Assembly (NCBI RefSeq): GCF_014839805.1
Contig: NW_023591836.1
Location: forward strand, 1-64,000
DNA length: 64,000 bases
DNA from: Manduca sexta
Taxonomy: Eukaryota; Arthropoda; Insecta; Lepidoptera; Sphingidae
Reading direction: 5' to 3'
The position numbers were made by a program, and so were the translations under genes. The notes under the pieces were generated by a model, which searched no databases, was not told where the DNA came from, and saw only the letters and a program-made list of their open reading frames with translations. Shown one piece after another: positions 1-64,000 of the stretch (its first letter is position 1; each line of letters begins with the position of its first letter).

Positions 1-541
1 TGTTCACGAGTATGGGGAAAGGATGGTCCGCCCAGGCAGTGCCTGTACCTGGGTAAGCCTAGCGTAACCCGCCAGAGGGTCGGCCGGTACTCTGGCGGGG
101 GTCGCACTGGACCGAACTACCCATCGGCCATGCATCCCTCGCGGTGCGCCGCCGCTTGGGATTCGGGGTGATTTTTATAGAGGTTTTCTTCCTCGCGGTC
201 CGGGCGGTTAAGCCAAGACCCTCGGTCCAGCAGGGCGCGAGACATATCCACAGACCTCCATACCGGATTACGATCTACGACGGCGACAATGGGAGGGAGA
301 GTCCCCCACTGCCTGCTCGGGGCGGGGTGAGCGCACACCGAGCCCGTCGACACCCCGGGACAGAACCGGGAGCCGCCCAGATGGGCCAATCTCGACACTA
401 CGACACGACGGCCGCCACAAGAGGCGACGACCGCCAACCAACTCATTGTCAGGATATTCGCCGGCGCGCAGATCAGCCTGATCGGTCTGATCGACGCGCC
501 GTTGCCAAGTGCACCACGAGGAGGTTCCCGACCTAGCACCC
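1..541 (-). mobile_element. E0: TRAS-like telomeric retrotransposon, 5' UTR only
   Basis: This is the 5' end of a minus-strand element whose body lies beyond the left edge of the window. Position 1 sits a few bases outside the place where ORF1 starts in the other copies, so only the 5' UTR and the terminal ribozyme region are present. The UTR is the shorter 'A' form, also seen in E4 and E10. It lacks the roughly 90-bp block around the GTCGAC/GTCGTCG motifs found in the 'B' form of E1, E2, E3, E5, E6, E8 and E9. No coding sequence is claimed here. Confidence 0.9.
444..541 (-). ncRNA. HDV-like ribozyme of E0, degenerate
   Basis: The region aligns with the canonical 98-nt ribozyme of E3. The P4 hairpin and the J4/2 GGCGAAT strand are kept. 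P1 is weakened: the 5' strand has only three G before TGC, and the returning strand is GCACTT, which gives two G-U pairs. The joining strand has lost one G and P2 has a G-U pair. Self-cleavage is predicted to be poor. Confidence 0.75.
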
Positions 542-555
542 AACCTAACCTAACC
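542..555. repeat. Telomeric (CCTAA)n between E0 and E1
   Basis: Fourteen bases of AACCTAACCTAACC stand between the 5' end of E0 and the T tract (556-561, the poly(A) tail of E1). This is fewer than three units of the insect telomere repeat. The junction phases are TT before the element's first G and CC before its poly(T). Confidence 0.95.
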
Positions 556-1137
556 TTTTTTGGTTTCGCGGAGAAAGTGCCTTATTACTACCGCCCAGCC
601 TTCGCGGGGGCGACTGAGCGGTTATGTTGGGGTCTCCCGTGCCTTACGACCCGACGTTGCGCCGCCCGGAATTGATGTAGACCTTCGGGCGACCGCCGGG
701 CCGAGTCCCTAACCTATGTACAACGCACGGCATACCAACTAAAACTCCGCGGTGGCCCTCTTCGGCGCATTAGGGGACGGCTGCGGGCTTCCTCTGACGT
801 TGGAATGTCTAGTCTGCGACCGCAACCGCCCCTGCGCGGTGCCGCCTTGCGGCCCGTCTCCTATGGGGGCTCAAAAGCCCCGCGCACCGAAGGACGCCCT
901 CGGCGTCTACGGCAGCGTGAGGCCAACAACACACTGCCGTCCATCCCGGGGGTCAACCGAGGTGTGCGATGAACGCACGTACACGCACTGAAAAGTGCGC
1001 GCGCACTAGGACGGGCAGCCCCCTGCTGCCCGCCGACGACCCCTTCGTGGCCCCTATTAGTCGCCTTTTACGACAGGCAGGGGATACCGTGGTGGAATTC
1101 TCCAAACGCCCCCATTCCACAGGGCGGGAGACGCCGG

Positions 1138-4100
1138 TCAGTCGTCCACCCGGCGCCTCCTACGTCTCCTCTGACGGCGGGAGGGATCGGCCCGTTCCCG
1201 ATCCCTCTCGGCACTCTCCTTCTGCGAGAGGAACCACCTCACAGAAGTGGGCCACCGCACGCCAGGCCTCCCGACTGTCGACCATGGACGCGACCACGGC
1301 CGGCAGCGAGAGGTCTCCTCCGACGACTTGACACGAGAGCGCTGCGCTCATCGTCCCAGGCTGGGCAAGACTCCAACGTATGTTGGGCCGTATCCCGCGG
1401 GCAGTTGTCACAATGGTGACACACGGCGCTAACCTCCGTGCCTACTATCTGACACAGGTACTCCCCGAAGCACCCATGCCCGGTGAGCACCTGTGTCAAT
1501 CTAAAAGTTGCCGCGCCGTGGCGCCTGTCCAGCCACTGTGCAAAGACAGGACGCACTGCCGCGACGGCCCGAAGCCCCGCTGACGGGGCCTCCAGCCTGA
1601 GACGCCACTCCTCCACGGCGGCTCGCCGTAAGGAGGCCCTTTTGGCCTCCACCTCCTTCAGGGCCGGACGCTGCCCGTTCCTGAACGCCTCCTCCCTCCA
1701 ATGGAATGTATCGGAGAGAGCCTTGGCGTCCAGATCCCAGGGCAGGAATCCGGCCAAAAGACTAACCGCCTCGAACGAGACCGTGCGATACGCCCGTATG
1801 GCCCGCTGCGCAATGACCCGCTGCGGGCCCCGCAGAAGAGCGGCAAGAACGCTCCCCTAGGGCGTCAGCCCAGACCGGGCTGCCGTATAGTGCTATGGAC
1901 CGCACGACCCCGTGGTATAACCTTCGACAAGGGATATTTGGACCTTCCAGGTTGGGCAGCAGGCTGGAAAGAGCGCCCGCCGCCCTGGTCAACTTCGTCC
2001 TTAAATTTTGAAAATGGGCGCGGAATTCCCATCGGCTATCCAATATCAAGCCTAAATACTTCATCGTGTTCCCGATGGGAATCCGCACCCCCTCCACTAC
2101 GATGTGGGCACCGGCCGGTGGCCCCGCCGAGGCCCGTGAAAGCAGATGGCCTCAGTCTTCTCGAGGGCCACCTTTAAACCTAAACGCCGAATGCGGCTCA
2201 CTATATGACCGGTGCCCACCGCCGCCAGGATCGCGGCGCCCTGGAAGGTCTTAGACGTCGCCGTGACCAACGTGTCATCCGCATAACACGTCACGTCGAC
2301 GCCCCAGAGATTGGCACCACGGAGCACCCAGTCGTACCCGATGTTCCACAAGAGGGGGCTAGAACCGACCCCTGTGGAACACCGCACGACTTATCGCTCT
2401 TCGGTGCCACCCGTCGGCGCCCGGATACACCACGTACCTGTCAGAAAGGTACGCGTGCACCAGACGCCTGAGATAGGGCGGCACCACATGGTACCGCAGT
2501 GCTTCGTTTATACAAGGCCAGGGGAGCGAATTGAAAGCGTTGGATATATCCAATGAAACGGCGATAACTACCTTTCCCCTGGCCACTGCTGCCTCCGCCT
2601 GCGACTTGACCCGCAGAATCGCGTGGACAGTTGAGCGTCCACTCCTAAAACCAAACTGTTTGTCGGCCAAATTTGGACCGACCCTCTCGAGATGCTCGAC
2701 GAGGCGCGCGTGTATAATACGCTCAAAAAGTTTGGCGACCTCGTCGAGCAGCACGATGGGCCGGTAGGCCGACGGCGACTCTGCGGGTCTCCCCTCTTTC
2801 TTAAGCAGGACGAGCTTCCCGACTTTCCAACGCGCCGGGAAGACGCCCTGCACCATACAGGCGGAGAATAAACTGCGGAGCCGCGGCCCCAAGTACTCGA
2901 GGGCTAACACCCAGGCTTTCCGGGGATGCCGTCGAGACCCGGGGCGGTGTTTTTGCCCACCAGTCGAAACACTGCCGCCCGCATTTCCGCGGGCGAAACC
3001 TCTGGAATATCCCTTGCCGAAAGTTCCGACGACGATGACGCCAACTCCGGTGGCGCCATCGGTGGAGAGTGGTCTCCCTCGGTGGCCGGGAACAAGGCCG
3101 CGACAACGTTGGCCAATAAATCTGGCCTGAGACTCTCCGACAGTGGAGGCGCCGCCGTACGAAGCTTGTTCATAACTAGCTTGTATGGGCGCCCCACGGG
3201 TCCGCGTCGAGAGTCTCCAAAAACTCCACGTGCCGCGACCTTGGCCTGTGAATGGCCACCCGCAGCGCTCTCTTCGCCTCTTTATAGAGGCCATAGAGCT
3301 GCCGCTCCTGGTCTTCGTGGTCTCTTCCTCGGATTCGGCGGCGGCGATGCCTGGCGCATCGGCGGCGCGCAGCCGCGCAAGACGCGCGCAACTGCGCTAA
3401 CTCCGCCGACCACCAATACACCTCCCGCCGCGGAGGGCGACGGAGCGCCCGGGGCATGGCGGCGTCGCAGACATCCGACATTGCCACCCCGAACCACTCC
3501 GCCTCCTGCTCTACCCGAACCGGACCCTCCGGCTCGGGGAGCCACAGACTGCCAGAGCGGCCAACTCTAGGAGCCTCCCTTGTCGAGGCGCCTTAACGCC
3601 CACCGCGGGCCGTCCTGTCGAGGGGCACTCGGTCCACCAGTACTATTGGGCCGGATACTCGGGGGCGCGGAGACATCGAACCTTATATAACGGTGGTCCG
3701 ACAGCGTCTCCACGCCCACGAGGACTCTCCAGCCCTGGACACGACGTGCGACGGCGGGGCTCCCAAACGACAAATCCACAATAGACCCGCCGTTGTGCCG
3801 CACGCACGTGTCCACCGACCCCCTGTTCAGGACGACCAGGCCGACGGAAATCGCCCATTCCTCCAGGACCTCACCGCGAGCGTCGGTCGCCGGCGAACCC
3901 CAGACCGCGGACTTCGCGTTGAAGTCGCCGGCGACGATCGCCGGGTGAGGTTGGCCTTGCTCAACCAGGGCCCCAGCCGAACGAGAAAGGATTCGAACTC
4001 GGCCCGAGGTCTGTTGGGGAGAAATAAACTCCTACAATCCACAAGTCCCCAACAGAGCCGCGACGCATCCCTGGCCCTTCTCGACTTTTGCGAAGGGCGG

Positions 4101-4292
4101 GGAGCCAGCGGCACCCTGGGTGATGATGGCCACCGACCCGTCGATGTCCCCTACCCAGTTATCTCGGGGCGGGACAAAATACGGTTCGGCGACCACGGCC
4201 ACTTGCACCGACCACTGCGCCAGGCTTTGGGACAACAGGTCCTGGGCGCGGGCGCAGTGGTTGATGTTCGCCTGGAGGAAACTTAGGTCCAT
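1138..4292 (-). pseudogene. E1 ORF2: endonuclease/reverse transcriptase, frameshifted
   Basis: Same layout as E6 ORF2. The start overlaps the ORF1 stop (TAATG at 4290-4294). The endonuclease opens with the LQANINHC block, then shifts frame near 4050, where a C run is one base shorter than in E3. The catalytic SDH block lies in a separate frame (3567-3815). RT fingers and motif A (SLDISNAFNSLPW) are open from about 2400 to 2900. The frame is lost just before motif B because of a 2-base insertion near 2390. The YADD block resumes in another frame (2097-2387). The C-terminal CCHC finger is in 1239-1757, followed by a 1-base insertion near 1328. There are at least six breaks, so the product is not expected to be functional as read. 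Confidence 0.9.
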
Positions 4293-6507
4293 TACTGATG
4301 GGCGATCTCCTCCACGTCCATCTCGGCCACTAATTGTTGCGGTGGGCTCGCCGCCTGCGGCTGGGACAGAACCTCAGCCGCGGCGGCATTCCTTCTTTGT
4401 TGGGGGCGGCGCCGGGTTGCGTCGGGAGGGGGCAGAACAAGCCTTCCCCCCGAGCCGGTGCCTGGCGGGCCTGCCGGCGGCAGCGCAGACTGCGCAGTTC
4501 GCCGGGGCCTTGCACTCACGGGCTTTGTGGCCCGCTTGACCGCAGCGGTAGCAGAGGTCGCTGCGGTCCACCGCGCAGTCGCAGCGCTCCCCGGACGTGC
4601 CCGGACTCCAGGCACCGGAAGCACCGCATCGGCCGCGACTCGAGGACCGTCACCCGAGCCGCGGTCCAGCCAATAAGGATGCGGGCCGCCCCCCTAACTT
4701 TTTGCGCCGCCTTAATAGGCATCCTGACCCAGGCTGTCCCCACGCCGGATCGATCAGGGCGAATTTGCCCAACTTTTATCGCCTCTACGGCGCACTCACC
4801 GGCCTTGGAGAGGGCCGCTGCGACTGACTCGGGTGTAGCAGTGTAGTCGAGTTCTGTCAGTCGCAGTTCGACGGTTTTGGTGGGCCGGGATATCCTCACA
4901 TCCTCCGACCCACCGAAGCACTCCCTCAGCCTCGCGGCGAGGGAGTCGGCCCTCTCCTCTGAGTTGGCCCCGGGCACCTCATACATTGGGGGCACCCGTG
5001 GCCGCAAACTTTGGCCTCATCATTCCAATTTCTAGGCCGGGGATGTCTACCGTATTTTGAGAGTCCATTAGTAAGCTCTTATAGAATCAAGCCCTTCGCA
5101 ACTGCTGCTGGTGTGAGAGATGACTACGGCCGCAGAACGTGGCGGCCGCAGTTTCGGCTCCTTCCGGCGCGTCGGTTTCGGCGGTTGCGTGCTGTTTGTT
5201 GGCGCTGCTGCCGGCTTCCCCTTCTTCTTTCTTCTTACCACCTCGACCCACGGCGTGTCCACGTTAGCCGGGGCTGGCGGCAGCACGCGGGGCTCTGGAG
5301 CGGGTTGGGCTGGAGGCGGTCCGTTCTTCTTGCCCTTTTGGGGCTTTTGTTTGGGCGTCTCTCTCCTTCGGTCCTGGGTCTTCTTTGCCGCCGATGCCGT
5401 CGTAGTCACCGGGGCCGTGGAGGGACCCGCGACGGGTTGTGGCGGCGCGCTGGAGGGCCCAGCGACTGGAGCAGGGAGGGGGGTGGGAGCGGGAGCGGGT
5501 TGGGCTGCTCCCTTCTCTTTCCTTTTTCCCTTGCCTTTGGCCGGTTTTGTGTTCGGCGCCCCTCCTACATATCCGCTCGTCACGGGGAGTTGTGTGTCCC
5601 CGGAGGCGGTCCTTCTTTCGTGGGCCAGCGGGGGCCGTTGCGCCGGGCCCATGAGGATAGATTCCATTTGGGCTTGGACCCTCGCTTCGACCATCGCCAG
5701 CATCTCCTCTGTCGATGACTTGTTTGCGGACGCCTCCAGGTCTTCGAGGCGTCGTTTTAGGGTGGCATTCTCCTCCTTCATGGCCTTCATGTTGGCTTCA
5801 AGACGGGCACTGTGATCCTGCCACTTCTTTATTTCCTCCTCGAGGCGCGCGATGACTGCGGACTCAGGCTGTTCCACGTACTTCACGATCTTGTCCGTGA
5901 CCCAGTTAAGCGCTTTCTGGGAAGTGCCTTTGAGGTTGCCTGACTTCCTCACGACATTGCGAACAACCTGGGTGTACTTACGGAGGTCTTCCTTGAGTAT
6001 TGGACGGTCCTCTTCGGTGTCTGATACTCTGGGGGGGACCGGCGACTTGATAAATTGCAGCTGGTCCTCCAGCTCCTTCTCTGCGTCTTTCCGCGCGGCT
6101 TCCCGTTGAAGCCTGTCACGCTCCAACTGCGCTTTCTTGAGGCCGACGTACTTGCCCACTGAGGGCGGGCGTCCTCTCATTCTGCCGTCGATCGCCTGCG
6201 TCTTCGGCGCCGGTTCATCGGTGTCGCTGGTCAGACTGAGCTGCGAAAAGCTGCTTCTTGTTTGCGACTTCCTTCTCCAGAGCTTTTTGCTCCTCACGGT
6301 AGAGCCACTCTCGCTCGAGTCCGTGTCCAGGCTCAAAGGCCGCGCGGATTCGGCTGCCACCTCCATGGGCATCGCGCCCGTTGTCTCCTTCACTACGTCT
6401 TCGTCGTTGGGCTTGCACCCTTCGACCACCGCCTCTCCGGACGAAACCGAAGAAGGCAACTTCGTTAATAAAATTATTGGGGTTTTGTTTTGATTAAAGG
6501 ATTCCAT
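4292..6507 (-). pseudogene. E1 ORF1: Gag-like protein, long open N-terminal two thirds
   Basis: From the ATG at 6507 the frame is open for roughly 480 codons: an acidic/Ser-rich N terminus, two coiled-coil stretches, the conserved block KSGNLKGTSQKALNWV, a Pro/Ala-rich linker and basic patches (RRKKKGK, RRKEPKLRPPR). A 2-base loss near 5113 shifts the frame. The Gag core then continues in 4516-5007, and a second shift inside the zinc-knuckle region puts knuckles 2 and 3 in yet another frame. The frame is also open upstream of 6507, through much of the 5' UTR to an in-frame ATG at 6783. The 6507 start is preferred because that ATG (MES-) is conserved in E2, E3, E5, E6, E9 and E10. Confidence 0.88.
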
Positions 6508-7062
6508 AATTGTTCCCACGAGTGTGGGGGAAAGGGTGGTCCGCCCAGGCAGTGCCCCCTGTGTCTGGGTAAGCCTAGCGTAACCCGCACAGAGTGTCGG
6601 CCGGTACTCTGGCGGGGGTCGCACTCGAGACCGAACTACCCATCGGCCATGCATCCCCTCGCGGTGCGCCGCCGCTTGAGATTCGGGGTGATTTGTTCTA
6701 GAGGTGTTCTTCCTCGCGGTCCGGGCGGTTAAGCCAAGACCCTCGGTCCGGCAGGAGCGCGAGACATATCCACAGACCTCCATACCGGGTTACGATCTAT
6801 GACGGTGGCAATGAAGGGAAAATCCCCCACTGCCTGCTCGGGGCGGGGTGAGCGCACACCGAGCCCGCCGACACCCCGGGACGGAACCGGGAGCTGCCCG
6901 AGATGGGCCCCACGACGTTGTCTAGTCGACGGCGGAAAATATCGTCAGCGGGCCTACTCGCCAACGCCACAAGTGACGGAGAGACTAGTCGACGACGACA
7001 CTGTCCGACGGCGTAACTAGACGGCGGCCGCCGCAAGAGGCGACGACCGTCAACAACTCGTT

Positions 7063-7160
7063 GTCAGGATATTCGCCGGCGCGCAGATCAGCCTGATCGG
7101 TCTGATCGACGCGCCGTTGCCCGGAGTGCACCACGAGGAGGTTTCCTGACCTAGCACCCC
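7063..7160 (-). ncRNA. HDV-like ribozyme of E1
   Basis: The fold is as in E3. P2 (GTCAGGA with TCCTGAC), P3, the GGGCAAC joining strand, P4 and the J4/2 GGCGAAT strand are unchanged. The returning P1 strand is GCACTCC, so P1 still has seven pairs. The G1-U wobble that flanks the scissile bond in HDV is replaced by G1-C, with a G-U at the third pair. It is probably active but altered. Confidence 0.85.
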
Positions 7161-7199
7161 AACCTAACCTAACCTAACCTAACCTAACCTAACCTAACC
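7161..7199. repeat. Telomeric (CCTAA)n between E1 and E2
   Basis: Thirty-nine bases of perfect AACCT repeat (about eight units) separate the 5' end of E1 from the poly(T) of E2 (7200-7213). Confidence 0.97.
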
Positions 7200-7519
7200 T
7201 TTTTTTTTTTTTTGTTTTCGCGGAGAAAGTGCCTTATTACTACCGCCCAGTCTTCGCGGGGGGCGACTGAGCGGTTATGTTGGGGTAGCCGTTGCCTTAC
7301 GACCCGACAATTGAAGCGGCCCGGGACCCTCGGGCGGCGGTCGGGCCGAGTCCCTAACCCTAACAACTAGTCCCTACGCAACGACCTACCAACTAAAACT
7401 CCGCGTTGACCCTCTTCGGCGCATAGGGACGGCTGCGTGCTACCTCGAGACAGCAGGTCCGAGTTTCGTCCGCGGCCGCCCCTGCGCGGTGCCGCCTTGC
7501 GGCCCGTCTCCCCTAAATG

Positions 7520-7654
7520 GGGGGCTCCTAAGCCCCGCGCACCGAAGAGACGCTCTCAGCGTCAGCGGCAGCGTGAGGTCAACACCACACTGCCGCCCAT
7601 CCCGGGGTCAACCGAAAGTGTGCGATGAACGCACTACACGCACTGAAAAGTGCG
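7520..7654 (-). other. 3' UTR hairpin cluster (E2, representative of all copies)
   Basis: Three inverted repeats are conserved at the same place in every 3' UTR. One is a GGGGCT/AGCCCC stem with a CCTA loop (about 7520-7536). The second is GTGCG/CGCAC with a 5-base loop (7620-7634). The third is CGCACT/AGTGCG with a 4-base loop (7639-7654). Structured 3' UTRs are recognised by the reverse transcriptase in related elements such as SART1 and R2. That role is inferred here. Confidence 0.6.
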
Positions 7655-7793
7655 CGCGCACTAGAGACGGACAGCCCCTGCTGCCCGCCGACGACCCCTT
7701 CGTGGCCCCTATTAGTCGCCTCTTACGACAGGCAGGGGTTTACCGTGGTGGTATTCTCCAAACGCCCCCATTCCACAGGGCGGGAGACGCCGG

Positions 7794-10700
7794 TCAGTCG
7801 TCCACCCGGCGCCTCCTACGTCTCCTCTGACGGCGGGAGGGATCGGCCCGTTCCCGATCCCTCTCGGCACTCTCCTTCTGCGAGAGAACCACCTCACAGA
7901 AGTGGGCCACCGCACGCCAGGCCTCCCGACTGTCGACCATGGACGCGACCACAGCCGGCAGCGAGAGGTCTCCTCCGACGACTGACACGAGAGCGCTGCG
8001 CTCATCGTCCCAGGCTGGGCAAGACTCCAACGTATGTTGGGCCGTATCCCGCGGGCAGTTGTCACAATGGTGACACACGGCGCTTATCTCCGTCCTGCTA
8101 TCTGACACAGGTACTCCCCGAAGCACCCCTGCCCGGTGAGCACCTGTGTCAATCTACACCTTGCCGCGCCGTGGCGCCTGTCCAGCCACTGTGCAAAGAC
8201 AGGACGCACTGCCGCGACGGCCCGAAGCCCCGCTGACGGGGCCTCCAGCCTGAGACGCCACTCCTCCACGGCGGCTCGCCGTAAGGAGAAGCCCTTTGGC
8301 CTCCACCTCCTTCAGGGCCGGACGCTGCCCATTCCTGAACGCCTCCTCCCTCCAATGGAATGTATCGGAGAGAGCCTTGGCGTCCAGATCCCAGGGCAGG
8401 AATCCGGCCAAAAGACTACCCGCCTCGAACGAGACCGTGCGATACGCCCGTATGGCCCGCTGCGCAATGACCCGCTGCGGGCCCCGCAGGAAAAGCGGCA
8501 GAACGCTCCCCTAGGGCGTCAGCCCAGACCGGGCTGCCGTATAGTGCTATGGACCGCACGACCCCGTGGTATAACCTTCGACAAGGGATATTTGGACCTT
8601 CCAGGTTGGGCAGCAGGCTGGAAAGAGCGCCCGCCGCCCTGGTCAACTTTGTCCTTAAACGTTTTTAAAAATGGGCGCTGAACTCCCACCGGCTATCCAA
8701 AATCAAACCTAAATACTTCATGGTATTGCCGATGGGAATCCGCACCCCCTCCACTACGATGTGGGCACCGGCCGGTGGCCCCGCCGAGCCCGTGAAAGCA
8801 GATGGCCTCCGGTCTTCTCGAGGGCCACCTTTAAACCTAAACGCCGAATGCGGCTCACTACATGACCGGTGCCCACCGCCGCCAGGATCGCGGCGCCCTG
8901 GAAGGTCTTAGACGTCGCCGTGACCAACGTGTCATCCGCATAACACGTCACGTCGACGCCCCAGAGATTGGCACCACGGAGCACCCAGTCGTACCCGATG
9001 TTCCACAAGAGGGCCTAGAACCGACCCCTGTGGAACACCGCACGACATCGCTCTTCGGTGCCACCCGTCGGCGCCCGGATACACCACGTACCTGTCAGAA
9101 GGTACGCGTGCACCAGACGCCTGAGATAGGGCGGCACCACGTGGTACCGCAGTGCTTCGTTGATGCATGGCCAGGGGAGCGAATTGAAAGCGTTGGAGAT
9201 GTCGAATGAAACCGCGATGACGACCTTCCCCTGGCCACTGCTGCCTCCGCCTGCGACTTGACCCGCAGAATCGCGTGGACAGTTGAGCGTCCACTCCTAA
9301 AGCCAAACTGTTTGTCGGCCAAATTTGGACCGACCCTCTCGAGATGCTCGACGAGGCGCGCGTGTATAATACGCTCAAAAAGTTTGGCGACCTCGTCGAG
9401 CAGCACGATGGGCCGGTAGGCCGACGGCGACTCTGCGGGTCTCCCCTCTTTCTTAAGCAGGACGAGCTTCCCGACTTTCCAACGCGCCGGGAAGACGCCC
9501 TGCACCATACAGGCGGAGAATAAACTGCGGAGCCGCGGCCCCAAAGTACTCGAGGGCTAACACCCAGGCTTTCCCGGGGATGCCGTCGAGACCCGGGGCG
9601 GTGTTTTTGCCCGCAGTCGAAACACTGCCGCCCGCATTTCCGCGGGCGAAACCTCTGGAATATCCCTTGCCGAAAGTTCCGACGACGATGACGCCAACTC
9701 CGGTGGCGCCATCGGTGGAGAGTGGTTCTCCCTCGGTGGCCGGGAACAAGGCCGCGACAACGTTGGCCAATAAATCTGGCCTGAGACTCTCCGACAGTGG
9801 AGGCGCCGCCGTACGAAGCTTGTTCATAACTAGCTTGTATGGGCGCCCCACGGGTCCGCGTCGAGAGTCTCCAAAACTCTACGTGCCGCGACCTTGGCCC
9901 TGTGAATGGCCACCCGCAGCGCTCTCTTCGCCTCTGTAGAGGCCGTAGAGCTGCCGCTCCTGGTCTTCGTGGTCTCTTCCTCGGATTCGGCGGCGGCGAT
10001 GCCTGGCGCATCGACGGCGCGCAGCCACGCATGACGCGCGCAACTGCGCTAACTCCGCCGACCACCAGTACACCTCCCGCCGCGGAGGACGACGGAGCGC
10101 CCGGGGCATGGCGGCGTCGCAGACATCCGACATTGCCACCCCGAACCACTCCGCCTCCTGCTCTACCCGAACCGGACCCTCCGGCTCGGGGAGCCACAGA
10201 CTGCCAGAGCGGCCAACTCTAGGGCCTCCTTGTCGAGGCGCCTTAACGCCCACCGCGGGCCGTCCTGTCGAGGGGCACTCGGTCCACCACCAATATTGGG
10301 CCGGATACTCGGGGGCGCGGAGACATCGAACCTTATATAACGGTGGTCCGACAGCGTCTCCACGCCCGCGAGGACTCCTCCAGCCCTGGACACGACGTGC
10401 GACGGCGGGGCTCCCAAACGACAAATCCACAATAGACCCGCCGTTGGGCCGCACGCACGTGTCCACCGACCCCTGTTCAGGACGACCAGGCCGACGGAAA
10501 TCGCCCATTCTCTCCAGGACTCCCTCACCGCGAGCGTCGGTCGCCGGCGAACCCCAGACCGCGGACTTCGCGTTGAAGTCGCCGGCGACGATCGCCGGGT
10601 GAGGTTGGCCCCTTGCTCAACCAGGGGCCCCCAGCCGAACGAGAAAGATTCGAACTCGGCCAGAGGTCTGTTGGGGAGAAATAAACTCCTACAATCCACA

Positions 10701-10947
10701 AGTCCCCAACAGAGCCGCGACGCATCCCTGGCCCTTCTCGACTTTTGCGAAGGGCGGGGAGCCAGCGGCACCCTGGTGATGATGGCCACCGACCCGTCGA
10801 TGTCCCCTACCCAGTTATCTCGGGGCGGGACAAAATACGGTTCGGCGACCACGGCCACTTGCACCGACCACTGCGCCAGGCTTTGGGACAACAGGTCCTG
10901 GGCGCGGGCGCAGTGGTTGATGTTCGCCTGGAGGAAACTAGGTCCAT
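7794..10947 (-). pseudogene. E2 ORF2: endonuclease/reverse transcriptase, frameshifted
   Basis: The TAATG start is kept, but a T is missing about 8 bases downstream, so the start frame leaves the endonuclease after three codons. The LQANINHC block continues in a neighbouring frame. The recognisable order is: endonuclease with GDFNAKS and SDH regions, RT fingers (9095-9544), motif A, YADD block (8754-9008), thumb (8416-8646 and 8154-8411) and the C-terminal CCHC finger (7794-8126, ending in an Arg-rich tail). At least six frame breaks, mostly in C or G runs. Confidence 0.9.
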
Positions 10948-13146
10948 TACTGATGGGCGATCTCCTCCACGTCCATCTCGGCCACTGGTTGCGGTGGGCA
11001 CGCCGCCTGCGGCTGGGACAGAACCTCAGCCGCGGCGGCATTCCTTCCTTGGGGGCGGCGCCGTTTGCGTCGGGAGGGGCAGAACAAGCCTTCCCCGAGC
11101 CGGTGCCTGGCGGGCCTACCGGCGGCAGCCGCAGACTGCGCAGTTCGCCGGGGCCTTGCACTCGCGGGCTTTGTGGCCCGCCTGACCGCAGCGATAGCAC
11201 AATTCGCTGCGGTCCACCGCGCAGTCGCAGCGCTCCCTAACGTGCCCGCTCTCCAGGCACCGGAAGCACCGCAGGGGCCGCGACTCGAGGACGGTCACTC
11301 GAGCCGCGGTCCAACCGATCAATATGCGGCCGCCCCCCTTCATCCTTTTGAGGCCGCCTTTATGGGCAAACGAACCCAGGCGGTCCCAACGCCGGAGCGA
11401 TCGGGGCGAATTTGCCCCACCTTGATTGCGTCCGCGGGACACTCACCGGCTCTGGAGGGCCGCTGCGACCGACTCCGGGTGGCCGTGTAGTCCAACTCCG
11501 TCAGCCGCAGCTCTGCAGTCTTCGTGGGCCGGGAGATCTTATCCTCCGACCCACCGAAGCACTCCCTCAGCCTTGCGGCGAGGGAGTCGGCCCTCTCCTC
11601 CGAATTGGCCCCGGGCACCTCATACATTGGGGGCGCCCGTGGCCGTGAACTTCGGCTTTAGCCTCGAGATATCCAATCCGGTGAGGTCCACGCGATTCTG
11701 TGCGTCCGTGAGGACGCCCTTACGTCATCCCTTTGCCACTGCTGCCGGTGTCAGCGAGATTACCACGGCCGCAGAACGTGGCGGCCGCAGTTTGGGTTCC
11801 TTCCGGCGCGTCGGTTTCGGCGGCTGCGCGCTGGTTGTTGGCGCTGCTGTCGACTTCCCCTTCTTCTTCCTTCTGGCCACCTCGACCCACGGCGTCTCCA
11901 TGAGGCGGGGCCGGCGGCAGCGGACGGGGCTCTGGCGCGGGTTGAACTGCCGGCTCTTTTCTTCCGCCCTTCTTCGGCTTGGAGCCTGGTGCCGGCTTCT
12001 TTGCAGGCGCCGCGCTCTTCTCGCGTCTTCTCGCGGTTGCTGGCGCCATCGCGGGTGTCGACGCCGCCGCTGTAGAAGGCCCGCGTACGGCTTGCGGCGG
12101 GCAGCTGGAAGGCCAGCGATGGGAATAGTGGGGGCAGGAGCGGGAGCCTGAGGGGCTGGGCCGTCTTTTTCCCCTCCTTTTCCTTTCTCCTTCCTCGGCT
12201 TGGCGTAGGTTCCACAACATACCCATCGCTCACTGGGAGTTGGACATCCCCGGGAGTAGTCTTCTTTTCGTGTGCCAGCGGTGGCCGTTGCGCTGGGCCC
12301 ATGAGGATCGACTCCATTCGGGCTTGGACCCTCGCTTCGACCATCGCCAGCATCTCTTCTGTTGACGGGCCTTTGGCGGCCGCCTCCTGCTCTTCGAGGC
12401 GTCGTTTCAGAGCTGTGTTCTCCTCCTGAATCGTCTTGATATTTGCCTCGAGCCGGGCACAGTTCTCCTGCCACTTAGCCTCGCTCTCGAGAAGAGCGAT
12501 TGCAGCGGACTCAGGTTGGTCTACATACCTGGCGAATTTTGTTTGTGACCCAGTTTAGGGCCTGCTGGGAAGTGCCTTTGAGGTTGCCAGATTTCCTCAC
12601 TGTTGTGCGTACTACCTGGATACACTGCCTTAGGTCTTCCCTCAGCACGGGTCGGTCCTCTTCTTCAGTGTCTTCCTTGGAATCGGCGACTTGACAAAAT
12701 GGAGCCGGTCCTCCAGCTCCTTCTCGGCCTCTTCTTCGCGCCTCCTCGCGTTGGAGCTTATCGCTCGAGCTGAGCTTTCCTCAAGCCGACATATTTGCCC
12801 ACTGAGGGCGGGCGTCCTCTCATTCTGCCGTCGATCGCCTGCGTCTTCGGCGCCGGTTCGTCGGTGTCGCTGGTGAGACTCAGCTGCAGCTGTTTCTTGT
12901 GTGCGAGTTCCTCCTCCAGAGCTTCTTGCTCCGTACGGTGGAGCCACTCCGCTCGAGTCCGTGTCCAGACTCAGAGGCCGTAAAATTCAGCTGCCACCTC
13001 CATGGGCATCGCGCCCGTTTTCTCCTTCTGTACTTCGCCATCGTTGGGCTTTCGCCCCCGAACTCCGCCTCCCAGCCCGGATTCCGGAACCGGAGAAGGC
13101 AACTTCGTCAATAATAATGGGTTTTAAGTTGAGATAAGGATTCCAT
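10947..13146 (-). pseudogene. E2 ORF1: Gag-like protein, frameshifted
   Basis: The ATG at 13146 begins MESLSQLK, but the frame stops after about 12 codons, within the tract that encodes poly-Ile/Leu in other copies. Downstream, the coiled-coil region, the Pro/Ala linker, the Gag core (from MYEVPGANSEERADS) and knuckles 1 and 2 (CFRC...HVRERC and CYRC...HKAREC, in 11116-11442) are all recognisable but lie in several frames. The third knuckle is interrupted. Confidence 0.88.
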
Positions 13147-13694
13147 GATTGTTCCCACGAGTGTGGGGGAAAGGGTGCGTCCGCCCAGGCAGTGCCCCTG
13201 TACCTGGGTAAGCCTAGCGTAACCCGCACAGAGTGTCGGCCGGTACTCTGGCGGGGGTCGCACTCGAGACCGAACTACCCATCGGCCATGCATCCCCTCG
13301 CGGTGCGCCGCCGCTTGGGATTCGGGGTGATTTTTATAGAGGTTTTCTTCCTCGCGGTCCGGGCGGTTAAGCCAAGACCCTCGGTCCGGCAGGAGCGCGA
13401 GACATATCCACAGACCTCCATACCGGGTTACGATCTATGACGGTGGCAATGAGAGGAAAATTCCCCTGCCTGCTCGGGGCGGGGTGAGCGCACACCGAGC
13501 CCGCCGACACCCCGGGACAGAACCGGGAGCTGCCCGAGATGGGCCCACGACGTTGTCCTAGTCGACGGCGGAAAATATCGTCAGCGGGCCTACTCGCCAA
13601 CGCCACAAGTGACGGAGACCTGGTCGACGACGACACTGTCCGACGGCGTAACTGACGGCGGCCGCCGCGAGGCGACGACCGTCAACAACTCGTT

Positions 13695-13794
13695 GTCAGG
13701 ATATTCGCCGGCGCGCAGATCAGCCTGATCGGTCTGATCGACGCGCCGTTGCCTTAGAAGGTGCACCACGAGGAGGTTTCCTGACCTAGCACCC
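13695..13794 (-). ncRNA. HDV-like ribozyme of E2, damaged
   Basis: P2, P3, P4 and the J4/2 GGCGAAT strand match E3. The returning P1 strand and the joining strand are disrupted: GCACC is followed by TTCTAA before GGCAAC. This shortens P1 and removes part of the GGG needed for P1.1. Cleavage is predicted to be lost or weak. Confidence 0.75.
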
Positions 13795-13904
13795 CAACCT
13801 AACCTAACCTAACCTACCTATCTAACCTAACTAGCCTTTTAGACTAGCTTATTAGCCTTTCGCACTAGCCTGAGCCTTTTCCTTTTTCCCAACCTCCTAA
13901 CGTT
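13795..13904. repeat. Degenerate telomeric spacer between E2 and E3
   Basis: About 110 bases. It opens with perfect AACCT units, then drifts through variants such as CCTAC, CTAT, TAGCC and CCTTTT, and ends at the 3' end of E3 without a clean T tract. It is the only junction with this much decay. It may be mutated telomere repeat, or repeat mixed with a degraded poly(T). Confidence 0.8.
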
Positions 13905-14482
13905 GGTTTCGCGGAGAAAGTGCCTTATTACTACCGCCCAGCCTTCGCGGGGGGCGACTGAGCGGTTATGTTGGGGTAGCCGTTGCCTTACGACCCGACA
14001 ATTGAGCGGCCCGGAACCCACGGGCGGCGGTCGGGCCGAGTCCCTAACCCTAACAAACTAGTCCCTACGCAACGACCTACCAACTAAAACTCCGCGTTGA
14101 CCCTCTTCGGCGCATAGGGACGACTGCGTGCTACCTCGTGACACCAGGTCCGAGTTTCGTCCGCGGCCGCCCTGCGCGGTGCCGCCTGCGGCCCGTCTCC
14201 TAAATGGGGGGGGCTCCTAAGCCCCCCGCGCACCGAAGAACGCTCTCAGCGTCAGCGGCAGCGTGAGGTCAACACCACACTGCCGCCCATCCCGGGGTCA
14301 ACCGAAAGTGCGATGAACGCACTACACGCACTGAAAAGTGCGCGCTCACTAGAGACGGACAGCCCCCTGCTGCCCGCCGACGACCCCTTCGTGGCCCCTA
14401 TTAGTCGCCTCTTACGACAGGCAGGGGTTTACCGTGGTGGTATTCTCCAAACGCCCCCATTCCACAGGGCGGGAGACGCCGG

Positions 14483-17400
14483 TCAGTCGTCCACCCGGCG
14501 CCTCCTACGTCTCCTCTGACGGCGGGAGGGATCGGCCCGTTCCCGATCCCTCTCGGCACTCTCCTTCTGCGAGAGAACCACCTCACAGAAGTGGGCCACC
14601 GCACGCCAGGCCTCCCGACTGTCGACCATGGACGCGACCACAGCCGGCAGCGAGGGTCTCCTCCGACGACTGACACGAGAGCGCTGCGCTCATCGTCCCA
14701 GGCTGGGCAAGACTCCAACGTATGTTGGGCCGTATCCCGCGGGCAGTTGTCACAATGGTGACACACGGCGCTTATCTCCGTCCCTGCTATCTGACACAGG
14801 TACTCCCCGAAGCACCCATGCCCGGTGAGCACCTGTGTCAATCTAAAGATTGCCGCGCCGTGGCGCCCTGTCCAGCTCACTGTGCAAAGACAGGACGCAC
14901 TGCCGCGACGGCCCGAAGCCCCGCTGTCGGGGCCTCCAGCCTGAGACGCCACTCCTCCACGGCGGCTCGCCGTAGGGAGGCCCTCTTGGCCTCCACCTCC
15001 TTCAGGGCCGGACGCTGCCCGTTCCTGAACGCCTCCTCCCTCCAATGGAATGTATCGGAGAGAGCCTTGGCGTCCAGATCCCAGGGCAGGAATCCGGCCA
15101 AAAGATAACCGCCTCGAACGAGACCGTGCGATACGCCCGTATGGCCCGCTGCGCAATGACCCGCTGCGGGCCCCGCAGGAAAACGGCAGAACGCTCCCCT
15201 AGGGCGTCAGCCCAGACCGGGCTGCCGTATAGTGCTATGGACCGCACGACCCCGTGGTATAACCTTCGACAAGGGATATTTGGACCTTCCAGGTTGGGCA
15301 GCAGGCTGGAAAGAGCGCCCGCCGCCCTGGTCAACTTTGTCCTTAAACTTTTAAAATGGGCGCTGAACTCCCATCGGCTATCCAAGATCAAACCTAAATA
15401 CTTCATGGTATTGCCGATGGGAATCCGCACCCCCTCCACTACGATGTGGGCACCGGCCGGTGGCCCCCTAAACCTAAACGCCGAATGCGGCTCACTACAT
15501 GACCGGTGCCCACCGCCGCCAGGATCGCGGCGCCCTGGAAGGTCTTAGACGTCGCCGTGACCAACGTGTCATCCGCATAACACGTCACGTCGACGCCCCA
15601 GAGATTGGCACCACGGAGCACCCAGTCGTACCCGATGTTCCACAAGAGGGGCCTAGAACCGACCCCTGTGGAACACCGCACGACATCGCTCTTCGGTGCC
15701 ACCCGTCGGCGCCCGGATACACCACGTACCTGTCAGAAAGGTACGCGTGCACCAGACGCCTGAGATAGGGCGGCACCACATGGTACCGCAGTGCTTCGTT
15801 GATGCATGGCCAGGGGAGCGAATTAAAAGCGTTGGAGATGTCGAGTGAAACCGCGATGACGACTTTTCCCCTGGCCACTGCTGCCTCCGCCTGCGACTTG
15901 ACCCGCAGAATCGCGTGGACAGTTGAGCGTCCACTCCTAAAGCCAAACTGTTTGTCGGCCAAATTTGGACCGACCCTCTCGAGATGCTCGACGAGGCGCG
16001 CGTGTATAATACGCTCAAAAAGTTTGGCGACCTCGTCGAGCAGCACGATGGGCCGGTAGGCCGACGGCGACTCTGCGGGTCTCCCCTCTTTCTTAAGCAG
16101 GACGAGCTTCCCGACTTTCCAACGCGCCGGGAAGACGCCCTGCACCATACAGGCGGAGAATAGACTGCGGAGCCGCGGCCCCAAGTACTCGAGGGCTAAC
16201 ACCCAGGCTTTCCCGGGGATGCCGTCGAGACCCGGGGCGGTGTTTTTGCCCGCAGTCGAAACACTGCCGCCCGCATTTCCGCGGGCGAAACCTCTGGAAT
16301 ATCCCTTGCCGAAAGTTCCGACGACGATGACGCCACTTCCGGTGGCGCCATCGGTGGAGGAGTGGTCTCCTCGGTGGCCGGGAACAAGGCCGCGACAACG
16401 TTGGCCAACAGATCGGGCCTGAGACTCTCCGACAGTGGGGGCGCCGCCGAACGAAGCTTGTTCATAACTAGCTTGTATGGGCGCCCCACGGGTCCGCGTC
16501 GAGAGTCTCCAAAAACTCCCCTACGTGCCGCGACCTTGGCCCTATGAATGGCCACCCGCAGCGCTCTCTTCGCCTCCTTGTAGAGGCCGTAGAGCTGCCG
16601 CTCCTGGTCTTCGTGGTCTCTTCCTCGGATTCGGCGGCGGCGATGCCTGGCGCATCGGCGGCGCGCAGCCACGCATGACGCGCGCAACTGAGCTAACTCC
16701 GCCGACCACCAGTACACCTCCCGCCGCGGAGGACGACGGAGCGCCCGGGGCATGGCGGCGTCGCAGACATCCGACATTGCCACCCCGAACCACTCCGCCT
16801 CCTGCTCTACCCGAACCGGACCCTCCGGCTCGGGGAGCCACGAACTGCCAGAGCGGCCAGCTCTAGGGCCTCCTTGTCGAGGCGCCTTAACGCCCACCGC
16901 GGGCCGTCCTGTCGAGGGGCACTCGGTCCACCAATACTATTGGGCCGGATACTCGGGGGCGCGGAGACATCGAACCTTATATAACGGTGGTCCGACAGCG
17001 TCTCCACGCCCACGAGGACTCTCCAGCCCTGGACACGACGTGCGACGGCGGGGCTCCCAAACGACAAATCCACAATAGACCCGCCGTTGTGCCGCACGCA
17101 CGTGTCCACCGACCCCCTGTTCAGGACGACCAGGCCGACGGAAATCGCCCATTCCTCCAGGACCTCACCGCGAGCGTCGGTCGCCGGCGAACCCAGACCG
17201 CGGACTTCGCGTTGAAGTCGCCGGCGACGATCGCCGGGTGAGGTTGGCCCTGCTCAACCAGGGCCCCCAGCCGAACGAGAAAAGATTCGAACTCGGCCAG
17301 AGGTCTGTTGGGGGAGAAATAAACTCCTACAATCCACAAGTCCCCCAACAGAGCCGCGACGCATCCCTGGCCCTTCTCGACTTTTGCGAAGGGCGGGGAG

Positions 17401-17588
17401 CCAGCGGCACCCTGGGTGATGATGGCCACCGACCCGTCGATGTCCCCTACCCAGTTATCTCGGGGCGGGACAAAATACGGTTCGGCGACCACGGCCACTT
17501 GCACCGACCACTGCGCCAGGCTTTGGGACAACAGGTCCTGGGCGCGGGCGCAGTGGTTGATGTTCGCCTGGAGGAAACTTAGGTCCAT
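14483..17588 (-). pseudogene. E3 ORF2: endonuclease/reverse transcriptase, frameshifted and with a short deletion
   Basis: The start ATG (17586-17588) overlaps the ORF1 stop. The first about 150 residues are open and include the LQANINHC block, VVAEPY and the GDFNAKSAVW block of an AP-type endonuclease. SDH follows in another frame (16807-17109). RT fingers, motif A and motif B (GVPQGSVLGP) are open in 15585-16202. YADD is in 15439-15702. At about 15467 some 55 bases are missing compared with E2, just after the palm. The C-terminal CCHC finger is present near 14720-14790. Confidence 0.9.
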
Positions 17589-17592
17589 TATT
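17584..17592 (-). promoter_or_regulatory. TAATG stop-start overlap of ORF1 and ORF2 (E3; conserved in all copies)
   Basis: The ORF1 stop TAA and the ORF2 start ATG share bases as TAATG (17586-17590). The same overlap is present at 4290-4294, 10945-10949, 24200-24204, 36674-36678, 44602-44606, 50854-50858 and 57482-57486. In the silkworm telomeric element SART1 an identical UAAUG drives coupled termination-reinitiation. The same mechanism is inferred here. Confidence 0.85.
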
Positions 17593-19795
17593 GATGGGCG
17601 ATCTCCTCCACGTCCATCTCGGCCACTGGTTGCGGTGGGCCCGCCGCCTGCGGCTGGGACAGAACCTCAGCCGCGGCGGCATTCCTTCCTTGGGGGCGGC
17701 GCCGGTTGCGTCGGGAGGGGGCAGAACAAGCCTTCCCCCCGAGCCGGTGCCTGGCGGGCCTGCCGGCGGCAGCGCAGACTGCGCAGTTCGCCGGGGCCTT
17801 GCACTCACGGGCTTTGTGGCCCGCTTGACCGCAGCGGTAGCAAAGGTCGCTGCGGTCCACCGCGCAGTCGCAGCGCTCCCGGACGTGCCCGGACTCCAGG
17901 CACCGGAAGCACCGCATCGGCCGCGACTCGAGCACGGTCACCCGAGCCGCGGTCCAGCCAATAAGGATGCGGGCCGCCCCCCTAACTTTTTGCGCCGCCT
18001 TAATAGGCATCCTGACCCAGGCTGTCCCTACGCCGGATCGATCAGGGCGAATTTGCCCAACTTTTATCGCCTCCACGGCGCACTCACCGGTCTTGGAGAG
18101 GGCCGCTGCGACTGATTCTGGAGTGGCTGTATAGTCCAGCTCACTTAGCCGCAGTTCCACGGTCTTCGTGGGCCGGGAGATTCTGATATCTTCCGACCCC
18201 GTGAAACACTCCCTCAGCCTCGCGGCGAGGGAGTCGGCCCTCTCTTCGGAATTCGCCCCGGGCACCTCATACATTGGAGCGCCCGTGGCCGCAAACTTTG
18301 GCCTCATCTTGCTTATTTCAAGGCCGGTGAGGTCTACCTTATTTTGGGCGTCCGTTAGGACGCTCTTATAGGTCAGGCCCTTCGCAATTGCTGCTGGTGT
18401 GAGGGAGATGACTACGGCCGCAGAACGTGGCGGCCGCAGTTTCGGCTCCTTCCGGCGCGTCGGTTTCGGCGGCTGCGTGCTGTTTGTTGGCGCTGCTGCC
18501 GGCTTCCCCTTCTTCTTTCTTCTGACCACCTCGACCCACGGCGTGTCCACGTTAGCCGGGGCTGGCGGCAGCACGCGGGGCTCTGGAGCGGGTTGGGCTG
18601 GAGGCGGTCCGTTCTTCTTGCCCTTTTGGGGCTTTTGTTTGGGCGTCTCTCTCCTTCGGTCCTGGGTCTTCTTTGCCGCCGATGCCGTCGTAGTCACCGG
18701 GGCCGTGGAGGGACCCGCGACAGGTTGTGGCGGCGCACTGGAGGGCCCAGCGACTGGAGCAGGGAGGGGGGCAGGAGCGGGAGCGGGTTGGGCTGCTCCC
18801 TTCTCTTTCCTTTTTCCCTTGCCTTTGGCCGGTTTTGGGTTCGGCGCCCCTCCTACGTATCCGCTCGTCACGGGGAGTTGTGTGTCCCCGGAGGCGGTCC
18901 TTCTTTCGGGCCAGCGGGGGCCGTTGCGCCGGGCCCATGAGGATAGATTCCATTTGGGCTTGGACCCTCGCTTCGACCATCGCCAGCATCTCCTCTGTCG
19001 ATGACTTGTTTGCGGACGCCTCCAGGTCTTCGAGGCGTCGTTTTAGGGTGGCATTCTCCTCCTTCATGGCCTTCATGTTGGCTTCAAGACGGGCACTGTG
19101 TTCCTGCCACTTCTTTATTTCCTCCTCGAGGCGCGCGATGACAGCGGACTCAGGCTGTTCCACGTACTTCACGATCTTGTCCGTGACCCAGTTAAGCGCT
19201 TTCTGGGAAGTGCCTTTGAGGTTGCCTGACTTCCTCACGACATTGCGAACAACCTGGGTGCACTTACGGAGGTCTTCCTTGAGTACTGGACGGTCCTCTT
19301 CGGTGTCTGATATTCTGGGGGGGACCGGCGACTTGATAAATTGCAGCTGGTCCTCCAGCTCCTTCTCTGCGTCTTTCCGCGCCGGCTTCCCGTTGAAGCC
19401 TGTCACGCTCCAACTGCGCTTTCTTGAGGCCGACGTACTTGCCCACTGAGGGCGGGCGTCCTCTCATTCTGCCGTCGATCGCCTGCGTCTTCGGCGCCGG
19501 TTCGTCGGTGTCGCTGGTCAGACTGAGCTGCGAAAAGCTGCTTCTTGTGTGCGACTTCCTTCTCCAGAGCTTTTTGCTCCTCACGGTAGAGCCACTCTCG
19601 CTCGAGTCCGTGTCCAGGCTCAAAGGCCGCGCGAATTCGGCTGCCACCTCCATGGGCATCGCGCCCGTTGTCTCCCTTCACTACGTCTTCGTCGTTGGGC
19701 TTGCACCCTTCGACCACCGCCTCTCCGGACGAAACCGAAGAAGGCAACTTCGTCAATAAAATTATTGGGGTTTTGTTTTGATTAAAGGATTCCAT
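17588..19795 (-). pseudogene. E3 ORF1: Gag-like RNA-binding protein, intact C-terminal 427 codons
   Basis: About 736 codons from the MES- start. Order of parts: acidic Ser/Asp-rich N terminus; coiled coil near residues 110-150; a conserved KSGNLKGTSQKALNWV block; a second coiled coil near 230-275; a Pro/Ala-rich linker; basic patches (RRKKKGK, RRKEPKLRPPR) that could serve nuclear entry; a conserved Gag core starting near YKSVLTDAQNKVDLTG; and three zinc knuckles at about 17727-17915, spaced CX2CX4HX4C, CX2CX4HX4C and CX2CX8HX6C. The triple knuckle is typical of R1-clade and I-like ORF1, which packages the RNA into RNP. The segment 17588-18871 is fully open. A 2-base loss near 18908 and further shifts near 19380 and 19675 break the N-terminal part. 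Confidence 0.92.
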
Positions 19796-20354
19796 AATTG
19801 TTCCCACGAGTGTGGGGGAAAGGGTGGTCCGCCCAGGCAGTGCCCCCTGTACCTGGGTAAGCCTAGCGTAACCCGCACAGAGTGTCGGCCGGTACTCTGG
19901 CGGGGGTCGCACTCGAGACCGAACTACCCATCGGCCATGCATCCCCTCGCGGTGCGCCGCCGCTTGAGATTCGGGGTGATTTTTTATAGAGGTTTTCTTC
20001 CTCGCGGTCCGGGCGGTTAAGCCAAGACCCTCGGTCCGGCAGGAGCGCGAGACATATCCACAGACCTCCATACCGGGTTACGATCTATGACGGTGGCAAT
20101 GAGAGGGAAAATCCCCCCACTGCCTGCTCGGGGCGGGGTGAGCGCACACCGAGCCCGCCGACACCCCCGGGACGGAACCGGGAGCTGCCCGAGATGGGCC
20201 CCACGACGTTGTCCTAGTCGACGGCGGAAAATATCGTCAGCGGGCCTACTCGCCAACGCCACAAGTGACGGAGAGACTGGTCGACGACGACACTGTCCGA
20301 CGGCGTAACTAGACGGCGGCCGCCGCAAAAGGCGACGACCGTCAACAACTCGTT

Positions 20355-20452
20355 GTCAGGATATTCGCCGGCGCGCAGATCAGCCTGATCGGTCTGATCG
20401 ACGCGCCGTTGCCCAGGGTGCACCACGAGGAGGTTTCCTGACCTAGCACCCC
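20355..20452 (-). ncRNA. HDV-like self-cleaving ribozyme at the 5' end of E3 (canonical)
   Basis: Read on the minus strand from 20452, the first 98 nt match the HDV double pseudoknot. P1 is GGGGTGC with GCACCCT, ending in the G1-U wobble. P2 is GTCAGGA with TCCTGAC. P3 is ACC/GGT closing an L3 of TCCTCGT. The joining strand is GGGCAAC. P4 is GGCGCG/CGCGCC over a hairpin rich in GATC. J4/2 is GGCGAATA, with the catalytic C third. L3, GGGCAAC and GGCGAAT are also the hallmark bases of HDV itself. Cleavage would fall before G1, exactly at the telomere/element junction. HDV-like ribozymes at the 5' end of R2 and several other non-LTR elements cut the element out of co-transcripts and may aid translation. 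Confidence 0.94.
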
Positions 20453-20481
20453 AACCTAACCTAACCTAACCTAACCTAACC
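20453..20481. repeat. Telomeric (CCTAA)n between E3 and E4
   Basis: Twenty-nine bases of perfect repeat, followed by T15 (20482-20496), the poly(A) tail of E4. Confidence 0.97.
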
Positions 20482-21073
20482 TTTTTTTTTTTTTTTGGTT
20501 TCGCGGAGAAAGTACCTTATTACTACCGCCCAGCCTTCGTGGGGGGCGACTGAGCGGTTATGTTGGGGTCACCGTGCCTTACGACCCGACGTTGCGCCGC
20601 CCGGAATTGATGTAGACCTTCGGGCGACCGCCGGGCCGAGTCCCTAACCTATGTACAACGCACGGCATACCAACTAAAACTCCGCGGTGGCCCTCTTCGG
20701 CGCATTAGGGACGGCTGCGGGCTTCCTCTGACGTTGAAATGTCTAGTCTGCGACCGCAACCGCCCCTGCGCGGTGCCGCCTTGCGGCCCGTCTCCTATGG
20801 GGGGGGCTCAAACCCCCGCGCACCGAAGGACGCCCTCGGCGTCTACGGCAGCGTGAGGCCAACAACACACTGCCGTCCATCCCGGGGGTCAACCGAGAGT
20901 GTGCGATGAACGCACTGCGCGCACTGAAAAGTGCGCGCGCACTAGGACGGGCAGCCCCCTGCTGCCCGCCGACGACCCCTTCGTGGCCCCTATTAGTCGC
21001 CTTTTACGACAGGCAGGGGATACCGTGGTGGAATTCTCCAAACGCCCCCATTCCACAGGGCGGGAGACGCCGG

Positions 21074-24000
21074 TCAGTCGTCCACCCGGCGCCTCCTACG
21101 TCTCCTCTGACGGCGGGAGGGATCCTCCCTCTCTCGATCCCTCTCGGCACTCTCCTTCTGCGAGAGGACCACCTCGCAGAAGTGGGCCACCGCACGCCAG
21201 GCCTCCGGGCTGCCGACCATGGAAGCGACCACGGCCGGCAGCGAGAGGTCTCCTCCGACGACTGACACGAGAGCGCTGCGCTCATCGTCCCAGGCTGGGC
21301 AAGACTCCAACGTATGTTGGGCCGTATCCCGCGGGCAGTTGTCACAATGGTGACACACGGCGCTAACCTCCGTGCCTACTATCTGACACAGGTACTCCCC
21401 GAAGCACCCATGCCCGGTGAGCACCTGCGTCAGGCGAAATGTCGCCGCGCCGTGGCGCCTGTCCAGCCACTGTGCAAAGACAGGACGCACTGCCGCTACG
21501 GCCCGAAGCCCCGCTGACGGGGCCTCCAGCCTGAGACGCCACTCCTCCACGGCGGCTCGCCGTAAGGAGGCCCTTTTGGCCTCCACCTCCTTCAGGGCCG
21601 GACGCTGCCCGTTCCTGAACGCCTCCTCCCTCCAATGAAAGGTATCGGAGAGGGCTTTGGCGTCCAGATCCCAGGGCAGGAATCCGGCCAAAAGACAAGC
21701 CGCCTCGTACGAGACCGTGCGGTACGCCCGTATGGCCCGCTGCGCTACGACCCGCTGCGGGCCCCGCAGGAGGGCGACAGAACGCCCCCCCAGGGCGTCA
21801 GCCCAGACCGGGCTGCCGTACAACGCCATGGACCGCACGACCCCGTGGTACAACCTTCGGCAAGGGATACCAGGACCTTCCAGGTTGGGCAGCAGGCTGA
21901 AAGAGCGCCCGCTGCCCTGGACAATTTCGTCCGCAACTTTTCAAAATGGGCGCGGAATTCCCACCGGCTGTCCAAAATCAGACCTAGATATTTCATAGTT
22001 TTGCCGATGGGAATCCGCACCCCCTCAACCACGATGTGGGCACCGGCCGGTGGCCCCCGCCGAGGCCCGTGAAAACACATGGCCTCGGTCTTCTCGAGGG
22101 CCACCTTCAAACCTAAACGTCTAATCCGACTCACTACGTGGCCGGTACCCACCGCCGCCAGGATCGCGGCGTCCTGGAAGGTCTTAGACGTCGCCGTGAC
22201 CAACGTGTCATCCGCATAACACGTCACGTCGACGCCCCAGAGATTGGCACCACGGAGCACCCAGTCGTACCCGATGTTCCACAAGAGGGGCCTAGAACCG
22301 ACCCCTGTGGAACACCGCACGACATCGCTCTTCGGTGCCACCCGTCGGCGCCCGGATACACCACGTACCTGTCAGAAAGGTACGCGTGCACCAGACGCCT
22401 GAGATAGGGCGGCACCACATGGTACCGCAGTGCTTCGTTTATAAAAGCGTTGGAGATATCTAACGACACGGCGATCACAACCTTCCCCCTGGCCACTGCT
22501 GCCTCCGCCTGCGACTTGACCCGCAGAATCGCGTGGACAGTTGAGCGTCCACTCCTAAAACCAAACTGATTTTGTCGGCCAAGTTGGGACCGACCCTCTC
22601 GAGATGCTCGACGAGGCGCGCGTGTAAAATGCGCTCAAAAGTTTGGCGACCTCGTCGAGCAGCACGATGGGCCGGTAGGCCGACGGCGACTCTGCGGGTC
22701 TCCCCTCTTTCTTAAGCAGGACGAGCTTCCCGGTCTTCCACCGCGCCGGGAAGACGCCCTGCACCATACAGGCGGAGAATAGACTGCGGAGCCGCGGCCC
22801 CAGGTACTCGAGGGCTAACACCCAGGCTTTCCGGGGATGCCGTCGAGACCCGGGGCGGTGTTTTGCCCCGCAGCCGAAACACTGCCGCCCGCATTTCCGC
22901 GGGCGAAACCTCTGGAATATCCCTTGCCGAAAACGACGATGACGCCACTTCCGGTGGCGCCATCGGTGGAGGAGTGGTATCCTCGGTGGCCGGGAACAAG
23001 GCCGCGACAACGTTGGCCAGTAGTTCTGGCTGGAGACTCTGCGACAGCGGGGGCGCCGCTGGACGAAGCTTATTCATCACTAGTTTGTAGGGGCGCCCCC
23101 ACGGGTCCCCGTCGAGAGTCTCCAAAAACTCCTTGCGTGCCGCGACCTTGGCCCTATGAATGGCCACCCGCAGCGCTCTCTTCGCCTCTTTATAGAGGCC
23201 GTAGAGCTGCCGCTCCCGGTCTTCATGGTCTCGTGCGCGAATACGGCGGCGGCGATGCCTGGCGTATCGGCGGCGCGCAGCCACGCAAGACGCGCGCAAC
23301 TGCGCTAACTCCGCCGACCACCAGTACACCTCCCGCCGCGGAGGACGACGGAGCGCCCGGGGCATGGCGGCGTCGCAAACGTCCGACATTGCCACCCCGA
23401 ACCACTCCGCCTCCTGCTCGACCCTCACCGGACCCTCCGGCTCGGGGAGCCACGAGACTGCCAGAGCGGCCAGCTCTAGGGCCTCCTTGTCGAGGCGCCT
23501 TAATGCCCACCGCGGGCCGTCCTGACCAGGGGCACTCGGTCCACCAATGGGCTGGTTACGTTGACTCGTGGGCGCGGCGACATCGAACCTTATATATCGA
23601 TGATCCGATAGTGTCTCCGCGTCCACGAGGACCCTCCAGCCACGGACACGACGTGCGACGACGGGGCACCCAAACGACAAATCAACGATTGACCCGCCGT
23701 TGTGCCGCACGCACGTGTCCACCGACCCCTGTTCAGAACGGCCAGGCCGACGGAGATCGCCCATTCCTCCAGGACCTCACCGCGAGCGTCGGTCGCCGGC
23801 GAACCCCAGACCGCGGATTTCGCGTTGAAGTCACCGGCGACGATCGTCGGGTGAGGTTGGCCCTGCTCAACCAGGGCCCCCAGCCGAACGAGGAAAGATT
23901 CGAACTCGGCCAGGGGGTCTGTTGGGGGAGAAATAAACTCCAACTATCCACAATTCCCCCAACAGAGCCGCGACGCATCCCTGGCCCTTCTCGACTTTTG

Positions 24001-24202
24001 CGAAGGGCGGGGAGCCAGCGGCACCCTGGGTGATGATGGCCACCGACCCGTCGATGTCCCCTACCCAGTTATCTCGGGGCGGGACAAAATACGGTTCGGC
24101 GACCACGGCCACTTGCACCGACCACTGCGCCAGGCTTTGGGACAACAGGTCCTGGGCGCGGGCGCAGTGGTTGATGTTCGCCTGGAGGAAACTTAGGTCC
24201 AT
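21074..24202 (-). pseudogene. E4 ORF2: endonuclease/reverse transcriptase with motif-A deletion
   Basis: Long open pieces: 21074-21853 (259 codons, thumb to C-terminal CCHC finger and Arg-rich end), 21745-22341 (198 codons, including YADD) and 22712-23764 (350 codons, endonuclease SDH block through RT fingers). The endonuclease N terminus is open in 23867-24202. At about 22443 a 21-base in-frame deletion removes seven residues (NSLPWPC) directly after SLDISNAF in RT motif A. This should harm the palm. Several 1-base shifts separate the pieces. Confidence 0.9.
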
Positions 24203-26362
24203 TATTGATGGGCGATCTCCTCCACGTCCATCTCGGCCTCTACCACTGGTTGCGGTGGGCTCGCCGCCTGCGGCTGGGACAGAACCTCAGCCGTAGGCGC
24301 ATTCCTTCTTTGGGGGCGGCGCCGGTTGCGTCGGGAGGGGCAGAACAAGCCTTCCCCCCGAGCCGGTGCCTGGCGGGCCTGCCGGCCGCAGCGCAGACTG
24401 CGCAGTTCGCCGGGGCCTTGCATTCGCGGGCTTTGTGGCCCGCCTGACCGCAGCGATAGCACAACTCGCTGCGGTCCACTGCGCAGTCGCAGCGCTCCCT
24501 AACGTGCCCGCTCTCCAGGCACCGGAAGCACCGCAGGGAGCCGCGACTCGAGGACAGTCACTCGAGCCGCGGTCCAGCCGATCAGTATTCGGCCCGCCCC
24601 TTCACTTTTTGGGCCGCCTTTATGGGCATTTTCACCCAGGCGGTCCCTACGCCTGACCGATCAGGGCGAATTTGCCCAACTTTTATCGCCTCCACGGCGC
24701 ACTCACCGGCCTTGGAGAGGGCCGCTGCGACTGATTCTGGAGTGGCTGTATAGTCCAGCTCACTTAGCCGCAGTTCCACGGTCTTCGTGGGCCGGGAGAT
24801 TCTGATATCTTCCGACCCCGCGAAACACTCCCTCAGCCTTGCGGCGAGGGAGTCGGCCCTCTCTTCTGAGTTAGCCCCGGGCACCTCGTACATTGGGGCG
24901 CCCGTGGCCGCAAACTTCGGTCTCAGCCTGGTAATGTCCAGGCCGGTGAGGTCTACCCGGTTCTGTGCGTCTGTCAGCACGCCCTTATACGTCATGCCTT
25001 TCGCCACCGCCGCCGGTGTAAGAGATATTATTACGGCCGCAGAGCGTGGTGGCCGCAGTTTTGGCTCCGCCCGACGTGTTGATTGTGGCGGTTGCGTGTT
25101 TGCCGCTGATGTCGGAGCGGGCCTTTCCTTCTTCTTTCTGTTCTTTTGGCCACCACGACCCACGGCGTTTCCATCGAGGTCGGAGCCGGCGGCAGCGGGC
25201 GGGGCTCCGGAGCGGCTTGTGCTGGCGTGTCCTTCTTCGTCTTTTTCTTCTTTCCCCCTGTTTTTGCCGGGGCCCTGGAAGGACCAGCGACAGCTGTTGG
25301 CGGCGCGCTAGAGGGCCCAGTCGCAGGAGCGGAGAGGGGCGGAGCTGGTTCGGCTGCTCCTTTCGCCTTCCCCTTCCCCTTGTTCTTCGCCGGTTTGCCG
25401 TTGTTAGGCGCCCCTCCTACGAAGCCGCTCGTCACAGGGAGCTGCGTGTCCCCGGGGGCGGCCTTCTTTTCGTGGGCCAGAGTGGGCCTCTGGGCTGGCC
25501 CCATCAGGGCCGACTCCACCCTGGCCTGGACCCTAGCCTCGACCATTGCCCACAATTCTTCTGTCGGGGCTTTACTGGATGACGCCTCCAGCTCGTCTAA
25601 CCTGCGGCGGAGCGAGGCGTTCTCTTCTTGCAGCCCTTTGACGGTAGCTTCGAGGCGGGCGCTTTCCTCCTTAGCCTTTTTTCTTTCCTCTTCGAGGCGG
25701 GCTATCGCGGCAGACTCGGGCTGCTCCACGTACCGGATGATGAGGTTGATCACCCGGTTTAGGGCCTTCTGTGAAGTTCCCTTCAGATTGCCCGATTTCC
25801 TTACGATTGCCCGCACAATCTGCCCACACTCTCTAAGGTCCTCCTTAAGGACGGGGCGGTCCTCGTCCGCGTCGGCCCTGGGAGGTAATGGCGATTTTAC
25901 GTGGCGAAGTCGCTCATCCAGTTCTTCGGTGGCCTTTCTTCGCGCCTCCTCTCGCTTCAGGCGGTCGCGTTCTTTCTGCGCCTTCTTAAGCCCGGCGTAT
26001 TTACCGACCGAGGGAGGACGCCCCTCTCCCTCGGCCGTCGGTTGCTAGTGTCTTCGGCGCCGGCTCGTCAGTGTCACTAGTGAAGTGTAGTGACACACTG
26101 TCAATCGAGCGGGAATGCCTCCTCCAGAGCCTCCTGCTCCGGACGGAAGAGACACTTCCGCTCGACTCTGAATCTACGTCTGTGATTGTGGCCCCGGATG
26201 TTCCGGCCACTCCCTCCATTGGCCTTTCAGCCACACTCCCCTCTACATCGTCTACGTCGTTGGGCTTACGCCCACCGACCACCGCCTCTCCGGACGGAAC
26301 CGGAGTAGGCAATCTCGTCAAAATGATCGTTGGTTTTTTAAAAGTTAAGACACTCCCTTTTG
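24202..26362 (-). pseudogene. E4 ORF1: Gag-like protein, start codon lost
   Basis: Open pieces 24582-25163 (basic region and Gag core), 25031-25816 (coiled coil and Pro/Ala linker) and 26001 to about 26360 (N terminus, running on upstream without a stop to 26441). All three knuckles are intact (24300-24540). The sequence expected to hold the MES- ATG reads GGGAGTC, so translation would need an upstream or internal start. Low identity to the other copies in the linker suggests an older or separate lineage. Confidence 0.85.
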
Positions 26363-26825
26363 ACTCCCACGAGTATGGGGGAAAGGGTAGTCCGCCCAGG
26401 CAGTGCCCCCTGTACCTGGGTAAGCCTAGCGTAACCCGCACAGAGTGTCGGCCGGTACTCTGGCGGGGGTCGCACTCGAGACCGAACTACCCATCGGCCA
26501 TGCATCCCCTCGCGGTGCGCCGCCGCTTGGGATTCGGGGTGATTTTTATAGAGGTTTTCTTCCTCGCGGTCCGGGCGGTTAAGCCAAGACCCTCGGTCCA
26601 GCGGGAGCGCGAGACATATCCACAGACCTCCACACCGGATTACGATCTGCGACGGCGACAATGGGAGAGAGAGTCCCCCCCACCGCCTGCTCGGGGCGGG
26701 GTGAGCGCACACCGAGCCCGTCGACACCTCCGGACAGAACCGGGGGCCGCCCAAGATGGGCCAATCTCACCAAACTACAACACGACGGCCGCCGCAAGAG
26801 GCGACGACCGCCAACCACCTTGGTT

Positions 26826-26923
26826 GTCAGGATATTAGCCAGCGCGCAGATCAGCCTGATCGGTCTGATCGACGCGCCGTTGCCCAGGGTGCACCACGAG
26901 GAGGTTTCCTGACCTAGCACCCC
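26826..26923 (-). ncRNA. HDV-like ribozyme of E4
   Basis: P1 with the G1-U wobble, P2, P3, L3 and GGGCAAC are identical to E3. J4/2 is GGCTAAT instead of GGCGAAT. It keeps the catalytic C and the C-N-R-A pattern. One G-U replaces a G-C pair at the base of P4. Probably still active. Confidence 0.88.
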
Positions 26924-26964
26924 AACCTAACCTAACCTAACCTAACCTAACCTAACCTAAAACC
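26924..26964. repeat. Telomeric (CCTAA)n between E4 and E5
   Basis: About 41 bases of repeat, ending in a variant (TAAAACC). The T tract and the last 20 or so bases of the E5 3' end are absent. The repeat joins E5 directly at the conserved CCTTATTACTACC. Confidence 0.93.
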
Positions 26965-27526
26965 TACCTTATTACTACCGCCCAGCCTTCGCGGGGGCGA
27001 CTGAGCGGTTATGTTGGGGTAGCCGTTGCCTTACGACCCGACAATTGAGCGGCCCGGAACCCACGGGCGGCGGTCGGGCCGAGTCCCTAACCCTAACAAA
27101 CTAGTCCCTACGCAACGACCTACCAACTAAAACTCCGCGTTGACCCTCTTCGGCGCATAGGGACGGCTGCGTGCTACCTCGAGACATCAGGTCCGAGTTT
27201 CGTCCGCGGCCGCCCCTGCGCGGTGCCGCCTTGCGGCCCGTCTCCTAAATGGGGGGGGCTCCTAAGCCCCCGCGCACCGAAGGACGCTCTCAGCGTCAGC
27301 GGCAGCGTGAGGTCAACACCACACTGCCGCCCATCCCGGGGTCAACCGAAAGTGTGCGATGAACGCACTACACGCACTGAAAAGTGCGCGCGCACTAGGA
27401 CGGACAGCCCCTGCTGCCCGCCGACGACCCCTTCGTGGCCCCTATTAGTCGCCTCTTACGACAGGCAGGGGTTTACCGTGGTGGTATTCTCCAAACGCCC
27501 CCATTCCACAGGGCGGGAGACGCCGG

Positions 27527-30500
27527 TCAGTCGTCCACCCGGCGCCTCCTACGTCTCCTCTGACGGCGGGAGGGATCGGCCCGTTCCCGATCCCTCTCGG
27601 CACTCTCCTTCTGCGAGAGAACCACCTCGCAGAAGTGGGCCACCGCACGCCAGGCCTCCCGACTGTCGACCATGGACGCGACCACAGCCGGCAGCGAGAG
27701 GTCTCCTCCGACGACTGACACGAGAGCGCTGCGCTCATCGTCCCAGGCTGGGCAAGACTCCAACGTATGTTGGGCCGTATCCCGCGGGCAGTTGTCACAA
27801 TGGTGACACACGGCGCTTATCTCCGTCCTGCTATCTGACACAGGTACTCCCCGAAGCACCCATGCCCGGTGAGCACCTGTGTCAATCTAAAGACTGCCGC
27901 GCCGTGGCGCCTGTCCAGCCACTGTGCAAAGACAGGACGCACTGCCGCGACGGCCCGAAGCCCCGCTGACGGGGCCTCCAGCCTGAGACGCCACTCCTCC
28001 ACGGCGGCTCGCCGTAAGGAGGCCCTCTTGGCCTCCACCTCCTTCAGGGCCGGACGCTGCCCATTCCTGAACGCCTCCTCCCTCCAATGGAATGTATCGG
28101 AGAGAGCCTTGGCGTCCAGATCCCAGGGCAGGAATCCGGCCAAAAGACTAACCGCCTCGAACGAGACCGTGCGATACGCCCGTATGGCCCGCTGCGCAAT
28201 GACCCGCTGCGGGCCCCGCAGAAGAGCGGCAGAACGCTCCCCCTAGGGCGTCAGCCCAGACCGGGCTGCCGTATGGTGCTATGGACCGCACGACCCCGTG
28301 GTATAACCTTCGACAAGGGATATTTGGACCTTCCAGGTTGGGCAGCAGGCTGGAAAGAGCGCCCGCCGCCCTGGTCAACTTTGTCCTTAAGCTTTTTAAA
28401 ATGGGCGCTGAACTCCCACCGGCTATCCAAAGTCAAACCTAAATACTTCATGGTATTGCCGATGGGAATCCGCACCCCTCCACTACGATGTGGGCACCGG
28501 CCGGTGGCCCCCTCCGAGAGCCCGTGAAAGCAGATGGCCTCGGTCTTCTCGAGGGCCACCTTTAAACCTAAACGCCGAATGCGGCTCACTACATGACCGG
28601 TGCCCACCGCCGCCAGGATCGCGGCGCCCTGGAAGGTCTTAGACGTCGCCGTGACCAACGTGTCATCCGCATAACACGTCACGTCGACGCCCCAGAGATT
28701 GGCACCACGGAGCACCCAGTCGTACCCGATGTTCCACAAGAGGGGCCTAGAACCGACCCCTGTGGAACACCGCACGACATCGCTCTTCGGTGCCACCCGT
28801 CGGCGCCCGGATACACCACGTACCTGTCAGAAAGGTACGCGTGCACCAGACGCCTTGAGATAGGGCGGCACCACGTGGTACCGCAGTGCTTCGTTGATGC
28901 ATGGCCAGGGAGCGAATTAAAAGCGTTTGGAGATGTCGAGAGAAACCGCGATGACGACCTTCCCCTGGCCACTGCTGCCTCCGCCTGCGACTTGACCCGC
29001 AGAATCGCGTGGACAGTTGAGCGTCCACTCCTAAAAGCCAAACTGTTTGTCGGCCAAATTTGGACCGACCCTCTCGAGATGCTCGACGAGGCGCGCGCGT
29101 ATACTCCGCTCAAAAAGTTTGGCGACCTCGTCGAGCAGCACGATGGGCCGGTAGGCCGACGGCGACTCTGCGGGTCTCCCCTCTTTCTTAAGCAGGACGA
29201 GCTTCCCGACTTTCCAACGCGCCGGGAAGACGCCCTGCACCATACAGGCGGAGAATAGGCTGCGGAGCCGCGGCCCCAGGTACTCGAGGGCTAACACCCA
29301 GGCTTTCCCGGGGATGCCGTCGAGACCCGGGGCGGTGTTTTGCCCCGCAGTCGAAACACTGCCGCCCGCATTTCCGCGGGCGAAACCTCTGGAATATCCC
29401 TTGCCGAAAGTTCCGACGACGATGACGCCAACTCCGGTGGCGCCATCGGTGGAGGAGTGGTCTCCTCGGTGGCCGGGAACAAGGCCGCGACAACGTTGGC
29501 CAATAAATCTGGCCTGAGACTCTCCGACAGTGGAGGCGCCGCCGTACGAAGCTTGTTCATAACTAGCTTGTATGGGCGCCCCCACGGGTCCGCGTCGAGA
29601 GTCTCCAAAAACTCCTACGTGCCGCGACCTTGGCCCTGTGAATGGCCACCCGCAGCGCTCTCTTCGCCTCTTTATAGAGGCCGTAGAGCTGCCGCTCCTG
29701 GTCTTCGTGGTCTCTTCCTCGGATTCGGCGGCGGCGATGTCTGGCGCATCGACGGCGCGCAGCCACGCATGACGCGCGCAACTGCGCTAACTCCGCCGAC
29801 CACCAGTACACCTCCCGCCGCGGAGGACGACGGAGCGCCCGGGGCATGGCGGCGTCGCAGACATCCGACATTGCCACCCCGAACCACTCCGCCTCCTGCT
29901 CTACCCGAACCGGACCCTCCGGCTCGGGGAGCCACGTAGACTGCCAGAGCGGCCAACTCTAGGGCCTCCTTGTCGAGGCGTCTCAGAGCCCACCGCGGGC
30001 CGTCCTGTCGAGGGGCACTCGGTCCAACACTATTGGGCCGGATACTCGGGGGCGCGGAGACATCGAACCTTATATAACGGTGGTCCGACAGCGTCTCCAC
30101 GCCCACGAGGACTCTCCAGCCCTGGACACGACGTGCGACGGCGGGGCTTCCAAACGACAAATCCACAATAGACCCGCCGTTGTGCCGCACGCACGTGTCC
30201 ACCGACCCCCTGTTCAGGACGACCAGGCCGACGGAAATCGCCCATTCCTCCAGGACCTCACCGCGAGCGTCAGTCGCCGGCGAACCCCAGACCGCGGACT
30301 TCGCGTTGAAGTCGCCGGCGACGATCGCCGGGTGAGGTTGGCCCTGCTCAACCAGGGCCCCCAGCCGAACGAGAAAAGATTCGAACTCGGCCAGAGGTCT
30401 GTTGGGGAGAAATAAACTCCTACAATCCACAAGTCCCCAACAGAGCCGCGACGCATCCCTGGCCCTTCTCGACTTTTGCGAAGGGCGGGGAGCCAGCGGC

Positions 30501-30597
30501 ACCCTGGTGATGATGGCCACCGACCGTCGATGTCCCCTACCCAGTTATCGCGGGAGGGACAAAATACGGTTCGGCGACCACGGCCACTGCACCGACT
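27527..30597 (-). pseudogene. E5 ORF2: endonuclease N terminus deleted, frameshifted
   Basis: The start codon, the TAATG overlap and the first endonuclease motifs (LQANINHC, VVAEPY) are lost with the 30597 deletion. GDFNAKSAVWGSP and SDHRYIRF are kept in one frame (29672-30520). RT fingers are in 29031-29585, motif A and motif B in 28679-29113, the YADD block in 28251-28796 and the C-terminal CCHC finger in 27527-27859. Motif A is also damaged by a base insertion (GCGTTTGG at 28924-28931). It cannot give an active endonuclease. Confidence 0.9.
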
Positions 30598-32266
30598 TCG
30601 TGGGCCGGAGATCTTAATCCTCCGACCCACCGAAGCACTTCCTTCTCAGCCCTCTGCGGCAAAGGAGTTGGCCCTCTCCTCCGAATTGGCCCCGGGCACC
30701 TCGTACATCGGGGCGCCCGTGGCCGTGAACTTCGGCTTTAACCTCGATATATCCAATCCGGTGAGGTCCACGCGATTCTGTGCGTCCGTGAGGACGCCCT
30801 TGTACGTCAGACCCTTTGCCATGGCTGCCGGTGTCAACGATATTACCACGGCCGCAGATCGTGGCGGCCGCAGTTTGGGTTCCTTCCGGCGCGAAGGTTT
30901 TGGCGGCTGCACGCTGGTTGTTGTTGGCGCTGCTGTCGTCTTCCCCTTCTTCTTCCTTCTGGCCACCTCGACCCATGGCGTCTCCATTGAGGCAGGGGCC
31001 GGCGGCAGCGGACGGGGCTCCGGCGCGGGTTGAACTGCCGGCTCTTTTCTTCCGCCCTTCTTCGGCTTGGAGCCTGGTGCTGGCTTCTTTGCAGGCGCAG
31101 CGCTCTTCTCTCGTCTTCTCACGGTTGCTGGCGCCATCGCGGGTGTCGACGCCGCCGCTGTAGAAGGGCCCGCTACGGCTTGCGGCGGAGCGCTGGAAGG
31201 CCCAGCAATGGGAGCGGGGATAGTGGGGGCAGGAGTGGGAGCCTGAGCGGGCTGGGCCGTCTTTTTTCCCCTCCCTTTTCCTTTCTCCTTCCTCGGCTTG
31301 GCGTGGGTTCCTCCAACATAACCGTCGCTCACTGGGAGTTCAACATCTATGGGAGTGGTCTTCTTCTCGTGTGCCAGCGGCGGCCGTTGCGCCGGGCCCA
31401 TAAGGATAGATTCCATCCGGGCTTGGACCCTCGCTTCGACCATCGCCAGCATCTCCTCTGTAGACGGCCCTTTGGCGGCCGCCTCTAGCTCTTCGAGGCG
31501 TCGTTTCAGAGCTGTATTCTCCTCCTGTATTACCTTCATGTTTGCCTCGAGCCGGGCACAATTCTCCTGCCACTTCTTTGTCTCGCTCTCGAGAAGAGCG
31601 ATTACAGCGGACTCGGGTTGGTCTACGTACCTGGCAATTTTGTTAGTGACCCAGTTTAATGCCTTCTGGGAAGTGCCTTTGAGGTTGCCAGATTTCCTCA
31701 CTGTTGTTCGTACTACCTGGACACACTGTCTTAGGTCTTCCCTCAGCACGGGTCGGTCCTCATCTTCGGTCTCTGATGCCTTGGGAAGGATCGGCGACTT
31801 GACGAAATGGAGCCGGTCCTCCAGCTCCTTGTCGGCCCTCTTCTTCGCTTCTTCGCGTTGGAGCTTATCCCTCTCGAGCTGAGCTTTCCTCAAGCCGACA
31901 TATTTGCCGACTGAGGGCGGGCGTCCTCTCCCTCTGCTGTCAGTCGTTTGCGACTTTTGGCGCTGGTTCGTCGGTGTCGCTGGTGAATTGCGACAAACTG
32001 TGCCTTGAGCGCGAGTTCCTCCTCCAAAGTTTTTTGCTTCGTACGGTGGAGCCGCTCCCACTTGAGTCCGAGTCTAAGCTCGGAGGCCGTACGAATTCAG
32101 TTGCCACCTCCATGGGCTTCGCGCCCGTGTTCTCCTTCTCTACTTCGCCATCAGTGGGCTTTCGCCCCCCGAACTCCGCCTCCTCAGCCCCGGATTCCGG
32201 AACTGGAGAAGGCAACTTCGTCAATAGAATTATAGGGTTTTTAAGGTTTTGAGATAAAGATTCCAT
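30598..32266 (-). pseudogene. E5 ORF1: Gag-like protein lacking all zinc knuckles
   Basis: From the ATG at 32266 about 107 codons are open, then a 1-base change near 31955 shifts the frame. The rest (30646 to about 31960) is one long open frame through both coiled coils, the Pro/Ala linker, the basic patches and the first part of the Gag core, to MYEVPGANSEERA. The deletion then removes the remaining core and all three CCHC knuckles. A protein from this copy could assemble through its coiled coil but not bind RNA through knuckles. Confidence 0.9.
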
Positions 32267-32825
32267 GCTTGTTCCCACGAGTATGGGGGAAAGGGTGGTC
32301 CGCCCAGGCAGAGCCCCCTGTACCTGGGTAAGCCTAGCGTAACCCGCACAGAGTGTCGGCCGGTACTCTGGCGGGGTCGCACTCGAGACCGAACTACCCA
32401 TCGGCCATGCATCCCCTCGCGGTGCGCCGCCGCTTGAGATTCGGGGTGATTTTTTATAGAGGTTTTCTTCCTCGCGGTCCGGGCGGTTAAGCCAAGACCC
32501 TCGGTCCGGCAGGAGCGCGAGACATATCCACAGACCTCCATACCGGGTTACGATTTATGACGGTGGCAATGAAAGGGAGAATCCCCCCCACTGCCTGCTC
32601 GGGGCGGGGTGAGCGCACACCGAGCCCGCCGACACCCCCGGGACGGAACCGGGAGCTGCCCGAGATGGGCCCCACGACGTTGTCCTAGTCGACGGCGGAA
32701 AATATCGTCAGCGGGCCTACTCGCCAACGCCACAAGTGACGGAGAGACTGGTCGACGACGACACTGTCCGACGGCGTAACTAGACGGCGGCCGCCGCAAG
32801 AGGCGACGACCGTCAACAACCCGTT

Positions 32826-32923
32826 GTCAGGATATTCGCCGGCGCGCAGATCAGCCTGATCGGTCTGATCGACGCGCCGTTGCCCAGGGTGCACCACGAG
32901 GAGGTTTCCTGACCTAGCACCCC
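32826..32923 (-). ncRNA. HDV-like ribozyme of E5 (canonical)
   Basis: Identical to the E3 ribozyme in every stem, in L3, in GGGCAAC and in the J4/2 strand. It sits on an element with a large coding deletion, so the 5' end is preserved independently of coding capacity. Confidence 0.93.
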
Positions 32924-32944
32924 AACCTAACCTAACCTAACACT
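32924..32944. repeat. Telomeric (CCTAA)n between E5 and E6
   Basis: About 17 bases of repeat followed by ACACT, then the 3' end of E6 (GGTTTCGCGG). No T tract is present, so the E6 poly(A) tail has been lost or replaced. Confidence 0.93.
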
Positions 32945-33522
32945 GGTTTCGCGGAGAAAGTACCTTATTACTACCGCCCAGCCTTCGCGGGGGCGACTGA
33001 GCGGTTATGTTGGGGTAGCCGTTGCCTTACGACCCGACAATTGAGCGGCCCGGAACCCACGGGCGGCGGTCGGGCCGAGTCCCTAACCCTAACAAACTAG
33101 TCCCTACGCAACGACCTACCAACTAAAACTCCGCGTTGACCCTCTTCGGCGCATAGGGACGACTGCGTGCTACCTCGTGACACCAGGTCCGAGTTTCGTC
33201 CGCGGCCGCCCCTGCGCGGTGCCGCCTTGCGGCCCGTCTCCCTAAATGGGGGGCTCCTAAGCCCCCGCGCACCGAAGGACGCTCTCAGCGTCAGCGGCAG
33301 CGTGAGGTCAACACCACACTGCCGCCCATCCCGGGGGTCAACCGAGAGTGTGCGATGAACGCACTGCACGCACTGAAAAGTGCGCGCGCACTAGGACGGA
33401 CAGCCCCTGCTGCCCGCCGACGACCCCTTCGTGGCCCCTATTAGTCGCCTCTTACGACAGGCAGGGGTTTACCGTGGTGGTATTCTCCAAACGCCCCCAT
33501 TCCACAGGGCGGGAGACGCCGG

Positions 33523-36500
33523 TCAGTCGTCCACCCGGCGCCTCCTACGTCTCCTCTGACGGCGGGAGGGATCGGCCCGTTCCCGATCCCTCTCGGCACT
33601 CTCCTTCTGCGAGAGAACCACCTCACAGAAGTGGGCCACCGCACGCCAGGCCTCCCGACTGTCGACCATGGACGCGACCACAGCCGGCAGCGAGAGGTCT
33701 CCTCCGACGACTGACACGAGAGCGCTGCGCTCATCGTCCCAGGCTGGGCAAGACTCCAACGTGTGTTGGGCCGTATCCCGCGGGCAGTTGTCACAATGGT
33801 GACACACGGCGCTTATCTCCGTCCCTGCTATCTGACACGGGTACTCCCCGAAGCACCCATGCCCGGTGAGCACCTGTGTCAATCTAAAGATGCCGCGCCG
33901 TGGCGCCTGTCCAGCCACTGTGCAAAGACAGGACGCACTGCCGCGACGGCCCGAAGCCCCGCTGACGGGGCCTCCAGCCTGAGACGCCACTCCTCCACGG
34001 CGGCTCGCCGTAAGGAGGCCCTCTTGGCCTCCACCTCCTTCAATGCCGGACGCTGCCCATTCCTGAACGCCTCCTCCCTCCAATGGAATGTATCGGAGAG
34101 AGCCTTGGCGTCCAGATCCCAGGGCAGGAATCCGGCCAAAAGACTAGCCGCCTCGAACGAGACCGTGCGATACGCCCGTATGGCCCGCTGCGCGATGACC
34201 CGCTGCGGGCCCCGCAGGAGAGCGGCAGAACGCTCCCCTAGGGCGTCAGCCCAGACCGGGCTGCCGTATAGTGCTATGGATCGCACGACCCCGTGGTATA
34301 ACCTTCGACAAGGGATATTTGGACCTTCCAGGTTGGGCAGCAGGCTGGAAAGAGCGCCCGCCGCCCTGGTCAACTTTGTCCTTAAGCTTTTAAAATGGGC
34401 GCTGAACTCCCACCGGCTATCCAAAATCAAACCTAAATACTTCATGGTATTGCCGATGGGAATCCGCACCCCCTCCACTACGATGTGGGCACCGGCCGGT
34501 GGCCCCTCCGAGGCCCGTGAAAGCAGATGGCCTCGGTCTTCTCGAGGGCCACCTTTAAACCTAAACGCCGAATGCGGCTCACTACATGACCGGTGCCCAC
34601 CGCCGCCAGGATCGCGGCGCCCTGGAAGGTCTTAGACGTCGCCGTGACCAACGTGTCATCCGCATAACACGTCACGTCGACGCCCCAGAGATTGGCACCA
34701 CGGAGCACCCAGTCGTACCCGATGTTCCACAAGAGGGGCCTAGAACCGACCCCTGTAGAACACCGCACGACATCGCTCTTCGGTGCCACCCGTCGGCGCC
34801 CGGATACACCACGTACCTGTCAGAAAGGTACGCGTGCACCAGACGCCTGAGATAGGGCGGCACCACATGGTACCGCAGTGCTTCATTGATGCATGGCCAG
34901 GGGAGCGAATTAAAAGCGTTGGAGATGTCGAGTGAAACCGCGATGACGACTTTTCCCCTGGCCACTGCTGCCTCCGCCTGCGACTTGACCCGCAGAATCG
35001 CGTGGACAGTTGAGCGTCCACTCCTAAAAGCCAAACTGTTTGTCGGCCAAATTTGGACCGACCCTCTCGAGATGCTCGACGAGGCGCGCGTGTATACTAC
35101 GCTCAAAAAGTTTGGCGACCTCGTCGAGCAGCACGATGGGCCGGTAGGCCGACGGCGACTCTGCGGGTCTCCCCTCTTTCTTAAGCAGGACGAGCTTCCC
35201 GACTTTCCAACGCGCCGGGAAGACGCCCTGCACCATACAGGCGGAGAATAGACTGCGGAGCCGCGGCCCCAAGTACTCGAGGGCTAACACCCAGGCTTTC
35301 CCGGGGATGCCGTCGAGACCCGGGGCGGTGTTTTTGCCCCGCAGTCGAAACACTGCCGCCCGCATTTCCGCGGGCGAAACCTCTGGAATATCCCTTGCCG
35401 AAAGTTCCGACGACGATGACGCCACTTCCGGTGGCGCCATCGGTGGAGGAGTGGTCTCCTCGGTGGCCGGGAACAAGGCCGCGACAACGTTGGCCAATAA
35501 ATCTGGCCTGAGACTCTCCGACAGTGGAGGCGCCGCCGTACGAAGCTTGTTCATAACTAGCTTGTATGGGCGCCCCCACGGGTCCGCGTCGAGAGTCTCC
35601 AAAAACTCCCTACGTGCCGCGACCTTGGCCCTGTGAATGGCCACCCGCAGCGCTCTCTTCGCCTCTTTATAGAGGCCGTAGAGCTGCCGCTCCTGGTCTT
35701 CGTGGTCTCTTCCTCGGATTCGGCGGCGGCGATGCCTGGCGCATCGGCGGCGCGCAGCCACGCAAGACGCGCGCAACTGCGCTAACTCCGCCGACCACCA
35801 GTACACCTCCCGCCGCGGAGGACGACGGAGCGCCCGGGGCATGGCGGCGTCGCAGACATCCGACATTGCCACCCCGAACCACTCCGCCTCCTGCTCTACC
35901 CGAACCGGACCCTCCGGCTCGGGGAGCCACGAGACTGCCAGAGCGGCCAACTCTAGGGCCTCCTTGTCGAGGCGCCTTAACGCCCACCGCGGGCCGTCCT
36001 GTCGAGGGGCACTCGGTCCACCAGTACTATTGGGCCGGATACTCGGGGGCGCGGAGACATCGAACCTTATATAACGGTGGTCCGACAGCGTCTCCACGCC
36101 CACGAGGACTCTCCAGCCCTGGACACGACGTGCGACGGCGGGGCTCCCAAACGACAAATCCACAATAGACCCGCCGTTGTGCCGCACGCACGTGTCCACC
36201 GACCCCCTGTTCAGGACGACCAGGCCGACGGAAATCGCCCATTCCTCCAGGACCTCACCGCGAGCGTCGGTCGCCGGCGAACCCCAGACCGCGGACTTCG
36301 CGTTGAAGTCGCCGGCGACGATCGCCGGGTGAGGTTGGCCCTGCTCAACCAGGGCCCCCAGCCGAACGAGAAAAGATTCGAACTCGGCCAGAGGTCTGTT
36401 GGGGAGAAATAAACTCCTACAATCCACAAGTCCCCCAACAGAGCCGCGACGCATCCCTGGCCCTTCTCGACTTTTGCGAAGGGCGGGGAGCCAGCGGCAC

Positions 36501-36676
36501 CCTGGTGATGATGGCCACCGACCCGTCGATGTCCCCTACCCAGTTATCTCGGGAGGGACAAAATACGGTTCGGCGACCACGGCCACTTGCACCGACCACT
36601 GCGCCAGGCTTTGGGACAACAGGTCCTGGGCGCGGGCGCAGTGGTTGATGTTCGCCTGGAGGAAACTTAGGTCCAT
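33523..36676 (-). pseudogene. E6 ORF2: AP-type endonuclease and reverse transcriptase (reference copy)
   Basis: About 1,050 codons. The endonuclease (residues 1 to about 215) has LQANINHC, VVAEPY, GDFNAKSAVWGSP and the catalytic SDHRYIRF. In the TRAS family this domain nicks the telomere repeat to prime reverse transcription. RT follows: fingers with LLDEVAKLFER near residue 515, motif A SLDISNAFNSLPW, motif B and CYADDTLV near residue 670, then the thumb. A C-terminal finger CHHCDNCPRDTAQHTLESC lies near residue 965 (C-X2-C-X9-H-X4-C, or C-X2-C-X6-H-X4-C using the inner Cys). It ends in an Arg-rich tail and VDD. The segment 35024-36454 is open for 476 codons. Shifts occur near 36450, 35030, 34740 (motif B) and 33900. 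Confidence 0.93.
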
Positions 36677-38689
36677 TACTGATGGGCGATCTCCTCCACG
36701 TCCATCTCGGCCACTGGTTGCGGTGGGCCCGCCGCCTGCGGCTGGGACAGAACCTCAGCCGCGGCGGCATTCCTTCCTTGGGGGCGGCGCCGGTTGCGTC
36801 GGGAGGGGGCAGAACAAGCCTTCCCCCCGAGCCGGTGCCTGGCGGGCCTGCCGGCGGCAGCGCAGACTGCGCAGTTCGCCGGGGCCTTGCACTCACGGGC
36901 TTTATGGCCCGCTTGACCGCAGCGATAGCACAACTCGCTGCGGTCCACCGCGCAGTCGCAGCGCTCCCTTACGTGCCCGCTTTCTAGGCACCGGAAGCAC
37001 CGCAGGGCCGCGACTCGAGGACGGTCACTCGAGCCGCGGTCCAACCGATTAATATTCGGCCCGCCCCCTTCACCTTTTGGGCCGCCTTTATGGGCAAGCG
37101 AACCCAGGCGGTCCCAACGCCGGATCGATCGGGGCGGATTTGCCCCACTTTGATTGTGTCCGCGGGACACTCACCGGCTCTGGAGAGGGCCGCCGCGACC
37201 GACTCCGGAGTGGCCGTGTAGTCCAACTCCGTCAGCCGCAGCTCTGCAGTCTTCGTGGGCCGGGAGATCTTAATATCCTCCGACCCACCGAAGCACTCCC
37301 TCAGCCTTGCGGCGAGGGAGTCGGCCCTCTCCTCGAATTGGCCCCGGGCACCTCGTACATCCGGGGCGCCCGTGGCCGTGAACTTCGGCTTTAGCCTCGA
37401 GATATCCAATCCGGTGAGGTCCACGCGATTCTGTGCGTCCGTGAGGACGCCCTTGGGCGCGGGTTGAACTGCCGGCTCTTTTCTTCCGCCCTTCTTCGGC
37501 TTGGAGCCTGGTGCCGGTTTCTTTGCAGGCGCGGCGCTCTTTTCTCGTCTTCTCGCGGTTGCTGGCGCCATCGCAGGTGTGGAAACCGCCGCAGTAGAAG
37601 GGCCCGCTATGGCTTGCGGCGGGGCACTGGAAGGCCCAGCGATGGGAGTAGGGATAGTGGGGGCAGGAGCGGGGGCCGGAGCAGGCTGGGCCGTCTTTTT
37701 CCCTCCCTTTTCCTTTCTCCTTCCTCGGCTTGGCGTGGGTTCCACCAACAAACCCATCGCTCACTGGGAGTTGGACATCCCCGGGAGTGGTCTTCTCTCG
37801 TGTGCCAGCGGCGGTCGTTGCGCTGGGCCCATTAGGATCGATTCCATTCGGGCTTGGACCCTCGCTTCGACCATCGCCAGCATCTCTTCTGTTGTTGGCC
37901 CTTTGGCGGCCGCTTCCAGCTCTTCGAGGCGTCGTTTCAGAGCTGTATTCTCCTCCTGGATGGTCTTCATGTTTGCCTCGAGCCGGGCACAATTCTCCTG
38001 CCACTTCTTTTATTTCCTCGCTCTCGAGAAGAGCGATTGCAGCGGACTCAGGTTGGTCTACGTACCTGGCAATTTTGTTCGTGACCCAGTTTAGTGCCTT
38101 CTGGGAAGTACCTTTGAGGTTGCCAGATTTCCTCACTGTTGTGCGTACTACCTGGACACACTGTCTTAGGTCTTCCCTCAGCACGGGTCGGTCCTCTTCG
38201 GTGTCTTCCTTGGGAAGGATCGGCGACTTGACAAAATGGAGCCGGTCCTCCAGCTCCTTGTCGGCCTTCTTCTTCGCCTCCTCGCGCTGGAGCTTATCCC
38301 GCTCGAGCTGAGCTTTCCTCAAGCCGACATATTTGCCGACTGAGGGCGGGCGTCCTCTCATTCTGCCGTCGATCGCCTGCGTCTTCGGCGCCGGTTCATC
38401 GGTGTCGCTGGTGAATTGCGACAGACTGTGCCTTGAGCGCGAGTTCCTCCTCCAAAGTTTCTTGCTTCGTACGGTGGAGCCGCTCCCACTTGAGTCCGAG
38501 TCTAGCTCAGAGGCCGTACGAATTCAGCTGCCACCTCCATGGGCATCGCGCCCGTGTTCTCCTTCTCTACTTCGCCATCAGCGGGCTTTCGCCCCGAACT
38601 CCGCCTCCTCAGCCCCGGATTCCGGAACCGGAGAAGGCAACTTCGTCAAAAGAATTATTGGGTTTTTTAAGTTGAGATAAGGATTCCAT
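36676..38689 (-). pseudogene. E6 ORF1: Gag-like protein with in-frame linker deletion
   Basis: The ATG at 38689 begins MES-. The three knuckles are intact in 36676-37170. At about 37455 the frame passes directly from VQPAP to KGVLTDAQNRV. About 75 residues are lost compared with E9, including RRKKKG, the RRKEPKLRPPR patch and the PPRSAAVVISLTP block. The frame continues through this join, so the deletion is in phase. Shifts of 1 base near 37355, 37800, 38015 and elsewhere break the rest. Confidence 0.88.
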
Positions 38690-39247
38690 AATTGTTCCCA
38701 CGAGTGTGGGGGAAAGGGTGGTCCGCCCAGGCAGTGCCCCCTGTACCTGGGTAAGCCTAGCGTAACCCGCACAGAGTGTCGGCCGGTACTCTGGCGGGGG
38801 TCGCACTCGAGACCGAACTACCCATCGGCCATGCATCCCCTCGCGGTGCGCCGCCGCTTGAGATTCGGGGTGATTTTTATAGAGGTTTTCTTCCTCGCGG
38901 TCCGGGCGGTTAAGCCAAGACCCTCGGTCCGGCAGGAGCGCGAGACATATCCACAGACCTCCATACCGGGTTACGATCTATGACGGTGGCAATGAGAGGG
39001 AAAATCCCCCCACTGCCTGCTCGGGGCGGGGTGAGCGCACACCGAGCCCGCCGACACCCCCGGGACGGAACCGGGAGCTGCCCGAGATGGGCCCCACGAC
39101 GTTGTCCTAGTCGACGGCGGAAAATATCGTCAGCGGGCCTACTCGCCAACGCCACAAGTGACGGAGAGACTGGTCGACGACGACACTGTCCGACGGCGTA
39201 ACTAGACGGCGGCCGCCGCAAGAGGCGACGACCGTCAACAACTCGTT

Positions 39248-39345
39248 GTCAGGATATTCGCCGGCGCGCAGATCAGCCTGATCGGTCTGATCGACGCGCC
39301 GTTGCCCAGGGTGCACCACGAGGAGGTTTCCTGACCTAGCACCCC
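39248..39345 (-). ncRNA. HDV-like ribozyme of E6 (canonical)
   Basis: All core elements are as in E3. The catalytic C is the complement of the G at 39260. Confidence 0.93.
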
Positions 39346-39384
39346 AACCTAACCTAACCTAACCTAACCTAACCTAACCTAACC
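39346..39384. repeat. Telomeric (CCTAA)n between E6 and E7
   Basis: Thirty-nine bases of perfect repeat followed by T16 (39385-39400), the longest poly(A) tail in the window. Confidence 0.97.
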
Positions 39385-40876
39385 TTTTTTTTTTTTTTTT
39401 GGTTTCGCGGAGAAAGTGCCTTATTACTACCGCCCAGTCTTCGCGGGGGGCGACTGAGCGGTTATGTTGGGGTAGCCGTTGCCTTACGACCCGACAATTG
39501 AGCGGCCCGGAACCCACGGGCGGCGGTCGGGCCGAGTCCCTAACCCTAACAAACTAGTCCCTACGCAACGACCTACCAACTAAAACTCCGCGTTGACCCT
39601 CTTCGGCGCATAGGGACGGCTGCGTGCTACCTCGAGACAGCAGGTCCGAGTTTCGTCCGCGGCCGCCCCTGCGCGGTGCCGCCTTGCGGCCCGTCTCCTA
39701 AATGGGGGGGGCTCCTAAGCCCCCGCGCACCGAAGGACGCTCTCAGCGTCAGCGGCAGCGTGAGGTCAACACCACACTGCCGCCCATCCCGGGGGTCAAC
39801 CGAAAGTGTGCGATGAACGCACTACACGCACTGAAAAGTGCGCGCGCACTAGGACGGACAGCCCCCTGCTGCCCGCCGACGACCCCTTCGTGGCCCCTAT
39901 TAGTCGCCTCTTACGACAGGCAGGGGTTTACCGTGGTGGTATTCTCCAAACGCCCCCATTCCACAGGGCGGGAGACGCCGGTCAGTCGTCCACCCGGCGC
40001 CTCCTACGTCTCCTCTGACGGCGGGAGGGATCGGCCCGTTCCCGATCCCTCTCGGCACTCTCCTTCTGCGAGAGAACCACCTCACAGAAGTGGGCCACCG
40101 CACGCCAGGCCTCCCGACTGTCGACCATGGACGCGACCACAGCCGGCAGCGAGAGGTCTCCTCCGACGACTGACACGAGAGCGCTGCGCTCATCGTCCCA
40201 GGCTGGGCAAGACTCCAACGTATGTTGGGCCGTATCCCGCAGGCAGTTGTCACAATGGTGACACACGGCGCTTATCTCCGTGCCTGCTATCTGACACAGG
40301 TAGTGCCCGTAGCACCCATGCCCGGTGAGCACCTGTGTCAATCTATAGGTTGCGGCGCCGTGGCGCCTGTCCAGCCACTGTGCAAAGACAGGACGCACTG
40401 CCGCGACGGCCCGAAGCCCCGCTGACGGGGCCTCCAGCCTGAGACGCCACTCCTCCACGGCGGCTCGCCGTAAGGAGGCCCTTTGCGCCTCCACCTGCCT
40501 CCGGGCCCGACGCTGCCCATGCCTGAACGCCTCCTCCCTCCAATGGAATGTATCGGAGAGAGCCTTGGCGTCCAGATCCCAGGGCAGGAATCCGGCCAAA
40601 AGACTAACCGCCTCGAACGAGACCGTGCGATACGCCCGTATGGCCCGCTGCGCAATGACCCGCTGCGGGCCCCGCAGAGAGCGGCAGAACGCCCCTAGGG
40701 CGTCAGCCCAGACCGGGCTGCCGTATAGTGCTATGGATCGCACGACCCGTGGTATAACCTTCGACAAGGGATATTTGGACCTTCCAGGTTGGGCAGCAGG
40801 CTGGAAAGAGCGCCCGCCGCCCTGGTCAACTTTGTCCTTGGTGCTCAAACCTAAATCTTCTAATCCTTGCCGTTGG
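39385..40876 (-). mobile_element. E7: 5'-truncated TRAS-like fragment
   Basis: Only the 3' 1.5 kb is present: poly(A) 39385-39400, 3' UTR 39401-39981 (B type) and the C-terminal third of ORF2. Near 40838 the match to other copies falters. After a gap of about 40 bases a diverged stretch (CAAACCTAAATC...TTGCCGTTGG) still resembles ORF2, and it then abuts the 3' end of E8 with no telomere repeat. It lacks RT palm, endonuclease, ORF1 and ribozyme. Confidence 0.9.
39982..40848 (-). pseudogene. E7 ORF2 C-terminal fragment: thumb and CCHC finger
   Basis: This is one open frame of 288 codons, from the thumb (VVRSIALYGSPVWADALG) through FHWREEAFRHGQR to the finger, then the Arg-rich tail and the normal stop. 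The finger reads CHHCDNCLRDTAQHTLESC. A small loss near 40745 fuses PR to VVRS. It carries private substitutions around 40478-40525 (for example RRARRQVEAQRA) not seen elsewhere. Confidence 0.88.
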
Positions 40877-41456
40877 GTTTTCGCGGAGAAAGTGCCTTAT
40901 TACTACCGCCCAGTCTTCGCGGGGGGCGACTGAGCGGTTATGTTGGGGTAGCCGTTGCCTTACGACCCGACAATTGAGCGGCCCGGAACCCACGGGCGGC
41001 GGTCGGGCCGAGTCCCTAACCCTAACAAACTAGTCCCTACGCAACGACCTACCAACTAAAACTCCGCGTTGACCCTCTTCGGCGCATAGGGACGGCTGCG
41101 TGCTACCTCGAGACAGCAGGTCCGAGTTTCGTCCGCGGCCGCCCCTGCGCGGTGCCGCCTTGCGGCCCGTCTCCTAAATGGGGGGGGCTCCTAAGCCCCG
41201 CGCACCGAAGGACGCGCTCAGCGTCACCGGCCGCGTGCGGTCACCGCCCCACTGCCGCCCCTCCCCGGGGACAACCGAAAGTGTGCGATGAACGCACTAC
41301 ACGCACTGAAAAGTGCGCGCGCACTAGGACGGACAGCCCCCTGCTGCCCGCCGACGACCCCTTCGTGGCCCCTATTAGTCGCCTCTTACGACAGGCAGGG
41401 GTTTACCGTGGTGGTATTCTCCAAACGCCCCCATTCCACAGGGCGGGAGACGCCGG

Positions 41457-44400
41457 TCAGTCGTCCACCCGGCGCCTCCTACGTCTCCTCTGACGGCGGG
41501 AGGGATCGGCCCGTTCCCGATCCCTCTCGGCACTCTCCTTCTGCGAGAGAACCACCTCACAGAAGTGGGCCACCGCACGCCAGGCCTCCCGACTGTCGAC
41601 CATGGACGCGACCACAGCCGGCAGCGAGAGGTCTCCTCCGACGACTGACACGAGAGCGCTGCGCTCATCGTCCCAGGCTGGGCAAGACTCCAACGTATGT
41701 TGGGCCGTATCCCGCAGGCAGTTGTCACAATGGTGACACACGGCGCTTATCTCCGTCCTGCTATCTGACACAGGTACTCCCCGAAGCACCCATGCCCGGT
41801 GAGCACCTGTGTCAATCTAAATGTTGCCGCGCCGTGGCGCCTGTCCAGCCACTGTGCAAAGACAGGACGCACTGCCGCGACGGCCCGAAGCCCCGCTGAC
41901 GGGGCCTCCAGCCTGAGACGCCACTCCTCCACGGCGGCTCGCCGTAAGGAGGCCCTTTTGGCCTCCACCTCCTTCAGGGCCGGACGCTGCCCGTTCCTGA
42001 ACGCCTCCTCCCTCCAATGGAATGTATCGGAGAGAGCCTTGGCGTCCAGATCCCAGGGCAGGAATCCGGCCAAAAGACTAGCCGCCTCGAACGAGACCGT
42101 GCGATACGCCCGTATGGCCCGCTGCGCAATGACCCGCTGCGGGCCCCGCAGGAGAGCGGCAGAACGCTCCCCAGGGCGTCAGCCCAGACCGGGCTGCCGT
42201 ATAGTGCTATGGACCGCACGACCCCGTGGTATAACCTTCGACAAGGGATATTTGGACCTTCCAGGTTGGGCAGCAGGCTGGAAAGAGCGCCCGCCGCCCT
42301 GGTCAACTTTGTCCTTAACGTTTTAAAATGGGCGCTGAACTCCCATCGGCTATCCAATATCAAACCTAAATACTTCATGGTATTGCCGATGGGAATCCGC
42401 ACCCCCTCCACTACGATGTGGGCACCGGCCGGTGGCCCCCGCCGAGGCCCGTGAAAGCAGATGGCCTCGGTCTTCTCGAGGGCCACCTTCAAACCTAAAC
42501 GCCGAATACGGCTCACTACATGACCGGTGCCCACCGCCGCCAGGATCGCGGCGCCCTGGAAGGTCTTAGACGTCGCCGTGACCAACGTGTCATCCGCATA
42601 ACACGTCACGTCGACGCCCCAGAGATTGGCACCACGGAGCACCCAGTCGTACCCGATGTTCCACAAGAGAGGGCCTAGAACCGACCCCTGTGGAACACCG
42701 CACGACATCGCTCTTCGGTGCCACCCGTCGGCGCCCGGATACACCACGTACCTGTCAGAAAGGTACGCGTGCACCAGACGCCTGAGATAGGGCGGCACCA
42801 CATGGTACCGCAGTGCTTCGTTGATGCATGGCCAGGGAGCGAATTGAAAGCGTTGGAGATGTCGAGAAACCGCGATGACGACTTTCCCCTGGCCACTGCT
42901 GCCTCCGCCTGCGACTTGACCCGCAGAATCGCGTGGACAGTTGAGCGTCCACTCCTAAAGCCAAACTGTTTGTCGGCCAAATTTGGACCGACCCTCTCGA
43001 GATGCTCGACGAGGCGCGCGTGTATAATACGCTCAAAAAGTTTGGCGACCTCGTCGAGCAGCACGATGGGCCGGTAGGCCGACGGCGACTCTGCGGGTCT
43101 CCCCTCTTTCTTAAGCAGGACGAGCTTCCCGACTTTCCAACGCGCCGGGAAGACGCCCTGCACCATACAGGCGGAGAATAGACTGCGGAGCCGCGGCCCC
43201 AAGTACTCGAGGGCTAACACCCAGGCTTTCCGGGGATGCCGTCGAGACCCGGGGCGGTGTTTTTGCCCCGCAGTCGAAACACTGCCGCCCGCATTTCCGC
43301 GGGCGAAACCTCTGGAATATCCCTTGCCGAAAGTTCCTACGACGATGACGCCACTTCCGGTGGCGCCATCGGTGGAGGAGTGGTCTCCTCGGTGGCCGGG
43401 AACAAGGCCGCGACAACGTTGGCCAACAGAATCTGGCCTGAGACTCTCCGACAGTGGGGGCGCCGCCGAACGAAGCTTGTTCATACCGAGCTTGTATGGG
43501 CGCCCCCACGGGTCCGCGTCGAGAGTCTCCAAAAACTCCCGACGTGCCGCGACCTTGGCCCTGTGAATGGCCACCCGCAGCGCTCTCTTCGCCTCTTTAT
43601 AGAGGCCGTAGAGCTGCCGTTCCTGGTCTTCGTGGTCTCTTCCTCGAGTTCGGCGGCGGCGATGCCTGGCGCATCGGCGGCGCGCAGCCACGCATGACGC
43701 GCGCAACTGCGCTAACTCCGCCGACCACCAGTACACCTCCCGCCGCGGAGGACGACGGAGCGCCCGGGGCATGGCGGCGTCGCAGACATCCGACATTGCC
43801 TCCCCGAACCACTCCGCCTCCTGCTCTACCCGAACCGGACCCTCCGGCTCGGGGAGCCACGAGACTGCCAGAGCGGCCAGCTCTAGGGCCTCCTTGTCGA
43901 GGCGCCTTAACGCCCACCGCGGGCCGTCCTGTCGAGGGGCACTCGGTCCACCAATACTATTGGGCCGGATACTCGGGGGCGCGGAGACATCGAACCTTAT
44001 ATAACGGTGGTCCGACAGCGTCTCCACGCCCACGAGGACTCTCCAGCCCTGGACACGACGTGCGACGGCGGGGCTCCCAAACGACAAATCCACAATAGAC
44101 CCGCCGTTGTGCCGCACGCACGTGTCCACCGACCCCTGTTCAGGACGACCAGGCCGACGGAAATCGCCCATTCCTCCAGGACCTCACCGCGAGCGTCGGT
44201 CGCCGGCGAACCCCAGACCGCGGACTTCGCGTTGAAGTCGCCGGCGACGATCGCCGGGTGAGGTTGGCCCTGCTCAACCAGGGCCCCAGCCGAACGAGAA
44301 AAGATTCGAACTCGGCCAGAGGTCTGTTGGGGGAGAAATAAACTCCTACAATCCACAGGTCCCCAACAGAGCCGCGACGCATCCCTGGCCCTTCTCGACT

Positions 44401-44604
44401 TTTGCGAAGGGCGGGGAGCCAGCGGCACCCTGGTGATGATGGCCACCGACCCGTCGATGTCCCCTACCCAGTTATCTCGGGCGGGACAAAATACGGTTCG
44501 GCGACCACGGCCACTTGCACCGACCACTGCGCCAGGCTTTGGGACAACAGGTCCTGGGCGCGGGCGCAGTGGTTGATGTTCGCCTGGAGGAAACTTAGGT
44601 CCAT
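41457..44604 (-). pseudogene. E8 ORF2: endonuclease/reverse transcriptase, frameshifted
   Basis: It has the longest open frames of any ORF2 here: 42675-44171 (498 codons, from the middle of the endonuclease through RT motif A, although compensating shifts scramble short stretches) and 41974-42801 (275 codons: YLRRLVHAYLSDRY, motif B GVPQGSVLGPLLWN, CYADDTLV, thumb). The endonuclease start is open in 44464-44658. SDHRYIRF is intact. The C-terminal finger is in 41457-41789. Confidence 0.9.
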
Positions 44605-46634
44605 TACTGATGGGCGATCTCCTCCACGTCCATCTCGGCCACTGGTTGCGGTGGGCACGCCGCCTGCGGCTGGGACAGAACCTCAGCCGCGGCGGCATTC
44701 TTCCCTGGGGGCGGCGCCGGTTGCGTCGGGTGGGGGCAGCCCCCGCCTGCCCCCGGAGCCGGTGCCTGGCGGGCCTGCCGGCGGCCGCGCAGACTGCGCA
44801 GGTCGCCGGCGCCGTGCACTCGCGGGCTGGATGGCCCGCCTGACCGCAGCGCTAGCACCCCAGGTCGCTGCGGTCCACCGCGCAGTCGCAGCGCTCCCGG
44901 ACGTGCCCGCACTCCAGGCACCGGAAGCACCGCACGGCCGCGACTCGAGGACAGTCACTCCGAGCCGCGGTCCAACCGATCAAAATTCGGCCCGCCCCTT
45001 CACCTTTGGGCCGCCTTTATGGGCAAACGAACCCAGGCGGTCCCAACGCCGGAGCGATCAGGGCGAATTTGCCCCACCTTGATTGCGGCGCGGGACACTC
45101 ACCGGCTCGGAGAGGGCCGCTGCGACCGACTCCGGAGTGGCCGTGTAGTCCAACTCCGTCAGCCGCAGTTCCAGTCTTCGTGGGCCGGGAGATTTAATAT
45201 CCTCCGACCCACCGAAGCACTCCCTCAGCCTCGCGGCGAGGGAGTCGGAGAGATCACCACGGCCGCAGAACGAGGCGGCCGCAGTTTCGGCTCCTTCCGG
45301 CGCGTCGGTTTCGGCGGCTGTGTGATGTTTGTTGGCGCTGCTGCCGGCTTTCCCTTTTTCTTTCTTCTGGCCACCTCGACCCACGGCGTGTCCATTAGCC
45401 GGGGCTGGCGGCAGCACGCGGGGCTCTGGAGCGGGTTGGGCTGCAGGCGGTCCGTTCTTCTTCCCCTTTTGGGGCTTTTGTTTCGGCGTCTCTCTCCGCC
45501 GGTCCTGGCGTCTTCTTGCCGTCGATGCCGTCGTAACCGCCGCAGCCGTGGAGGGGCCCGCTACGGCTTGCGGCGGCGCACTGGAAGGCCCAGCGACTGG
45601 GAGCAGGGGAGTGGGGCGGGAGCGGGAGCCGGAGCGGGCTGGGCCCTTCTTTTCCTTTTCCCTTTGCTCTTGGCCGGTTTGTGTTCGGCGCCCTCCTACT
45701 TATATCCGCTCGTCACGGGGAGTTGACGTCCCCGGAGGCGGTCTTCTTCGTGGGCCAGCGGTGGGCCTTTGCGCTGGGCCCATCAGGATCGACTCCATTG
45801 GCTTGGACCCTCGCTTCGACCATCGCCAGCATCTCCTCTGTCGACGGCCCTTTGGCGGACGCCTCCAGCTCTTCGAGGCGTCGTTTCAGAGTGTATTCTC
45901 CTCCTGGATGGCCTTCATGTTGGCCTCGAGCCGGGCACAGTTCTCCTGCCACTTCTTTAGCCTCCTCTCGAGGCGCGCGATTGCAGCGGACTCAGGCTGT
46001 TCCACGTACCTGGCGATCTTGTCCGTGACCCAGTTAAGCGCTTTTCTGGGAAGTGCCTTTGAGGTTGCCAGATTTCCTCACTGTTGCGTACAACCTGGAT
46101 GCACTTACGGAGGTCTTCCTTGAGCACGGGTCGGTCCTCTTCGGTGTCTGATATCTCTGGGGGGACCGGCGACTTGATAAATTGCAGCCGGTCCTCCAGC
46201 TCCTTCTCTGCGTCTTTCCGCGCCGCTTCGCGTTGGAGCCTGTCACGCTCAGAGCTGAGCTTTCCTGAGGCCGACATATTTGCCCACTGAGGGCGGGCGT
46301 CCTCTCATTCTGCCGTCGATCGCCTGCGTCTTCGGCGCCGGTTCATCGGTGTCGCTGGTCAAACTGAGCTGCGAAAAGCTGCTTCTTGTTGCGACTTCCT
46401 TCTCCAGAGCTTTTGCTCCTCACGGTAGAGCCACTCTCGCTCGAGTCCGTGTCCAGGCTCAAAGGCCGCGCGAATTCGGCTGCCACCTCCATGGGCATCG
46501 CGCCCGTTATCTCCTTTCTGCTACTTCATCGTCGTTGGGCTTGCACCCTCGACCACCGCCTCTCCGGAAAACCGGAGTAGGCAACTTCGTCACTAAAATT
46601 ATAGTGGATTGTGTTTGTGATTTAAGGATTCCAG
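44604..46634 (-). pseudogene. E8 ORF1: Gag-like protein, start lost, stop in knuckle 2, deletion
   Basis: The codon aligned with the MES- start reads CTG (46632-46634). Near 45249 about 170 bases are missing relative to E3, from ADS of the Gag core back to the VVISLTP block. In the second knuckle the Tyr of CYRC is a TAG stop (near 44853). Around 44698-44900 there is a dense cluster of GC-rich substitutions. Coiled-coil and N-terminal segments remain recognisable in 45957-46520. Confidence 0.87.
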
Positions 46635-47192
46635 AATTGGTCCCTCGAGTATGGGCGGGAAAGGGTGGTCCGCCCAGGCAGAGCCCCCTGTACCTGGGTA
46701 AGCCTAGCGTAACCCGCACAGAGTGTCGGCCGGTACTCTGGCGGGGTCGCACTCGAGACCGAACTACCCATCGGCCATGCATCCCTCGCGTGCGCCGCCG
46801 CTTGAGATTCGGGGTGATTTTTATAGAGGTTTTTTCTTCCCTCGCGGTCCGGGCGGTTAAGCCAAGACCCTCGGTCCGGCAGGAGCGCGAGACATATCCA
46901 CAGACCTCCATACCGGTTTACGATTCTATGACGGTGGCAATGAAGGGAGATTCCCCCACTGCCTGCTCGGGGCGGGGTGAGCGCACACCGAGCCCGTCGA
47001 CACCCCCGGGACGGAACGGGAGCCGCCCAAGATGGGCCCCACGACGTTGTCCTAGTCGACGGCGGAAAATATCGTCAGCGGGCCTACTCGCCAACGCCAC
47101 AAGTGACGGAGAGACTAGTCGACGACGACACTGTCCGACGGCGTAACTAGACGGCGGCCGCCGCAAGAGGCGACGACCGTCAACAACTCGTT

Positions 47193-47290
47193 GTCAGGAT
47201 ATTCGCCGGCGCGCAGATCAGCCTGATCGGTCTGATCGACGCGCCGTTGCCCAGGGTGCACCACGAGGAGGTTTCCTGACCTAGCACCCC
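47193..47290 (-). ncRNA. HDV-like ribozyme of E8 (canonical)
   Basis: It matches E3 throughout, including the G1-U wobble, L3 TCCTCGT, GGGCAAC and GGCGAAT. The element body is heavily mutated but this 98-nt block is clean. Confidence 0.93.
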
Positions 47291-47322
47291 AACCCCCTAA
47301 CCTAACCTAACCTAACCTAACC
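47291..47322. repeat. Telomeric (CCTAA)n between E8 and E9
   Basis: Thirty-two bases of repeat. The first unit carries extra C (AACCCCCTAA), a variant not seen at other junctions. T6 (47323-47328) follows. Confidence 0.96.
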
Positions 47323-47911
47323 TTTTTTGGTTTCGCGGAGATAGTACCTGATTACTACCGCCCAGCCTTCGCGGGGGGCGACTGAGCGGTTATGTTGGGG
47401 TAGCCGTTGCCTTACGACCCGACAATTGAGCGGCCCGGAACCCACGGGCGGCGGTCGGGCCGAGTCCCTAACCCTAACAAACTAGTCCCTACGCAACGAC
47501 CTACCAACTAAAACTCCGCGTTGACCCTCTTCGGCGCATAGGGACGACTGCGTGCTACCTCGTGACATCAGGTCCGAGTTTCGTCCGCGGCCGCCCCTGC
47601 GCGGTGCCGCCTTGCGGCCCGTCTCCTAAATGGGGGGGGGCTCCTAAGCCCCCGCGCACCGAAGGACGCTCTCAGCGTCAGCGGCAGCGTGAGGTCAACA
47701 CCACACTGCCGCCCATCCCGGGGGTCAACCGAAAGTGTGCGATGAACGCACTACACGCACTGAAAAGTGCGCGCGCACTAGGACGGACAGCCCCCTGCTG
47801 CCCGCCGACGACCCCCTTCGTGGCCCCTATTAGTCGCCTCTTACGACAGGCAGGGGTTTACCGTGGTGGTATTCTCCAAACGCCCCCATTCCACAGGGCG
47901 GGAGACGCCGG

Positions 47912-50856
47912 TCAGTCGTCCACCCGGCGCCTCCTACGTCTCCTCTGACGGCGGGAGGGATCGGCCCGTTCCCGATCCCTCTCGGCACTCTCCTTCTGCG
48001 AGAGAACCACCTCACAGAAGTGGGCCACCGCACGCCAGGCCTCCCGACTGTCGACCATGGACGCGACCACAGCCGGCAGCGAGAGGTCTCCTCCGACGAC
48101 TGACACGAGAGCGCTGCGCTCATCGTCCCAGGCTGGGCAAGACTCCAACGTATGTTGGGCCGTATCCCGCGGGCAGTTGTCACAATGGTGACACACGGCG
48201 CTTATCTCCGTCCTGCTATCTTACAAAGGTACTCCCCGAAGCACCCATGCCCGGTGAGCACCTGTGACAATCTAAAAGCTTGCCGCGCCGTGGCGCCTGT
48301 CCAGCCACTGTGCAAAGACAGGACGCACTGCCGCGACGGCCCGAAGCCCCGCTGACGGGGCCTCCAGCCTGAGACGCCACTCCTCCACGGCGGCTCGCCG
48401 TAAGGAGGCCCTTTTGGCCTCCACCTCCTTCAGGGCCGGACGCTGCCCATTCCTGAACGCCTCCTCCCTCCAATGGAATGTATCGGAGAGAGCCTTGGCG
48501 TCCAGATCCCAGGGCAGGAATCCGGCCAAAAGACTAGCCGCCTCGAACGAGACCGTGCGATACGCCCGTATGGCCCGCTGCGCAATGACCCGCTGCGGGC
48601 CCCGCAGAAGAGCGGCAGAACGCTCCCTAGGGCGTCAGCCCAGACCGGGCTGCCGTATAGTGCTATGGACCGCACGACCCCGTGGTATAACCTTCGACAA
48701 GGGATATTTGGACCTTCCAGGTTGGGCAGCAGGCTGGAAAGAGCGCCCGCCGCCCTGGTCAACTTTGTCCTTAAGCTTTTTAAAATGGGCGCTGAACTCC
48801 CACCGGCTATCCAAAATCAAACCTAAATACTTCATGGTATTGCCGATGGGAATCCGCACCCTCCACTACGATGTGGGCACCGGCCGATGGCCCCCTCCGA
48901 GCCGCCCGTGAAAGCAGATGGCCTCGGTCTTCTCGAGGGCCACCTTCAAACCTAAACGCCGAATGCGGCTCACTACATGACCGGTGCCCACCGCCGCCAG
49001 GATCGCGGCGCCCTGGAAGGTCTTAGACGTCGCCGTGACCAACGTGTCATCCGCATAACACGTCACGTCGACGCCCCAGAGATTGGCACCACGGAGCACC
49101 CAGTCGTACCCGATGTTCCACAAGAGGGGCCTAGAACCGACCCCTGTGGAACACCGCACGACATCGCTCTTCGGTGCCACCCGTCGGCGCCCGGATACAC
49201 CACGTACCTGTCAGAAAGGTACGCGTGCACCAGACGCCTGAGATAGGGCGGCACCACATGGTACCGCAGTGCTTCGTTGATGCATGGCCAGGGGAGCGAA
49301 TTGAAAGCATTGGAGATGTCGAGTGAAACCGCGATGACGACCTTCCCCCTGGCCACTGCTGCCTCCGCCTGCGACTTGACCCGCAGAATCGCGTGGACAG
49401 TTGAGCGTCCACTCCTAAAGCCAAACTGTTTGTCGGCCAAATTTGGACCGACCCTCTCGAGATGCTCGACGAGGCGCGCGTGTATAATACGCTCAAAAAG
49501 TTTGGCGACCTCGTCGAGCAGCACGATGGGCCGGTAGGCCGACGGCGACTCTGCGGGTCTCCCCTCTTTCTTAAGCAGGACGAGCTTCCCGACTTTCCAA
49601 CGCGCCGGGAAGACGCCCTGCACCATACAGGCGGAGAATAGACTGCGGAGCCGCGGCCCCAAGTACTCGAGGGCTAACACCCAGGCTTTCCGGGGATGCC
49701 GTCGAGACCCGGGGCGGTGTTTTTGCCCCGCAGTCGAAACACTGCCGCCCGCATTTCCGCGGGCGAAACCTCTGGAATATCCCTTGCCGAAAGTTCCGAC
49801 GACGATGACGCCACTTCCGGTGGCGCCATCGGTGGAGGAGTGGTCTCCTCGGTGGCCGGGAACAAGGCCGCGACAACGTTGGCCAATAAATCTGGCCTGA
49901 GACTCTCCGACAGTGGAGGCGCCGCCGTACGAAGCTTGTTCATAACTAGCTTGTATGGGCGCCCCCACGGGTCCGCGTCGAGAGTCTCCAAAAACTCCTG
50001 CGTGCCGCGACCTTGGCCCTATGAATGGCCACCCGCAGCGCTCTCTTCGCCTCTTTATAGAGGCCGTAGAGCTGCCGCTCCTGGTCTTCGTGGTCTCTGC
50101 TCGGATTCGGCGGCGGCGATGTCTGGCGCATCGGCGGCGTGCAGCCACGCAAGACGCGCGCAACTGCGCTAACTCCGCCGACCACCAGTACACCTCCCGC
50201 CGCGGAGGACGACGGAGCGCCCGGGGCATGGCGGCGTCGCAGACATCCGACATTGCCACCCCGAACCACTCCGCCTCCTGCTCTACCCGAACCGGACCCT
50301 CCGGCTCGGGGAGCCACGAGACTGCCAGAGCGGCCAACTCTAGGGCCTCCTTGTCGAGGCGCCTTAACGCCCACCGCGGGCCGTCCTGTCGAGGGGCACT
50401 CGGTCCACCAGTACTATTGGGCCGGATACTCGGGGGGCGCGGAGACATCGAACCTTATATAACGGTGGTCCGACAGCGTCTCCACGCCCACGAGGACTCT
50501 CCAGCCCTGGACACGACGTGCGACGGCGGGGCTCCCAAACGACAAATCCACAATAGACCCGCCGTTGTGCCGCACGCACGTGTCCACCGACCCCTGACAA
50601 TCCACAAGTCCCCCAACAGAGCCGCGACGCATCCCTGGCCCTTCTCGACTTTTGCGAAGGGCGGGGAGCCAGCGGCACCCTGGGTGATGATGGCCACCGA
50701 CCCGTCGATGTCCCCTACCCAGTTATCGCGGGGAGGGACAAAATACGGTTCGGCGACCACGGCCACTTGCACCGACCACTGCGCCAGGCTTTGGGACAAC
50801 AGGTCCTGGGCGCGGGCGCAGTGGTTGATGTTCGCCTGGAGGAAAACTAGGTCCAT
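47912..50856 (-). pseudogene. E9 ORF2: reverse transcriptase with deleted endonuclease core
   Basis: The start frame (50455-50856) reads through LQANINHC and VVAEPY to LLGDLWIV, then jumps straight to GRWTRACGTTAG. About 70 residues are lost, including the GDFNAKS block. SDH survives in another frame. The RT is well kept: 49063-50448 is open for 461 codons, though composite, and includes LLDEVAKLFER, SLDISNAFNSLPW and the start of motif B. YADD is in 48866-49180 and the finger in 47912-48196. Endonuclease activity is not expected. Confidence 0.9.
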
Positions 50857-53070
50857 TACTGATGGGCGATCTCCTCCACGTCCATCTCGGCCACTGGTTG
50901 CGGTGGGCCCGCCGCCTGCGGCTGGGACAGAACCTCAGCCGCGGCGGCATTCCTTCCTTGGGGGCGGCGCCGGTTGCGTCGGGAGGGGGCAGAACAAGCC
51001 TTCCCCCCGAGCCGGTGCCTGGCGGGCCTGCCGGCGGCAGCGCAGACTGCGCAGTTCGCCGGGGCCTTGCACTCGCGGGCTTTATGGCCCGCTTGACCGC
51101 AGCGATAGCACAACTCGCTGCGGTCCACCGCGCAGTCGCAGCGCTCCCTAACGTGCCCGCTCTCCAGGCACCGGAAGCACCGCAGGGGCCGCGACTCGAG
51201 GACAGTCACTCGAGCCGCGGTCCAACCGATCAAAATTCGGCCCGCCCCCTTCACCTTTTGGGCCGCCTTTATGGGCAAACGAACCCAGGCGGTCCCAACG
51301 CCGGAGCGATCAGGGCGAATTTGCCCCACCTTGATTGCGTCCGCGGGACACTCACCGGCTCTGGAGAGGGCCGCTGCGACCGACTCCGGAGTGGCCGTGT
51401 AGTCTAACTCCGTCAGCCGCAGCTCTGCAGTCTTCGTGGGCCGGGAGATCTTAATATCCTCCGACCCACCGAAGCACTCCCTCAGCCTTGCGGCGAAGGA
51501 GTCGGCCCTCTCCTCGAATTGGCCCCGGGCACCTCGTACATCGGGGGCGCCCGTGGCCGTGAACTTCGGCTTTAGCCTCGAGATATCCAATCCGGTGAGG
51601 TCCACGCGATTCTGTGCGTCAGTGAGGACGCTCTTGTACGTCAGACCATTTTCCACTGCTGCCGGTGTCAACGAAATTACCACGGCCGCAGATCGTGGCG
51701 GCCGCAATTTGGGTTCCTTTCGGCGCGAAGGTTTTGGCGGCTGCACGCTGGTTGTTGTCGGTGCTGCTGTCGTCCTCCCCTTCTTCTTCCTTCTGGCCAC
51801 CTCGACCCATGGCGTCTCCATTGAGTCAGGGGCCGGCGGCAGCGGACGGGGCTCCGGCGCGGGTTGAACTGCCGGCTCTTTTCTTCCGCCCCTTTGGCTT
51901 CTTTGCAGGCGCGCTCTTCTCTCGTCCTCGGTCTTGCTGGCGCCATCGCGGGTGTCGACGCCGCCGCTGTAGAAGGGCCCGCTACGGCTTGCGGCGGAGC
52001 GCTGGAAGGCCAGCAATGGGAGCGGGGATAGTGGGGCAGGAGCGGGAGCCGGAGCGGGCTGGGCCGTCTTTTTCCCCTTCCTTTTCCTTTTCTCCTTCCT
52101 CGGCTTGGCGTGGGTTCCGCCAACATAGCCATCGCTCACTGGGAGTTGTACATCTCCTGGAGTGGCCTTTTCTCTCGTGTGCCAGCGAGGGCCGTTGCGC
52201 CGGGCCCATGAGGATCGATTCCATCCGGGCTTGGACCCTCGCTTCGACCATCGCCAGCATCTCTCTGTTAGACGGCCCTTTGGCGGCCGCTTCCAGCTCT
52301 TCGAGGCGTCGTTTCAGAGCTGTGTTCTCCTCCTGGATGGTCTTCATGTTTGCCTCGAGCCGGGCACAATTCTCCTGCCACTTCTTTGGCCTCGCCCTCG
52401 AGGCGAGCGATTGCAGCGGACTCAGGTTGGTCAACATACTTGGCGATTTTGTTCGTGACCCAGTTTAGTGCCTTCTGGGAAGTGCCTTTGAGGTTGCCAG
52501 ATTTCCTCACTGTTGTGCGTACTACCTGGACACACTGCCTTAGGTCTTCCCTCAGCACGGGTCGGTCCTCATCTTCGGTCTCTGATGCCTTAGGAAGGAT
52601 CGGCGACTTGACAAAATGGAGCCGGTCCTCCAATTCCTTGTCGGCCTTCTTCTTCGCCTCTTCGCGTTGGAGCTTATCCCGTTCGAGCTGAGCTTTCCTC
52701 AAGCCGACATATTTGCCGACTGAGGGCGGGCGTCCTCTCCCTCTGCTGTCAGTCGTTTGCGACTTTGGCGCTGGTTCGTCGGTGTCGCTGGTGAATTGCG
52801 ACAAACTGTGCCTTGAGCGCGAGTTCCTCCTCCAAAGTTTTTTGCTTCGTACGGTGGAGCCGCTCCCACTTGAGTCCGAGTCTAAGCTCGGAGGCCGTAC
52901 GAATTCAGTTGCCACCTCCATGGGCTTCGCGCCCGTGTTCTCCTTCTCTACTTCGCCATCAGCGGGCTTTCGCCCCCGAACTCCGCCTCCTCAGCCCCGG
53001 ATTCCGGAACTAGAGAAGGCAACTTCGTCAAAAGAATTATAGGTTTTTTTATGTTTTGTAAGGATTCCAT
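50856..53070 (-). pseudogene. E9 ORF1: Gag-like protein, intact C-terminal 427 codons
   Basis: About 738 codons from the MES- ATG at 53070. The segment 50856-52139 is open and contains the linker, both basic patches, the complete Gag core and three perfect CCHC knuckles. The segment 52268-52921 is open for the N-terminal coiled coil and the KSGNLKGTSQKALNWV block. Frame shifts near 52010, 52200, 52395 and 52925 separate the pieces. It is the reference for the ORF1 subtype shared by E2, E5 and E6. Confidence 0.9.
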
Positions 53071-53628
53071 GATTGTTCCCACGAGTGTGGGGGAAAGGGT
53101 GGTCCGCCCAGGCAGAGCCCCCTGTACCTGGGTAAGCCTAGCGTAACCCGCACAGAGTGTCGGCCGGTACTCTGGCGGGGGTCGCACTCGAGACCGAACT
53201 ACCCATCGGCCATGCATCCCTCGCGGTGCGCCGCCGCTTGAGATTCGGGGTGATTTTTTTATAGAGGTTTTCTTCCTCGCGGTCCGGGCGGTTAAGCCAA
53301 GACCCTCGGTCCGGCAGGAGCGCGAGACATATCCACAGACCTCCATACCGGGTTACGATCTATGACGGTGGCAATGAAGGGGAAAACCCCCCACTGCCTG
53401 CTCGGGGCGGGGTGAGCGCACACCGAGCCCGCCGACACCCCCGGGACGGAACCGGGAGCTGCCCGAGATGGGCCCCACGACGTTGTCCTAGTCGACGGCG
53501 GAAAATATCGTCAGCGGGCCTACTCGCCAACGCCACAAGTGACGGAGAGACTGGTCGACGACGACACTGTCCGACGGCGTAACTAGACGGCGGCCGCCGC
53601 AAGAGGCGACGACCGTCAACAACTCGTT

Positions 53629-53727
53629 GTCAGGATATTCGCCGGCGCGCAGATCAGCCTGATCGGTCTGATCGACGCGCCGTTGCCCAGGGTGCACCAC
53701 GAGGAGGTTTCCTGACCTAGCACCCCC
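53629..53727 (-). ncRNA. HDV-like ribozyme of E9 (one extra 5' G)
   Basis: The core is as in E3. The 5' end has five G instead of four before TGC, so either one G lies upstream of the cleavage site or it was added during integration. All stems and the catalytic strand are intact. Confidence 0.92.
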
Positions 53728-53741
53728 AACCTAACCTAACC
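53728..53741. repeat. Telomeric (CCTAA)n between E9 and E10
   Basis: Fourteen bases of repeat followed by T13 (53742-53754), the poly(A) tail of E10. Confidence 0.96.
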
Positions 53742-53784
53742 TTTTTTTTTTTTTGGTTTCGCGGAGAAAGTGCCTTATTACTAC

Positions 53785-53806
53785 CGCCCAGCCTTCGCGG
53801 GGGGCG
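53785..53806 (-). other. 3'-terminal hairpin of the element (E10, representative)
   Basis: About 35 bases inside the poly(A) junction, CGCCC (53785-53789) and GGGCG (53802-53806) can pair across a GC-rich loop. The block, with the flanking CCTTATTACTACC, is the most invariant part of the 3' end in all ten copies. This suggests a binding site for the element's own reverse transcriptase. Confidence 0.5.
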
Positions 53807-54334
53807 ACTGAGCGGTTATGTTGGGGTCACCGTGCCTTACGACCCGACGTTGCGCCGCCCGGAATTGATGTAGACCTTCGGGCGACCGCCGGGCCGAGTC
53901 CCTAACCTATGTACAACGCACGGCATACCAACTAAAACTCCGCGGTGGCCCTCTTCGGCGCATTAGGGACGGCTGCGGGCTTCCTCTGACGTTGGGATGT
54001 CTAGTCTGCGACCGCAACCGCCCCTGCGCGGTGCCGCCTTGCGGCCCGTCTCCCTATGGGGGGGCTCAGAAGCCCCCGCGCACCGAAGGACGCCCTCGGC
54101 GTCTACGGCAGCGTGAGGCCAACAACACACTGCCGTCCATCCCGGGGGTCAACCGAGAGTGTGCGATGAACGCACTACACGCACTGAAAAGTGCGCGCGC
54201 ACTAGGACGGGCAGCCCCCTGCTGCCCGCCGACGACCCCCTTCGTGGCCCCTATTAGTCGCCTTTTACGACAGGCAGGGGATACCGTGGTGGAATTCTCC
54301 AAACGCCCCCATTCCACAGGGCGGGAGACGCCGG

Positions 54335-57300
54335 TCAGTCGTCCACCCGGCGCCTCCTACGTCTCCTCTGACGGCGGGAGGGATCCTCCCTCTCTCGATC
54401 CCTCTCGGCACTCTCCTTCTGCGAGAGGACCACCTCGCAGAAGTGGGCCACCGCACGCCAGGCCTCCGGGCTGCCGACCATGGAAGCGACCACGGCCGGC
54501 AGCGAGAGGTCTCCTCCGACGACTGACACGAGAGCGCTGCGCTCATCGTCCCAGGCTGGGCAAGACTCCAACGTATGTTGGGCCGTATCCCGCGGGCAGT
54601 TGTCACAATGGTGACACACGGCGCTCACCTCCGTGCCTACTATCTGACACAGGTACTCCCCGAAGCACCCATGCCCGGTGAGCACCTGCGTCAGGCGAAA
54701 TGTCGCCGCGCCGTGGCGCCTGTCCAGCCACTGTGCAAAGACAGGACGCACTGCCGCTACGGCCCGAAGCCCCGCTGACGGGGCCTCCAGCCTGGAACGC
54801 CACTCCTCCACGGCGGCTCGCCGTAAGGAGGCCCTTTGGCCTCCACCTCCTTCAGGGCCGGACGCTGCCCGTTCCTGAACGCCTCCTCCCTCCAATGAAA
54901 AGTATCGGAGAGGGCTTTGGCGTCCAGATCCCAGGGCAGGAATCCGGCCAAAAGACAAGCCGCCTCGTACGAGACCGTGCGGTACGCCCGTATGGCCCGC
55001 TGCGCTACGACCCGCTGCGGGCCCCTCAGGAGGGCGACAGAACGCCCCCCCAGGGCGTCAGCCCAGACTGGGCTGCCGTACAACGCCATGGACCGCACGA
55101 CCCCGTGGTACAACCTTCGGCAAGGGATACCAGGACCTTCCAGGTTGGGCAGCAGGCTAGAAAGAGCGCCCGCTGCCCTGGACAACTTCGTCCGCAACTT
55201 TTCAAAATGGGCGCGGAATTCCCACCGGCTGTCCAAAATCAGACCTAAATATTTAATAGTTTTGCCGATGGGAATCCGCACCCCTCAACCTCGATGTGGG
55301 CACCGGCCGGTGGCCCTCGCCGAGGCCCGTGAAAACAAATGGCCTCGGTCTTCTCGAGGGCCACCTTCAAACCTAAACGCCTGATTCGGCTCACTACGTG
55401 GCCGGTACCCACCGCCGCCAGGATCGCGGCGTCCTGGAAGGTCTTAGACGTCGCCGTGACCAACGTGTCATCCGCGTAACACGTCACGTCGACGCCCCAG
55501 AGATTGGCACCACGGAGCACCCAGTCGTACCCGATGTTCCACAAGAGAGGGCCTAGAACCGACCCCTGTGGGACACCGCACGACATCGCTCTTCGGTGCC
55601 ACCCGTCGGCGCCCGGATACACCACGTACCTGTCGGAGAGGTACGCGCGCACCAGACGCCTGAGATAGGGCGGCACCACGTGGTACCGCAGTGCTTCATT
55701 GATGCATGGCCAGGGGGAGCGAATTAAAAGCGTTAGAAATGTCTAACGAGACGGCGATAATCACCATTCCCCTGGCCACTGCTTCCTCCGCCTGCGACTT
55801 GACCCGCAGAATCGCGTGGACAGTTGAGCGTCCACTCCTAAAACCAAACTGTTTGTCGGCCAAATTTGGACCGACCCTCTCGAGATGCTCGACGAGGCGC
55901 GCGTGTATAATACGCTCAAAAGTTTGGCGACCTCGTCGAGCAGCACGATGGGCCGGTAGGCCGACGGCGACTCTGCGGGTCTCCCCTCTTTCTTAAGCAG
56001 GACGAGCTTCCCGGTCTTCCACCGCGCCGGGAAGACGCCCTGCACCATACAGGCGGAGAATAGGCTACGGAGCCGCGGCCCCAGGTACTCGAGGGCTAAC
56101 ACCCAGGCTTTCCCGGGGATGCCGTCGAGACCCGGGGCGGTGTTTTTGCCCCGCAGCCGAAACACTGCCGCCCGCATTTCCGCGGGCGAAACCTCTGGGA
56201 TATCCCTTGCCGAAAACGACGATGACGCCACTTCCGGTGGCGCCATCGGTCGGAGGAGTGGTATCCTCGGTGGCCGGGAACAAGGCCGCGACAACGTTGG
56301 CCAGAAGTTGTGGCCGGAGACTCTGCGACAGCGGGGGCGCCGCCGGACGAAGCTTGTTCATGACGAGCTTGTATGGGCGCCCCCACGGGTCCGCGTCGAG
56401 AGTCTCCACAAACTCCTTACGTGCCGCGACCTTGGCCCTGTGCACGGCCACCCGCAGCGCTCTCTTCGCCTCTTTATAGAGGCCGTAGAGCTGCCGCTCC
56501 CGGTCTTCATGGTCTCGTGCGCGAATACGGCGGCGGCGATGCCTGGCGTATCGGCGGCGCGCAGCCACGCAAGACGCGCGCAACTGCGCTAACTCCGCCG
56601 ACCACCAGTACACCTCCCGCCGCGGAGGACGACGGAGCGCCCGGGGCATGGCGGCGTCGCAAACGTCCGACATTGCCACCCCGAACCACTCCGCCTCCTG
56701 CTCGACCCTCACCGGACCCTCCGGCTCGGGGAGCCACGAGACTGCCAGAGCGGCCAGCTCTAGGGCCTCCTTGTCGAGGCGCCTTAATGCCCACCGCGGG
56801 CCGTCCTGACCAGGGGCACTCGGTCCACCACTGGGCTGGTTACGTTGACTCGTGGGCGCGGCGACATCGAACCTTATATATCGATGATCCGATAGTGTCT
56901 CCGCGTCCACGAGGACCCTCCAGCCACGGACACGACGTGCGACGACGGGGCACCCAAACGACAAATCAACAATTGACCCGCCGTTGTGCCGCACGCACGT
57001 GTCCACCGACCCCTGTTCAGAACGGCCAGGCCGACGGAGATCGCCCATTCCTCCAGGACCTCACCGCGAGCGTCGGTCGCCGGCGAACCCCAGACCGCGG
57101 ATTTCGCGTTGAAGTCACCGGCGACGATCGTCGGGTGAGGTTGGCCCTGCTCAACCAGGGCCCCCAGCCGAACGAGGAAAGATTCGAACTCGGCCAGGGG
57201 TCTGTTGGGGAGAAATAAACTCCAACTATCCACAATTCCCCCAACAGAGCCGCGACGCATCCCTGGCCCTTCTCGACTTTTGCGAAGGGCGGGGAGCCAG

Positions 57301-57484
57301 CGGCACCCTGGGTGATGATGGCCACCGACCCGTCGATGTCCCCTACCCAGTTATCTCGGGGCGGGACAAAATACGGTTCGGCGACCACGGCCACTTGCAC
57401 CGACCACTGCGCCAGGCTTTGGGACAACAGGTCCTGGGCGCGGGCGCAGTGGTTGATGTTCGCCTGGAGGAAACTTATATCCAT
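54335..57484 (-). pseudogene. E10 ORF2: endonuclease/reverse transcriptase, frameshifted
   Basis: The start frame (57017-57484) is open past LQANINHC and VVAEPY. Later pieces are 56065-57048 (327 codons, SDH and linker), 55761-56294 (RT fingers), 55245-55679 (motif B GVPQGSVLGPLLWN and CYADDTLV in one frame), 54757-55281 (thumb) and 54335-54958 (207 codons, C-terminal CCHC finger and end). This is one of the few copies in which motif B and YADD are read in the same frame. About six 1-2 base shifts remain. Confidence 0.91.
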
Positions 57485-59708
57485 TATTGATGGGCGATCT
57501 CCTCCACGTCCATCTCGGCCACTGCCTGTTGCGGTGGGCTCGCCGCCTGCGGCTGGGACAGAACCTCAGCCGCAGGCGCATTCCTTCTTTGGGGGCGGCG
57601 CCGGTTGCGACGGGAGGGGGCAGCACATGCCTTCCCCCCCTAAGCGGTGCCCGGCGGGCCTGCCAGCGGCCGCGCAGACTGCGCAGTTCGGCGGGGCCTT
57701 ACATTCTCGGATCTTGTGGCCCGCCTGGCCGCAGCGGTAGCAAAGGTCGCTGCGGTCCACTGCGCAGTCGCAGCGCTCCCGGACGTGCCCGGACTCCAGG
57801 CACCGGAAACACCGCATTGGCCGCGACTCTAGGACGGTCACCTTAGCCGCGGTCCAGCCTATTAAGATGCGGCCCGCCCCCTTGACCTTTTGGGCCGCCT
57901 TTATGGGCATTTTCACCCAGGCGGTCCCTACACCTGACCGATCGGGGCGAATCTGCCCTACTTTAATTAGCTCCGAGGAGCACTCACCGGCCTTTGAGAG
58001 GGCCGCTGCGACTGACTCCGGAGTGGCCGTGTAGTCCAGCTCCGTCAGCCGCAGTTCTACAGTCTTTGTGGGTCGGGATACTTTCACATCCTCCGACCCG
58101 AGGCACTCCCTCAGCCTTGCGGCAAGGGAGTCGGCCCTCTCTTCGGAGTTGGCCCCGGGCACCTCGTACATTGGGGCGCCCGTGGCCGCAAACTTTGGCC
58201 TCAACCTGCTGATATCAAGGCCGGTGAGGTCAACTCTCGCCTGGGCGTCCGTCAGTACTTGTTTGTACGACAGCCCCTTGGCCACCGCCGACGGCGTTAG
58301 GGAAATGATAACCGCCGCGGAGCGTGGCGGCCGCAATTTGGGCTCCGCCCTGCGCGTCGGCTGCGGCGGCTGTGCATTGGCCGCTTGCGCTGTAGCGGGC
58401 TTCCCTTTCTTTGACTTCTTGGCCACCACTACCCACGGCGTATCCATTGACGCAGGGGGCCGGCGGCAGCGGACGGGGCTCCGGCGCTGGTTGCACTACC
58501 TGTCCTTTCTTTCCTCCCTTTCTTGTTTTGGGGCCTGGCGCCTTCCTCTTTTCAGGTGCACCGTTCTTCTCGCGGTTTTTCTGGCTGTTGGTGCCGTCGT
58601 GGGCGTCACAGCCGCCGTCGCCGAGGAGGGACCCGCTATGACTTGCGGCGGGGCGCTGGAGGGCCCAGCAACAGGAACGGGGATAGTGGGAGCCGGGGCG
58701 GGAGCAGGTGCAGGCTTGGCCGACTTTTTCCCAATACCTTTGCCCTTTGGCTGCTTACTTTGCGCTCCCCCCAACGATACCATCCGCTACCGGGAGTTGC
58801 GTATCCCCGGTAGTCCTTCGTTCGTGTGCCAATGGGGGGCGCTGTGCCGGGCCCATCTGGATAGACTCCATCCTGGCCTGCACCCTTGCCTCAATCATTG
58901 CCAGCACTTCTTCCGTAGAAGGCTTACTGGCAGACGCCTCTAGTTCTTCTAGGCGCCTCCGTAGGGAGCTGTTTTCCTCCTGCAACTTTTCACGGATTCC
59001 GCAAGTTGGGCTCCGCGCTCTTTCCACTCGCGTGCCTCCTTTTCTAAGCGTGCCATCAACTCGGATTCCGGCTGCTCGACGTATTGTTTTATTGTGTCCG
59101 TCACATGATTGAGTGCTTTCTGCGAGGTCCCTTTTAGGTTCCCCGACTTACGGACTATGTGACGGACCATATGACCGCAGTGTAGCAGGTCTTCCTTCGA
59201 GATGACTCGGGGTTCCTCGATGTCCATGCGTTTCGAGGTCACCGGCCGTTTTTCTTGTCGAAGTTGATCCTCGAGTTCTTTCTCCATTCTTTGACGGGAT
59301 TGCTCCCGCCTTCGAGCGTCGAGCTCTTTTGGGCCTTTTAAGGCCCGCATAATGCCCGGTAGATGGCGGACGCCCTCGTCCTCTGCCATCAGTCGTGACC
59401 GCTTTCGGAGCCGGTTCGTCAGTCTCGCTCGTCAAGCATATTTCGCTCTCCTTGGAGCGAGAGTGCCGTCTCCAGAATTTCTTGCTACGGACCGACGACA
59501 TACTCTCACTTGATTCGGAGTCGATTCCGAAGCTGTCAAAGGCCTTGTGAACTCGGCCGCTACCTCCATGGGCCTTTCAGCCGCACTCTCCTGCACCTCG
59601 TCTACGTCATTGGGCTTTGCACCCGCCGACCTCCGCCTCTCCAGCCGGAACTGGAGTAGGCAATCTCGTCAGTGTGATTTTGGGTTGTTTTAGATTTAAA
59701 AATTCCAT
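57484..59708 (-). pseudogene. E10 ORF1: divergent Gag-like protein
   Basis: The ATG at 59708 begins ME-. The segment 57566-58447 (293 codons) is open and covers the basic patch, the complete Gag core and the knuckles. The third knuckle has an insertion (GGEGMCC). The N-terminal half is split between 58496-58783 (linker), 58755-59027 (coiled coil) and 58949-59389 (KSGNLKGTSQKALN block). Compared with the other copies, many residues differ here, for example AVADGIVGGSAK in place of PVTSGYVGGAPN. Confidence 0.88.
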
Positions 59709-60171
59709 TACTGTTCCCACGAGTATGGGGAAAGGGTGGTCCGCCCAGGCAGTGCCCCTGTACCTGGGTAAGCCTAGCGTAACCCGCACAGAGTGTCGGC
59801 CGGTACTCTGGCGGGGGTCGCACTCGAGACCGAACTACCCATCGGCCATGCATCCCCTCGCGGTGCGCCGCCGCTTGGGATTCGGGGTGATTTTTATAGA
59901 GGTTTTCTTCCTCGCGGTCCGGGCGGTTAAGCCAAGACCCTCGGTCCAGCAGGAGCGCGAGACATATCCACAGACCTCCATACCGGATTACGATCTACGA
60001 CGGCGACAATGGGAGGGAGAGTCCCCCACTGCCTGCTCGGGGCGGGGTGAGCGCACACCGAGCCCGTCGACACCCCCAAGGGCAGAACCGGGGAGCCGCC
60101 CAAGATGGGCCAATCTCGACACTACGACACGACGGCCGCCACAAGAGGCGACGACCGCCAACCACCTCGTT

Positions 60172-60269
60172 GTCAGGATATTCGCCGGCGCGCAGATCAG
60201 CCTGATCGGTCTGATCGACGCGCCGTTGCCCAGGGTGCACCACGTGGAGGTTTCCTGACCTAGCACCCC
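60172..60269 (-). ncRNA. HDV-like ribozyme of E10
   Basis: P1 60263-60269 pairs with 60232-60238. P2 60253-60259 pairs with 60172-60178. P4 60219-60224 pairs with 60187-60192. The catalytic C is the complement of G60184. L3 is TCCACGT (one change from TCCTCGT). All other core bases equal E3. Probably active. Confidence 0.92.
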
Positions 60270-60314
60270 AACCTAACCTAACCTAACCTAACCTAACCTA
60301 ACCTAACCTAACCC
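60270..60314. repeat. Telomeric (CCTAA)n at the proximal border of the array
   Basis: About 44 bases (nine units) of perfect repeat, ending AACCC, the longest uninterrupted telomere block in the window. To the right the composition changes and a plus-strand element starts without a recognisable 5' end. Confidence 0.96.
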
Positions 60315-60701
60315 AGGAAAAGGGCGAGAAATCCACTAACATCACATGTGGCGATACAGGTGCCTCCGCGAATATGGAAGTGCCTCACGGAAGAGGGATC
60401 TGTCCATATTGATGTGCAAAGAGTGAGGGTGGAGGACCAATCTCCTCTTATACAGTGCTCGCGCTGCCTGGGCTATGGGCATGGAAGGCGCTTCTGTCGG
60501 GAACAGGTCGACATATGTAGTCACTGCGGGGGAGCGCATCACAGATCGGAATGTGCCGACTGGATGGCAAAGGTGCCCCCGTCGTGCTGCAACTGCACAA
60601 AGGCCAAGCTCGATGGGGCCGCCCATAGTGCCTTTAGCCCAGAGTGCCCAGTGAGGAGGAAGTGGGAAACCTTAGCGAGATCGGCAATTGCGTACTGCTG
60701 A
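60315..60701 (+). pseudogene. Gag C terminus with three zinc knuckles, 5'-truncated
   Basis: The frame is open from the telomere junction to the TGA at 60699-60701. No ATG is in frame at the beginning, so the N-terminal part of ORF1 is missing. Knuckles: CSRCLGYGHGRRFC (CX2CX4HX4C), CSHCGGAHHRSEC (CX2CX3HX4C) and CCNC...H...C (CX2CX9HX6C). They bind nucleic acid in the retrotransposon RNP. ORF2 begins in another frame at about the stop codon. Confidence 0.85.
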
Positions 60702-61667
60702 GGTGGACAATGGGAACCCGGATCAGACCAGCACCCCAACAAATGCCACATCGACCTTCGTCGTGCAAGTCAATCTGCAGCGTAAGAAGTTGGCAACAGA
60801 GGAGCTTCTTATAGAAGCAACCAACAGAAAGGTCGATGTGGCATTGCTCCAGGAGCCATATGTGGGAAGCAAAGGTAGAATGAGGGATCATCGCGGGGTC
60901 AGAATCTTCCAAGGGATAAACGGAAACGGGGCCGTAGTCAAGTCAGCAATCGCGGTTTTCAACGACGGTTGGACTGCGACCCCGTGCCCGGCCCTAACCA
61001 CGACCAACATCACAGTGGTGAAGATTCAAACCGGAGCGCGTGATCTGATTCTGATCTCGTTCTACTTTGAGCCAGACAAACCCATAGGGCCATACTTGGA
61101 GCAGTTGGGGAAGGCGGTTGAAACACTGGGTCGAAACGGAATCCTCATTGGGGGCGACACCAATGCAAAAAGCATATGGTGGGGCAGCGCAGAGACAGAC
61201 AGTAGAGGAGAAGAAATGGCGGGCATGCTTGGGGAATGGGGACTTCAGGTACTCAACGACGGCGGGTCTCCAACGTTTGAAACGGTGAGAGGAGGAAACT
61301 CCTCACCAGTCATATTGACATAACGGCCTGCTCAGAGGACATAGTGGACAAGATAAACGACTGGAGGGTAGACGATACCATGGCGAGTTCGGACCACAAC
61401 GCGATAACTCTGAAAATTAGAAAAAGTAAAGACAACAATGTTAAACGTAAACATAAAACAACAAGGAAATACAATACAAGGAAAGCAAACTGGACATATT
61501 TTAACGAAAAATTGAAGGAGCTGTTAGAAAATAACAAATTAGAAGAATCAGAAATTATAAATATAAATAATAAAACAAATTTAGACAAGATAATAAATAA
61601 ATATATACAAACAATAATAGAAACTAGCAATAATACAATACCATTAATAAAATCAAAAATAGGATAA
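60690..61667 (+). pseudogene. AP-type endonuclease domain of ORF2, one frameshift
   Basis: The segment 60690-61323 is open and holds VVQVNLQRKKLATEELL, VDVALLQEPYVG, GGDTNAKSIWWGS and the PTFET strand. The frame then shifts (about 61310-61323) into 61344-61667, which carries the catalytic ASSDHNAI motif and a Lys/Asn-rich linker. Residues for metal binding and catalysis (N, E, D/N and SDH) are all visible. No ATG is seen at the ORF1/ORF2 boundary, so the exact start is uncertain. Confidence 0.83.
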
Positions 61668-61669
61668 AC

Positions 61670-63184
61670 TTACCGTGGTGGTCCGATGAACTCGCCAAAA
61701 TGAAGCGTGAGGTGAACACCAAAGAAGGAGAATCCGATGCGCAGCGCCGATCCGAAGAGCCAAGGTCGTCGACGAGTACCTGAAATCAAAAGAAGAATAT
61801 GAGAACGAGGCAAAAGGGGCTCAGGATTGATAGTTGGAAAGAGTTTTGTAGGAAACAGAACAGAGAAACCATTTGGGAAGGAGTCTATAGGATAATAGGA
61901 AAAGCATGCCCGATGAAAGAAGATCTGCCATTAATACACCAAGGACAGACCCTTACCGAAATAGAGTCGGCGAAGCTGTTGGCGGAAACGTTTTACCCAG
62001 AAGACAATCCAGAGACCGATAACGCAGAACATCAGCGGATAAGAAGTGCAGCCACAAAAGTAAATGATAGAGTCTATGATGAACCACATGACCCACCATT
62101 TACCATAGAAGAACTCCACTTAGCTGCAAACAGCTTTAATCCAAAGAAAGCTCCAGGCTCAGACGGTCTTACAGCAGATATCTGCAAACAGGCCATAGCG
62201 GCTTCCCCCAGGGTTATACCTGTCACTGGCTAACAAATGCCTCGAACTTGGCCACTTCCCGACCATCTGGAAGGAGGCAACGGTCATAGTCCTCCGGAAA
62301 CCAGCAAAGGAGGACTATACGAATGCTAAATCGTACAGACCGATAGGCTTGTTACCAGTGATGGGTAAAATCCTGGAAAAGATGGTAGTGGGTCGGGTGA
62401 GGTGGCATCTGCACCCTAGGACACACCCCGCCAGTTTGGCTTTATGCCCCAGAGAGCACCGAAGACTCCCTCTATGTCCTGATGAAGTATATAAGAGACA
62501 GACTATCGGAAAAGAAAATAGTAGTCATTGTTTCATTGGACATAGAGGGAGCCTTGACAGCGCCTGGTGGCCAGCAATCAGTCAGACTGGCGGAGGAAGG
62601 ATGTCCAGCCAACATCAGAAGGGTTGTAGATAGCTACCTCCAGAGCAGAAAAGTTAAAGTAAGGTATTCCGGTGAAGAGGTCGAGAGATGGACCTCCAAG
62701 GGATGCGTACAGGGATCCATTGGAGGCCCAACCTTCTGAATCTGCTCCTCGACCCACTGCTGTTCGAGCTTGACAGACGTGGCAGTCACTGCCAAGCTTT
62801 TGCCGACGACGTGGTGCTCGCGTTTGAAGGGCAAGAGATGGGCGAAATACAAAGAGGGCCAATGAAACGCTGGCCTATGTGAAGGACTGGGAATCCGAAA
62901 CAAACTTAAGTTTGCGCCGCACAAAACCAAGGCCATGGTAATAACGCGCAAGCTTAAGTACGATTCCCCGATCCTCCACATGGGGGCGTAGACATTGGTC
63001 TGGAAAACAAATAAAAATACTGGGAGTCACCATCGACAGCGGGCTGACTTTCAATACTCACGTATCCGAAGTTTGTAGAAAGGCAGTCGCCTTCTACAAC
63101 AAGCTATCCCGGGCGGCGAGGCTGCAATGGGGCTGGGGCCAGACGTTATAAAGCTGCTATATACGGCTGTCGTGGAGCCAGTAG
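61670..63184 (+). pseudogene. Reverse transcriptase domain of ORF2, multiply frameshifted
   Basis: Fingers begin in 61799-62233 (FTIEELHLAANSFNPKKAPGSDG). After a shift near 62215, RPIGLLPVMGKILEKMV follows at about 62340-62400. Motif A (IVVIVSLDIEGA) is in 62482-62739 and is damaged after GA. QGSIGGPTF is interrupted by a shift at 62735. HCQAFADDVVLAFEG (62790-62832) holds the catalytic FADD. The thumb is broken again near 62880 and 62990. It is not expected to be functional. Confidence 0.8.
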
Positions 63185-64000
63185 TTTTATACGGAGCAAG
63201 GGGGCTTTCCGGCCTCGCGAAAACTCGGAGTGAGGAAGCAGCTCGCTGTCGTCCAAAGAGGCTTTGCGCAAAAGCTCACGAAGGCCTACAGAACCGTCTC
63301 ACTAAACTCGGCCCTACTGCTCGCCGGAATATTGCCCCTCGATATACGTGCGAGGGAGAACGCCTCCCTATACGAAATAAAGAGGGATACTCGGCGAGTG
63401 GTGGGAGACCGAGAGGTGGAACGGCCTGTGGCCTACGGCGAGCTCGAGCACCCGGCGCAGCGGAGCATGGTCCGATATCGGTGCCTGGCGGACGGTGCAG
63501 AAGTGAACCAAATTACCAGCCAGTGCCTCTGTATATATACAGATGGCAGCAAAATACAAGACAGAGTCGGAGCGGCAATCTCAATCTGGGAAAATGCCGC
63601 CGAGACAAGAAGCAAAAAATTTAAAATGGAATCCTTCTGCACCGTCTACCAGGCGGAACTGCTGGCCCTTCACGGAGCCACGGAGGAAGCGGTCAAAAGT
63701 GGGAGGGAAATTTGCAGCGTCCTGAGCGACTCGAGGGCGGCGCTGGACACCGTAGCAGACGGAACTTCCCTCCATCCCCTTGCGTTCAAAATTAGGAAAA
63801 ATTTAAGAACATTAAAGGAACGCAACAAAATAATAAACCTATTTTGGATAAAGGCACACGCAGGGATGGTGGGAAATGAGCGAGCAGACGAGCTCGCAAA
63901 GGACGCAGCACTTAAATCCAAAACCAAACCTCAGTATAGCAGATGCCCTGTCTCATACGTCAAGAGACAAATTAGAGCGGAGTCAGTCGACGAATGGGAC
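63185..64000 (+). CDS. Thumb and RNase H domain of ORF2, open to the window end (partial)
   Basis: This frame is open from 63185 to the last base. It starts with the connection segment (KLGVRKQLAVVQRGF, then AYRTVSLNSALLLAG and LDIRARENASLYEIKR, typical of R1/I-like elements). RNase H begins at about 63530 with IYTDGSK (D at 63542). The other acidic residues are seen in CTVYQAELLAL, VLSDSRAAL and GNERADELAK, and WIKAHAG precedes the last. All four D-E-D-D positions are therefore present. The domain would remove RNA from the RNA-DNA hybrid during integration. The protein continues outside the window. Confidence 0.85.

Follow-up and report, generated by a model that had tools for sequence, protein, structure and literature searches.

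A predicted HDV-like self-cleaving ribozyme at the first bases of telomeric SART retrotransposons in Manduca sexta

The window, meaning the whole stretch of 64,000 nucleotides of Manduca sexta DNA that was analysed, contains non-LTR retrotransposons arranged head to tail on the minus strand. Ten element 5' ends were found, and an HDV-like ribozyme fold is intact at eight of them (Table 1). The unit at 39386-47290 is 7.9 kb long, compared with 6.0-6.6 kb for the other eight units. None of the SART units in the window has a full-length open ORF1 and ORF2, and the broken frames may reflect decay or assembly error. Nine near-threshold Rfam matches to mir-3389 were also observed on the plus strand, opposite to the elements (42643-42709, 55521-55587, 15622-15687 and six more), and this microRNA family may be derived from SART-like elements.

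Table 1 Coordinates of the predicted ribozymes, their parts and the surrounding elements in the window.
Feature	Position	Strand	Remarks
HDV-like ribozyme, whole	20355..20452	-	G1 = 20452; direct reading, Rfam, geometric descriptor
P1 5' strand GGGGTGC, nt 1-7	20446..20452	-	predicted cleavage immediately 5' of G1; target-site duplications of dispersed relatives abut G1
P2 5' strand GTCAGGA, nt 11-17	20436..20442	-	direct reading; two doubly changed pairs in L065
L3 loop TCCTCGT, nt 22-28	20425..20431	-	flanked by P3 strands 20432-20434 and 20422-20424 (nt 19-21/29-31)
P1 3' strand GCACCCT, nt 32-38	20415..20421	-	direct reading; G1.U wobble in P1
GGGCAAC (P1.1 / J1.1-4), nt 39-45	20408..20414	-	direct reading; aligned to RF00094 consensus
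P4 stem-loop, strands nt 46-52/77-83	20370..20407	-	folding
J4/2 GGCGAATA, nt 84-91	20362..20369	-	C86 (20367) = position of catalytic C
P2 3' strand TCCTGAC, nt 92-98	20355..20361	-	direct reading
Telomeric repeat directly upstream of G1	20453..20482	-	TTAGG on element sense strand
Ribozyme, another array unit	7063..7160	-	RF00094, descriptor
Ribozyme, J4/2 variant GGCTAATA	26826..26923	-	RF00094, descriptor
Ribozyme, another array unit	32826..32923	-	RF00094, descriptor
Ribozyme, another array unit	39248..39345	-	RF00094, descriptor
Ribozyme, another array unit	47193..47290	-	RF00094, descriptor
Ribozyme, another array unit, one extra G upstream	53629..53726	-	RF00094, descriptor
Ribozyme, L3 variant TCCACGT	60172..60269	-	RF00094, descriptor
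Damaged ribozyme, P1 3' strand altered with extra bases	13695..13795	-	no descriptor hit
Damaged ribozyme, start and P1 changed	448..542	-	weak RF02682 match, 22.7 bits
SART-type element begun by the 20355-20452 ribozyme	13832..20452	-	3' end approximate; frames broken
TAATG stop/start overlap of ORF1/ORF2, 13832..20452 element	17586..17590	-	
ORF1 piece with zinc knuckle, another unit	50859..52313	-	
ORF2 piece with reverse transcriptase domain, another unit	49066..50454	-	
TRAS element, 5'-truncated, contrast only	60314..64000	+	runs on to contig base 64734

By their sequence, the ribozyme-bearing elements are members of the SART family of R1-type, TTAGG-specific non-LTR retrotransposons. 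Their sense strand lies on TTAGG and their poly(A) is joined to AGG. The same layout is described for SART1Bm, with sense on TTAGG, a TT/AGG target site and poly(A) joined to AGG, while TRAS inserts the other way (PMC7265360). Orientation alone is indecisive because one Bombyx SART lineage mentioned in PMC10088271 seemed oppositely inserted. A UAAUG overlap of the ORF1 stop and ORF2 start, a SART1 feature according to the title of Kojima 2005 as cited in PMC5563155, occurred as TAATG eight times in the window and also in two dispersed copies (L070 and L072); the same test did not find TAATG at the ORF1/ORF2 border of L071 and L073. The ORF1 and ORF2 pieces contain a zinc knuckle and an R1-type endonuclease and reverse transcriptase, respectively. 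P0043 of Papilio xuthus may be a SART protein.

The original prediction had placed the ribozyme in TRAS-type elements, an assignment in keeping with the TTAGG specificity and with the best match of the endonuclease among solved structures, which is TRAS1 (PDB 1wdu), well ahead of R1Bm. Identity to TRAS1 is nevertheless only 35% over 122 columns for the two matches of full length and 35-48% for the shorter pieces from other units, compared with 56% (77 aa) and 46% (41 aa) in the neighbouring plus-strand element, the real TRAS of the window, and the ribozyme elements do not have their sense strand on CCTAA as TRAS does. That TRAS element reaches from the telomeric tract lying upstream of the SART copy at 60269 as far as contig base 64734 (L082), where its 21 terminal A residues run into CCTAA; it is regarded as 5'-truncated because two other copies extend further upstream. 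Two TRAS copies are preceded by tandem repeats of ~640 bp upstream of ORF1 (L088, L089, L090; C2 and C578), which run off contig C578 and are possibly a repeated TRAS 5' region. No HDV match at E<=1 was found in the scanned parts of TRAS loci L082, L085, L087, L088 and L089, parts that stop short of the TRAS 5' terminus. The ribozyme was assigned to SART because of the orientation, the TAATG overlap and an endonuclease less TRAS1-like than that of the TRAS next door. The TRAS label is contradicted by these three features and by the poly(A)/AGG junction, and the idea of the ribozyme residing in a true TRAS-type element is hardly credible.

Read along the minus strand, from 20452 down to 20355, the SART start runs GGGGTGC TAG GTCAGGA A ACC TCCTCGT GGT GCACCCT GGGCAAC, followed by the P4 stem-loop, GGCGAATA and TCCTGAC. 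Helices P1, P2, P3 and P4 form the nested double pseudoknot of the HDV class, with an L3 loop and a J1.1/4 segment capable of forming P1.1. P2 is a perfect helix of 7 bp, and the P4 stem-loop folded by itself gave -25.8 kcal/mol with a z score of -4.88. The J4/2 consensus of HDV-like ribozymes is C followed by N-R-A, and J4/2 at 20355-20452 reads GGC-G-AATA. The sequence at the predicted cut is TTAGGTT/GGGG by direct reading, the slash marking the cut. Direct reading returned the same pairings as those first proposed, and the scissile bond that had been predicted between the telomeric TT and the first G falls where the flank, and the target-site duplications of dispersed relatives that abut G1, would have it. 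The observation is confirmed at the exact place claimed; the fold and its position, like the SART identity above and the abutting duplications below, are established by the DNA itself.

At the gathering threshold, Rfam returned no hits in the whole 64-kb window. In a permissive search, RF00094 aligned end to end with 20355-20452 (model positions 1-89 of 89) at 39.9 bits, with an E-value of 1.6e-4 for 361 bases and 0.029 for 64 kb; the gathering cut-off of this model is 50 bits. RF02682, with a cut-off of 44 bits, scored 26.1 bits at the same place in a permissive search. On the minus strand of the window, RF00094 matched the 5' ends of eight elements at 36.1-39.9 bits under permissive settings. 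No hit reached the cut-off, the best score in the genome being 47.5 bits. A gathering cut-off is a curated database threshold and not a biochemical definition, and the fold and the E-value together still favour the HDV class. P2 counts as additional evidence because it is unpaired in the structure line of Rfam.

A geometric descriptor, composed after the sequence had been seen, gave eight hits when both strands of the 64 kb were searched, every one of them at an element G1 (7160, 20452, 26923, 32923, 39345, 47290, 53726 and 60269), and three hits in total on 20 dinucleotide shuffles. Of 2661 candidates for RF00094 across the 470-Mb genome, 86 were scored and 85 matched at E<=10, none of them above the cut-off; the same search of control genomes gave below-cut-off matches in 4 of 14. 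Thirty-nine of the genome matches were examined (L031-L069), comprising 38 SART-type starts and one other element. A 27-base start pattern occurred 224 times in the genome at <=2 mismatches, and the reversed pattern did not occur. The plasmid collection gave no match. Among viral contigs the protein had no relatives and the pattern had one match (L083), which was without an HDV match in Rfam.

Conservation of the fold was assessed in 67 distinct 5' ends, namely those that passed a filter for an intact 5' half. J4/2 reads GGCGAATA in 39 ends, GGCTAATA in 13, GGCCAATA in five and AGCGAATA in one, with nine other forms. The base after the J4/2 C is accordingly variable (G in 39, T in 13 and C in five of the 67), and the C and the AA are kept in all 57 of these ends. 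Of the nine other forms, four retain GGCGAATA next to an altered P2 strand, four are a base short and in one the C is missing. When 13 forms were aligned, 99.4% of cells paired, a share raised by the selection of these 13 as intact from 33 distinct forms; none of 500 shuffles was equally good, and slid versions of the alignment pair at 31-53%. Seven pairs are changed on both sides, two in P2 and five in P4, all of them in a single row (L065) and hence representing one lineage.

Representatives of subtypes B, C and D and of a second telomeric type share 59-60 of the 60 core bases with the window unit, whereas UTR positions 151-250 hardly align with it and positions 251-650 are 82-100% alike. 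This contrast is limited to comparisons with the window unit, because subtypes B and C share 56 of 60 core bases and are 94% alike at positions 151-250. Part of the core conservation also stems from how the loci were chosen, namely for resemblance to the 5' start or to RF00094. Folding of the P4 stretch of subtype C favours a shifted register, with a weak z score of -1.42. These data bear on whether the fold is an inherited relic that is inactive in the Manduca sexta genome. The lack of a window unit with full-length open ORF1 and ORF2 speaks for a relic, as do the damage at two of the ten window starts and the indels in some other starts; every part is nevertheless retained at most of the starts examined, and among the dispersed copies several subtypes preserve 59-60 of the 60 core bases, albeit in loci fetched by core likeness. 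A relic is accordingly considered improbable, and a functional ribozyme is preferred.

SART-like elements were also found outside telomeres, represented by L070-L073 and 16 further dispersed rows (two pairs with a common flank), and these copies include several ribozyme subtypes with a different P4 and a longer L3. In all four full-length dispersed copies examined (L070-L073), a target-site duplication of 15-16 bp ends directly before G1, as determined by a search that was unable to extend into the element. Only L071 has an unambiguous border; the border could fall inside the G-run in L070 and L073 (1 nt) and L072 (2 nt), because the base or bases after the downstream copy are also G. Three of the four duplications begin with AGG, the A adjoining the poly(A). 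A 15-bp duplication would fit the telomeric copies too, though it is invisible there.

Telomeric flanks are present at 45 of the 67 ends, and 41 of these 45 read TT/GGGG at the predicted cut (37 AGGTT, two GGTTT and two GGGTT). The remaining 22 ends have mostly unrelated flanks, and 21 of them start with GGGG; they include one end flanked by just one AGGTT, two pairs that have a flank in common and a ribozyme that is partly duplicated. The ending of the duplications at the predicted cut is consistent with self-cleavage immediately 5' of G1. It is also evidence, left by past insertions, that the RNA being copied stopped at this point.

An unrelated element family also carries an HDV-like ribozyme at its beginning (L065 at C7:4616635, L084, and L092 at C7:4612329). 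L092 is a 73% relative of L065, alike from G1 onward with different flanks, and the two match RF00094 weakly at 37.6 bits (L065) and 33.1 bits (L092). Only the first 45-46 nt of L065 are in common with the SART copies compared (89-91% with intact starts), and a 248-nt match between L065 and L070 falls outside the element of L070. The L065 ORF had no match in Pfam, and an ORF behind a ribozyme of this family had a single hit, a Manduca protein 97% identical over 391 aa. No reverse transcriptase ORF was recognised by eye among ORFs >=100 aa in 5.8 kb. Since P1 of HDV ribozymes can have any sequence, the identical P1 of L065 and SART points to a shared or captured module and away from convergence.

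The tetranucleotide CGTG lies at element nt 26-29, inside L3/P3 of the ribozyme. SART1 is listed in PMC4748587 among elements with a CGTG downstream promoter element, with the same +1 as the start of an internal promoter. The conserved 5' sequence could on that basis be mainly a promoter, with RNA polymerase II starting at +1, the CGTG at nt 26-29 acting as a downstream promoter element and the HDV fold incidental or vestigial. A promoter leaves unexplained the paired changes of L065 in P2 and P4, as well as the kept GGGCAAC and C-N-AA, which are far from CGTG. The two functions can moreover coexist, as reported for L1Tc, where promoter and ribozyme are combined in one sequence (PMC4748587). 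A purely promoter-based account is for these reasons thought unlikely to hold. A few SART bases that the literature treats as a promoter element also lie at the heart of the predicted ribozyme, and this conflict is testable. Tentatively, and with more doubt than confidence, the published SART +1 'transcription start' may be partly a ribozyme product, the L3/P3 CGTG serving both as a DNA promoter element and as an RNA ribozyme loop; as part of the same proposal, the first 45 nt may be a portable module captured by the unrelated family (C7:4616635, C7:4612329), the examined copy of which shares only this stretch from G1 with SART.

Taken as a self-cleaving ribozyme, 20355-20452 very probably forms the first bases of the SART element and allows read-through RNA to be cut before G1 to give a full-length template. 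RNA reading in from the telomere upstream, or from the preceding unit of the array, would fold into the ribozyme, and the J4/2 cytosine would help to cut the bond before G1, leaving an RNA with a 5'-OH at G1. This RNA would be the full-length template, on which target-primed reverse transcription would proceed from the poly(A) to G1 before the product is joined to the target. Because reverse transcription would run to G1 and join the target there, each new copy would regain the ribozyme at its exact end. We infer catalysis, the 5'-OH end, and a use in (and need for) retrotransposition from sequence. The proposed mechanism would explain how head-to-tail telomere elements could obtain unit-length templates with exact 5' ends out of read-through RNA.

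The original prediction knew of no such ribozyme in TTAGG-specific elements, a claim of novelty that does not survive PMC11620745, which, citing Ruminski 2011, names telomere-specific SART as one of the elements that have HDV-like ribozymes. Among the papers searched, none combined an HDV-like ribozyme with Manduca sexta. The ribozyme class and the SART family are already reported; the present analysis adds the 5' ends mapped by target-site duplications, the dispersed SART-like copies, the unrelated sharer of the first 45 nt and the overlap of the ribozyme loop with CGTG. The SART ribozymes of Ruminski 2011, as described in PMC11620745, are of the same ribozyme class, element family and 5' UTR location, probably from another host species. 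SART1Bm of Bombyx mori shares the orientation, the TT/AGG site and the poly(A)-AGG junction, and the word 'ribozyme' is absent from the main text of PMC7265360. TRAS1 (PMC2868851; PDB 1wdu) is TTAGG-specific with a related endonuclease, like the window elements, but has the opposite orientation and an endonuclease ~35% identical, and the TRAS parts scanned, which exclude the 5' terminus, had no HDV match. The R2 ribozymes are also HDV-like, and Drosophila R2 is cut at the exact 5' junction; R2 differs in its rDNA target and in that most species tested cut 9-36 nt upstream, in the 28S RNA (PMC3774820). L1Tc, with its Pr77/L1TcRz sequence, is a trypanosome element and not telomere-specific, but likewise has CGTG near +25 in the P3 loop region and an HDV-like ribozyme at the 5' end of a LINE (PMC4748587).
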